A stretch of 40,133 nt of DNA from Candidatus Rokuibacteriota bacterium (GTDB lineage: Bacteria > Methylomirabilota > Methylomirabilia > Rokubacteriales > CSP1-6). Made by a program: the position numbers and the translations under genes. The notes below the pieces were generated by a model. It searched no databases and was not told the origin of the DNA. It worked only from the letters and a program-made list of their open reading frames with translations. Each line of letters starts with the position of its first letter. The stretch's first letter is position 1. Below, one piece after another: positions 1-40,133 of this stretch. The DNA lies in NCBI GenBank assembly GCA_003221615.1, contig QHSQ01000154.1, forward strand, positions 1-40,133, given 5' to 3'.

Positions 1-2
1 CG

Positions 3-569
3 GGCATGGTCATCGGCCTTCTCTGCGGCTACTGCGAGGGACGACTGGACCTCATCGTCCAGCGCGTCATGGATGCGATCCAGGCCATCCCGGGGCTCGT
101 GCTCGCGCTGGCGATCGTTGCGGTGCTCAAGCCGAACACGACCAACGCGATGCTGGCGATCGCCGTGGTGATCATCCCCGGCAACTCGCGCATCGTCCGC
201 GGCGCGGTGCTCTCCGCGAAGCAGAACCGGTACGTGGAGGCGGCGCAGGCTATGGGATGCCGCCACCCGCGGATCATCATGACCCACATCCTGCCCAACG
301 TGACGGCGCCAATTCTGGTCATCGCCTCGATCTGGCTCGGCAACGCGATCCTGATCGAAGCGACGCTCTCGTTCCTGGGTGTCGGCACCCAGCCGCCGAC
401 GCCGTCGTGGGGCTTGATGCTGTCGAGCACCGGCCGGGCCTTCATGGAGCAGGCGCCGTGGCTCGCGATCTTTCCCGGCCTGGCGATCAGCCTGGCGGTC
501 TTGGGCTTCAACCTCTTCGGTGATACGCTTCGGGACGCGTGGGATCCGAAGCTCCGGCGGAATGGCTAG
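3..569 (+). CDS. ABC transporter permease, DppC/OppC type (5' partial)
   Basis: This is the C-terminal part of an inner-membrane permease of a peptide/nickel-type ABC importer. The reading frame is open to the left edge of the window, so the true start lies outside. What remains is about 188 residues with several hydrophobic helices. The cytoplasmic EAA loop that contacts the ATPase is clear (EAAQAMGC followed about nine residues later by ILPN). The C-terminus, with a GDTLRDAWDPKLR-like ending, is the typical end of DppC-family permeases. The amidohydrolase starts 27 bases downstream on the same strand, so the importer and the two catabolic genes that follow may form one operon. The transported substrate cannot be told from the sequence. 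Confidence 0.93.
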   Translation, partial: GMVIGLLCGYCEGRLDLIVQRVMDAIQAIPGLVLALAIVAVLKPNTTNAMLAIAVVIIPGNSRIVRGAVLSAKQNRYVEAAQAMGCRHPRIIMTHILPNVTAPILVIASIWLGNAILIEATLSFLGVGTQPPTPSWGLMLSSTGRAFMEQAPWLAIFPGLAISLAVLGFNLFGDTLRDAWDPKLRRNG

Positions 570-596
570 GGTGCGCTTCCAGATAGAGGGGGAATC

Positions 597-1745
597 ATGC
601 CGTACAACCTGATCTCCGGCGACAACCACATCGATCTGACCTACCTGCCGCCCGACCTCTGGTTGTCGCAGGCGCCGGGGAAGTGGAAGCTGATGGTGCC
701 GCGCGTTGAGGAGCTGGAGGACGGCTGCCACTGGTTCGTAGACGCTCAGGACAAGGGCATGTGGAACGGCGTGGGGCCGGGGTTCCTCCCGTACACCCGG
801 GGGATGTTCGGCCACATCGACGAGATGCACGACATCGGCTTCGAGTGGGACTCTCGCCCCGGCGCGCGGCCGCGGCCGACCACGCCCGAGCTCAGGCTGG
901 CCGACCTGGACCGTGACGGGATCGACGCCGAGATCGTCTACGGCTGTCTGATGATCAACGATCACATCAACGACGCGTCGATGCGCATCTGGGCCGACAA
1001 GATCTACAACGACTGGGCGTCCGACTTCGCCAAGCGCTCGGATCCCAAGCGGGTGTTCCCGCTGGCGATCATCCCCAACACCGATCCCGTGGAGGCCGCC
1101 GCCGAGGTGCGCCGGTGCGCCAAGATGGGGCTGCGGGGCGGCGATCTCTCGTTCAAGCGCATGGCGCCGCCGCTCTATCACTCCGGCTGGTATCCGCTCT
1201 GGGAGGCCGCCGCCGAGTGCAAGTTCCCGATCGCCTTCCACTCGACCGGCTTCAAGGCGCTGCGCGCGCCGGACACGCCGGAGATGGAGAAGCAGTTCTT
1301 CACCCAGTGGCGGCTGGTGCGCTCGGCCCTGTTCCAGCTGGACACCATGGAAGTGCTGGTCTCGCTTCTGGCTTCGGGCGCCTGCGAGAAGTACCCGGAC
1401 TTCAACTTCGTCCTGGGCGAGTCGGGCGTGACCTGGCTGCCGTACGTGTTCGACCGGCTCGACACCGAGTACTTCGACCGGGCCCGGTCGCTGAACTTCA
1501 AGCTGAAGCCGAGCGACTATTTCCGCCGCCAGGGCTTCGTCACCTATCAACAGGATCAGTACCTGGAGCCGATCATCCCGCTCATCGGCGAGGACAACAT
1601 CATCTGGGGAGCGGACTACCCGCACCCGGACTGCATCTGGCCGAACTCGCGCAGCACACTCGGGAAGAACCTGGTCGGGATCTCGGAGCGGGTGCAGAAG
1701 AAGATCACGTGCGAGAACGCGGCCCGTCTCTACAACATCAAGTAA
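597..1745 (+). CDS. Amidohydrolase family protein (Amidohydro_2 type)
   Basis: A 382-residue metal-dependent hydrolase or decarboxylase of the Amidohydro_2 (PF04909-like) family. The N-terminal metal motif is GDNHID (near residue 9), the D-x-H form common in this subfamily instead of H-x-H. A central FHSTG, the GESGVTWLPY stretch and a C-terminal WGADYPHPD segment supply the other expected barrel-end ligands, the last with the catalytic Asp. The start is well supported by a GAGGGGGAA Shine-Dalgarno just upstream of the ATG. It lies between a peptide-type permease and a class II aldolase, which suggests catabolism of an imported compound. The substrate is unknown. Confidence 0.9.
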   Translation: MPYNLISGDNHIDLTYLPPDLWLSQAPGKWKLMVPRVEELEDGCHWFVDAQDKGMWNGVGPGFLPYTRGMFGHIDEMHDIGFEWDSRPGARPRPTTPELRLADLDRDGIDAEIVYGCLMINDHINDASMRIWADKIYNDWASDFAKRSDPKRVFPLAIIPNTDPVEAAAEVRRCAKMGLRGGDLSFKRMAPPLYHSGWYPLWEAAAECKFPIAFHSTGFKALRAPDTPEMEKQFFTQWRLVRSALFQLDTMEVLVSLLASGACEKYPDFNFVLGESGVTWLPYVFDRLDTEYFDRARSLNFKLKPSDYFRRQGFVTYQQDQYLEPIIPLIGEDNIIWGADYPHPDCIWPNSRSTLGKNLVGISERVQKKITCENAARLYNIK

Positions 1746-1755
1746 AGGATCGGTG

Positions 1756-2523
1756 ATGGCGCCCAGCGGGATCGAGATTCCATCGCTCAAGGGGAAGGTG
1801 TCGGAGCAGGAGTGGGCGGTCCGGGTGGATCTGGCAGCCTGCTACCGGCTGCTGGTGCGCTACGGCTGGGAGGACCTGACCTTTACCCACGTCACGGTGC
1901 GGGTGCCGGGCGCCGAGGATCAGTTCCTGATCAACCCCTACGGGCTCTTCTTCGACGAGATCACGGCCTCGAGCCTGGTCAAGATCGATCTCGAGGGACG
2001 CAAGATCGGCGACTCGCCGTTCCCGGTGAACCAGGCGGGCTTCGTCATCCACAGTGCCATCCACGCCGCGCGCCACGACGCGCGCTGCGTGCTCCACACG
2101 CACACGGTGAGCGGCATCGCGGTCTCGACGCAACGCGCCGGCCTCTTGCCGATCTCGCAGCACGCGATGTCCGTCATCCCGAGCCTCGGCTATCACGACT
2201 TCGAAGGCATCGCGACGCGTGACGACGAGAAGCCGCGGCTGGTCGCGGATCTCGGCGACCACACGCACCTCATCTTGAGGAATCACGGGCTGATCACGGT
2301 GGGGGAGACCGTCGCGGACGCCTTCGTCGCGATGTACTTCCTCGAATCGTCCTGCGCGATCCAGGTGCGCGCCCAGTCCGGCGGCGGCGAGCTGATTCCG
2401 GTGCCGAAAGACGTCCTGGATGCCGCCTACGCCGGGCCGGCTCGGCCGCGCGGCCGCGGCGAGACGATCTGGCCCGGGCTGCTCCGGCGGCTCGACCGCA
2501 TCGATCCTTCCTACAAGACCTGA
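1756..2523 (+). CDS. Class II aldolase/adducin family protein
   Basis: About 255 residues of the zinc-dependent class II aldolase (AraD/FucA/adducin) fold. The metal motif HTHTVSG and the later RNHGLITVGE segment are both present, as expected for retro-aldol or decarboxylase members of the family. The ATG at 1756 is chosen because an AGGA Shine-Dalgarno at 1746-1749 is correctly spaced for it; an in-frame GTG at 1753 is possible. The gene follows the amidohydrolase by 10 bases on the same strand, so the two are probably co-transcribed. The C-terminus is a little longer than the fold and rich in Arg and Pro. It converges on the LLM-DUF3500 gene 13 bases away. The substrate is not identifiable. 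Confidence 0.9.
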   Translation: MAPSGIEIPSLKGKVSEQEWAVRVDLAACYRLLVRYGWEDLTFTHVTVRVPGAEDQFLINPYGLFFDEITASSLVKIDLEGRKIGDSPFPVNQAGFVIHSAIHAARHDARCVLHTHTVSGIAVSTQRAGLLPISQHAMSVIPSLGYHDFEGIATRDDEKPRLVADLGDHTHLILRNHGLITVGETVADAFVAMYFLESSCAIQVRAQSGGGELIPVPKDVLDAAYAGPARPRGRGETIWPGLLRRLDRIDPSYKT

Positions 2524-2536
2524 GCCGCGCCTTTCG

Positions 2537-4810
2537 TCAGTGGCTGTGGTCCGCTCTCGTGTGGTCGAACCGCGCGTGGTGCTGGCGGAGTAGATCCCTC
2601 CCGTAGTCGTTCCCGTTCGGCGTGCGGACCACCGTGTGGATGTGGTGCCGCGAGGGCGCGTCGTTGTCGAAGGCGATCCCGCGCTGGTGGTCGAACTCGA
2701 TCAGGATGACCGGGCTGTGGATCCGGTAGTAGAAGACACCGTCCTCGTCAGTGCCGCCCATCCACGCGAAGTACGTATGGTTGAGATGGCGCTTGACCTC
2801 GTTCCGTCTCGCCTCGGAGTGGCCCGGCCGGATACGTCCGATGTACGTCTCGAGCACGTCGAGCAGCATGCGCTGCTGGGTGGTCGTGAGGTCGCCCGAG
2901 ACGATGCCCTGGTATTGCATCTCGACGTTGTCACGAAACGCCGCGGTGAAGACTTCGGTGGGGAGCTCGGGGGCGAGGATCGCCCGATGGCGCTGCTCGG
3001 GCGTGAGCGCCCGCATCAGCGCCAGGCCCTGCCGCTCCTCGGCCTGGAAGACGCGCGTGCCGGCGTACGGGCCCTCGGTTGCCGCGACCGGCTCGGAGCC
3101 CATGAACATCGGGGTCATCACGACCTGGTCGCCGAGGACGAAGCAATTGACGATGAGGTGATGGCCGTCGATCTGCCATCCCCACGGCCCGTCGTGGGAC
3201 GGTATTCCCATCACGCTGAGCCAGTAGAGCCACTCGCCGTACTCGGCCTGGCTCCCCGTGATCGCCAGGACGAGCTCGTTCAGCCGCATGACGTCGCGTG
3301 CCGTCTTGAAGCCCTGCGTGCTGAGACTCTCCCGCACCAGCGCGAGCGCGCGATCGCGCTGCGCCGGGCTCATCTCGTCGAGCGAGAGGCCGTGGCGCAT
3401 GAGATACGGATGGATGTTGCTCCACCGTCGCCACGCGTCGCTCTCCAGGGGGAAGAGCGCGCGCTCTCGCTGCGGCTCGCTCAAGGAATCGACGAAGGCG
3501 CGTGCGGCGTCGGTGATTTGCCGGGTGGAAGCCCCCGTCTTCTGGATCTTGAAGAGCCCGGGAGCGACCCTGCCGCCGGCGGTGATTCCCTTGAACGGCT
3601 CGGCGACGAGCGCTTCACCGGTCTCGACGTATTTCTGGAGCTGCGGGGGCAGCTCCTGCTGCCGAGCGCGCGCGGACACCGGGGTGCGCTGCCGAACCTT
3701 GAGGCCGGGAGGAGGGCTCGGAGGAGGGCTCGGCATCGCGCGACCGCCTATCCGGCCGCCGGCGCCGAGCGCCGCCCGCACGGGCGGCAGCACCTCGCGG
3801 GCGACCCGAGCCATGAAGCCCCGCTCGGGATCGTCCGGCGCCGTCGGGTTCGGGATCGGGTGCAGGCACACGTAGTCGAACGCCGCGGGCGCCGACTGGA
3901 GCACGGCGAGCAGCTGCGTGACGATCTCGGCCGGCCCGCCGCGCAGGCAGAACGCGTCGGCGGCGGCATCGGGCAGGAAATCGACGACCTTGCCGCTCGC
4001 TTCCAGGTCGGGCGCGTGGTGGAAGTCGGGGAAGACGTTGCGCTCGCGCTTGAGCTTCTCGGGATCCGGCCCCGACCAGGAAAGGCGCGGCGGCCCGAAG
4101 AGCATCGGCGAGTATTCATAGTACCCGGCCGCCATCGACTTGCCGATCGTGAGCGCTCGGGTGGGCTCCTCCACGAGCACGGTGTGGAAGACGGCGCCGA
4201 GGCCGACCCTGGACGGGTCGCGGCCGGCGGCGGCCGCTCCCGCGCGGATCTCCTCGATCGACCTCGTGATGTTCGCCTGATGAGTTCCGACCCGGATGAA
4301 CACACCGTCGGCAACGCCGCCCGCCATGCGCAGGGTGCGTGGCCCGCCCGCCGCGATCCAGATCGGCACGGGCCGATGGTGCGGCAGGCGCGCGGGCTCG
4401 CGCGCGCCGACGTCGACCGCGCGGCCGTCGAGCAGCGCACGCATCAGGCGTGTGCTCGCCTCGAGCTCGCTGACGCGCGCCGGCTTGAGCCCGGCCAGCC
4501 GCACGGCGGTGTCGCCCACACCCCAGCCGAGCAAGGTGCGACCGGGCGCGAGCTCGTCGATCGTCGCGATCGACGACGCCGTCACGGTGGGGTGCCGGTT
4601 CACCGGATTCGACAGGAGCGTCGCGAGGAGAATGCGCTCGGTGACGCGGGCCGCCGCCGCCATCAGCACGTACGTGTCGCGCCGGCGGAGCTGTGAGTCC
4701 GGCTGGAACGCCGCGTCCCAGCCGAGCGTCTCGGCGCGCCGCACGTCGGCGGCGAAGGCGTCCACCGAGCGCGCGTCGAAGCGATTGAGACCGAAGCGGG
4801 GGAGCGCCAC
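2537..4810 (-). CDS. LLM-class flavin-dependent oxidoreductase fused to DUF3500 domain
   Basis: A 757-residue two-domain protein. Residues 1 to about 350 are a bacterial-luciferase-like (LLM) F420- or FMN-dependent oxidoreductase: the first strand RFGLNRF, the LGWDAAFQPD segment, the VNRHPTVTA stretch and GWGVGD are all typical. A Gly/Ala/Pro-rich linker (PSPPPSPPP, about 360-370) leads into a DUF3500 domain at about 385-735, recognised from GPWGWQIDGHHL, GSEPV and the terminal IEFDHQRGIAFDN and HIHTVVR stretches. LLM proteins usually end near residue 340 and DUF3500 proteins are usually free-standing. There is an in-frame Met at residue 359 (codon at 3736-3734) just before the linker, so a second internal start or a lost stop codon are alternatives. 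The GTG start lies 2 bases after the aminotransferase stop, so translation is probably coupled. Confidence 0.85.
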   Translation of the reverse strand: MALPRFGLNRFDARSVDAFAADVRRAETLGWDAAFQPDSQLRRRDTYVLMAAAARVTERILLATLLSNPVNRHPTVTASSIATIDELAPGRTLLGWGVGDTAVRLAGLKPARVSELEASTRLMRALLDGRAVDVGAREPARLPHHRPVPIWIAAGGPRTLRMAGGVADGVFIRVGTHQANITRSIEEIRAGAAAAGRDPSRVGLGAVFHTVLVEEPTRALTIGKSMAAGYYEYSPMLFGPPRLSWSGPDPEKLKRERNVFPDFHHAPDLEASGKVVDFLPDAAADAFCLRGGPAEIVTQLLAVLQSAPAAFDYVCLHPIPNPTAPDDPERGFMARVAREVLPPVRAALGAGGRIGGRAMPSPPPSPPPGLKVRQRTPVSARARQQELPPQLQKYVETGEALVAEPFKGITAGGRVAPGLFKIQKTGASTRQITDAARAFVDSLSEPQRERALFPLESDAWRRWSNIHPYLMRHGLSLDEMSPAQRDRALALVRESLSTQGFKTARDVMRLNELVLAITGSQAEYGEWLYWLSVMGIPSHDGPWGWQIDGHHLIVNCFVLGDQVVMTPMFMGSEPVAATEGPYAGTRVFQAEERQGLALMRALTPEQRHRAILAPELPTEVFTAAFRDNVEMQYQGIVSGDLTTTQQRMLLDVLETYIGRIRPGHSEARRNEVKRHLNHTYFAWMGGTDEDGVFYYRIHSPVILIEFDHQRGIAFDNDAPSRHHIHTVVRTPNGNDYGRDLLRQHHARFDHTRADHSH

Positions 4811-4812
4811 GA

Positions 4813-6219
4813 TCAGCTCGCGCCGAGCTGGCCGCCCATCTCCTGGATCGCCTTGTCGAGGACGGCGACCACGCGGTCGATCTCGGCGCGCGTGATCACC
4901 AGCGGCGGCGAGAGCACGATCGTGCTGCCAAGATGGCGGCCGCCGCCGGAGCGACCGACGATCACGCCGTTGCGCCGCGCGAAGTCGACGACACCCTTGA
5001 TCCGATCGGCCGGTATCGCCTCTTTCGTGCGGCGATCGCGGACGAGCTCGACGCCCGCGAAGAGTCCCTTGCCGCGCACGTCACCCACCCACGGATGCTT
5101 CAGGAGCGTGCGGAGCCCGTCGAGCAGATAGGCGCCGTTTTCGGCCGAGCGCTCGACCAGCCGCTCCTCGAGGATGATCTCGATGTTACGGTTGGCGACG
5201 GCGGCCGCGACCGGGTGGCCGCCATACGTCGAGATCTGGAACACCTGGCGGTTCTCGGACGGATCGCCCACGAACGACTTGAACACGTCGTTCCGGACCA
5301 CGGTGGCGGCGATCGGCAGGTAAGCGCTCACGATGCCCTTGGCGATCGCGACGATGTCGGGCCGCACCCCGGAATGCTGATGCGCGAACATCTTGCCGGT
5401 GCGGCCGAAGCCGTTGATGACCTCGTCGATGTGCAGGAGGCAGCCGTACTTCTTCGCGACGGCCGCGACCTCGGGCAGATAGTCGTCGGGCGGCACCGCG
5501 ACGCCGACGGCGCTCATGATCGGCTCCACCAGCACGGTCGACACCGTGTCCGGCCCCTCGCCCTGGATCGTCGCCTCGATGTTCTTCACGCACGCGAGCT
5601 CGCACGACGGATAGGTGAGCCCGAACGGACAGCGATAGCAGTAGGGCGGGGCCACGTGGACGAAGTCGTTGCCGCCGAGCGGCTCGAACTTCATCTTGCG
5701 GTCGCCCATTCCGCCGGCAGCCAGGGTGGCCAAGGTCGTGCCGTGGTAGCCCAGGTAGCGACTGATCGTCTTGTAGCGGTACTGGCCGGGGTTCTCGTGC
5801 TTGGTGTACTGCCGCGCGAACTTGAAGCCGGCCTCGTTCGCCTCGGAGCCCGAGGCCACGAAGTAGACGTGGTTGTCGCCGCCCAAGAGGCCGTTCACGC
5901 GCTGGGCGAGCTTGGCGGCGGGCTCGTTCATCGCTGTGTGCGGATAGTACGGAAGGGCGCGCATCTGGTCCGCGGCCACGTCGGCCAGCTCGGTACGGCC
6001 GTACCCGACGTTCACGCACCAGAGGCCGGCCATCGCGTCGAGGTATGCGGTGCCGTCGGCGTCGACGACGGTCGAGCCGTGGCCCTCGACGATCACGAGC
6101 GGCTCGGCCTCGAGCTGCCGGTGGGCGACCACCGGGTGCAGCACGTTGTCGAGGTCTTGCCTCACGACCGCCGACCGGCCGTCGACGTGGCCGGGACTGC
6201 CGCCTGCGGGCTGCGTCAT
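4813..6219 (-). CDS. Class III aminotransferase (omega-amino acid/taurine:pyruvate type)
   Basis: A 468-residue PLP-dependent class III aminotransferase. GSEAN (123-127) contacts the phosphate, Asp265 in HIDEVINGFGRTG pairs with the PLP nitrogen, and Lys294 in AIAKG forms the Schiff base. The frame is open upstream to 6384, but the ATG at 6219 has a strong AGGAGAG Shine-Dalgarno 7 bases before it and matches the family's usual beginning. A Cys-rich insert, C194-x2-C197 and C206-x3-C210, follows the LGYHGTT segment; it resembles the region seen in taurine-pyruvate and related omega-transaminases. A perfect TATAAT sits 30 bases upstream. The LLM-DUF3500 gene follows 2 bases downstream and may act on the same pathway. 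The exact amino donor is unknown. Confidence 0.92.
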   Translation of the reverse strand: MTQPAGGSPGHVDGRSAVVRQDLDNVLHPVVAHRQLEAEPLVIVEGHGSTVVDADGTAYLDAMAGLWCVNVGYGRTELADVAADQMRALPYYPHTAMNEPAAKLAQRVNGLLGGDNHVYFVASGSEANEAGFKFARQYTKHENPGQYRYKTISRYLGYHGTTLATLAAGGMGDRKMKFEPLGGNDFVHVAPPYCYRCPFGLTYPSCELACVKNIEATIQGEGPDTVSTVLVEPIMSAVGVAVPPDDYLPEVAAVAKKYGCLLHIDEVINGFGRTGKMFAHQHSGVRPDIVAIAKGIVSAYLPIAATVVRNDVFKSFVGDPSENRQVFQISTYGGHPVAAAVANRNIEIILEERLVERSAENGAYLLDGLRTLLKHPWVGDVRGKGLFAGVELVRDRRTKEAIPADRIKGVVDFARRNGVIVGRSGGGRHLGSTIVLSPPLVITRAEIDRVVAVLDKAIQEMGGQLGAS

Positions 6220-6249
6220 CGCGTTCTCTCCTGGCCTGGATTCGGCTGG

Positions 6250-6255
6250 ATTATA
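6250..6255 (-). promoter_or_regulatory. -10 box (TATAAT) of the aminotransferase gene
   Basis: A perfect TATAAT reads on the minus strand 30 bases before the aminotransferase ATG, with the AGGAGAG ribosome site between them. No good -35 is seen at 16-18 bases, so the promoter may depend on an activator or on the -10 alone. Confidence 0.55.
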
Positions 6256-6287
6256 CGCTGACGCCGGCTCGATCTCTCCAGGACCGT

Positions 6288-6328
6288 GGCGAGCGCGCCG
6301 TCCCCGCGCAGGGAAGGGCGCGCTCGCC
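6288..6328 (-). terminator. Perfect 12-bp inverted repeat downstream of the pal region
   Basis: GGCGAGCGCGCC (6288-6299) and its exact reverse complement (6317-6328) are separated by 17 bases. On the minus strand the hairpin would form just after the pal remnant and before the aminotransferase promoter. The place fits transcription termination of the pal operon. No run of T follows, so it is not a textbook intrinsic terminator. Confidence 0.5.
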
Positions 6329-6335
6329 GCGCGGC

Positions 6336-6378
6336 CTACTCCGGCTTGATCAGGAAGTGCGCGCCGCCGCGGGATCGA
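6336..6378 (-). pseudogene. Remnant of a second pal C-terminus
   Basis: The minus strand here reads GRSRGGAHFLIKPE followed by a stop. The intact pal gene that ends 98 bases upstream finishes with RRAHFLAKPG. The shared AHFLxKPx-stop block also aligns codon by codon at the DNA level over the last ten or so codons, whereas the sequence before it does not continue as a Pal domain. The simplest reading is the tail of a duplicated or recombined pal copy left behind the present one. Confidence 0.5.
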
Positions 6379-6433
6379 CCTCACGCGCAGACGGCTGGTC
6401 GATTCGCGGTACTGACGTCCCTGCGCCCTCGTC

Positions 6434-7033
6434 TTACCCGGGCTTGGCGAGGAAGTGCGCGCGCCGGTTCTTGGCCCAGCAGGCTTCGCCGCGCTCGGTG
6501 CAGACGGGGCGCTGGTCCCCGTAGCTGACGATCGAGATCCGGTTTGCCTGGATGCCGAGCGCGGTCAGATAGCCCATCGCGGCCTTCGCACGCCGCTCGC
6601 CGAGCGCCAGGTTGTACTCCGGGGTCCCCCGCTCGTCACAGTGGCCTTCGATCAGCACCAGATGCCTCTCGTTGCTCTTGAGCCAGGCGGCGTTGGCGTC
6701 AAGGATCTTCGCGTCTCCTGGCCGGATATCGTATTTGTCGAAATCGAAGTAGACGTCCTTGAGGGCCGCGACATCCGAGAAGTCACGGGGCGACGGCCGC
6801 GCCCCCGACGCCGCCGACGCGCTATCCGTTCCTCCCGGCGCGGTACGGCTGGTCCCTCCGGCCGCGTCCGCGGATGGCGAAGGCGCCGGCTGCGCCCGGC
6901 CGGCCGCGGTCGAGCCCGCGGAGCCGCCGGAACCGGGTGCCGAAGCCGACGCCGGCAGCGGCACGGGGTCCTTCGCACATCCGCTCGCGACGAGGATCAG
7001 GAGCGTGGCCGGGACCATCAAGATGCTTCTCAT
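6434..7033 (-). CDS. pal: Peptidoglycan-associated lipoprotein (Pal/OmpA family)
   Basis: A 199-residue outer-membrane lipoprotein that binds peptidoglycan as part of the Tol-Pal envelope system. The N-terminus is a lipoprotein signal with lipidated Cys19 (VASGC). A Pro/Ala/Ser-rich spacer runs to about residue 85, then the OmpA domain follows: YFDFDKYDIRP, then GHCDERGTPEYNLALGERRA with the diaminopimelate-binding region, and SYGDQRP near the end. The start has a GGAGAT Shine-Dalgarno. The upstream neighbour is a small membrane coiled-coil protein; tolB and the other tol genes are not in the window. A remnant of a second Pal C-terminus lies just downstream. The assignment as Pal is firm. Confidence 0.94.
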   Translation of the reverse strand: MRSILMVPATLLILVASGCAKDPVPLPASASAPGSGGSAGSTAAGRAQPAPSPSADAAGGTSRTAPGGTDSASAASGARPSPRDFSDVAALKDVYFDFDKYDIRPGDAKILDANAAWLKSNERHLVLIEGHCDERGTPEYNLALGERRAKAAMGYLTALGIQANRISIVSYGDQRPVCTERGEACWAKNRRAHFLAKPG

Positions 7034-7065
7034 AAGTTGATCTCCTCGCCTGACCCCATGGGGGC

Positions 7066-7305
7066 CTATTTTTTGCCCTGGCTCAGAGCCTGCTCAAGGC
7101 GGCCGCGGCGCTCGCGCTCGCTCTGAAGCTCCTCTTCGGTCTTCTTGAGCTTGTCTTGCAGCCCTTTGACCTCGTCGGCCTTCTGCGTCTGCAGCGTGCG
7201 AAGCTCGTCGCGCGTCCGATTCGCCGCCGTTCCCCACCACAGGAAGCCGGCGAGAACTCCCACTGCCAGCCCCGCGACGACCGCGATGGCGATCATCCGC
7301 GTCAT
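7066..7305 (-). CDS. Small membrane-anchored coiled-coil protein
   Basis: 79 residues: an N-terminal transmembrane helix (about 3-25, with FLWWG at its end), then a charged, heptad-like helix rich in Glu, Lys and Leu (about 30-75) that should form a coiled coil. An AGGAG Shine-Dalgarno precedes the ATG closely. Pal starts 32 bases downstream on the same strand, so the two are probably one operon. Its likely role is envelope-related, with the helix on one side of the inner membrane, but no named family is recognised and the function is unknown. Confidence 0.75.
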   Translation of the reverse strand: MTRMIAIAVVAGLAVGVLAGFLWWGTAANRTRDELRTLQTQKADEVKGLQDKLKKTEEELQSERERRGRLEQALSQGKK

Positions 7306-7369
7306 AACTCCTCGCCCTCCCCCTCGGCTCTTGCCGCCGATGCTGTTTCACTGTGAAGGCTACTCCTTA

Positions 7370-7588
7370 TCACCTTTTCCGGCCGCCTTTCTTCTTGCGC
7401 GGGGCACTGGCGGCGCATGGAATCACCTCAACAGCGACCGCGACGATTCCGGAATGCGCCTGAATCTCGCCGGAAACACCTTCGGGCGCCATATCCGGCG
7501 CAGCACCGCTCCCATGTGAGGCCAAAGACCAGACCCCTCGGTAAGTCGCGAGCTTGCCGAGCGGGTTTTCTTTTCTAGGTCGGCTCAT
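7370..7588 (-). CDS. Hypothetical small basic protein (doubtful)
   Basis: A 72-residue frame beginning MSRPRKENPLGKL and ending in a basic tail (APRKKKGGRKR). The frame runs open upstream to 7636, but an earlier start would overlap the divergent gene at 7638, so the ATG at 7588 is preferred. No Shine-Dalgarno is obvious. The sequence resembles no family I know. The surrounding DNA has lower G+C than the core genes, which makes a chance open frame less likely but does not rule it out. Confidence 0.3.
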   Translation of the reverse strand: MSRPRKENPLGKLATYRGVWSLASHGSGAAPDMAPEGVSGEIQAHSGIVAVAVEVIPCAASAPRKKKGGRKR

Positions 7589-7637
7589 TTTGGACCGTTT
7601 AGGGTGGACTAGAGATGGTGGTGGGCACGTTTTCAAA

Positions 7638-8132
7638 ATGACCGAAATATTTTTCTCGGGCCTGGCCGGGGGTCTCCTTGGGGGGCTCTTAACCGCGATC
7701 TACACGGGCCTCATCGAGCGCCATCGCCGACGCCTCGAGCTCATGTCGGCCGTCGTCGACTGGGCTAATGAGGCTTACAGCCAGATCCAATTTCTTCACG
7801 CGCGGAAGGATGCCGGCTATCGCGGCAAAAAGATCGATCGCAGAGAATACCGCGTTCAAAGCCGGGAGCTTCGAGATTTGCTGCTCTCGAACGATGTTCT
7901 GAAGGCTCAGGTCGCGATCATCTATGGAGAAGGGCGTGTGATGCAGATGATGAACGCTCTCAACGGACATATGCTGGCGGCGGCGCAATCATTATGGACG
8001 GCGCGATCGACTACCTGGAGCACTGTCGGACCAGCTTTGATGGCAAGCTTCGCGGACACGATCGATCCTCTCCGGTCTTCTTTTGAGCGCGAGCTGTTTC
8101 AAGCGACCCGTAGCGCCTGGAGGCCGTACTGA
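7638..8132 (+). CDS. Membrane-anchored hypothetical protein, possibly 3'-truncated
   Basis: 164 residues from the ATG at 7638. A Gly/Leu-rich transmembrane helix (about 4-24) is followed directly by a basic patch (ERHRRRLE) and then an amphipathic, mostly helical region with many charged residues, probably cytoplasmic. The frame is open back to 7554, but those codons overlap the divergent small gene. No family is recognised. After the TGA at 8130-8132 the same frame continues open for 66 more codons that look coding, so the stop may be a nonsense mutation. Base composition is more AT-rich than in the core genes around it. Confidence 0.6.
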   Translation: MTEIFFSGLAGGLLGGLLTAIYTGLIERHRRRLELMSAVVDWANEAYSQIQFLHARKDAGYRGKKIDRREYRVQSRELRDLLLSNDVLKAQVAIIYGEGRVMQMMNALNGHMLAAAQSLWTARSTTWSTVGPALMASFADTIDPLRSSFERELFQATRSAWRPY

Positions 8133-8174
8133 TCGGCTCGGCCGTGGCCACGACAGCGAGGTTCGCTTTGGCTC

Positions 8175-8333
8175 GTGTCGACGAGACCCACGTCGCGCAG
8201 GTCTGACCTTGCTCGCCTCATAGATAGCTCCAAGTCTTGCCGCGCCGCCGATGTCCTGGACGGACTGAAGCGTGAGGTCTTCGAGTTGTACCTCGAGGAC
8301 ACTCGCGCACTTCGGCGAGGGATCCGGTTCTGA
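8175..8333 (+). CDS. Possible small ORF or detached 3' end of the preceding gene
   Basis: In the same frame as the preceding gene, after its stop, a GTG at 8175 opens 52 codons ending in a segment that looks like real helical protein (VLDGLKREVFELYLED then RALRRGIRF). It is either a separate small gene or the tail of the upstream gene cut off by the stop at 8130. The remaining sequence of the 346-base gap 8133-8478 shows nothing else I can support apart from the ribosome site of the next gene. Confidence 0.3.
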   Translation: MSTRPTSRRSDLARLIDSSKSCRAADVLDGLKREVFELYLEDTRALRRGIRF

Positions 8334-8478
8334 TTGCTGATGTGGGGAAAGTCTCCTAATAATGCCGAGTGGGCTCGAATACGAAATCAGCGTCCGGAAT
8401 AGCTGCCCGCGCGGAACTGCAGCAGCATGCTCCGGGCCGCGACGACGACTACACATGGTGACGATTAGAGGAGCGCCG

Positions 8479-9633
8479 ATGATTCGATTGCTGATCATTG
8501 TCCTCGCCAGCATCTTCGCGGCCGCGAACCCATCTCCGGGCCAGGCCGCATCGCCCGAGCAACGCTGCAGTGCCCTCGGGGTGAATTGCCTCTGCTCCGA
8601 GCCGCTCGAGATGACCGCGTATGTGAAGAATGCGTCGGGAGTTGATGCCGTGTGGAATCCCAATGACTCGACCACGAAACAATGCAATGGCGAGAATAAT
8701 TATGACCACGGCTCAGCGATCAACCGGGGCGACTCGGATCCTCCCCTCATCGGATCTGACCCTGCTGTCCTCGCCGCTTTCCCTGCTGGCGCCTCGGTCC
8801 CGCGGTACTTCCGGGGCTCCGAAGGCCATACGGGCACCTATGAGTTTGGACACGTGCTCGCGGCTAGCGACCCGCGCACGCGCGTCGCCGTGCGCTGGTA
8901 CGTCTATATGTCGCCGAATTACGTCTGGACGACCGGCAAGACCTCTGGCGTGCACTGCCTGAACAGCGCGAAGTGGTTCAGCCTGAGGACCGATGCTGGC
9001 GCATCGACGCAATGGGACACGACGGACGGCGCCAACACCACGCCGCTGATCTATGGCTGGACCACGAGCGTGGTCGGCTGGTCGCCGCAGCTCGACTGCT
9101 GCCGGTTCGGGCCGCGCTGGACCTTTGCCGGGCAGGTGCCGGCCGAGGTCGCATCGCAGAAGGTCGGGAAATGGTACCGCTACGAGGTGGTCCTGCGGCG
9201 GATGACGACGGGCAGCACGTCCGTCATCCTTGAAGCCTACCGGAAGAACGTCACGGACAACAAGGCCGAGTTCAAGATCATTGATACCTCGATCGCCTGC
9301 ACCGGTTGCAACAGTTCCGGCCGGTCGTTCGATGACTGGGGCAATGGGGGGTCGACGACGAGGCTCAAGACACCGAACCAGACGCAGCTCACGCGGGTCG
9401 AACCGAACTTATTCCGGAACGACGACGGCGCCCACAAGTGTGGCGGCTGGCGAGCCTACTCTCACATGCTCGTCGCGGCGTGGAGCACCGATGCCGGCCA
9501 ACGGATCGGTCCGGCCACGGAGATCGAATCAAGCGGCGGGGCTACGATGAACGCGCCCCGCGCCACGCCAGTGACGCCGGCGACCCTCGGCGTGGTGCTC
9601 GTCAGGAATGAGCTGAAGGCGAAGGCGCGATGA
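8479..9633 (+). CDS. Secreted Cys-rich protein of unknown function
   Basis: 384 residues from the ATG at 8479, chosen over upstream in-frame starts because of an AGAGGAG Shine-Dalgarno 6 bases before it and because it exposes a clean signal peptide (about 1-24, ending near GQAA). The mature protein has about a dozen Cys (for example CLC near 37-39 and a CC pair in LDCCRFG), many aromatic residues and alternating beta-like segments with Trp and Tyr (RWYVYMSP, KWYRYEVVL). That pattern suggests an extracytoplasmic beta-sandwich, perhaps jelly-roll or lectin-like, but this is inference. There is no PEP-CTERM-type tail. Its 3' end overlaps the convergent exosortase chimera by 32 bases. It sits in the lower-G+C islet. 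Confidence 0.7.
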   Translation: MIRLLIIVLASIFAAANPSPGQAASPEQRCSALGVNCLCSEPLEMTAYVKNASGVDAVWNPNDSTTKQCNGENNYDHGSAINRGDSDPPLIGSDPAVLAAFPAGASVPRYFRGSEGHTGTYEFGHVLAASDPRTRVAVRWYVYMSPNYVWTTGKTSGVHCLNSAKWFSLRTDAGASTQWDTTDGANTTPLIYGWTTSVVGWSPQLDCCRFGPRWTFAGQVPAEVASQKVGKWYRYEVVLRRMTTGSTSVILEAYRKNVTDNKAEFKIIDTSIACTGCNSSGRSFDDWGNGGSTTRLKTPNQTQLTRVEPNLFRNDDGAHKCGGWRAYSHMLVAAWSTDAGQRIGPATEIESSGGATMNAPRATPVTPATLGVVLVRNELKAKAR

Positions 9634-10648
9634 GACTCGCTGCCCTCGCGATCTTGCCTCTCTCGTCGCTGCTCGGCCGCGCCATCCGCATCGCGAGCCC
9701 GATCAGCACCACGAGCGCCGCGAGCCATGTCACCCAGCCGACCAGCTCATGTGCGAGCGTCGGGCCGCGAACGAAGTCGACGCCCCACCGTTCCACGCCG
9801 AGACTCAGGATCGCCACGCGCAGGGCGTTCGCGCCAAGCGCCAGCGGGACCACGGCCACGAGCAGCAGCGCCCCACGCCGCATCTGCGGGGCCAGGAGCA
9901 ACGCGCCCACGCCGAGCGTGAGGATGAGGCCGAGCCCGTTGCAGCCCTCCGTCACCCGTATCGTCACGGATCGGAGGTCGATGTAGGCTTGATACTCGCC
10001 GTAGGCGCCGAGGCCAGAGCGCAGAGCGGCTGGGACGTCCACCGCGCGCAGGATCGCCGTTGTGCCCATCGCCGTGACGTATTGCAGCGGCGGACTGAGC
10101 CGGCGGAGCGCGCCGCGGACCGCATCGCTCGGAGTGATGAGCAGGGGCAGCGGAACGCCGACGACGCGCAGATCGCCGCCTGTAGCCGCGATCCCCGGAA
10201 AGCTGAGTTGCACCGAGGACCAGTCGATCCGGTCATTGCTCACCCCGTACGTCCCGGGCTGCGCCGTGTCCAGGGTCATCCCCTGTGGAAGCCAGAGACT
10301 GATATAGCTGTAGCCGTTCGAGTTGTGGTCGGATCCGGGGTTCGGGGGACCGACGAGGAGTCCCTCAAGGAGAATCAGGGGGTCGCCCCGCCCCGGAAAA
10401 TACGGATTCCAGCTGCCCTGCCAGACCCCGGTTCCCGTGACGCTGAAGCTACCCAGGGGGCTCACGCGCTGGCCCGTTTCGGTGTTCCAGAGCATGTGAC
10501 CGTTGAGCACGACCGGGTCTGACCCGAGCTGCGGCACCTCCCAGGTGATGTTCTCGGCGATGAAGTCGATCAGTGAAGCCTCCACGGGCAGTGCTGACGA
10601 CAGTGCCAGGATGAGCGCCACAAGGACGATCTGAACGTGGGTCCGCAT
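9602..10648 (-). CDS. Chimera: signal peptide and secreted domain fused to the C-terminal half of an exosortase
   Basis: 348 residues from the ATG at 10648, which has GAGGTG just upstream. Residues 1-24 are a signal peptide ending PVEA. Residues 25 to about 160 are a Gly/Ser/Asn-rich, beta-like extracytoplasmic segment similar in style to PEP-CTERM substrate proteins. From about 165 (PLPLL) the protein reads as the second half of an exosortase: EGCNGLG with Cys236, GANALRV with Arg277 and AHELVGW with His300, the three conserved catalytic positions of the exosortase/archaeosortase superfamily, on membrane helices at about 238-278 and 300-320. The usual four or so N-terminal membrane helices are absent. 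CNG replaces the common CSG. No PEP motif is seen. It may be a true fusion or the product of a deletion joining a substrate gene to a sortase gene. Confidence 0.75.
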   Translation of the reverse strand: MRTHVQIVLVALILALSSALPVEASLIDFIAENITWEVPQLGSDPVVLNGHMLWNTETGQRVSPLGSFSVTGTGVWQGSWNPYFPGRGDPLILLEGLLVGPPNPGSDHNSNGYSYISLWLPQGMTLDTAQPGTYGVSNDRIDWSSVQLSFPGIAATGGDLRVVGVPLPLLITPSDAVRGALRRLSPPLQYVTAMGTTAILRAVDVPAALRSGLGAYGEYQAYIDLRSVTIRVTEGCNGLGLILTLGVGALLLAPQMRRGALLLVAVVPLALGANALRVAILSLGVERWGVDFVRGPTLAHELVGWVTWLAALVVLIGLAMRMARPSSDERGKIARAASLIAPSPSAHS

Positions 10649-10758
10649 TGAACACCTCATTTCCAGCAAGAGCCAAAGATCTAGATTCCACCCTTGTAGC
10701 CGAAGAGCGAGTCCGTCAATCCGTGAAAGAATTTGCACACACTCGTGCGGGCGGCATC

Positions 10759-10782
10759 GCCTGTGGAAAAGCCTGTGGAAAA
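10759..10782. repeat. 12-bp tandem repeat, two copies
   Basis: The unit GCCTGTGGAAAA occurs twice head to tail. It lies in the 345-base stretch 10649-10993 that holds no gene I can support on its own, only this repeat, a 17-bp repeat at 10862 and the decayed start of an XRE regulator. Confidence 0.8.
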
Positions 10783-10861
10783 GGTCGTGAGCGCCGCACC
10801 CTTCGCAGAGAAGTCACCACGATCGGCGCGCGACTGGTGTCGCCCTCGCTGCTCGACTACC

Positions 10862-10895
10862 ATCGAGACGCGCGAGGCATCGAGACGCGCGAGGC
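10862..10895. repeat. 17-bp tandem repeat, two copies
   Basis: ATCGAGACGCGCGAGGC occurs twice with no gap. A 17-base unit is not a multiple of three, so a copy change would shift any frame running through it. This fits non-coding or decaying DNA upstream of the XRE remnant. Confidence 0.8.
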
Positions 10896-10928
10896 CGGCC
10901 TCGCTATCCCCGGGGCGTGTTCCGGGAA

Positions 10929-11137
10929 GGGTATCTGAAGTAGCGGCTCTTGCACATTCGGAGTGGCGCAGTGATATTTGTCGCCACGGAGATGTGTCCC
11001 AGGGCTATATCGCAAAGCTGGAGCCGTCGAATCGTACCGGCAAGTCGAAGACGGTGCGGAAGAACAATCCATCGGTCGCGATCCTCAAGCGCTTGGCGCG
11101 CGTCCTCGGCGTGCCGGTGACGGAGCTGCTGGAATGA
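10929..11137 (+). pseudogene. 5'-degraded XRE-family HTH regulator
   Basis: The frame ending at 11137 contains VSQGYIAKLE (from 10994), then a spacer, then NPSVAILKRLARVLGVPVTELLE (split here only by description). These are the recognition helix and the last two helices of a Cro/C1-type helix-turn-helix. The preceding SDICRHGD can be aligned to helix 2, but helix 1 is not clear and no usable start codon lies nearby: the frame has only a distant TTG at 10733. This suggests a decayed 5' end. Its TGA overlaps the next ATG (ATGA), as in an active coupled pair, so a short functional HTH peptide starting at the GTG at 10994 remains possible. Confidence 0.5.
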
Positions 11138-11397
11138 TGGCACCTGAGCCGACGTATCCGCCTCTCTCGACGAGAGAGATCCAAACCTTACCCGAAGGCG
11201 CCCGCGTCATCGTGGCGTGGGCCGAAGGGAGTGCCGGTCCCCACGAGTATCGCGTGCACTGGCGCCGCGGCGAGCCGTACGCGCAGACCGATGAGGACCA
11301 TCGCCGGGGGCACGTGGACCTTGAGAAGTGGCTGACGTACTATATCGGTCCGCGGCGCCCGTTCACGCGAGTCTGGGCCCTGCCCGCTCCGGCGTGA
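11134..11397 (+). CDS. Hypothetical small protein coupled to the XRE remnant
   Basis: 87 residues starting at an ATG that overlaps the preceding TGA by four bases (ATGA); a second ATG follows at 11137. The product has an acidic and aromatic composition with a VIVAWAEG strand, a repeated Arg/His stretch (YRVHWRRGE) and KWLTYYIGP, and looks like a small compact domain. No family is recognised. It is one of a string of overlapping small genes up to the tRNA, a layout seen in phage-derived and other mobile small-gene cassettes. Confidence 0.5.
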   Translation: MMAPEPTYPPLSTREIQTLPEGARVIVAWAEGSAGPHEYRVHWRRGEPYAQTDEDHRRGHVDLEKWLTYYIGPRRPFTRVWALPAPA

Positions 11398-11476
11398 CCG
11401 AACCACGGCGGAAGTCGAGCGGATACACAACACGGCGGCGTGGCTTCGCGCCCGCCTGCTCACGTTGGAGCTCGGG

Positions 11477-11611
11477 ATGGCTAGCGAAGAGATGACAGTC
11501 GCGCTATCAGCGGCGGATGTCGAGCCTCCTGACGGGGAGGACGACGAAACCCACGAGGCCGACCACGACGTCTACGCGGCGTGCCGGCAGTTCGAGGGGC
11601 TGGGGAAGTGA
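11477..11611 (+). CDS. Hypothetical acidic microprotein
   Basis: 44 residues from the ATG at 11477, strongly acidic in the middle (DGEDDETHEADHD) and ending CRQFEGLGK. The same frame remains open and protein-like upstream (AEVERIHNTAAWLRARLL, about 11408-11461) but without ATG or GTG, so the real start may be an unusual codon further up, or a frameshift may separate it from the GTG at 11394 that overlaps the previous stop. Its TGA overlaps the next GTG (GTGA). No family is recognised. Confidence 0.4.
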   Translation: MASEEMTVALSAADVEPPDGEDDETHEADHDVYAACRQFEGLGK

Positions 11612-11835
11612 GCTTAGCGGTGCCGCCAATGCGGTTGAGGTTGATCAAGTGCCCGGAGTGCCCCCATCGGGTCAGTGACCAAGCCGATAGGTGCCCGGCC
11701 TGCGGACATGCGATCAAGCGTGGATTTCTGGGGCGCAGTGGGACCGAAGGCACTTTCACCATCGCCGGTCTTGTCGTGCTCATCGTCGTGGTCGTACTGA
11801 CGATGGCGACGATGTGCGCCAGAATCGTGCACTGA
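11608..11835 (+). CDS. Zinc-ribbon protein with one transmembrane helix
   Basis: 75 residues from the GTG at 11608, whose GTGA overlap with the previous stop suggests coupling; an ATG at 11629 is the alternative. Near the N-terminus CPEC and CPAC, separated by about twelve residues, form a rubredoxin-like zinc ribbon. A long hydrophobic helix (about 50-70, rich in Val, Leu and Ile) follows. Such zinc-ribbon/TM proteins are common and functionally undefined. It is the last of the overlapping microgenes before tRNA-Val. Confidence 0.6.
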   Translation: MSLAVPPMRLRLIKCPECPHRVSDQADRCPACGHAIKRGFLGRSGTEGTFTIAGLVVLIVVVVLTMATMCARIVH

Positions 11836-11944
11836 GAGGGCCGGGCACCGTCGGCGCGATTTCCGGAAGACCTCGTGGTGACCTCCAGGACGTCGCGCGG
11901 AAGCTCACGGCGCTCGTTTCAGGGCACGTCGGGGGGAGAATCGC

Positions 11945-11972
11945 TTGACAGCCGTTCTGTAAGTGGTTAACT
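11945..11972 (+). promoter_or_regulatory. Promoter of tRNA-Val
   Basis: A consensus TTGACA (11945-11950), a 16-base spacer and TTAACT (11967-11972; TAACTT one base later gives 17) stand 10 bases before the mature 5' end of the tRNA. This is a housekeeping sigma-70-type promoter in the expected place. Confidence 0.8.
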
Positions 11973-11982
11973 TCCCGGCCAC

Positions 11983-12059
11983 GGACGATTAGCTCAGTTG
12001 GTTAGAGCGCTGGCCTCACATGCCAGAGGTCACTGGTTCAAGTCCAGTATCGTCCACCA
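11983..12059 (+). tRNA. tRNA-Val (anticodon CAC)
   Basis: A complete 77-base tRNA with encoded CCA. The acceptor stem is GGACGAT paired with ATCGTCC, the D stem is GCTC/GAGC, the anticodon stem is CTGGC/GCCAG around loop CTCACAT, and the T stem is ACTGG/CCAGT around TTCAAGT. Loop positions 34-36 read CAC, which decodes GUG (Val). It lies between the microgene islet and the NYN gene and has its own promoter. No duplicated 3' end was noticed nearby, so there is no sign that an integrase used it as an attachment site. Confidence 0.97.
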
Positions 12060-12107
12060 TTAACGCGGTAGAGAATTCACGGTTTGGTTTTCGCCCGGGA
12101 GCCGCCC

Positions 12108-13010
12108 ATGAAGGTCAGCGTTTTCTTTGACGGTCAGAACTTCTACCGTTCTCTCCAGCGCTACGACGAATCGCTCCGGGTCGACTACGACCGGCTCGCC
12201 GCCTGGATCACCCAGGCCGTCGGCGGCCCAGGCGCGATCTTCGCGGGCGCTCACTACTACGTCGGCGTGTCCGCGGACGCGCCGCCGCTGGTCGAGGGCT
12301 TTCTCAAGGGTCTCGAACTCCGCCCGGGCTACTTCGTCAAGCGCGAGCTGCGCGTGCGCCGCTCCGGGCGCTGCCCGGCATGCAGCGCCGACTACGAGTA
12401 CACGACCGAGAAGCGCGTCGACACGCGGCTGGTGGCGGACATCATCCAGTACGCCGCGATCGGTGCCTTCGACGCGGCGGTGCTCGTGTCGGGCGACGAC
12501 GATTTCGTGCCGGCGGTCGAGGCGGTGAACTCCCTCGGCAAGCAGGTGTGGGTCGCGACGTGGTCGGCCGAAGAGCTCTCCAAGGACCTGCGCGTGCGCT
12601 GCTTCGGCCAGATCCACCTGAGCGACGGCATCGGGGCGTTCCGCGTCGAGCGGCCGCGGCCGTTCGAGCGCGCCCCGACCCGTATGGCGCCCTCGCGCCT
12701 GGCCCGCACGACGGCACAGCCGGTCCCGGTCTCGGGCCTGGCGCTCGAGCGTGCGGTCCAGGAGCTGCAGCGTGCCGAGGCACGCCTGCCGCACGTGAGC
12801 CGCGGATACTTCGTGATGCGCTGGAAGTCGCACCAGCTGCCGCCGGTCGGCGCCGACCGAGAGGCGCTCGTGCAGCAAATGATCGGCGCCGGACTCGCCG
12901 AGGAATTCGAGGTGAAGGACGGTGAGGGCCGCAGCGTGACCGCGATCCGGAGCCGGGAGCCGGACGGAAACGTCCGCGAGCCCGACGGCAACATCGCGCT
13001 GCCCGGTTAG
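12108..13010 (+). CDS. NYN-domain protein (LabA/DUF88-like), putative ribonuclease
   Basis: 300 residues from the ATG at 12108, which has GGGAG 7 bases upstream. The N-terminal two-thirds is a NYN (PIN-like) nuclease fold: FFDGQNFY with Asp8, DTRLVADI with Asp105, and VLVSGDDDF with Asp130-132 give the acidic metal-binding cluster. A CPAC pair (89-92) in the middle may bind zinc with other residues. The C-terminal 80 or so residues (LALERAVQEL and on, with GAGLAEEFEV) look like a winged-helix or OST-HTH-like RNA-binding module. Family members are thought to cleave RNA. It starts 48 bases after the tRNA and could be co-transcribed with it. Confidence 0.88.
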   Translation: MKVSVFFDGQNFYRSLQRYDESLRVDYDRLAAWITQAVGGPGAIFAGAHYYVGVSADAPPLVEGFLKGLELRPGYFVKRELRVRRSGRCPACSADYEYTTEKRVDTRLVADIIQYAAIGAFDAAVLVSGDDDFVPAVEAVNSLGKQVWVATWSAEELSKDLRVRCFGQIHLSDGIGAFRVERPRPFERAPTRMAPSRLARTTAQPVPVSGLALERAVQELQRAEARLPHVSRGYFVMRWKSHQLPPVGADREALVQQMIGAGLAEEFEVKDGEGRSVTAIRSREPDGNVREPDGNIALPG

Positions 13011-13013
13011 ACT
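13008..13013 (+). promoter_or_regulatory. Possible -10 box for a leaderless MmgE/PrpD mRNA
   Basis: TAGACT, whose first three bases are the stop codon of the NYN gene, ends 9 bases before the MmgE/PrpD ATG. No Shine-Dalgarno is present between them. A transcript starting 6-8 bases after this hexamer would have almost no leader. Confidence 0.35.
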
Positions 13014-13022
13014 CGGGCCGGC

Positions 13023-14384
13023 ATGACACTGGCCGAGCGCCTGACCGAGTTCGCGGCGCGCCTCGAGTTCGAGGATATCCCGGCCGACGTCGTCGCGAAC
13101 GTGCGCCTGCGCGCGCTCGACATCCTCGGCATCGCGCTCGCCTCTTCGACTTCCGACCTGGCGCCTTCGGTGCTCGGCGCGGTGAATGGTTGGGGGCGCG
13201 GTGCCTGCAGCGTCATCGGCTCGAGCCTGACGGCGCCGCCCCCGCTCGCGGCGCTCGCCAACGGCGCCTTCGCGCACGGGCTCGACTTCGACGATACGCA
13301 CGCCATCTCGATCACCCACGCCTCGTCGGTGATCTTGCCCACGGTACTGGCGCTCGGCGAAGCCGGCGGGTCCAGCGGTCGCGCGGTGGTGACGGCGGCG
13401 GTCGCCGGATACGAGGCGATGACACGGGTCGGCATGGCCGCGCCAGGGCAGTTCCACGCGCGCGGCTTTCACGCGACGGCAGTGTGCGGAACGTTCGGCG
13501 CGACGCTTGCCGCCGGTCGGCTCGAGGGTCTCGACTGCGGTCGACTCACCGCGGCGCTCGGCATCGCCGGCAGCTTCGCCTCGGGAATCAACGAGCACCT
13601 CGAGGACGGGTCGTGGGTGAAGCGAGTCCATCCGGGATGGGCCGCACACTCCGGTATCGTCGCGGCCGGCCTCGCGCGCGGCGGATTCAGCGGGCCCGCG
13701 ACGATCTTCGAGGGTCGCTTCGGCTTGTATCGCACGTTCCTCCGCGCCGAGCCCGACCGATCGCCGTTCGACACGCTCGGCAAGGAGTGGGAGACGCTTC
13801 GCGTCGGATTCAAGCCGTACCCGTGCTGCCACTACAATCACGCGTACCTCGACTGCGCGCTCGCGCTTCGTCGCGAGCACCGGATCGAGCCCGATGCGAT
13901 CGAGGGGATCGAGTGCCTGGTGCCCGCCGGCGAGGTCCCGATCGTCTGCGAGCCGCGCGAATCCAAGCTGCGGCCGCGGACTCCGTACGACGCCCAGTTC
14001 AGCCTCGCGTACTCGGTGGCGGCGGCGTTGGTCGACGGCCGTGTCGGCCTGGACACCTACGCGAAGGACCGGATCAGCGACGAGCGCACGCTGGCGCTGG
14101 CGGCTCGAGTCCAGCACACCGTGGATCCCGCCTCACGGTTCCCCGACGGGTTCCCAGGATGGGTTCGGGTTCGACTCCGCGACGGCAGGCTCGTCGAGGC
14201 GCGTGAGCCCGACGGTCGTGGCAGCGCCGCGCGGCCGCTCGAGCCCGGCGCGATCGTCGCCAAGTTCCACGACAACGCTCGGCGCGCGCTGCCCGCGGAC
14301 AGGGTGGCCGCTCTCGAAAAGCTCGCGCTGTCGGTCGACTCGCTCGACACCGTTGGGACGCTCCTGGCCGCCTGCCGCGTCTGA
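13023..14384 (+). CDS. MmgE/PrpD family protein
   Basis: 453 residues, the usual length for the MmgE/PrpD (2-methylcitrate dehydratase/itaconate decarboxylase/cis-aconitate decarboxylase) fold. Recognisable segments are the early LDILGIALASS, the NGAFAHGLDFDDTHA motif near residue 80-95, GFHATAVCGTFGA, and the C-terminal PYDAQFSLAYSVAAAL. These shape the active site in PrpD and IDS-epimerase relatives. The substrate of this clade is usually unknown. It follows the NYN gene by 12 bases. The start lacks a Shine-Dalgarno but has a -10-like hexamer just upstream. Confidence 0.93.
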   Translation: MTLAERLTEFAARLEFEDIPADVVANVRLRALDILGIALASSTSDLAPSVLGAVNGWGRGACSVIGSSLTAPPPLAALANGAFAHGLDFDDTHAISITHASSVILPTVLALGEAGGSSGRAVVTAAVAGYEAMTRVGMAAPGQFHARGFHATAVCGTFGATLAAGRLEGLDCGRLTAALGIAGSFASGINEHLEDGSWVKRVHPGWAAHSGIVAAGLARGGFSGPATIFEGRFGLYRTFLRAEPDRSPFDTLGKEWETLRVGFKPYPCCHYNHAYLDCALALRREHRIEPDAIEGIECLVPAGEVPIVCEPRESKLRPRTPYDAQFSLAYSVAAALVDGRVGLDTYAKDRISDERTLALAARVQHTVDPASRFPDGFPGWVRVRLRDGRLVEAREPDGRGSAARPLEPGAIVAKFHDNARRALPADRVAALEKLALSVDSLDTVGTLLAACRV

Positions 14385-14420
14385 TCGCGCCTTCCGGAAT
14401 TTGGCCCTCTCTCGCAGCGT

Positions 14421-14439
14421 TATCGCTGGGTTAGCGATA
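14421..14439. repeat. 7-bp inverted repeat between MmgE/PrpD and the next gene
   Basis: TATCGCT (14421-14427) and AGCGATA (14433-14439) flank a 5-base loop. It lies in the 93-base gap after the MmgE/PrpD stop and before a -10-like box. It could be a weak terminator or a binding site; there is no T run. Confidence 0.35.
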
Positions 14440-14464
14440 GGTGTCGCGTCGCTCGGCGAGGGTG

Positions 14465-14470
14465 TACGAT
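14465..14470 (+). promoter_or_regulatory. Possible -10 box of the small exported protein gene
   Basis: TACGAT ends 7 bases before the ATG at 14478, and no ribosome site lies between them. Its position fits the leaderless pattern seen elsewhere in the window. Confidence 0.3.
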
Positions 14471-14477
14471 CGAATGT

Positions 14478-14873
14478 ATGAAGCGCGCTCTGGTGATCGC
14501 CCTCACGGTGCTTTTCGCGACGCCGGCCTGGTCGCAAGACGTGCAGATCAAGAAGCCGGCACCCTCCGTTCCCCGCGAGGAACGCGACGTGATCCCGCCC
14601 GGTCTGCAGGAAGAGACGCGGCCGAGCGACGCCGACCGCTATCCGCGCGGCGGCCAGGTGCAGCACGATCCGGCGTTCATCGGGCCGTTGTCCAAGCCGC
14701 GAGAGACGCCGACCTCTACCGGACGCTACGGGATAGCCGGGTGGGTGTCACCCTCCACGCCGGTTGGCTCGCCGCACTCCGGATGGAGCGAGAGCAGCGG
14801 CGTCTTCGCGCTGGGCTTCTCGATCACGTGGGACGGCCCGCCGCCCGCCCGACGTCCGGCTCCCGCGCCCTGA
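14478..14873 (+). CDS. Small exported Pro-rich protein
   Basis: 131 residues. A signal peptide of about 20 residues ends at PAWSQ. The mature part is Pro- and Arg-rich with low complexity (KKPAPSVP, PPPARRPAPAP) and a short hydrophobic strand, FALGFSITW, near the end. No family is recognised; it is probably periplasmic or outer-membrane-associated. It stands alone between MmgE/PrpD and the PHP gene, all on the plus strand. Confidence 0.7.
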   Translation: MKRALVIALTVLFATPAWSQDVQIKKPAPSVPREERDVIPPGLQEETRPSDADRYPRGGQVQHDPAFIGPLSKPRETPTSTGRYGIAGWVSPSTPVGSPHSGWSESSGVFALGFSITWDGPPPARRPAPAP

Positions 14874-14915
14874 TTCGGTGATCCGCCCGAACGTTCCCCC
14901 CAAAGAGCGCGGCTG

Positions 14916-15473
14916 ATGCCCTGGCTCCGGGGTAACCTGCACGCTCACACGACTTTCTCGGACGGCGTCAAGGAACCGGCTCAGCTCGTCGCGGCGTACG
15001 AAGCGCTCGGCTACGATTTCCTCGCCATCACCGATCACGAGAACTGGATCGACGACCGCTACTGGAGCGCGATCCCCAGGGTGTCCTCGAAGCTCCTTCT
15101 CTTCCACGGCATCGAGCTCAACTGGTCGCGCTTCGATCAGCACATCGGCAAGGTGTCCGGCGAGCGCGAGACGCTTCACGTCCTGAACCATCCGGCGCGC
15201 TACCAGCTGAGCGTGGCCCAGACGCTCGAGCGCATCCGCCGCATCGGCGCCGGCGGCATCACGCTCGACGCCATCGAGGTGACCGACACCGGCCAGCGCC
15301 GGTCGCTCTACGAGTCGCCGGAGATCCCGCTCGTGAAGATCGCGACCGACGACGCACACGGGCCCATCCACTTCGGCCGGGCGTGGGTCGAGGTCGACGC
15401 CAGGCGCGACCGCGACGCGATCATCCGCGCGATCCGCGCCGGCGAGTTCCGGCTGGGCTTCGCGAACGACTAG
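14916..15473 (+). CDS. PHP-domain phosphoesterase-like protein
   Basis: 185 residues of the PHP (polymerase and histidinol phosphatase) fold. The first metal motif, NLHAHTTFSDG, supplies His9, His11 and Asp16. ITDHEN supplies Asp40 and His41, HGIEL follows, VLNHPARY gives a further His, and ATDDAHGP near the end gives the last metal ligands. This is a short stand-alone version without a polymerase or phosphatase partner domain. It probably hydrolyses a phosphoester of an unknown small molecule. mqnD starts 9 bases downstream, so the two may be expressed together, although PHP proteins are not known steps of menaquinone synthesis. Confidence 0.88.
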   Translation: MPWLRGNLHAHTTFSDGVKEPAQLVAAYEALGYDFLAITDHENWIDDRYWSAIPRVSSKLLLFHGIELNWSRFDQHIGKVSGERETLHVLNHPARYQLSVAQTLERIRRIGAGGITLDAIEVTDTGQRRSLYESPEIPLVKIATDDAHGPIHFGRAWVEVDARRDRDAIIRAIRAGEFRLGFAND

Positions 15474-15482
15474 GACCCCGGC

Positions 15483-16310
15483 ATGGCGACGGTGAGGATC
15501 GGCCACAGCCCCGACGCGGACGACGCCTTCATGTTCTATGCGCTCACCGCCGGGAAGGTGAAGATTCCGGGGGTGACGGTCGAGCACGTGCTCGAGGACA
15601 TCGAGTCGCTGAATCGGCGGGCGCGCACCGCGGAGCTCGAGGTGACGGCGGTGTCTTTCGCCACCTACCTCCTGATCGCCGATCAATACCGGATGATGGA
15701 TCCCGGCGCGTCGATGGGGAAGGGCTACGGCCCGATCCTGGTGGCGCGCGGCCCGATTCCCAGGGCCGAGCTCGAGGAGCGCGTGGTCGCGATCCCCGGC
15801 AAGCACACCACCTCGGCGCTGCTCCTGCGCCTCTACGTCGGCGACCCGCCGCTGATCGAGGTCGCCTTCGACAAGATCCCTCAGGCCGTGCTCGACGGCC
15901 AGGCCGAGCTGGGGCTTCTGATTCACGAGGGCCAGATCACCCATCCGAAGATGGGGCTCACGAAAGTTCTCGACCTGGGCGAGGCCTGGCAGGCCGACAC
16001 GGGGCTGCCGCTGCCACTCGGCGTCAACGTGATGCGCCGGGACCTCGGCGAGGACCTCCATCGCGCGCTGTCGCAGGGGCTGCGCGACTCGATCGCCTGG
16101 GCTCACGCGAACGTCGACGAGGCGCTCGAGTACGCGATGCGCTACGGGCGGGGGATCGACAAGGAAACCTGCCGGCGATTCGTTCTCATGTACGTCAACG
16201 ACTACACGCTGGCGCTCGGCCGTGACGGGCGCGCCGCGATCGAGCGCCTGTTCGCGATGGCCCACGCCAAGGGCCTGATCGCCGAAGTCCCGCCGATCGA
16301 CCCCGTCTAG
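15483..16310 (+). CDS. mqnD: 1,4-dihydroxy-6-naphthoate synthase (futalosine pathway)
   Basis: 275 residues of the periplasmic-binding-protein-like MqnD family, which converts cyclic dehypoxanthine futalosine to 1,4-dihydroxy-6-naphthoate for menaquinone synthesis. The N-terminal IGHSPDADDAFMFYAL is the family signature. SFATYLLIADQYRMM and KGYGPILVA follow, then GKHTTSALLLRLY and GLLIHEGQ. An AGGA ribosome site overlaps the stop of the PHP gene. The 3' end overlaps the convergent mqnC by four bases, so mqnD and the mqnC-mqnE pair meet tail to tail. Confidence 0.96.
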   Translation: MATVRIGHSPDADDAFMFYALTAGKVKIPGVTVEHVLEDIESLNRRARTAELEVTAVSFATYLLIADQYRMMDPGASMGKGYGPILVARGPIPRAELEERVVAIPGKHTTSALLLRLYVGDPPLIEVAFDKIPQAVLDGQAELGLLIHEGQITHPKMGLTKVLDLGEAWQADTGLPLPLGVNVMRRDLGEDLHRALSQGLRDSIAWAHANVDEALEYAMRYGRGIDKETCRRFVLMYVNDYTLALGRDGRAAIERLFAMAHAKGLIAEVPPIDPV

Positions 16311-17380
16311 TACCGCTTCAGAATCTCGTACTCGGTCGTGCGCTGGGCGGGCGTGAAGCCGGCCTCGCGGATCAACGTGACGATCTCGTCGACCTCGATC
16401 GTGTTCACGAACGCGGCGGCCTTGTGCACGTTCTCCTCGAGCAGGGTGCCGCCCCAGTCGTCGGCCCCGAAGTGGAGCGCGATCTGACCGGTGCGCTTGC
16501 CCTCCGAGAACCACGAGGCCTGGACGTGCGGGAAGTTGTCGAGGTAGAGGCGTGAGACCGCGACCATACGGAGGTACATGTTCGGGCCCTTCGGGTGCTT
16601 GATCCATTTCGCGAGCAAGGTATTGTTCGGCTTGAACGACCACGGCACGAACGCCGTGAACCCGCCGTAGAGGTCCTGGAGCTCGCGGATCACGTCGAGG
16701 TGCTCGAGGAGATCGTCGACCTGCTCGACGTGGCCATACATCATGGTCGCCGTCGACTTGAAGCCGCGACGGTGAGCTTCCCGATGCACCTCGAGCCACG
16801 TGTCGGGCCCGCCCTTCTTGGGCTCGATCCGGCGGCGGACCCGCTCGGACAGCACCTCGGCCCCGCCGCCCGGCAGCGTCCGCTGCCCCGCGTCCCAGAG
16901 ACGATCGAGGACGTCGCGGATCGTGAGGCTCTCGACCTGCGCGACGGTCCGGATCTCGGACGCGGTGAAGAAGTGCGGGGTGACGTCCGGGAAGCGGCGG
17001 CGTGTCTCGCGCACGATCGTCGTGTAGTAGTCGAGCGGCAAAGCCGGGTTGTGGCCGCCCTGGAGCAGCACGGTCGTGGCGCCCTTCGAGGCCGCGAACT
17101 CGATCTTGCTCAGCACCTCCTCGACCGTCAGCGTGTAGGCCTCGGGGTCACCCGGCTTGCGATAGAAGGCGCAGAACTGGCAGTCGGTGATGCACACGTT
17201 CGTGTAGTTCGGATTCGAGTCGATCACGAACGTGACGACCTTCTCGGGGAAGCGCGCGCGCCGCGCCTCGGCGGCGAGCGCGCCCAGCTCGAGCAGCGGC
17301 GCGTCGGCGAGGAGCCAGCGCCCCTCCGCGCGGTCGAGGCGCTTTCCGTCGAGGACCTTGTCGCGGATGGCGTCGATCAT
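16307..17380 (-). CDS. mqnC: Cyclic dehypoxanthinyl futalosine synthase (radical SAM)
   Basis: 357 residues. It closes the ring of dehypoxanthine futalosine in the alternative menaquinone pathway. The radical-SAM cluster motif is C63-x3-C67-x2-C70 in NVCITDCQFC, preceded by VIDSNPNYT. LLQGGHNP, LPGGGAEVLS and the C-terminal GADDWGGTLLEENVH stretch are typical of MqnC and distinguish it from MqnE. It lies 16 bases downstream of mqnE on the same strand, so the two form an operon. Confidence 0.97.
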   Translation of the reverse strand: MIDAIRDKVLDGKRLDRAEGRWLLADAPLLELGALAAEARRARFPEKVVTFVIDSNPNYTNVCITDCQFCAFYRKPGDPEAYTLTVEEVLSKIEFAASKGATTVLLQGGHNPALPLDYYTTIVRETRRRFPDVTPHFFTASEIRTVAQVESLTIRDVLDRLWDAGQRTLPGGGAEVLSERVRRRIEPKKGGPDTWLEVHREAHRRGFKSTATMMYGHVEQVDDLLEHLDVIRELQDLYGGFTAFVPWSFKPNNTLLAKWIKHPKGPNMYLRMVAVSRLYLDNFPHVQASWFSEGKRTGQIALHFGADDWGGTLLEENVHKAAAFVNTIEVDEIVTLIREAGFTPAQRTTEYEILKRY

Positions 17381-17396
17381 TGACGGGCCTGCGCCA

Positions 17397-18494
17397 TCAC
17401 GCCGCGGCGCCCTCGCGGTCCCAGACGCGCACGACGTTGTAGAGCGCGTCGCGCTCGACCGGCACCTTGTTTGCGTCGCGGATGATGCGGAAGAGCTGCT
17501 CGCGCGCGAGGCCCGCGGGGGTCTCGGCGCCCGCCATGTGCTGGACCCGCTCGTCCTCGAGCGTGCCGTTGACGTCGTCGGCGCCGAAGTGGAGGGCGAC
17601 CGACGCGGTCTCCTCGCCGAGAAGCACCCAGTACGCCTCGACGTGGGGGAAGTTGTCGAGCAGGAGCCGGGCCGCGGCGATCGTGCGGAGGTTGTCGGCT
17701 GGCGGCGTCGAGCGCGGCACGAGCCTGGTGGTGCCCACCTGATAGGGCAGCGCGATGAACGTGAGAAAGCCGCCGGAGCGGTCCTGCTGCTCGCGCAGCC
17801 GGAGCAGGTGATCGACCCGCTCGGCGAGCGTCTCGACGTGGCCGTAGAGCATCGTGGCGTTGGTCCGGATGCCGAGCGAGTGCGCGATGCCGTGGATCTC
17901 GCACCAGCGGTCGCCGTCGGCCTTGCCGGCGTAGCGCAGCTGCTTGGCCAGGCGCGAGGAGAAGATCTCGGCGCCGCCGCCCGGCATCGTCTGGAGCCCG
18001 GCGGCCTTCAAACGCGCGAGGGCTTCCGGTGGCTCGATCTTCCAGCGTCGCCAGAAGTAGTCGATCTCGGCGGCCGTGAAGGCCTTGATCTGCACGTTGG
18101 GGCGCGCCGCGTGCAAGCCGGCGATGATCCGTTCGTAGTACTCGAAGGGCCAGTCCGGATGGTGGCCGCCGACGATGTGGACCTCGCGGACCTCCTCGCT
18201 GACCATGCCGATGATGTCCTCGACCGTGTACTCGAAGGCGCCGGCTTCGCCCTTCTTTCGCGCGAAGCCGCAGAACGCGCACGAGAGCACGCACACGTTG
18301 GTCGGCGAGATGTAGCGATTGAGGACGAAATAGACGCGATCGCCCTCGCGAGAGGATTTCACGTGATCGGCCATGCGCCCGAGGCCCAGGAGATCGTCGG
18401 TCTCGAAGAGGAGCAGCCCGTCGTCGCGCGTGAGGCGCCGCCCGGTCTGGACCTTGTCCCAGACAGCCGTCAGGCGCGTGTCGGAAAAGTGCAA
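17397..18494 (-). CDS. mqnE: Aminofutalosine synthase (radical SAM)
   Basis: 365 residues. It joins the chorismate-derived enolpyruvyl-benzoate to SAM to give aminofutalosine, the first committed steps of the pathway. The cluster motif is C68-x3-C72-x2-C75 in NVCVLSCAFC. EVHIVGGHHPDWPF, KAFTAAEIDYF and MPGGGAEIFSSR are MqnE signatures, with GADDVNGT at the end. The start is a TTG at 18494 preceded by GGGAGGAG, and TATAAT stands 36 bases before it. mqnA and mqnB (or MTA/SAH nucleosidase) are not in the window. Confidence 0.96.
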   Translation of the reverse strand: MHFSDTRLTAVWDKVQTGRRLTRDDGLLLFETDDLLGLGRMADHVKSSREGDRVYFVLNRYISPTNVCVLSCAFCGFARKKGEAGAFEYTVEDIIGMVSEEVREVHIVGGHHPDWPFEYYERIIAGLHAARPNVQIKAFTAAEIDYFWRRWKIEPPEALARLKAAGLQTMPGGGAEIFSSRLAKQLRYAGKADGDRWCEIHGIAHSLGIRTNATMLYGHVETLAERVDHLLRLREQQDRSGGFLTFIALPYQVGTTRLVPRSTPPADNLRTIAAARLLLDNFPHVEAYWVLLGEETASVALHFGADDVNGTLEDERVQHMAGAETPAGLAREQLFRIIRDANKVPVERDALYNVVRVWDREGAAA

Positions 18495-18529
18495 TCGCTC
18501 CTCCCGGGTAAGGCGTAACGGTCGATCGG

Positions 18530-18535
18530 ATTATA
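18530..18535 (-). promoter_or_regulatory. -10 box (TATAAT) of the mqnE-mqnC operon
   Basis: A perfect TATAAT on the minus strand, 36 bases before the mqnE start. TCGACG lies 18 bases further upstream and could serve as a partial -35 (four of six). The region is shared with the divergent MetE-like gene. Confidence 0.6.
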
Positions 18536-18642
18536 TCGGGCCGGCGTGCGTGCCGTCGAGATTTGGCCCGGGATTGGGCCGGCCGGCCGTGAGGCGGCGG
18601 TCACGGCTAGACAGGTCGCCGTGGCTCTGCTAGAAGGACCGA

Positions 18643-19668
18643 GTGCTGCTGACGACGATCGCCGGAAGCCTGCCGAAGCCCGCGTGGCTGGCGAAACCCC
18701 AAGCGCTGTGGGCACCCTGGAACCTGTCGGGCCCGGCGCTCGCCGAGGGCAAGCGCGACGCGGTGCTGGTGGCGCTCGCCGAGCAGGAAGCGGCCGGCAT
18801 CGACATCGTCACCGACGGCGAGCAGTCACGGCAGCACTTCGTTCACGGCTTTCTCGAGGCGATCGACGGCGTCGACTTCACCCGCCGCGTGACGATCGGC
18901 ATCCGCGCCGACCGCTACAAGGCCGAGGTGCCCACGGTGACCGGGCCGCTCGCGCGCCGGCGCGCGGTGCACGCCGACGAGGTCGCGTTCGCGCGTGCCC
19001 ACACGGCGAAGCCGCTCAAGTTCACGATACCCGGTCCGATGACGATCGTCGACACGCTCGCCGACGAGCACTATCGCGATCGGCGCCGCCTGGCTATGGA
19101 ATTCGCCCGGGTCATCAACGAGGAGGCGCGCGAGCTCGTGGCGCGCGGCCTGGACGTCCTGCAGCTCGACGAGCCCGCGTTCAACGTCTACATGGACGAC
19201 GTCCTGGCGTGGGGGATCGAGGCGCTCCATCGCGCGATCGAGGGACTCTCGTGCACGACCGCCGTCCACATCTGCTACGGCTACGGGATCAAGGCCAACA
19301 TCGACTGGAAGGCGACCCTCGGCTCGGAGTGGCGGCAATACGAACAGACGTTCCCGGCCCTCGCGGCCAGCGAGATCGACCAGATCTCGATCGAGTGCGC
19401 GAACTCGCGCGTGCCCGTCTCGCTGCTCGGGCTCCTCAAGGGCAAGGACGTCCTGGTGGGAGCCGTCGACGTCGCGACGGACGCCGTCGAGACGCCCACG
19501 GAGGTGGCCGCGACCATCCGGCGCGTTCTGCCGTATGTGCCGGCCGAGCGTCTCTACCCGTGCACGAACTGCGGGATGGTGCCGCTCGCCCGCGCCGTCG
19601 CCCACGGCAAGCTACGGGCGCTGGTCGCCGGCGCGGCGCTCGTCCGGCGAGAGCTCGGCGCTACCTGA
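18643..19668 (+). CDS. Core MetE-like cobalamin-independent methionine synthase family protein
   Basis: 341 residues covering only the catalytic (C-terminal) barrel of MetE, as in archaeal and other short versions. The zinc ligands are visible: HIC (His209, Cys211) and YPCTNCG (Cys307, Cys310), with LQLDEPAF at 174-180. The GTG start has AAGGA a few bases upstream. A full MetE is about 750 residues with an N-terminal folate-binding half, missing here, so the methyl donor may be methylcobalamin, a corrinoid protein or another methyl compound. It is divergent from mqnE and ends overlapping the ABC permease gene by eight bases. Confidence 0.9.
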   Translation: MLLTTIAGSLPKPAWLAKPQALWAPWNLSGPALAEGKRDAVLVALAEQEAAGIDIVTDGEQSRQHFVHGFLEAIDGVDFTRRVTIGIRADRYKAEVPTVTGPLARRRAVHADEVAFARAHTAKPLKFTIPGPMTIVDTLADEHYRDRRRLAMEFARVINEEARELVARGLDVLQLDEPAFNVYMDDVLAWGIEALHRAIEGLSCTTAVHICYGYGIKANIDWKATLGSEWRQYEQTFPALAASEIDQISIECANSRVPVSLLGLLKGKDVLVGAVDVATDAVETPTEVAATIRRVLPYVPAERLYPCTNCGMVPLARAVAHGKLRALVAGAALVRRELGAT

Positions 19669-20515
19669 TCGCGCCGAGCGTGAAGCCCGAGATGAACCGG
19701 TTGAGGAAGAGGTTGTAGAGGAACGCGACCGGGAGGCTGGTGATCAGGCAGGCGGCCATCAGCGAGCCCCAGAAGAAGACGTCTCCTCGCACCAGGTTCG
19801 TCGGCACGCCCACGCTCACCGTCTGCTGACCGCTCGAGGTGATGAAGGTCAGCGCGTACGTGAACTCCTGGATCGTCAGGGTGAAGGCGAAGATGACCGC
19901 CGACAGGATCCCGGCCAGCGAGATCGGCATGATGATCTGCACGATCGCTCGCGCCCGGCTGCAACCGTCCACCATCGCCGCCTCCTCGATGTCCTTCGGG
20001 ATCGACTTGAAGAACCCCATGAGGAGCCACACGCAGAACGGGATCGTGAACGACGGGTAGACGACGACCAGCGCCCACAGCGTGTCTTGCAAGCCCAGGG
20101 TCGCGACGATGCGTGACATCGGGATGAACAGCAGGGTCGAGGGCACCAGGTAGGTCAGGAAGATCCCGATGCCGAGCCGCTCGCCCCACTTGCCCGTCAG
20201 CCGGGCCAGCGCGTAACCGGCCGGCAGCGCCAGCGCCAGGGTGATCAGGACGACCAGCGCGCCGACGATCAGCGTGTTCCGGAGCCATGTCAGGTAGAGC
20301 GTCTTCTCGAAGAGAAGCTTCAGATTCGCCAGGGTCAGGTGGTCGTTGAAGATCAGCGGGTTGTTCTTGAGGTCGTAGAGGTCGCGATCGGTCTTGAACG
20401 TCGCCAGCAGCATCCAGTAGAACGGGAACGCCAGCAGCGCCGCGAACGCGGTGACGGTAGCGTAGAGCCCGACCTGCTCCGCGATCTTCCGCGCGCGTCC
20501 CGCCTTCACGCTCAC
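19661..20515 (-). CDS. Sugar-type ABC transporter permease (MalG-like)
   Basis: 284 residues with about six transmembrane helices. The EAA loop is clear (IEEAAMVDGCSR followed by IIMPIS), and FPFYWMLLATFKT near the N-terminus is typical of MalG-type permeases of the carbohydrate uptake CUT1 family. It starts at a GTG that overlaps the stop of the MalF-like gene by four bases. It ends overlapping the convergent MetE-like gene. No ATPase gene follows. Confidence 0.94.
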   Translation of the reverse strand: MSVKAGRARKIAEQVGLYATVTAFAALLAFPFYWMLLATFKTDRDLYDLKNNPLIFNDHLTLANLKLLFEKTLYLTWLRNTLIVGALVVLITLALALPAGYALARLTGKWGERLGIGIFLTYLVPSTLLFIPMSRIVATLGLQDTLWALVVVYPSFTIPFCVWLLMGFFKSIPKDIEEAAMVDGCSRARAIVQIIMPISLAGILSAVIFAFTLTIQEFTYALTFITSSGQQTVSVGVPTNLVRGDVFFWGSLMAACLITSLPVAFLYNLFLNRFISGFTLGAIR

Positions 20516-21480
20516 GCCACCTCGGCGCGGCGGGCGATCTGCAGCATGACCACCGCGACCACCACCAGCACCGGGAACAGGAAGAGCGAGATCGCGGCGC
20601 CGCCGGCGAGGTCGCCGCCGAGGATGCCGGTGAAGAAGGCCAGGCTCGACAGCACCTGTGTCGCCTGGGCGGGGCCGCCGCGCGTCAGCACGTAGATGAC
20701 GGTCATGTCGGTGAAGGCGAAGATGATCCCGAAGAGGCCGGCCACCGTGAGGATCGGACGCAGGAGCGGCAGGACGATGTGGAATTCACGCGACCAGAAG
20801 CCGGCGCCGTCGACCTGGGCCGCCTCGTTGACCTCGCGCGGGATCGAGGTGAGGCCGGCCAGGATGATGACCGTCGAGAAGGGCAGCAGCCGCCAGACGT
20901 GGACGGCGATCACCGAGGCCATCGCCAGATCCCGCTCGCCGAACCACATGGGCCAGGTGTTCGTGCCGACGATGTGCAGGGCCTGTAGCACCCAGTTCAC
21001 CGGGCTGTAGAGCGAGTCGAGCATCCACTTCCAGGCAATCGTCCCGAGCGAGATCGGCGCGACCCACGGCAGCAGGATCAGAAAGCGAAAGATCGACTTG
21101 CCGAAGAAGTTCTTGGTGAGGCAGGTGGCGAGGATCTTTCCGAACACGAGCACCAACACTTGTGACGCCACCGTGAAGATGAGCGTGTTGCCGAGCGACT
21201 TCCGGAAGGTGGGGCTCTCGAGCGCGCTCCGGATGTTCTCAAGCCCGACGAACGTGTAGGTGCTGCTGGCGATCTTGGCGTCGCTCATCGCCAGGTAGAT
21301 CGAAAGGCAGAACGGAAATCCGACGAGCGCGATCACGTACAGCACGGCCGGCAGGATCATGACCGGGCCGAGGAAGCTCTCGCGGTCTAGCAGCGGACGC
21401 TTCGACCGCGGACGTGAAGAGGCCCCGCTGAGCGGGGCCTCGGGCGCGTCCGATCGGGCTGAAGGTACTACTTGTTCCAC
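20512..21480 (-). CDS. Sugar-type ABC transporter permease (MalF-like)
   Basis: Up to 322 residues with six membrane helices; the EAA loop is VNEAAQVDGAGFW then IVLPLLRP. The longest start is a GTG at 21480 that overlaps the end of the binding-protein gene by 13 bases. A shorter start at the ATG at 21360 (residue 41) would remove a Ser/Arg/Pro-rich tail and begin just before the first helix. A strong hairpin at 21419-21441 falls inside the first reading. I keep the longer form because no ribosome site is evident for the shorter, but the start is uncertain. Confidence 0.9.
   Translation of the reverse strand: MEQVVPSARSDAPEAPLSGASSRPRSKRPLLDRESFLGPVMILPAVLYVIALVGFPFCLSIYLAMSDAKIASSTYTFVGLENIRSALESPTFRKSLGNTLIFTVASQVLVLVFGKILATCLTKNFFGKSIFRFLILLPWVAPISLGTIAWKWMLDSLYSPVNWVLQALHIVGTNTWPMWFGERDLAMASVIAVHVWRLLPFSTVIILAGLTSIPREVNEAAQVDGAGFWSREFHIVLPLLRPILTVAGLFGIIFAFTDMTVIYVLTRGGPAQATQVLSSLAFFTGILGGDLAGGAAISLFLFPVLVVVAVVMLQIARRAEVA
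21419..21441 (-). terminator. Strong hairpin at the binding-protein/permease junction
   Basis: A perfect 10-bp stem (GAGGCCCCGC and its complement) with a 3-base loop, 27 bases past the stop of the binding-protein gene. No T run follows, so it is more likely a 3'-end stabiliser or partial attenuator that makes the binding protein more abundant than the permeases, as intercistronic hairpins do in other ABC operons. Confidence 0.6.
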
Positions 21481-22793
21481 TTCGCGAAGATGCGCTTCAT
21501 GTCCGCTTCGGCCTGCTTGGCTGAGTCCTCGGCCGACTGCTCGCCCTTGGCGACGCGCGCGAACATGTCCGGGATGACGAAGGTATTGAACACCTCGTCC
21601 ATGGCGGCGGTGGTGTGGCCGGGATAGCCGGGGTACGCGCTGTACTTCTCGAAGTCACCCAGGATCGCGTACTCCTCGGGGTTCACCTTGTCGGCGGCCA
21701 ACTTGCCCTTGATGTCGGTCACCGACTTCGAGAACGACGGGAAGTTGTAGAACTCGCTGGCCAGGAACGCGTCGTTGTAGCTGCCGATCAGGTCCACCAC
21801 GAACTTCTTGGCCAGCTCGGGATTCTCCGCGAACTGCCAGACGACGTAACAGTGCAGCAGATGCTCGGAGGCCATGCGCTTGGCCGGGCCGGCCGCCGGG
21901 AGCGCGAGGCCGGCCTTCTTGGCCAGCTCGGGGTTCTGCTTCTCGAGCGTCCGGATGGCCGAGATCGCGTTCTGGATGATGTGGCCCTTGCCGGACACGA
22001 AGAATCGGTTGTTGGACGAGGGGTCCCAGGTGAAGACCTCGGCCGTCTCCGACTCCTTGTAGATGGCGGTCATCAGCTTGATGGCCTCGACCGTCGCCTT
22101 GGAGTTGATCATCACCTTCGTGCTCGACTCGTCCTGCTCCTGCGCGCCGTACGACCAGAGGAGCGCGCGGAGCATCATGTTGGTGTCGAGCTCCTGGGAG
22201 ATGCCGAACCCGGCGGGCATGCCGTTCTTCTCCTTGATCTTGCGGCTGCCCTCGCGGATGTGCTCCCAGGTGTCGGGCTTCATGCCGACCTCGCCCCAGG
22301 CGTCCTTGCGATAGTGGAGCGGGTCGGGCACCCAGTTGTCGGAAACCGCGAAATACTTGTTCGTCTTCGGATTGAATGTGGCGCGCTGGGCGAGGTTCAC
22401 GAGCTTGCCGTACTTCTTCTCGCACTCCGAGACGACATCGTTCATCGGCATGACGACGTTCTCGTAGGCCGGCGGCGGATCGAGGAACCCGAAGAGATCG
22501 TGGCCCTTCTTCGCCGAGACCTCGGCGGCGGCGCGGGCGCGCAGGTCGTTGACCGAGATGTGGTCGACGACGACCTTGACGTTGTTCTTGGCGCCCCACT
22601 CCGGGCAGTACTTCTTGTCGAACCACTCGTCGAAGGCGGGCACGAAATGAGTCCACTGCCCGATCTTGAGTGTGTCCGACTTCGCGCGAGCCGAGCGGAC
22701 GATGATGGTCGGCCCAACCGCGGCCGCGGTTGCGACTCCGGCCCCCTTGAGGAAGGTACGACGGGTCAGGCGGGATTTGCGAGAGTCTGCCAT
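21468..22793 (-). CDS. Extracellular sugar-type ABC solute-binding protein, Tat-exported
   Basis: 441 residues. The N-terminus carries a twin-arginine signal (RRTFLKGAG, then a hydrophobic run, ending ARA), so it is folded before export. The mature part is a cluster B (SBP_bac_1) carbohydrate-type binding protein with ISVNDLRARAAAE, the KDAWGEVGMKPDTWE stretch and a helical C-terminal domain. It heads a three-gene operon with two permeases. A strong promoter and AAGGAGGAG ribosome site precede it, as expected for the most expressed subunit. The ligand is not identifiable and no ATPase is encoded nearby. Confidence 0.94.
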   Translation of the reverse strand: MADSRKSRLTRRTFLKGAGVATAAAVGPTIIVRSARAKSDTLKIGQWTHFVPAFDEWFDKKYCPEWGAKNNVKVVVDHISVNDLRARAAAEVSAKKGHDLFGFLDPPPAYENVVMPMNDVVSECEKKYGKLVNLAQRATFNPKTNKYFAVSDNWVPDPLHYRKDAWGEVGMKPDTWEHIREGSRKIKEKNGMPAGFGISQELDTNMMLRALLWSYGAQEQDESSTKVMINSKATVEAIKLMTAIYKESETAEVFTWDPSSNNRFFVSGKGHIIQNAISAIRTLEKQNPELAKKAGLALPAAGPAKRMASEHLLHCYVVWQFAENPELAKKFVVDLIGSYNDAFLASEFYNFPSFSKSVTDIKGKLAADKVNPEEYAILGDFEKYSAYPGYPGHTTAAMDEVFNTFVIPDMFARVAKGEQSAEDSAKQAEADMKRIFAKWNK

Positions 22794-22821
22794 GCGGTGC
22801 TCCTCCTTGAAACCAAAATCG

Positions 22822-22851
22822 ATTCTAGGCTCCGCTCGGCGGCGGCGTCAA
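22822..22851 (-). promoter_or_regulatory. Promoter of the sugar-type ABC operon
   Basis: On the minus strand TTGACG (22851-22846), an 18-base spacer and TAGAAT (22827-22822) stand 28 bases before the ATG of the binding protein, with AAGGAGGAG between. This is one of the best sigma-70-like promoters in the window. Confidence 0.75.
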
Positions 22852-22889
22852 ACTTCCGCGGCGAGGCCGAACCCCACGTGGCCCTGTGC

Positions 22890-22895
22890 TATTCT
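22890..22895 (+). promoter_or_regulatory. Extended -10 box of the MaoC-led operon
   Basis: TGCTATTCT contains an extended -10 (TGn then TATTCT) that ends 11 bases before the ATG at 22907, with no ribosome site between. This fits a leaderless or near-leaderless mRNA. Confidence 0.45.
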
Positions 22896-22906
22896 GGGCG
22901 GCGCCC

Positions 22907-23353
22907 ATGGCCGATCCGAGGCGATACTTCGACGAGATCGAGCTCAGCGAGGAGTACGAGTCTCCCGGGCGGACGGTGACCGAGGCCGACGTCGTGATGT
23001 TCGCGGGGCTCTCCGGCGACTACAACGTCCTGCACACCGACGCCGAGTTCATGAAGACGACGATCTTCGGCGAGCGCATCGCCCACGGACTCCTGTGTCT
23101 GGCGATCCAGTCCGGGCTCTTTAGCCGCGCCACCGCGCCGTACGCCACGCTCGCATTCGGCGGGCTGCGCTGGAAATTCAAGCTGCCGGTGAAGATCGGC
23201 GACACGATCAGGCTTCGGGCGAAGGTGATCGAAAAGAAGGACCTCGACAAGCCCGACCGCGGGCTCGTCACGCTCGAGCGCACGATCCTCAATCAGCGTG
23301 ACGAGATCGTCCAACAGGGTCAGACCGACCTCATCGTGCAGAAACGTTCGTGA
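22907..23353 (+). CDS. MaoC-like dehydratase (hot-dog fold), catalytic
   Basis: 148 residues from the ATG at 22907. The hydratase motif is complete: SGDYNVLHTDAEFM with the catalytic Asp and His, then GERIAHGLL. The rest is a single hot-dog domain with GLRWKFKLPVKIGDTI. Family members hydrate or dehydrate enoyl-CoA thioesters. The next gene is a second hot-dog protein without this motif, starting at an overlapping GTGA, so the two probably form a heteromer. Confidence 0.9.
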   Translation: MADPRRYFDEIELSEEYESPGRTVTEADVVMFAGLSGDYNVLHTDAEFMKTTIFGERIAHGLLCLAIQSGLFSRATAPYATLAFGGLRWKFKLPVKIGDTIRLRAKVIEKKDLDKPDRGLVTLERTILNQRDEIVQQGQTDLIVQKRS

Positions 23354-23769
23354 CCGCCGCCCGCACGTACTTCGAGGACATCGTCGTCGACAGGGTCCAG
23401 TTGACGCCGGCCATCACCGTGACCGAGGCCCACGTGGCAATGTACCAGGGCCTGACGCGCGAGGTACCCTTGGAATCGAGCGACGTTCCCGACGTCCTGC
23501 CCCTGTGCATGGCCATCGGGCTCGGCTGGCGGGTCAAGGACCCGCCGATGGTCGTGCAGGCGTTCGTCGGGCTCGACTGGAAAGTGATGAAAGAGCTCCG
23601 CGTCGGCGACACGATGCACAGCCGGTCGCGGATCGTCTCGAAGCGCGCGCTGCGTGACGGCGGCCTCGTCGTCGACGAGCGTACGATCCTGGATCAGCAC
23701 GGCGAGGTCGTGCAGCAGGGTAAGTTCACGTTCCTCGTCGCCAAGCGACAGAAGGAGGCATCGGCATGA
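23350..23769 (+). CDS. MaoC-like hot-dog protein lacking the catalytic motif
   Basis: 139 residues starting at a GTG that overlaps the preceding stop (GTGA). It shares the beginning (YFEDIVVDRVQLTP versus YFDEIELSEEYESP) and the end (GEVVQQGKFTFLV versus DEIVQQGQTDLIV) of its neighbour. The Asp-x-His segment is replaced by LTREVPLESSDVPDV and GLGWRV. It is therefore probably a non-catalytic partner that shapes the substrate pocket, as in two-subunit dehydratases. Its own TGA overlaps the ilvD ATG. Confidence 0.82.
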   Translation: MTAARTYFEDIVVDRVQLTPAITVTEAHVAMYQGLTREVPLESSDVPDVLPLCMAIGLGWRVKDPPMVVQAFVGLDWKVMKELRVGDTMHSRSRIVSKRALRDGGLVVDERTILDQHGEVVQQGKFTFLVAKRQKEASA

Positions 23770-25439
23770 CGTTCGATCCCAGACACCAGAGCCGCGCGCT
23801 CGTGGACGGCCCCGACCGCGCGGCCGCCCGCTCGTACTTCAAGGCGATCGGCTTCACCGACGAGGACCTCAAGCGCCCGCTGGTCGGCGTCGCCCACTGC
23901 TGGATCGAGATCACGCCCTGCAACTGGAACCACCGGAAGCTGGCCGAGAAGGTGAAGGAAGGGATCCGCGCCGCCGGCGGGACGCCGATCGAGTTCAACT
24001 CGATCAGCGTCACCGACGGCATCTCGATGGGCACCGAAGGGATGAAGGCCTCGCTCGTCAGCCGCGAGACGATCGCCGATTCGGTCGAGCTGGTCGTCCG
24101 CGGCCATCTCCTCGACGGCTTCGTCGGCATCTCCGGGTGCGACAAGACGATCCCGGCGATGGTGATGGCGATGGCGCGGCTCAACCTGCCGAGCGTCATG
24201 CTGTACGGCGGCTCCATCGCCTTCGGCGAGTACAAGGGCCGGCGTCTCACGATCCAGGAGGTCTTCGAGGCGATCGGCGCCTTCAACGCCGGCAAGATCG
24301 ACGCCCGCGAGCTGAACGAGATCGAGAGCCGTGCCTGCCCGGGCGCCGGCGCCTGCGGGGGCCAGTTCACGGCCAACACGATGTCGACCGCGTTCGAGAT
24401 GCTCGGCGTGTCGCCCATGGGGTTCAACGGGGTCACGGCCGTCGACCCGCGCAAGGAAGAGGTCGCCTTCGAGACCGGGAAGCTCGTGATGGAAATCTTG
24501 AAGAAGGGCCTCCTGCCGCGCCACATCATCACGCGGAAAGCGCTCCACAACGCGATCGCTGGCGTGATGGCGACGGGCGGCTCGACCAACGCGGTCTTGC
24601 ACCTGCTCGCCATCGCCAAGGAAGCGGGCGTCAAGCTCGCCATCGACGAGTTCGACAAGATCTCGCGCAAGACACCGCTCCTGGCCGACATGCGGCCCTG
24701 GGGTAACTACACGGCGCCCGAGATGCACGACGCGGGCGGCATGGGCGTCGTCGCCAAACGGCTCCTCGACGCCGGGCTCATCGACGGCGACGCGCCGACC
24801 GTCACCGGCCGGACGATCGGCGAGGAGGCGCGCGCCGCGCGCGAGGCGCCGGGCCAGAAGGTGATCCGCCCGCTTTCCGATCCGCTCAAGCCCGAGGGTG
24901 GGCTCGCGATCCTCTGGGGCAATCTCGCTCCCGACGGGTGTGTGGCCAAGATCTCGGGGCAGAAGCGGGATTTCCATCGCGGTCCGGCCCGCGTGTTCGA
25001 GCGCGAGGAAGACTCGTTCGCCGCTGTGAAGGCCGGGAGGATCAAGCCCAACGACGTGATCGTCATTCGCTGGGAGGGCCCCAAGGGCGGGCCGGGCATG
25101 CGCGAGATGCTGCACGTGACGGGCGCGCTCCAGGGCGCCGGCCTCGGCGACACCGTCGCGCTGATGACCGACGGGCGCTTCTCCGGGGCGACCCACGGCT
25201 TCATGATCGGCCACATCGCGCCCGAGGCCGCCGAGGGCGGCCCGATCGCGGCGCTCAGGAACGGCGACACGATCGTGATCGACATCAAGAAGCGCAAGCT
25301 CAACGTCGAGCTCTCGGCCGCCGAGATCAAGAAGCGTCTCAAGAGCGTCAAGCGGCCGAAGCCGCGCTACACGTGGGGCGTGCTGGCCAAGTACGCGCGG
25401 CTCGTCTCCAGCGCATCCGATGGCGCCGTCACCGGCTGA
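23766..25439 (+). CDS. ilvD: Dihydroxy-acid dehydratase
   Basis: 557 residues, full length for IlvD, the Fe-S dehydratase of branched-chain amino acid synthesis (or a related sugar-acid dehydratase). The cluster ligands Cys52 (PCN), Cys125 (GCDKT) and Cys197 (CPGAGACGG) are present, and Lys127 is the carbamylated magnesium ligand. NSISVTDGISMGTEGM and the late DGRFSGATHG loop are typical. The start overlaps the previous stop (ATGA). The usual ilv neighbours are absent and two MaoC-like proteins lie upstream, so a catabolic role is also possible. Confidence 0.93.
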   Translation: MTFDPRHQSRALVDGPDRAAARSYFKAIGFTDEDLKRPLVGVAHCWIEITPCNWNHRKLAEKVKEGIRAAGGTPIEFNSISVTDGISMGTEGMKASLVSRETIADSVELVVRGHLLDGFVGISGCDKTIPAMVMAMARLNLPSVMLYGGSIAFGEYKGRRLTIQEVFEAIGAFNAGKIDARELNEIESRACPGAGACGGQFTANTMSTAFEMLGVSPMGFNGVTAVDPRKEEVAFETGKLVMEILKKGLLPRHIITRKALHNAIAGVMATGGSTNAVLHLLAIAKEAGVKLAIDEFDKISRKTPLLADMRPWGNYTAPEMHDAGGMGVVAKRLLDAGLIDGDAPTVTGRTIGEEARAAREAPGQKVIRPLSDPLKPEGGLAILWGNLAPDGCVAKISGQKRDFHRGPARVFEREEDSFAAVKAGRIKPNDVIVIRWEGPKGGPGMREMLHVTGALQGAGLGDTVALMTDGRFSGATHGFMIGHIAPEAAEGGPIAALRNGDTIVIDIKKRKLNVELSAAEIKKRLKSVKRPKPRYTWGVLAKYARLVSSASDGAVTG

Positions 25440-26091
25440 GCCTCGACCGGGCGATTCGGGCGAGGAGCTCAGCGCGGCGTTTCTCGAGCGTTTCACGGCC
25501 GAGCCGCTCGGTGAGCTGACCGTTCTCGACGCGGGGACCGGCTCGGGGCGAGTGGCGCTGGCGCTGGCGCCGCTCTGCCGCGCGGTCGTCGGCGTCGATC
25601 GCGATGCCCGCGCGATCGACGAGGCGCGGCGGAAGGCCGCCGCCGCGAAGCTCTCCAACGTCCGCTTCGTCGTCGGGGATGTCGAGGTCGAGGAGTACGT
25701 GCCGTTCAAGCCCGACGCGGTCGTCGCCTATCTCTGCATGTCCGATGCGATCGCCGAGCGGGCGAGCCGCGCGCTCAAGCCCGGCCAGGTCTTCGCCTTC
25801 GTCGCGCTTCACAACGACCAGTGGAAAGAGACGGGCCGGCCCTCGCGCTTCGCGTACGGCGAGACGGGCGTACGCCGGCTCCTCAAGCGCACGGGCTTCG
25901 CGGTCGAGCATCTCGAGGTCGAGCGCGAGGTCAAGGCGTTCGCCTCGGTCGAGGAAGGTCTGGCGGCCGCAATCGGGCTCCAGGAGCGATGGAAGGTCGA
26001 CGGCCGCTGGTTCAAGTACGTGAAGTTCCTCGAGGACGGCGGGCGCACGCTCACGCGCGCCCAGCTCGTGGTGAAGGCGCGCAAGACGTGA
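25420..26091 (+). CDS. SAM-dependent methyltransferase
   Basis: 223 residues. The class I motif is VLDAGTGSGRVALALA (about 36-51), followed by VVGVDRD with the acidic end of strand 2 and VRFVVGDVEVEEY with the strand-3 Asp. The start overlaps the end of ilvD by 20 bases with no ribosome site, so coupling is likely. The C-terminal third (RRLLKRTGFAVEHLEV) is the usual last strand pair. The substrate is unknown. Confidence 0.85.
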   Translation: MAPSPAEPRPGDSGEELSAAFLERFTAEPLGELTVLDAGTGSGRVALALAPLCRAVVGVDRDARAIDEARRKAAAAKLSNVRFVVGDVEVEEYVPFKPDAVVAYLCMSDAIAERASRALKPGQVFAFVALHNDQWKETGRPSRFAYGETGVRRLLKRTGFAVEHLEVEREVKAFASVEEGLAAAIGLQERWKVDGRWFKYVKFLEDGGRTLTRAQLVVKARKT

Positions 26092-27137
26092 GCCTGGTCG
26101 GCCTCGCGCTCGGCACGGTGGTGAAGGCGCGCGCGCGCGAGCTCGGCTTCGATCGTGTCGCGATCGGCTCTGCCGAGCCGCCGGAGCACGGCGACGCGCT
26201 CGAGGCGTGGCTCGACGCCGGATACGCCGGCACGATGAGCTATCTCGACCGCGGTCGCGCCGACCGGCTCGACCCTGCGCGCCTGCTACCGGGCGCCCGC
26301 TCGGTCGTCGCCGTCGCGATGAGCTACAACCCGGGCAGCAGCACCGAGAGCCAGGACGACTGGCGACCCGTCTCGCGCTACGCCCGGGGGCGCGACTACC
26401 ACGACGTGATCCGGCCTCGCCTGGTCGAGCTCGGCGAGTTCATCGGCTCGGCCTCCGGCGCCCGCGTCGCGAGCCGGGCCGCGGTGGATTCGAGCGCGGT
26501 GCTCGAGCGCGATCTGGCCGCGCGCGCGGGCCTCGGCTGGGTCGGCAAGAACACCAATCTCCTGACGCCCTCGCTCGGCTCCTACTTCTTTATCGGCATC
26601 GTGCTCACGACCGCGGTGTTGCCGTTCGATCAGCGCGAGCCCGATCGCTGCGGGACGTGCAGCGCCTGTCTCGACGCCTGCCCCACGCGCGCGTTCGTCG
26701 CGCCCTACGTCCTCGACGCGCGTCGCTGCATCTCGTACCTGACGATCGAGCACCGCGGCGACATCGCGGGCGATCTCGCCGAGCAGATCGGCGAGTGGGT
26801 CTTCGGCTGCGACGTGTGTCAGGAGGTGTGTCCCTGGAACCGCAAGGCCGAGCCCGGCCACGAGCCGGCGCTCGAGCCGTCCGGCGTGTTCGGCGAGCTC
26901 GAGACCTTGCTCGGGCTCGACCCGGTCGAGTTCCGCGCGCGGTTTCGCGGCTCGGCGCTCACGCGCACGAAGCGGGCGGGGCTCCTGCGAAACGCCGCGA
27001 TCGTGCTGGCCAACCGCGGCGAGCGGCGGGCGGTCGGCGCGCTCAACCGGGCGCTCGGCGACGAAGACGCGGTGGTGCGCCGGGCGGCCGCGTGGGCGCT
27101 CGCGAAGCTCGGCGACAACGGCGAGGCCAGCTCGTGA
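26088..27137 (+). CDS. queG: Epoxyqueuosine reductase
   Basis: 349 residues from a GTG overlapping the previous stop (GTGA); the frame is open further upstream but has no better start. QueG makes queuosine in tRNA by reducing epoxyqueuosine with a cobalamin cofactor and two 4Fe-4S clusters. The clusters are formed by Cys188, 191, 194 and 198 (CGTCSACLDACPT), Cys214 and Cys241, 244 and 248 (CDVCQEVCPW). AAVDSSAVLERD holds the catalytic Asp134, and WVGKN follows. The C-terminus has HEAT-like repeats (RRAAAWALAKLG). Confidence 0.96.
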   Translation: MSLVGLALGTVVKARARELGFDRVAIGSAEPPEHGDALEAWLDAGYAGTMSYLDRGRADRLDPARLLPGARSVVAVAMSYNPGSSTESQDDWRPVSRYARGRDYHDVIRPRLVELGEFIGSASGARVASRAAVDSSAVLERDLAARAGLGWVGKNTNLLTPSLGSYFFIGIVLTTAVLPFDQREPDRCGTCSACLDACPTRAFVAPYVLDARRCISYLTIEHRGDIAGDLAEQIGEWVFGCDVCQEVCPWNRKAEPGHEPALEPSGVFGELETLLGLDPVEFRARFRGSALTRTKRAGLLRNAAIVLANRGERRAVGALNRALGDEDAVVRRAAAWALAKLGDNGEASS

Positions 27138-27526
27138 GAGTCAAGCGACTGGATCACTTCGGTGTCGACGTCGCGGATCTCGGGCGCGCCGAGCGCTTCT
27201 ATCGCGAGGTCCTCGGCATGTCGGTGCAGATGCGCCTGGCGGATCAGGTGGTCATGCGCGGCGGTGACACGTCGTGCGCGCTCTTTCTCAGGCCCGATCG
27301 CGCGCCCGCCGATCTCGAGCACGTGAAGAATCCGCTCGGCAAGAGCCATCATGCGTTCGAGGTCGGGTGGGACGATCTGAAGTCCGCTGAGGCGCTCTTC
27401 AGCGCGCACGGCGTACCGTATCACGCGCCGATCGACTGGGGCGATCACGACTGTCTCTACTTCCTGGATCCCGACGGGAATTTACTGGAGCTCGTGGGCT
27501 ATCGCCCGAAAGGCCAATCGACGTGA
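27134..27526 (+). CDS. VOC-family (glyoxalase/bleomycin-resistance-like) protein
   Basis: 130 residues starting at a GTG that overlaps the queG stop (GTGA). It is a single vicinal-oxygen-chelate unit: RLDHFGVDVADLGRAERFY at the start gives the first metal His, HHAFEVG the central His, and DPDGNLLELVGY the terminal Glu. Family members include glyoxalases, dioxygenases and antibiotic-binding proteins. No further clue to the substrate is visible. It overlaps the next start as well. Confidence 0.9.
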   Translation: MRVKRLDHFGVDVADLGRAERFYREVLGMSVQMRLADQVVMRGGDTSCALFLRPDRAPADLEHVKNPLGKSHHAFEVGWDDLKSAEALFSAHGVPYHAPIDWGDHDCLYFLDPDGNLLELVGYRPKGQST

Positions 27527-29835
27527 CGCACGCGCCAGAGCCAACCGGCTGGGTCGGACGACCGATGCTGCGCCGGGAGGACCGGACGCTCCTGACCGGT
27601 CGCGGGCGGTTCGTCGACGACCTCGCGGCCACCGGCGCGCTGCACCTGCTCCTGGCGCGTAGCCCTCACGCTCACGCGCGGATTCGATCCCTCGACACCG
27701 GCGCCGCGCAGCGAGCGCCGGGTGTCGTCGCGGTCGTCACCGCCGAGGATCTCGGCGCGATCGGGCCGGTTCCGCTCATGCGCCTTGCTCCCGGCACGCT
27801 CGTGCCCGAGTACCCGCTGCTGGCGGCCGGTGTCGTCCGCGCCCAGGGCGTTTCCGTGGCGGCGGTCGTTGCCGAGTCGACCTACGCGGCGGCGGACGGC
27901 GTGGATCGACTCGCGGTCGAGTACGAGCCGCTCGACGGCGTCTCGGATCCCGACGGCGCCCTGGCACCCGGGGCGCCGCAGGTAGTTCCCGTGAGCCGTG
28001 ACAACCGCGCGCTCACCGTGGCGTGGCGCCACGGCGATCCCGACCGCGCGTTCCGCGACGCGGCTCACCGGGTGAGCCTGACCGTCCAGCAGCAGCGCCT
28101 GTGCGGCGTGCCGATGGAGCCGCGCGGCGCGCTCGCCCGCTGGGACCCGGACACCGGCGAGCTCACCGTGTGGACGTCGACGCAGGCGCCGTTCCGGATC
28201 CGCTCGTCGCTCGCGCGCATGCTCGGTCTCGACGAGGCGCGGGTTCGCGTGATCGCCCCCGACGTCGGCGGCGGGTTCGGCGTGAAAGGCGGCCCTTATC
28301 GAGAAGAGGTGCTGGTCGCGTGGCTGGCGCGCCGGCTCGGTCGGCCGGTCAAGTGGATGTCGACGCGCTCGGAAGATCTGCTCACGACCAATCACGGCCG
28401 TGGCGGCAAGTCGACCGGCGAGCTCGCGCTCGACGCGGACGGCCGGATCACCGGGCTTCGCGCGCGCATTCGCCAGCCCCTGGGCTCGAGCCTCGCGGTG
28501 ACGGTGGGCGGGACGCCGCAGAATCACGGGCGCTGCCTGCCCGGATCCTATCTGGTGGAGCACGTCGATATCGAGTCGGTCGGCGTGTTCACGACGACTC
28601 CGCCAGTCGGCGCGTATCGCGGCGCGGGCCGTCCGGAGGCCGCGTTCCTGATCGAGCGGCTCGTCGATGAGGCCGCGCGCTCGCTCCGGGTCGATCCGGT
28701 CGAGCTGCGCCGACGGAATCTCATCCCGAAGGAGCGGTTCCCATTCAAGACCGCGACGGGCCAGGTCTACGACTCGGGAGACTACGCGGAGCTCCTGGAT
28801 CGCACGCTCGCGCTCGCCGACTACGCGGGGCTCCGGCGCGCCCAGGCGGCGCGACGCGCCCGCGGCGAGGTGGTCGGCGTCGGCGTCGCGACGTACGTCG
28901 AGCCCTCGGGGCTCGGCTGGGAGAGCGGGCAGGTTCGCGTCGAGCAGACCGGCGCCGTGCTCGCGGTCACCGGCTCGAGCGCCCACGGCCAGGGGCACGA
29001 GACCACATTCGCCCAGATCATCGCCGACGAGCTCGGCGTCACGCCCGAGGCGGTGACCGTTCGCCACGGCGACACGCACGGCGCGCCGCAGGGGATCGGC
29101 ACGTTCGGGAGCCGGAGCACTGCGCTCGGCGGCTCGGCGCTCGTGCTCGCGGCGCGCGACGTTCGCGAGAAGGCGCGCGCGCTCGCGGCCGGCCTCCTCG
29201 AGGCGGCGCCACAGGACGTCGTCGCGGTCAACGGTGGCTTCGGCGTCGTCGGCGCGCCCGGACGCCGCGTGACCTGGGCGCGCGTGGCCGAGTTCGCCTA
29301 TCGCGGCCAGGGGTTGCCGGCCGGCACCGAGCCGGGGCTCGAGGCGACGCGATTCTTCAGCGCCGAGGGCGAGGTCTGGAGCGCGGGCGCCTTCGTCGTG
29401 TCGGTGCGCATCGACCGTGACACGGGAACAGTGACGCCCGAGCGTATCGTGTGGCTCGACGATGCCGGCACGATCGTGAACCCGCTGCTCGCCGATGGCC
29501 AGCTGGAGGGCTCTCTGGCGCAGGGCTGGGGCCAGGTGATGATGGAAGACGCCGTGCTCGATCGCGACGGCCATCTGCTGAGCGGCACGCTGATGGACTA
29601 CGCCATCCCGCGCGCGGACGACGTCCCGCACGCCGAGATCGGGCACGCCCACACGCCCTCGCCGAACAATCCGCTGGGCGTCAAGGGGATCGGCGAGGCG
29701 GGGACGATCGGGATCCCCCCGGTGATGGTGAACGCCGTCGTCGACGCGCTCGCGCCGTTCGGCGCCACCCATCTCAACATGCCGCTCACGCCCGAAAAGA
29801 TCTGGCGGGCGCTGTCGCCCAGGGGCCGGGGGTGA
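27523..29835 (+). CDS. Xanthine dehydrogenase/CO dehydrogenase-family molybdenum-binding large subunit
   Basis: 770 residues starting at a GTGA overlap. This is the molybdenum-cytosine-dinucleotide subunit of a molybdenum hydroxylase: GRPMLRREDRTLLTGRGRFVDDL at the start (quoted in part elsewhere), PDVGGGFGVKG near 246-256, AYRGAGR at 364-370, GHGQGHET-like AHGQGHETTF, and the C-terminal GVKGIGEAGT with the catalytic Glu. AYRGAGR is the signature of the form-II/CoxL-like clade rather than true CO dehydrogenase (AYxCSFR). The FAD and 2Fe-2S subunit genes usually next to it are not in the window. Confidence 0.93.
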   Translation: MTHAPEPTGWVGRPMLRREDRTLLTGRGRFVDDLAATGALHLLLARSPHAHARIRSLDTGAAQRAPGVVAVVTAEDLGAIGPVPLMRLAPGTLVPEYPLLAAGVVRAQGVSVAAVVAESTYAAADGVDRLAVEYEPLDGVSDPDGALAPGAPQVVPVSRDNRALTVAWRHGDPDRAFRDAAHRVSLTVQQQRLCGVPMEPRGALARWDPDTGELTVWTSTQAPFRIRSSLARMLGLDEARVRVIAPDVGGGFGVKGGPYREEVLVAWLARRLGRPVKWMSTRSEDLLTTNHGRGGKSTGELALDADGRITGLRARIRQPLGSSLAVTVGGTPQNHGRCLPGSYLVEHVDIESVGVFTTTPPVGAYRGAGRPEAAFLIERLVDEAARSLRVDPVELRRRNLIPKERFPFKTATGQVYDSGDYAELLDRTLALADYAGLRRAQAARRARGEVVGVGVATYVEPSGLGWESGQVRVEQTGAVLAVTGSSAHGQGHETTFAQIIADELGVTPEAVTVRHGDTHGAPQGIGTFGSRSTALGGSALVLAARDVREKARALAAGLLEAAPQDVVAVNGGFGVVGAPGRRVTWARVAEFAYRGQGLPAGTEPGLEATRFFSAEGEVWSAGAFVVSVRIDRDTGTVTPERIVWLDDAGTIVNPLLADGQLEGSLAQGWGQVMMEDAVLDRDGHLLSGTLMDYAIPRADDVPHAEIGHAHTPSPNNPLGVKGIGEAGTIGIPPVMVNAVVDALAPFGATHLNMPLTPEKIWRALSPRGRG

Positions 29836-29844
29836 TCCGCGTGA

Positions 29845-29850
29845 TAGAAT
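29845..29850 (+). promoter_or_regulatory. Extended -10 box of the def gene
   Basis: TGATAGAAT holds an extended -10 (TGn then TAGAAT) ending 10 bases before the def ATG, with no Shine-Dalgarno between. It is a probable leaderless start. Confidence 0.45.
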
Positions 29851-29860
29851 TCAACGTGCT

Positions 29861-30409
29861 ATGGCGATTCTGAAGGTCGCGCGGCTCGGGCATCCGGTGC
29901 TTCGAAAAGTCGCTGAGCCGGTCGATCCGGCGTCGATCCGGACGCCCGCGATCCAGCGGCTGATCGACGACATGATCGAGACGATGCGCGAGTACGACGG
30001 CGCCGGGCTGGCGGCGACCCAGGTGCATACGCCCAAGCAGATTGCGGTCATCGAGGTGCTCGGTAATCCGCGCTACCCGGACGCGCCGGCGGTGCCCCTG
30101 ATGGTCCTCGTCAACCCGATCGTCACGCCGCTCACCGAGGAGATGGAGGAGGGTTGGGAGGGCTGTCTCTCGGTCCCCGACATGCGAGGGATGGTGCCCC
30201 GCTACACCTCGGTGCGCCTGCAGTGCCTCGACCGGGAGGGCCAGAAGATCGACGTCATCGCGAAGGATTTCTTCGCGCGCGTGTGCCAGCACGAGACCGA
30301 CCACCTGAACGGCATGGTCTATCTCGATCGCATGCGCAATCTCTCCACGCTCTCCTTCGTCGCCGAGTGGAACAAGCACTGGCTCGGCATCCGTGAACAA
30401 GACGACTGA
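29861..30409 (+). CDS. def: Peptide deformylase
   Basis: 182 residues. It removes the formyl group from new proteins. The three family motifs are present: GAGLAATQ (47-54, with Thr in place of the common Pro), EGCLS (100-104, Cys102 binds the metal) and QHETDH (143-148, His144, Glu145 and His148). Length and order are those of a standard deformylase. It starts an operon-like run with a receiver-like protein (17-base overlap) and a ferritin-like protein; fmt is not adjacent. Confidence 0.95.
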   Translation: MAILKVARLGHPVLRKVAEPVDPASIRTPAIQRLIDDMIETMREYDGAGLAATQVHTPKQIAVIEVLGNPRYPDAPAVPLMVLVNPIVTPLTEEMEEGWEGCLSVPDMRGMVPRYTSVRLQCLDREGQKIDVIAKDFFARVCQHETDHLNGMVYLDRMRNLSTLSFVAEWNKHWLGIREQDD

Positions 30410-30776
30410 TCCCGGCTTGGCCGGGGACGGTGAGGCGTGTGTCCTCGCCGTCGTCAGTGATCTGTTCTTCGTCGCTCGCATCCGAGAGACCGGTCGGCTC
30501 ACCGGTGTCCGGGTCGAGTTCGCGCGCACCCCCGAGCAGGTCGATGCCGCGCTCGCCCGTCTCCCACGGCTCGTCCTGGTCGACCTGACGGCCGGGTACG
30601 ACTACGAGCGGCTCTTCACGGCGCTCGCCGGCGGCCGTTCGCCCGTGCTCGGATTCACGACCCACGCGCTGGGCCGACAGACCCAGCCCTGGCACTCGCG
30701 GTGCGATCGGGTCGTGACCAAGGAGACGCTCACCCAGGAGCTGCCGCGTCTCCTGAAGGAAGGAGTCATCGCATGA
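30393..30776 (+). CDS. Receiver-like (CheY-fold) single-domain protein
   Basis: 127 residues from a GTG that lies inside the end of def. The pattern fits a divergent response-regulator receiver: Asp23 after the first strand (AVVSDLFF), Asp64 at the phosphorylation position (LVLVDL), Thr89 or Thr90 (GFTTHAL) and Lys110 (RVVTK). The acidic pair at the first position is reduced to one Asp. There is no output domain and no kinase nearby. It ends overlapping the next ATG. No named family is recognised; a pseudo-receiver is possible. Confidence 0.65.
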   Translation: MNKTTDPGLAGDGEACVLAVVSDLFFVARIRETGRLTGVRVEFARTPEQVDAALARLPRLVLVDLTAGYDYERLFTALAGGRSPVLGFTTHALGRQTQPWHSRCDRVVTKETLTQELPRLLKEGVIA

Positions 30777-31432
30777 CCGCACAGGAGTTCGTCCGCCAGC
30801 TCGACGGAGACAACCAGCGTCGGCTCAGCCTGCTGGCGCCGGCCGACACCCTGAAGCCCGAGGTCGAAGGCGACCTGAACGTCCTCAACTTGTTGAAGGT
30901 GGCGCTCCGCAACGAGATCGAGGCCACCGAGATCGCGGCGCGCTGGCTCGTGACCACCGACGACGTGGATGTGAAGCTGGCGCTCGCCCGCCAGGTCGGC
31001 GACGAGGCCAAGCACTACCGGATGATCGCCGACCGGCTCCGCGCGCTCGGCTTCGACGCGAAATCGTTCGATCCGCTCGCCAAGGGCTACGGCCCGTTGT
31101 TCCAGTACCTGGACACGCTCACGACCACGGTCGAGCGAGTCGCGGCCGGCCAGTTCACCCGCGAGGCGATCGCGGTCGTGAAGAACCGGCAGTTCATCGA
31201 ATTCTGCGAGCACGCTCGTGATCGCGAGACCGCCGCGATGTATCGCGACGTGATCGAGCCGGACGAGCGCTACCACCACGAGCTCGGGCGCACGCTCCTG
31301 CTCCGGCTCGCGACGACACAAGAGGCGCAGGAGGCCGCCATGCGCGCGGCCCGCAAAACCCTGGAGCTCGCCGACGAGCTCCAGAAGAAGGCGCTCGCGA
31401 CGGCGGGCATTCACCACGCCCCGGGCTGCTGA
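30773..31432 (+). CDS. Ferritin-like four-helix diiron protein
   Basis: 219 residues from the ATG at 30773, which overlaps the previous stop and has a GGAAGGAG-like ribosome site (GAAGGAG) upstream. The helices carry metal-binding residues in the right places: Glu48/Glu50 (NEIEATE), Glu78 and His81 (DEAKH), Glu146/Glu152 (EHARDRE) and Glu165 to Glu170 with two His (DERYHHE). It resembles rubrerythrin- or MiaE-like ferritin-superfamily proteins. The C-terminal helix is longer than needed for the bundle. Substrate or storage role is unknown. Confidence 0.82.
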   Translation: MTAQEFVRQLDGDNQRRLSLLAPADTLKPEVEGDLNVLNLLKVALRNEIEATEIAARWLVTTDDVDVKLALARQVGDEAKHYRMIADRLRALGFDAKSFDPLAKGYGPLFQYLDTLTTTVERVAAGQFTREAIAVVKNRQFIEFCEHARDRETAAMYRDVIEPDERYHHELGRTLLLRLATTQEAQEAAMRAARKTLELADELQKKALATAGIHHAPGC

Positions 31433-31440
31433 GCGAGCCG

Positions 31441-32265
31441 ATGAGCCTCGACCGCGCGCTCGACGATTTCCGGGGCCTGGTGAGGGGTTCCGAGATCGAC
31501 CTCGGGGGCGCCGCGCTCGGGGTCGCGCGAATCGAGTATCCCGACCTCGTCGCGGAGCGCTCGCTGGCGCGGCTCGACGAGCTCGCCGCGCGCTCGGCGG
31601 TGGCGAAGATCGAGGATCGCCGACGCGCCCTCGAGCGGCTGAGCGAGTTCCTGTTCGACGAGAAGGGCTTCCGCGGCAACGCCGACGACTACTACGATCC
31701 GCGCAACAGTTGCCTCAACGACGTCCTCGACCGTCAGCTCGGCATCCCGATCACGCTCTCGGTGCTCATCATGGAGGTCGGTCGCCGCGTCGGCCTGGAA
31801 ATCCTGGGCATCGGCCTGCCCGGACACTTCTGCGTGGGGGCGCGCGTGGACGACGAGCTGGTGCTCCTCGACCCGTTCGGCGGCGGCCGCCGGCTCGAAC
31901 GCGCCGAGGCCGAGGCGATCGCCTCGCGCGCCGTCGGCCGCCAGGTCGAGCTCACCGACGCGCACTTCGTTCCGGCGACGAAGGCCCAGATCGTCGTGCG
32001 GATGCTCCGAAACCTCCAGGGGATCTACGTCCGCCAAGAGGACTGGGCCAAGGCGCTCGCGGTCATAGACCGGCTGCTGGTGGTCGAGGCCGACGCGCCG
32101 ATGCACGTGCGCGATCGCGGCACCGTCCTGGTCAAGCTCGGTGATCTGCACCGGGGCGCCTCGGAGTGGGAGCGCTACCTCACGCGGTACCCCCAAGCCC
32201 GTGACGCCGCGGCGTTCAAGGAGGAGCTCCGGCGGATTCGCCAGACTCTCGCCGAACGAAACTGA
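31441..32265 (+). CDS. SirB1-type transglutaminase-like protein with C-terminal TPR
   Basis: 274 residues. A helical N-terminus is followed by a transglutaminase-like core: RNSCLNDVL with Cys91, GLPGHF with His129 and LLDPF with Asp144, the catalytic triad positions. GIPITLSVLIMEV lies between. The last 75 residues form TPR-like helices (AKALAVIDRLLVVEADAP, RYPQARDAAAF). This is the arrangement of the SirB1/YchA family, whose role in bacteria is still poorly known. It follows the ferritin-like gene by eight bases and meets the acyl-CoA synthetase tail to tail. Confidence 0.9.
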   Translation: MSLDRALDDFRGLVRGSEIDLGGAALGVARIEYPDLVAERSLARLDELAARSAVAKIEDRRRALERLSEFLFDEKGFRGNADDYYDPRNSCLNDVLDRQLGIPITLSVLIMEVGRRVGLEILGIGLPGHFCVGARVDDELVLLDPFGGGRRLERAEAEAIASRAVGRQVELTDAHFVPATKAQIVVRMLRNLQGIYVRQEDWAKALAVIDRLLVVEADAPMHVRDRGTVLVKLGDLHRGASEWERYLTRYPQARDAAAFKEELRRIRQTLAERN

Positions 32266-32270
32266 CGCGG

Positions 32271-33689
32271 CTACAACAGGCTCATCAGCCGTGACTTGAG
32301 GATCTTGCCGGTGGCGGCCCGCGGCAACACGTCGAGCACCGTGACTCGGCGGGGATACTTGAACGCGGCCAGGCGATCTCGGCAGTGCGCGATCAGCTCG
32401 TCGGCGTTGGCCGTCGCGCCGGGGCGAAGGGCCACGAAGGCCGCGATGTCTTCGCCGAGCTCGGGGTGGGGCATGCCGAGGACGGCTGCTTCGGCGACCG
32501 CCGGGTGCGTCAGGAGCACCGCCTCGACCTCCGGGGGAAATACCGAATAGCCGCCGCGAAGGATGCGCTCGCGCTTGCGCCCGACGATCGTGACGAGGCC
32601 CTCGGCGCTCACCGTGGCGAGATCGCCGGTGCGGAACCATCCGTCGACGAGTACCTCGCGAGTCTCGTCGGGCGCGTTGATGTAGAAGTCCATCGCCGAC
32701 GGGCTTCTGATCCAGAGCTCGCCGGGTTCTCCCGTGGTCACGCTACGCCCGGCGTCGTCGACCACGCGGATCTCCACGCCCGGCACCGGCCACCCGATCG
32801 AATCGGGTGACTCGGTCGGGTCCGCCGCCCGATAGGAGATCGGACGGAAGAGCTCGGTCATTCCGTAGCCGCGGACGATCCGGATCCCGGTCCGGCCGCG
32901 CCATCGCTCGGCCAGGTCCCACGGACACGGCGCCGCGCCGGAGACCGCGATGCGGACCGAGCCGAGATCGGCGGCCGCGAGCTCCGGGGTGTCCAGGAGC
33001 CGGCGGAACATCGTCGCCACACCGGGAAACACGGTGACGCGATGGCGGCGAATCGCCTCGACCACGCGATCGGGCGCGAAGCGCTCGACCAGCGCGACGG
33101 TCGCGCCGACCAGCAGCGGCGCGAGCAACGCGCCGTTGAGGCCGAACGAGTGAGCCAGCGGAAGCGTCGCCAGCACGACGTCCTCCGGCGTCAGCGCCAT
33201 TACGGGCCCGGCCCACGACTCGATGGCCGCCTCGAGCGCCGCGTGCGAGAGCACCGCGCCCTTGGGGCGTCCCGTGCTGCCCGACGTGTACAGAATCAAC
33301 GCCGCGCCCGCCTCGGTCGTGGTGCCGCGGCGCGCGGGAGTCTCGCCACCCCGTGCGTCGACGTGTGTTTCATCGATGAGCGCGGCGGGCGAGAGGTCGG
33401 CGACGATGTCGGCGCGCTCGTCTTCCTTCAGGAGCTTGTCGAGCGGGGCCACGGTGGCGCCGAGCTTCCAGCCGGCGGTGAGCGCGACCGCGAAGGCCCA
33501 GTGGTTGCCGATCGAGAGCGCGATGCGGTCGCCGGCCTTCACGCCCCGGGCTGCGATGGTCTCGGCGAACGCGTCCGCGCGCCGGTCGAGCTCGCCGAAC
33601 GTGAGCGCGCCACCGTCCCAGACGAGGGCCAGCCTCTCGGGGGTGCGGCGCGAGCTGGCTTCGAGGCGCCGGGCGAAGTTCTCCGCCAC
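32271..33689 (-). CDS. AMP-dependent acyl-CoA synthetase
   Basis: 472 residues from the GTG at 33689; the frame is open far upstream, but those codons overlap ubiD and the family begins here (AENFARRLEASSRRTPERLAL). The P-loop is YTSGSTGRPKG (134-144), the adenylation motif RGYGMTEL follows, then DGWFRTGDLA and the catalytic Lys462 in ATGKILKS. The start lies eight bases after the UbiD stop, without a clear ribosome site. The pairing suggests that an acid is decarboxylated or carboxylated by UbiD and then activated to a CoA thioester. Confidence 0.92.
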   Translation of the reverse strand: MAENFARRLEASSRRTPERLALVWDGGALTFGELDRRADAFAETIAARGVKAGDRIALSIGNHWAFAVALTAGWKLGATVAPLDKLLKEDERADIVADLSPAALIDETHVDARGGETPARRGTTTEAGAALILYTSGSTGRPKGAVLSHAALEAAIESWAGPVMALTPEDVVLATLPLAHSFGLNGALLAPLLVGATVALVERFAPDRVVEAIRRHRVTVFPGVATMFRRLLDTPELAAADLGSVRIAVSGAAPCPWDLAERWRGRTGIRIVRGYGMTELFRPISYRAADPTESPDSIGWPVPGVEIRVVDDAGRSVTTGEPGELWIRSPSAMDFYINAPDETREVLVDGWFRTGDLATVSAEGLVTIVGRKRERILRGGYSVFPPEVEAVLLTHPAVAEAAVLGMPHPELGEDIAAFVALRPGATANADELIAHCRDRLAAFKYPRRVTVLDVLPRAATGKILKSRLMSLL

Positions 33690-33697
33690 GGAGCGGC

Positions 33698-35053
33698 TTA
33701 GGCGAAGAAGTCCTTGAGGTCGATCCGCTGCCAGACGTCGGACGGCACGCGGTGCCGGGGCGTGTAGGAGGCCAGCGACGGCTTGGCCGTCGCGTCCACG
33801 CCCCACTTCGCGGTGTGGCCGTCGTCGCGCGCCGAGGGGTCGAGGTCGGAGCCGCGCGCGTTGGCGATGATCGTGATGTCGCGGTCCGGCTGGCAGCGCG
33901 TGGCGATCGCCCAGTTCACCTGACGGTCGTCGAAGACGTCGACGTCCTCGTCGACGACGACGACGCGCTTCATGTAGAGATCGGCGCCGAGCGCTGCGAG
34001 GATCGCGTTCTTCGCCTGGCCCGGGATGCGCTGCTCGATCGAGACGAAGCACGTGAAGGGCCCGGGCACGCGCACCGCCTTGATCGAGGGGACCATCGCG
34101 CGCACGGCGCGGAAGAGGTTGGCCTCCATCGGGATCGTGGACAGGAGCATGTGATCGAGGTGGGCGACCGTGATGTCCTGGAAGATCGCGTCCCGGCGGT
34201 GGGTGATCGCCTTGACGTGGACGATCTCGCGCTGGCGCTCGCCGAGGCTGTAGCCCGTGAACTCGCCGAAGGGCCCCTCGGGCGTGCGCTCGCGGGGGAG
34301 GATCTCGCACTCGAGCACGAGCTCGGCGTGCGCCGGCACCAGCACGTCGGAGGTCCGGCACTTCACCAGCTCGAGCGGCTCGCCAAGCAGCCCGCCCATG
34401 ATGCCGCGCTCGTCCTCGTCGATCGAGCCGATCGCCAAGGCACCGAGCGCGATCGCCGGATGCACGCCGATCACCAGCGCGAGCGGCAAGGGCTCGTTCC
34501 GAGCCTCGGCAATCCGCTGGAACTCCCACAGATGCTTGCCGGTCGTCAGGTGGATCGACGTCGTGTCGCGCCCTTTGATCTGGAGCCGGTTGTAGGCGCA
34601 GTTCCAGATCTCGCGGGTCGGATCCTTCGCGAACGAGATCGCGGCCGTGACGTAGGCCCCGGCGTCGCCCTCGTGATGGACGATCTGGGGGAGGTCGTAG
34701 AGGTTCACCCGATCGCCCTCGAGGACGACCTCGTGCACCGGTCCGGTTGGTACGACCTTCGGGATCAGCGGCTTCTCCATCGCGCGCAGGTACGTCGCCT
34801 GGGTCGCCTCCGGCGCTGCGTTCATGGCGGCGGCGAGGCGAGGACGGCTGGCGTGGAGATTGGTGAGCACCGGGAACCGGGTGCCCTTCACGTTCTCGAA
34901 GAGCAGGACCGGGCGGCGCTTGCCCTCGCGCTCGAGCTTGACGACGAGCGCGGTAATCTCGAAGCGTGGGTCGACCGGCTTCGAAACGATCTCGAAGTCG
35001 CCGGGCTTGCGCCGCTTGACGAGATCGAGATAGGTCCGAAGATCTTGCGCCAT
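33698..35053 (-). CDS. UbiD-family (de)carboxylase
   Basis: 451 residues of the prenylated-FMN-dependent UbiD family. The start (DLRTYLDLV), the NLHASR segment, the pocket stretch GPFGEFTGY with ERTPEG before it (catalytic Arg-Glu-Glu set), and VDEDVDVFDDRQVNWA are all typical. Members act on aromatic or unsaturated acids. UbiX, which makes the cofactor, is not in the window. The start lacks a Shine-Dalgarno; a TATCCT hexamer is eight bases before it. It lies downstream of terC on the same strand and is followed by an acyl-CoA synthetase. Confidence 0.94.
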   Translation of the reverse strand: MAQDLRTYLDLVKRRKPGDFEIVSKPVDPRFEITALVVKLEREGKRRPVLLFENVKGTRFPVLTNLHASRPRLAAAMNAAPEATQATYLRAMEKPLIPKVVPTGPVHEVVLEGDRVNLYDLPQIVHHEGDAGAYVTAAISFAKDPTREIWNCAYNRLQIKGRDTTSIHLTTGKHLWEFQRIAEARNEPLPLALVIGVHPAIALGALAIGSIDEDERGIMGGLLGEPLELVKCRTSDVLVPAHAELVLECEILPRERTPEGPFGEFTGYSLGERQREIVHVKAITHRRDAIFQDITVAHLDHMLLSTIPMEANLFRAVRAMVPSIKAVRVPGPFTCFVSIEQRIPGQAKNAILAALGADLYMKRVVVVDEDVDVFDDRQVNWAIATRCQPDRDITIIANARGSDLDPSARDDGHTAKWGVDATAKPSLASYTPRHRVPSDVWQRIDLKDFFA

Positions 35054-35061
35054 AGGCGCCT

Positions 35062-35067
35062 AGGATA
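35062..35067 (-). promoter_or_regulatory. Possible -10 box for a leaderless ubiD mRNA
   Basis: TATCCT on the minus strand lies in the 19-base gap after terC and ends eight bases before the ubiD-family ATG. No clear -35 is seen. Confidence 0.35.
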
Positions 35068-35072
35068 CTGAA

Positions 35073-35768
35073 TCAGGCGTTGCCCGGCACCTTCTTTCTG
35101 CCAACCTGACTGTTGAGCCACCAGCCGAGCGCCACGATGATCACGCCCGGCACCAGCGGCAGCAACCCGAGGCCCGGCGTCGAGTGATCGATCCAGCGCG
35201 CGAGCCCGTGATCCTTCAGGATCATCTCGCCCGCGACGTAGCCCAGGATGCCGCCGCCGAGCCAGATGACCCAGATGAACCGATTCATCAGTGTGGCGAG
35301 GAGGCCGCTGCCCCAGACGACGATCGGCAACGACAGTGCGATGCCGAAGACGACGAGGCGCAGGTCGCCGTGGGCCGCGGCGGCGACCGCGAGCACGTTG
35401 TCGAGGCTCATGATCGCGTCGGCGACGACGATGATCCAGATGGCTTCGCTCAGCGAGCCGCCCTCGCGGACGTGGCCTTCGACCCCCGACTCCTTGTGGA
35501 CCAGCTTGAACGCGATCCAGAGGAGCGCCACGCCGCCGACGAGCTGGAGGAACGGGATCCGCAACAGGAACGTCGCGATCGTGATGAACGCCAGACGCAG
35601 CCCGACCGCGCCGAGCGTGCCCCAGATGCGGCCCACGAGCTGCTGGCGCTTGGGAAGGGTACGGACAGCGAGGGCGATGACGAGCGCGTTGTCGCCGGCG
35701 AGCGTGAGATCGATGATGATGATGCCGAAGACCCTTGCCCAGAATTCTGGGTCCATCAAGAAGATCAT
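35073..35768 (-). CDS. TerC-family integral membrane protein
   Basis: 231 residues with about seven membrane helices. IIDLTLAGDNALVIALAVRTLP near the start (quoted in part) and the later VADAIMSLDNVLAVAAAAHGD, each with an acidic D-N pair inside the membrane, are the two hallmark motifs of the TerC/YjbE family. Members are linked to manganese export or metal homeostasis and to tellurite resistance. A GGAG ribosome site overlaps the end of the upstream microprotein. No manganese riboswitch was recognised upstream. Confidence 0.92.
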   Translation of the reverse strand: MIFLMDPEFWARVFGIIIIDLTLAGDNALVIALAVRTLPKRQQLVGRIWGTLGAVGLRLAFITIATFLLRIPFLQLVGGVALLWIAFKLVHKESGVEGHVREGGSLSEAIWIIVVADAIMSLDNVLAVAAAAHGDLRLVVFGIALSLPIVVWGSGLLATLMNRFIWVIWLGGGILGYVAGEMILKDHGLARWIDHSTPGLGLLPLVPGVIIVALGWWLNSQVGRKKVPGNA

Positions 35769-35771
35769 ACG

Positions 35772-35867
35772 TTACTCCACCAGCGCCTTCAGGAGCGCGA
35801 CCAGCACTCGACCGACGACGATGAGCGCGACGGCGATGGCAAGGCCTTCGACCCGACTGATAGTCAT
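35772..35867 (-). CDS. 31-residue membrane microprotein upstream of terC
   Basis: A short gene of a single predicted transmembrane helix: MTISRVEGLAIAV then a Val/Leu/Ile-rich stretch, ending LLKALVE. It has a GGGAG ribosome site nine bases before its ATG and ends three bases before the terC start, and its last codons form terC's own ribosome site. This spacing suggests a real gene coupled to terC, perhaps a regulator or partner of the transporter. A translated leader that controls terC is the alternative. Confidence 0.55.
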   Translation of the reverse strand: MTISRVEGLAIAVALIVVGRVLVALLKALVE

Positions 35868-35897
35868 CTCGTGTCTCCCTGTGTGACGAGCAGAGTT

Positions 35898-35913
35898 GGC
35901 CGCCCGAAGGCGG
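35898..35913 (-). terminator. Hairpin with UUCG tetraloop between two minus-strand units
   Basis: On the minus strand GCCGCC-TTCG-GGCGGC lies 34 bases after the stop of the small secreted protein gene and 30 bases before the microprotein ATG. It could end the upstream operon, although no T run follows in that direction, or be part of the microprotein-terC leader. Confidence 0.45.
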
Positions 35914-35946
35914 CTTTCGTTTCAGGAGACGAACGGGACGACGGAG

Positions 35947-36270
35947 CTAGTGGTCTTCGGGGGACGAGGCGCGACTTGCCGACGGTCGATGAGCGAGCCT
36001 GACCTGACGGATCCACGGCTCGCCGGTCGCCGGAGCGATCTCGGGAGCCGGTGACGGCGAACGGCGCGCCAGGCGATCGTGCTCGACGCGCTCGCGCGCG
36101 GTCGACCGCTGTGAGGCCGCCGCGCGCTTGTCATGAGCCTCGCGACCCGTCTGGATCGAATGCTCGATCTCGGAGTCCTGGATCTCGAACTCGAAGGCGC
36201 CGGGCAGGGGCGTCGCGAGGTCGAACGACAACCAGGCCGTCAAGAGCAAGAGGATCCGACGAGTTCTCAC
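35947..36270 (-). CDS. Small exported protein coupled to the ThDP enzyme
   Basis: 107 residues from the GTG at 36270, which overlaps the stop of the ThDP-enzyme gene (GTGA). The first 20 or so residues (RTRRILLLLTAWLSFDLA) are a signal peptide or membrane anchor. The rest is hydrophilic, rich in Arg, Ser and Glu, with FEFEIQDSEIEHS after the signal. The frame is open upstream, but those codons are inside the ThDP gene. No family is recognised. Coupling to a cytoplasmic enzyme may be only for expression. Confidence 0.5.
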   Translation of the reverse strand: MRTRRILLLLTAWLSFDLATPLPGAFEFEIQDSEIEHSIQTGREAHDKRAAASQRSTARERVEHDRLARRSPSPAPEIAPATGEPWIRQVRLAHRPSASRASSPEDH

Positions 36271-37994
36271 CCGTTCATTGTACCGGGCTTCTTGCAGATG
36301 ACGTTCAGGAGCGCTTGGCGCTTCTCGTCGCGAACGACCTTGAGCGCGCGCGCCAGCGCGTCGGGCAACGCCGCCGGATCCTCGACCTTCTCGGCGTGGC
36401 CGCCGGAGGCGCGGCAGACCAGCTCGTAGTCGGGGGCCGGATCGAGGTCGGAGATCGGCATCTGGCCGGTCCTTGCGGCGAGGCCCTCGGGCGCGTGGCT
36501 CTGCACCGCGCGCTTCACCGCGTTCCACGCGCGGTTGTTGAAGATCACGAACAGGACGGGCAGGCTGTACGCCCGCGAGACGAAGTGCGCCGCGGTGGGC
36601 GCGCCGAAGATGTAGGCACCGTCGCCGACGCAGCAGATGACCGTCTTGTCGGGCGCGGCCAGCTTGGCGCCGAGGGCCGCGCCCAGGCCCCAGCCAAGGC
36701 CGCCGGCCGGCGAGGACCCGAAGTAGCTGCGCGGCGTGCGGAAGCAGCCCTGGGTCGGATCGAAGTCGTACTCGTCGACGAGGATCGTGTTCTCGTCAAC
36801 CAGGTCGCCGACGCACTTCGAGACCCACACCATCTCGAGCGGCCGCTCGTTCTGAGCCTTCCGCGCGGTCGCCGCCCACGCCTCGCGCAGCCGCCGATGC
36901 TCGGCGTGCCAGCGCTGCGTCCGCTCGGCGACGGCACGGCCATCGACACCCTTCCGGACGGCGTCGGCGAGCGCGGCCAGGTTCAATCTGACCGTGCCCG
37001 ACAGCGCGGAATCGGCCGGGAACCCTCGGATCGGGTAGCGCGCGTAGAGCGGATCCACCGCGATCTGGACGATCTTCGTCTCGGGGCGCGGCGCCTTGAG
37101 CGCCGGGAACCACAGCACGTCGGACTCGACCGCCACGATGCAGTCGGCGTCGTCGAGATACGGCGCCGCGTCGAAGCCCGCGTGGAGCGGATGGTCTTGC
37201 GGGAAGTTCATGTAGGTGTGGAACTGGTCGATCACCGGCGCGCCGAGGGCCTCGGCGAGCTTCACCAGCGCCGGCACCGCCAGGGGATCGCGCCCGGCCG
37301 CCTTGGTGAGGATGATCGGGTTGCGCGCCGCCGTCAGGAGCCGAGCGGCTTCGGCGATCGCGTCCGGGGCGGCGGCGACCGCGCCGGGCTTCGGGGCCCG
37401 ACTCGCCGCCGCATACTCGAAGACCTCGTGCTTCTCGGCGAGGACTTCGCGCGGCAAAGTGAGGTAGACCGGCCCCTGCGGCTCGGCCTGGGAGACCGCC
37501 AGCGCGCGATCGACGACGGTCTCGAGCTGGGTGAAGTTCCGAAGCTCGTAGTCCCACTTGACGTACTCGCGGATCATGCCGGCCTGGTCGAACGACTCCT
37601 GCGCCCAGTGGATCGGGCGATTGCGGCTGCCGTGCAGGCCGGACTCGGTGAGCGGATTGCGCCCGGCGCTGAACAGGATCGGCACGTTCGAGCGCGAGGC
37701 GTTGATGATGCCGCCGACCGCATTGCCGGCGCCGACGATGACGTGGACCATGACGACTTGAGGCCGACCGGTGAGCAGCGCGTAGCCGTGGGCCATGCCG
37801 ACCGCCGGCACCTCGTGGGGGATCGTCATGGGCCGCGGCGCCGGCAGGCCCTGGGCCAGGCGGCGCGCGTAGGCGTCGATCAGCGGCGCGAAATCCGTCC
37901 CGGAGTTCGCGAAGAAATACTCGACGCCGCGGGCGGCGAGGAGCTCCAGGTACGCATCGGCCGTGCTTTCGACGCTCGCTCGCTTGGTGGTCAT
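36267..37994 (-). CDS. Thiamine-diphosphate-dependent enzyme (acetolactate synthase-like)
   Basis: 575 residues with the three domains of ThDP-dependent decarboxylases/synthases. Glu61 (IPHEVPAVGMAHGYAL, near 58-73) is the cofactor-activating residue. The central domain (about 205-340) lacks an obvious FAD-binding signature. GDG (457-459) to NN (486-487) is the cofactor motif. A GGAGAG ribosome site supports the start. It resembles acetolactate synthase, benzoylformate decarboxylase and oxalyl-CoA decarboxylase relatives; the exact reaction is not clear. An amidohydrolase lies upstream on the same strand (13-base gap) and a small secreted protein overlaps its end. Confidence 0.9.
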   Translation of the reverse strand: MTTKRASVESTADAYLELLAARGVEYFFANSGTDFAPLIDAYARRLAQGLPAPRPMTIPHEVPAVGMAHGYALLTGRPQVVMVHVIVGAGNAVGGIINASRSNVPILFSAGRNPLTESGLHGSRNRPIHWAQESFDQAGMIREYVKWDYELRNFTQLETVVDRALAVSQAEPQGPVYLTLPREVLAEKHEVFEYAAASRAPKPGAVAAAPDAIAEAARLLTAARNPIILTKAAGRDPLAVPALVKLAEALGAPVIDQFHTYMNFPQDHPLHAGFDAAPYLDDADCIVAVESDVLWFPALKAPRPETKIVQIAVDPLYARYPIRGFPADSALSGTVRLNLAALADAVRKGVDGRAVAERTQRWHAEHRRLREAWAATARKAQNERPLEMVWVSKCVGDLVDENTILVDEYDFDPTQGCFRTPRSYFGSSPAGGLGWGLGAALGAKLAAPDKTVICCVGDGAYIFGAPTAAHFVSRAYSLPVLFVIFNNRAWNAVKRAVQSHAPEGLAARTGQMPISDLDPAPDYELVCRASGGHAEKVEDPAALPDALARALKVVRDEKRQALLNVICKKPGTMNG

Positions 37995-38007
37995 CGTGGT
38001 CTCTCCT

Positions 38008-39036
38008 TCATGATTTCAGGCGGAGCCGGAGCAGCCGGCGCGCGTTGCCCTCGTAGATCTGCGCCTTCTCTTCCTCGCTGGCCCGCATGCGCGTCATCGC
38101 CTCGATCGTATCGCGGATGAATCCCGGCCCCTTCTCGGGGTCGAAGGGCATGTCCGTCCCGAACAGGACGTGGTCGGCTCCGAAGAACGCCAGCCCGGAC
38201 TCCATCGCGTGCCAGGCGCCGAAGAGCGCGGTGTCGCCGTAGAACATCTTGAAATAGTCGATCGGGCGCCTGGAGAGACGCCCGAGCGCGCTCGTGTCCT
38301 CTGGATCGTCGCTTCGGCTGCCGAGCTGGTCGAGCCCGCCGCCCACGCGCCCGGCGCAGAACGGGACCATGGCGCCGAGGTGATGCGTGATGATCTTCAG
38401 CCCGGGATGGCGGTCGAAGATCCCGGAGAAGACCAGCCGGCCCATCGCGACCGACGTCTCGTACGGCCAGCCGAATGCCCACCACATGTCGAACTTCGAC
38501 CGCTTCTCGCCCGCGTAGTCGGCGAAGGCGGCGGGACGGGCCGGATGCATCCAGATCGGCAGATCCCGCTGCGCCATCCGGTCGAAGATCGGCTGGTACT
38601 CCGGCGAGTCGAGCGGGCGTCCCGCGACGTTCGTGTAGATCTGAACACCGGTCGCCTGCAGGTCGTCGATCGCGCGATCGATCTCGCGCACCGCCGCGTC
38701 AGGGTTGTTCATCGGCAGCGACGCGACGAAGGCGGGGAAGCGCTCGGGATGCCTGGAGACGATCTCGGCCATGCCGTCGTTGGCCAGCCGGGCCAGCTCG
38801 GGGCTGAGGTCGGGCCCGGCGGCGACCTCGATGGGCGGGTTGGCGAGCGTCAGTACCTGCACGTAGCCCTCGTAGCGATCCATGATCCTGAGCCGCAGCT
38901 CGACGTCGACCAGGACGGGGATCCCCGTCATGCGCTTCTGGAGCGCCATGCCGGGCGGCGCCACCTGCAGCATCCGGTCGAAGTACCGGCGCGGCATGAC
39001 GTGAGGAAAGATGTCGATCTTCGTGGTGTGGGCCAT
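38008..39036 (-). CDS. Amidohydrolase family protein (ACMSD-like)
   Basis: 342 residues from the ATG at 39036. The fold is that of aminocarboxymuconate-semialdehyde decarboxylase relatives: WMHPARP, KIITHHLGAM and LFGTDMPFDPEKGPGF carry the barrel-end His and the final Asp. The first motif reads DIFPHVMP where canonical members have D-x-H-x-H, so the first His is Phe. No Shine-Dalgarno is present; a TATCCT hexamer is eight bases upstream. The frame is open far upstream, but this overlaps the divergent gene. It precedes the ThDP enzyme in a probable operon. Confidence 0.9.
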   Translation of the reverse strand: MAHTTKIDIFPHVMPRRYFDRMLQVAPPGMALQKRMTGIPVLVDVELRLRIMDRYEGYVQVLTLANPPIEVAAGPDLSPELARLANDGMAEIVSRHPERFPAFVASLPMNNPDAAVREIDRAIDDLQATGVQIYTNVAGRPLDSPEYQPIFDRMAQRDLPIWMHPARPAAFADYAGEKRSKFDMWWAFGWPYETSVAMGRLVFSGIFDRHPGLKIITHHLGAMVPFCAGRVGGGLDQLGSRSDDPEDTSALGRLSRRPIDYFKMFYGDTALFGAWHAMESGLAFFGADHVLFGTDMPFDPEKGPGFIRDTIEAMTRMRASEEEKAQIYEGNARRLLRLRLKS

Positions 39037-39044
39037 GCCGCACG

Positions 39045-39050
39045 AGGATA
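39045..39050 (-). promoter_or_regulatory. Possible -10 box of the ACMSD-like gene
   Basis: TATCCT on the minus strand ends eight bases before the ATG at 39036. Together with TAGAGT on the other strand it would make a back-to-back pair of leaderless promoters in a 60-base gap. Confidence 0.4.
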
Positions 39051-39082
39051 AGCTCACGCGGCCCCGAAGGGAAGAAGCAGGG

Positions 39083-39088
39083 TAGAGT
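39083..39088 (+). promoter_or_regulatory. Possible -10 box of the racemase-family gene
   Basis: TAGAGT ends eight bases before the ATG at 39097, with no ribosome site in between. Confidence 0.4.
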
Positions 39089-39096
39089 ATGGGGCC

Positions 39097-39834
39097 ATGA
39101 CATCGGGACGCGTCCAGGGCGGCTTCAATCAGTACGGGTTCACCGTGGGCATTCTCATGCTCGACACGCGGTTCCCGCGGATCCCCGGCGACACGGGCAA
39201 CGCGGCGACCTTCCCGTTCCCGGTGCGCTACCAGCGCGTGACCGGCGCCGACCCGGACCTGGTCGTACGCCGGGGCGCCGCTGGGCTCCTGCCTCGCTTC
39301 GTCGAAGGGGCGCGCCTGCTGGAGAGCGAAGGCGTCGGCGCGATCACAACGAACTGCGGCTTTCTCGTCAAGTTCCAGCGCGAGCTGGCGGGATCGGTCG
39401 CGGTGCCCGTGTTCACGTCGAGCCTTCTGCTGGTGCCGCTCGTCCACCGGTTCCGCCCGCGCGGACGGCGCGTCGGCATCATGACCGTCAACGCGGGCTC
39501 GCTCACCCAGGAGCACCTGGACGGCGCCGGGATCGGCGGCGACATTCCGCTGGCCGTGGCCGGGATGGAGACCGAGAAAGAGTTCACGCGCGTGCTCCTG
39601 GGCGACGAGATGGTGCTCGACGTCGACGTCGCGCGCGAGGAGCACGTTCGCGTCGCGCGCCGGCTCGTCACCGAGCATCCCGACGTCGGTGCGATCGTGC
39701 TGGAGTGCACCAACATGCCGCCGTACACCGCGGACATCCAGCGCGAGACCGGGCTTGCGGTGTTCGACATCGTGTCGCTCGTCACGATGGTCCACAACGG
39801 GCTCGCCGCCGGCCGGTCGCCACGTCCGGCGTGA
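39097..39834 (+). CDS. Aspartate/glutamate racemase-family protein
   Basis: 245 residues of the Asp/Glu/hydantoin racemase and maleate isomerase superfamily. The two catalytic Cys are Cys87 (ITTNCGF) and Cys204 (LECTNMPPY). The first strand, FTVGILMLDTRFPR, and VPVFTSSLLLVP fit the fold. Members racemise amino acids or hydantoins or isomerise maleate. It is divergent from the ACMSD-like gene and followed, 9 bases later, by a branched-chain-type ABC ATPase gene. Confidence 0.88.
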   Translation: MTSGRVQGGFNQYGFTVGILMLDTRFPRIPGDTGNAATFPFPVRYQRVTGADPDLVVRRGAAGLLPRFVEGARLLESEGVGAITTNCGFLVKFQRELAGSVAVPVFTSSLLLVPLVHRFRPRGRRVGIMTVNAGSLTQEHLDGAGIGGDIPLAVAGMETEKEFTRVLLGDEMVLDVDVAREEHVRVARRLVTEHPDVGAIVLECTNMPPYTADIQRETGLAVFDIVSLVTMVHNGLAAGRSPRPA

Positions 39835-39843
39835 CCGCCTGGT

Positions 39844-40133
39844 ATGACGGGCGACGGCGCCTCCAACGGCCGGCTGCTCGAGACGCGTAGCCTCACCAAG
39901 CGCTTCGGCGGCGTGGTCGCCGTGGCCGAGCTTCCGCTCGCCGTGATGCCGGGCGAGATCCGGGGACTGATCGGACCGAACGGCTCGGGCAAGACGACGA
40001 CGGTCAATCTGCTCTCCGGTCTCTATCGCGCCGACGCCGGCGAGATCCGCTTGCGCGGCGAGCGGATCGACCGGCTGCAGCCTCACGAGATCACGGCGCG
40101 CGGCGTGGCGCGGACCTTCCAGACGCCGAAGCT
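39844..40133 (+). CDS. Branched-chain amino acid-type ABC transporter ATPase, LivG-like (3' partial)
   Basis: The first 96 residues of an ATPase that runs off the right edge. The Walker A loop is GPNGSGKTT, preceded by LTKRFGGVVAV, typical of LivG. The Q-loop RTFQ is near the edge. LivG-type components import branched-chain amino acids, amides or small carboxylates. It starts 9 bases after the racemase-family gene and is probably in the same operon. Confidence 0.92.
   Translation, partial: MTGDGASNGRLLETRSLTKRFGGVVAVAELPLAVMPGEIRGLIGPNGSGKTTTVNLLSGLYRADAGEIRLRGERIDRLQPHEITARGVARTFQTPK

Follow-up and report, generated by a model that had tools for sequence, protein, structure and literature searches.

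A gene family in one Rokubacteria genus that joins an exported segment to the second half of an exosortase

Here we describe a gene in a 40,133-nucleotide stretch of DNA (the window) from a soil bacterium, a Rokubacteria relative, whose product joins a signal peptide and an exported segment to the second half of an exosortase. A congeneric genome carries three genes of the same two-part design, and we hold with high confidence that this architecture represents a real, selected gene family. The protein is a genuine member of a small family, which the searches found in a single Rokubacteria genus only. In the open-access literature, we found no report of a design that combines an exported domain with half an exosortase.

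Architecture of the fused protein

The fused gene occupies positions 9602–10648 of the window on the minus strand and encodes 348 residues, with an ATG at 10648, a stop codon at 9602–9604 and a ribosome-binding-like GAGGTG directly upstream of the ATG (10653–10658, minus strand). Residues 1–24 (10577–10648, minus strand) form a signal peptide by hydropathy, ending LALSSALPVEA↓S, a cleavage-like site read by eye. It is followed by a Gly/Ser/Asn-rich exported segment of 139 residues (residues 25–163; 10160–10576, minus strand), to which profile and sequence searches assigned no known family. The second half of an exosortase, with three membrane helices, comes last (residues 164–322; 9683–10159, minus strand), as delimited by a PF09721 match at residues 161–320, the AF2 model and hydropathy. 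Codon periodicity is strong and stays in frame across the junction near 10160, with a GC3 of 0.83 in the exported part versus 0.84 in the exosortase part. GC3 thus does not shift at the junction, and the window gene has neither a frameshift nor a non-coding join there. The initial annotation had described an uninterrupted frame with these three parts, and the coordinates, the PF09721 match and the motifs bear it out.

The exosortase half matches PF09721 at profile positions 100–252 of 254 (E = 4.2e-18; 66.1 bits, gathering score 25.7 bits). It scores above the cut-off of TIGR04178, the catalytic-core model that serves as the exosortase/archaeosortase signature (44.4 vs 23 bits), and below that of TIGR02602, the full-length exosortase model (47.8 vs 105.55 bits). 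The invariant motifs of EpsH are CxG, NxxR and HxxxG, with two invariant residues each (PMC1569441). The window copy is 35–39% identical to the exosortases of the genus, yet all six invariants are present (C236, G238, N274, R277, H300 and G304), in the motifs C236NG, N274ALR277 and H300ELVG. The codons of Cys236, Arg277 and His300 lie at 9941–9943, 9818–9820 and 9749–9751, respectively, all on the minus strand. In the alignment, the window copy is about four residues short in the first helix region and lacks the Arg/Gln that comes after CxG.

By hydropathy, the protein has a signal peptide and, after the Cys, three helices, short of the at least eight membrane helices that define a full-length exosortase, and the helices ahead of the Cys, which possibly bind substrate, are absent. 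The published EpsH topology model places the catalytic triad at the outer ends of helices (PMC1569441), and the helices retained in the window protein are those that bear it. If the exported part faces outward, the triad residues would fall on three successive helices, each at the outer end, in agreement with the EpsH model. In the AF2 model of the window protein, the exported part is poorly predicted and pLDDT is mostly 60–92 from residue 173 onwards; a PDB fold search with the predicted model returned no significant match. No fold was assigned to the exported parts of the family, because the pLDDT of their structure models is mostly below 50.

The window protein has an N-terminal signal peptide, as PEP-CTERM proteins do, and its C-terminus is the three-helix exosortase half. 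It contains neither a match to PF07589 (PEP-CTERM) nor a C-terminal PEP motif followed by a single helix and a basic tail. Judged by sequence, it is an exosortase homologue by the Pfam criterion, with fewer than eight predicted helices, and not a PEP-CTERM protein. Searched against the 95 genomes of the phylum, the exported segment gave weak, chance-level matches at most; it had no NCBIfam match and nothing convincing among PDB sequences. With neither a PEP-CTERM match nor a family, the segment does not establish the substrate-like domain proposed in the initial annotation.

Recurrence and selection in the genus

The congener Candidatus Rokuibacteriota isolate AR23 (G007, a MAG) carries this design in three genes. 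Two are complete (C21, 347 aa; C145, 229 aa), while the third (C82) ends at a contig end inside the fused gene. In each copy, a signal peptide ending PAHA↓D is followed by an exported part and then by the exosortase half. It had been considered that this locus alone might be fused, with relatives carrying the halves as separate genes; the three genes in a sister species show otherwise and point to a real small gene family instead of a one-off accident. Two further congeners, G008 and G003, hold decayed or broken pieces of the family, and one G008 piece resembles an internally deleted copy with its upstream region still there.

We searched 369 genomes, 95 of the phylum and 274 of a second class, and saw no long exported domain on an exosortase half elsewhere. 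Setting aside a small number of weak read-through matches, all in very long G050 and G065 frames, the remaining exosortase matches in the 95 phylum genomes were full-length, pieces from contig ends or broken genes, or half-only frames of ~170–220 aa. Of the 112 exosortase matches in the second class, 109 span the greater part of the profile and three cover only half of it, in frames of 169–237 aa. None of four half-only proteins inspected has an exported domain. Since the other matches surveyed are full-length, broken or half-only, the design is limited to one genus in the genomes searched. A single-protein search of genome contigs gave no match, and neither did family scans of viral contigs and plasmids. 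Full-length exosortases are encoded separately in the window genome and its sister genomes, and ordinary PEP-CTERM proteins ending VPEP-helix-RR are found in the genus, the window genome included.

Comparisons among the G007 copies show purifying selection on the exosortase half (dN/dS 0.18, 0.31 and 0.37; dS 0.6–0.8). The exported part is variable, differing in length by more than 100 residues and giving dN/dS values of 0.39–1.32, which are rough because the copies differ by large gaps. This result is confined to the G007 lineage; for the window lineage, which lacks a close relative, the evidence is the retention of the motifs at 35–39% identity to genus exosortases. The linker VSVPELAILPRLPR is identical in C21 and C82 and starts like a PEP motif; no model recognises it as one, so the resemblance is a hint at most. 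The exported part of C82 has no free-standing homologue in the genus.

The Cys and Arg, in CxG and NxxR, are retained in all complete copies, and the His also in the window copy. The G007 stretch KDWIQVGTTGLAL aligns with HNWIGKGVWGLTL of a canonical exosortase, and thus Lys replaces His in the G007 copies. A looser alignment to more distant exosortases puts an Arg, three residues earlier, at the His position of these copies, from which the HxxxG motif is absent. The catalytic triad was initially annotated as preserved. This holds for the window copy (C236, R277 and H300), but not across the family, since the G007 copies have Lys for His. The archaeosortase ArtA requires Cys173, Arg214 and Arg253 (PMC9263693). 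Because ArtA has Arg at the third site, a basic residue other than His is conceivable there and might be compatible with activity.

Genomic setting and origin

Synteny places the fused gene in a lineage-specific variable segment (7348–11942) with a tRNA-Val(cac) at its edge (11983–12059, plus strand). Window positions 1–7345 and 11925–16000 are syntenic with sister genomes. The segment measures 4.6 kb in the window genome versus ~0.9 kb or more in the sisters, where it holds only a MarR-type gene. A mobile element was considered and rejected, as there is no integrase-type gene among the variable-segment genes scanned and there are no long terminal repeats. The segment also includes a frame at 10733–11137 with a weak, partial HTH_3 match. 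About 30 bases at the tail of the fused gene are shared with a convergent secreted-protein gene (8476–9633, plus strand) that belongs to no Pfam or PHROG family.

C82 lies in the same neighbourhood, adjoining the MarR-type gene, with its relative orientation reversed. An OmpA/Pal-like gene present in the window (6434–7033) and in four sisters is missing at the C82 locus (L049 1713–2041). The window genome and G007 share 96% identity in the neighbouring aminotransferase, whereas the exosortase half of the window copy is 46% identical to that of C21 and ~39% to that of C82. Thus, either the fused genes evolve very fast or they are not simple orthologues. In two domain trees with long branches, bootstrap support for a union of the window and G007 lineages is 54% and 47%, values compatible with either one or two fusion events. 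The fusion may have arisen when a deletion brought two neighbouring genes together; no donor gene pair was found.

EpsH homologues occur nearly always among exopolysaccharide genes (PMC1569441). C145 adjoins glycosyltransferase and polysaccharide flippase genes, and C21 lies beside an NTP_transf_5 gene, which is suggestive of an exopolysaccharide setting. Among the minority of window genes scanned, exopolysaccharide genes are not apparent around the window copy. The upstream region is conserved in C82, C145 and the G008 remnant (loci L049, L044 and L047), and this leader holds the sigma-54-like TGGCACGGATCTTCC. A sigma-54 promoter was rejected, since TGGCACGGATCTTCC is -24-like but has the wrong -12, and nothing of the kind is seen in the window copy.

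Proposed function and comparison with known systems

We propose, at about even odds, that the window protein is a membrane-tethered mini-exosortase with a variable, swappable exported domain attached in cis. We infer its topology, catalysis and action in cis from the Cys, Arg and His at the predicted outer helix ends. The signal peptide would export the variable domain to the periplasm, and the chain would then pass into the membrane with its three C-terminal exosortase helices; the predicted periplasmic ends of these helices would carry Cys, Arg and, in the window copy, His. The exported domain might be the enzyme's own cargo, cleaved at the linker, or else it might dock a partner and so deliver it to the active site. 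Short half-only exosortase-like proteins (~170–220 aa) show that halves can stand alone. We rate the putative catalytic activity of the fused protein at or just under an even chance. It is tempting to speculate on self-sorting, in which the putative mini-exosortase would cleave its own linker and release or conjugate the exported domain, a version that we find rather unlikely. If it were true, three helices would be enough for exosortase chemistry. The fused protein offers a natural test of which part of an exosortase catalysis needs, and of cargo processing in cis.

The main rival explanation is that the exosortase half is a pseudo-enzyme that anchors the exported domain in the membrane and provides a handle for its sorting, without catalysis. 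Such an anchor would fit the substitution of the third catalytic residue in the G007 copies, the absence of the five helices on the substrate side and the decayed copies in G003 and G008. However, every complete copy keeps Cys and Arg with CxG and NxxR, the window copy keeps His too, and loss of His need not end activity, given that the third residue of ArtA is an Arg (PMC9263693). We consider this explanation somewhat unlikely, while giving it real weight.

The fusion could also be an accident in decay, in which recombination between a secreted-protein gene and half an exosortase gave a functionless gene that spread by duplication or hotspot insertion and is now being lost. Its place in a lineage-specific segment beside tRNA-Val and the long branches in the trees are consistent with this history, and the fragments in G003 and G008 show that the family decays easily. 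It is nonetheless quite improbable given the purifying selection on the G007 exosortase half, the intact frames with strong codon periodicity and the upstream regions conserved in C82, C145 and the G008 remnant. The host genome is a 7.24-Mb MAG with an estimated contamination of 8.55%, which raises the question of an assembly artefact or a chimera of two neighbouring genes. This is extremely improbable, as a second MAG (G007) has the design three times, codon periodicity is unbroken over the junction and the flanks are syntenic with sister genomes.

Compared with exosortase/EpsH (PF09721, TIGR02602), the proposed mini-exosortase has a homologous second half, with CxG, NxxR and HxxxG in the window copy, but a signal peptide and exported segment stand where the N-terminal helices are. 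Short exosortase/archaeosortase-family proteins of the TIGR04178 type (~170–220 aa) likewise match only the catalytic half of the profile, and those inspected have no exported domain, unlike the window protein. PEP-CTERM proteins (PF07589) resemble it in having a signal peptide and an exported segment rich in Gly, Ser and Asn, and two G007 copies have VPELAIL ahead of the exosortase half; however, the PEP-CTERM signal with its single helix and basic tail is absent from the window protein. Published exosortase fusions, in which an EpsI domain or a CAAX protease is attached to EpsH proteins with at least eight helices (PMC1569441), likewise unite an exosortase and a second domain in one chain, whereas in the window protein an exported domain replaces half of the exosortase.
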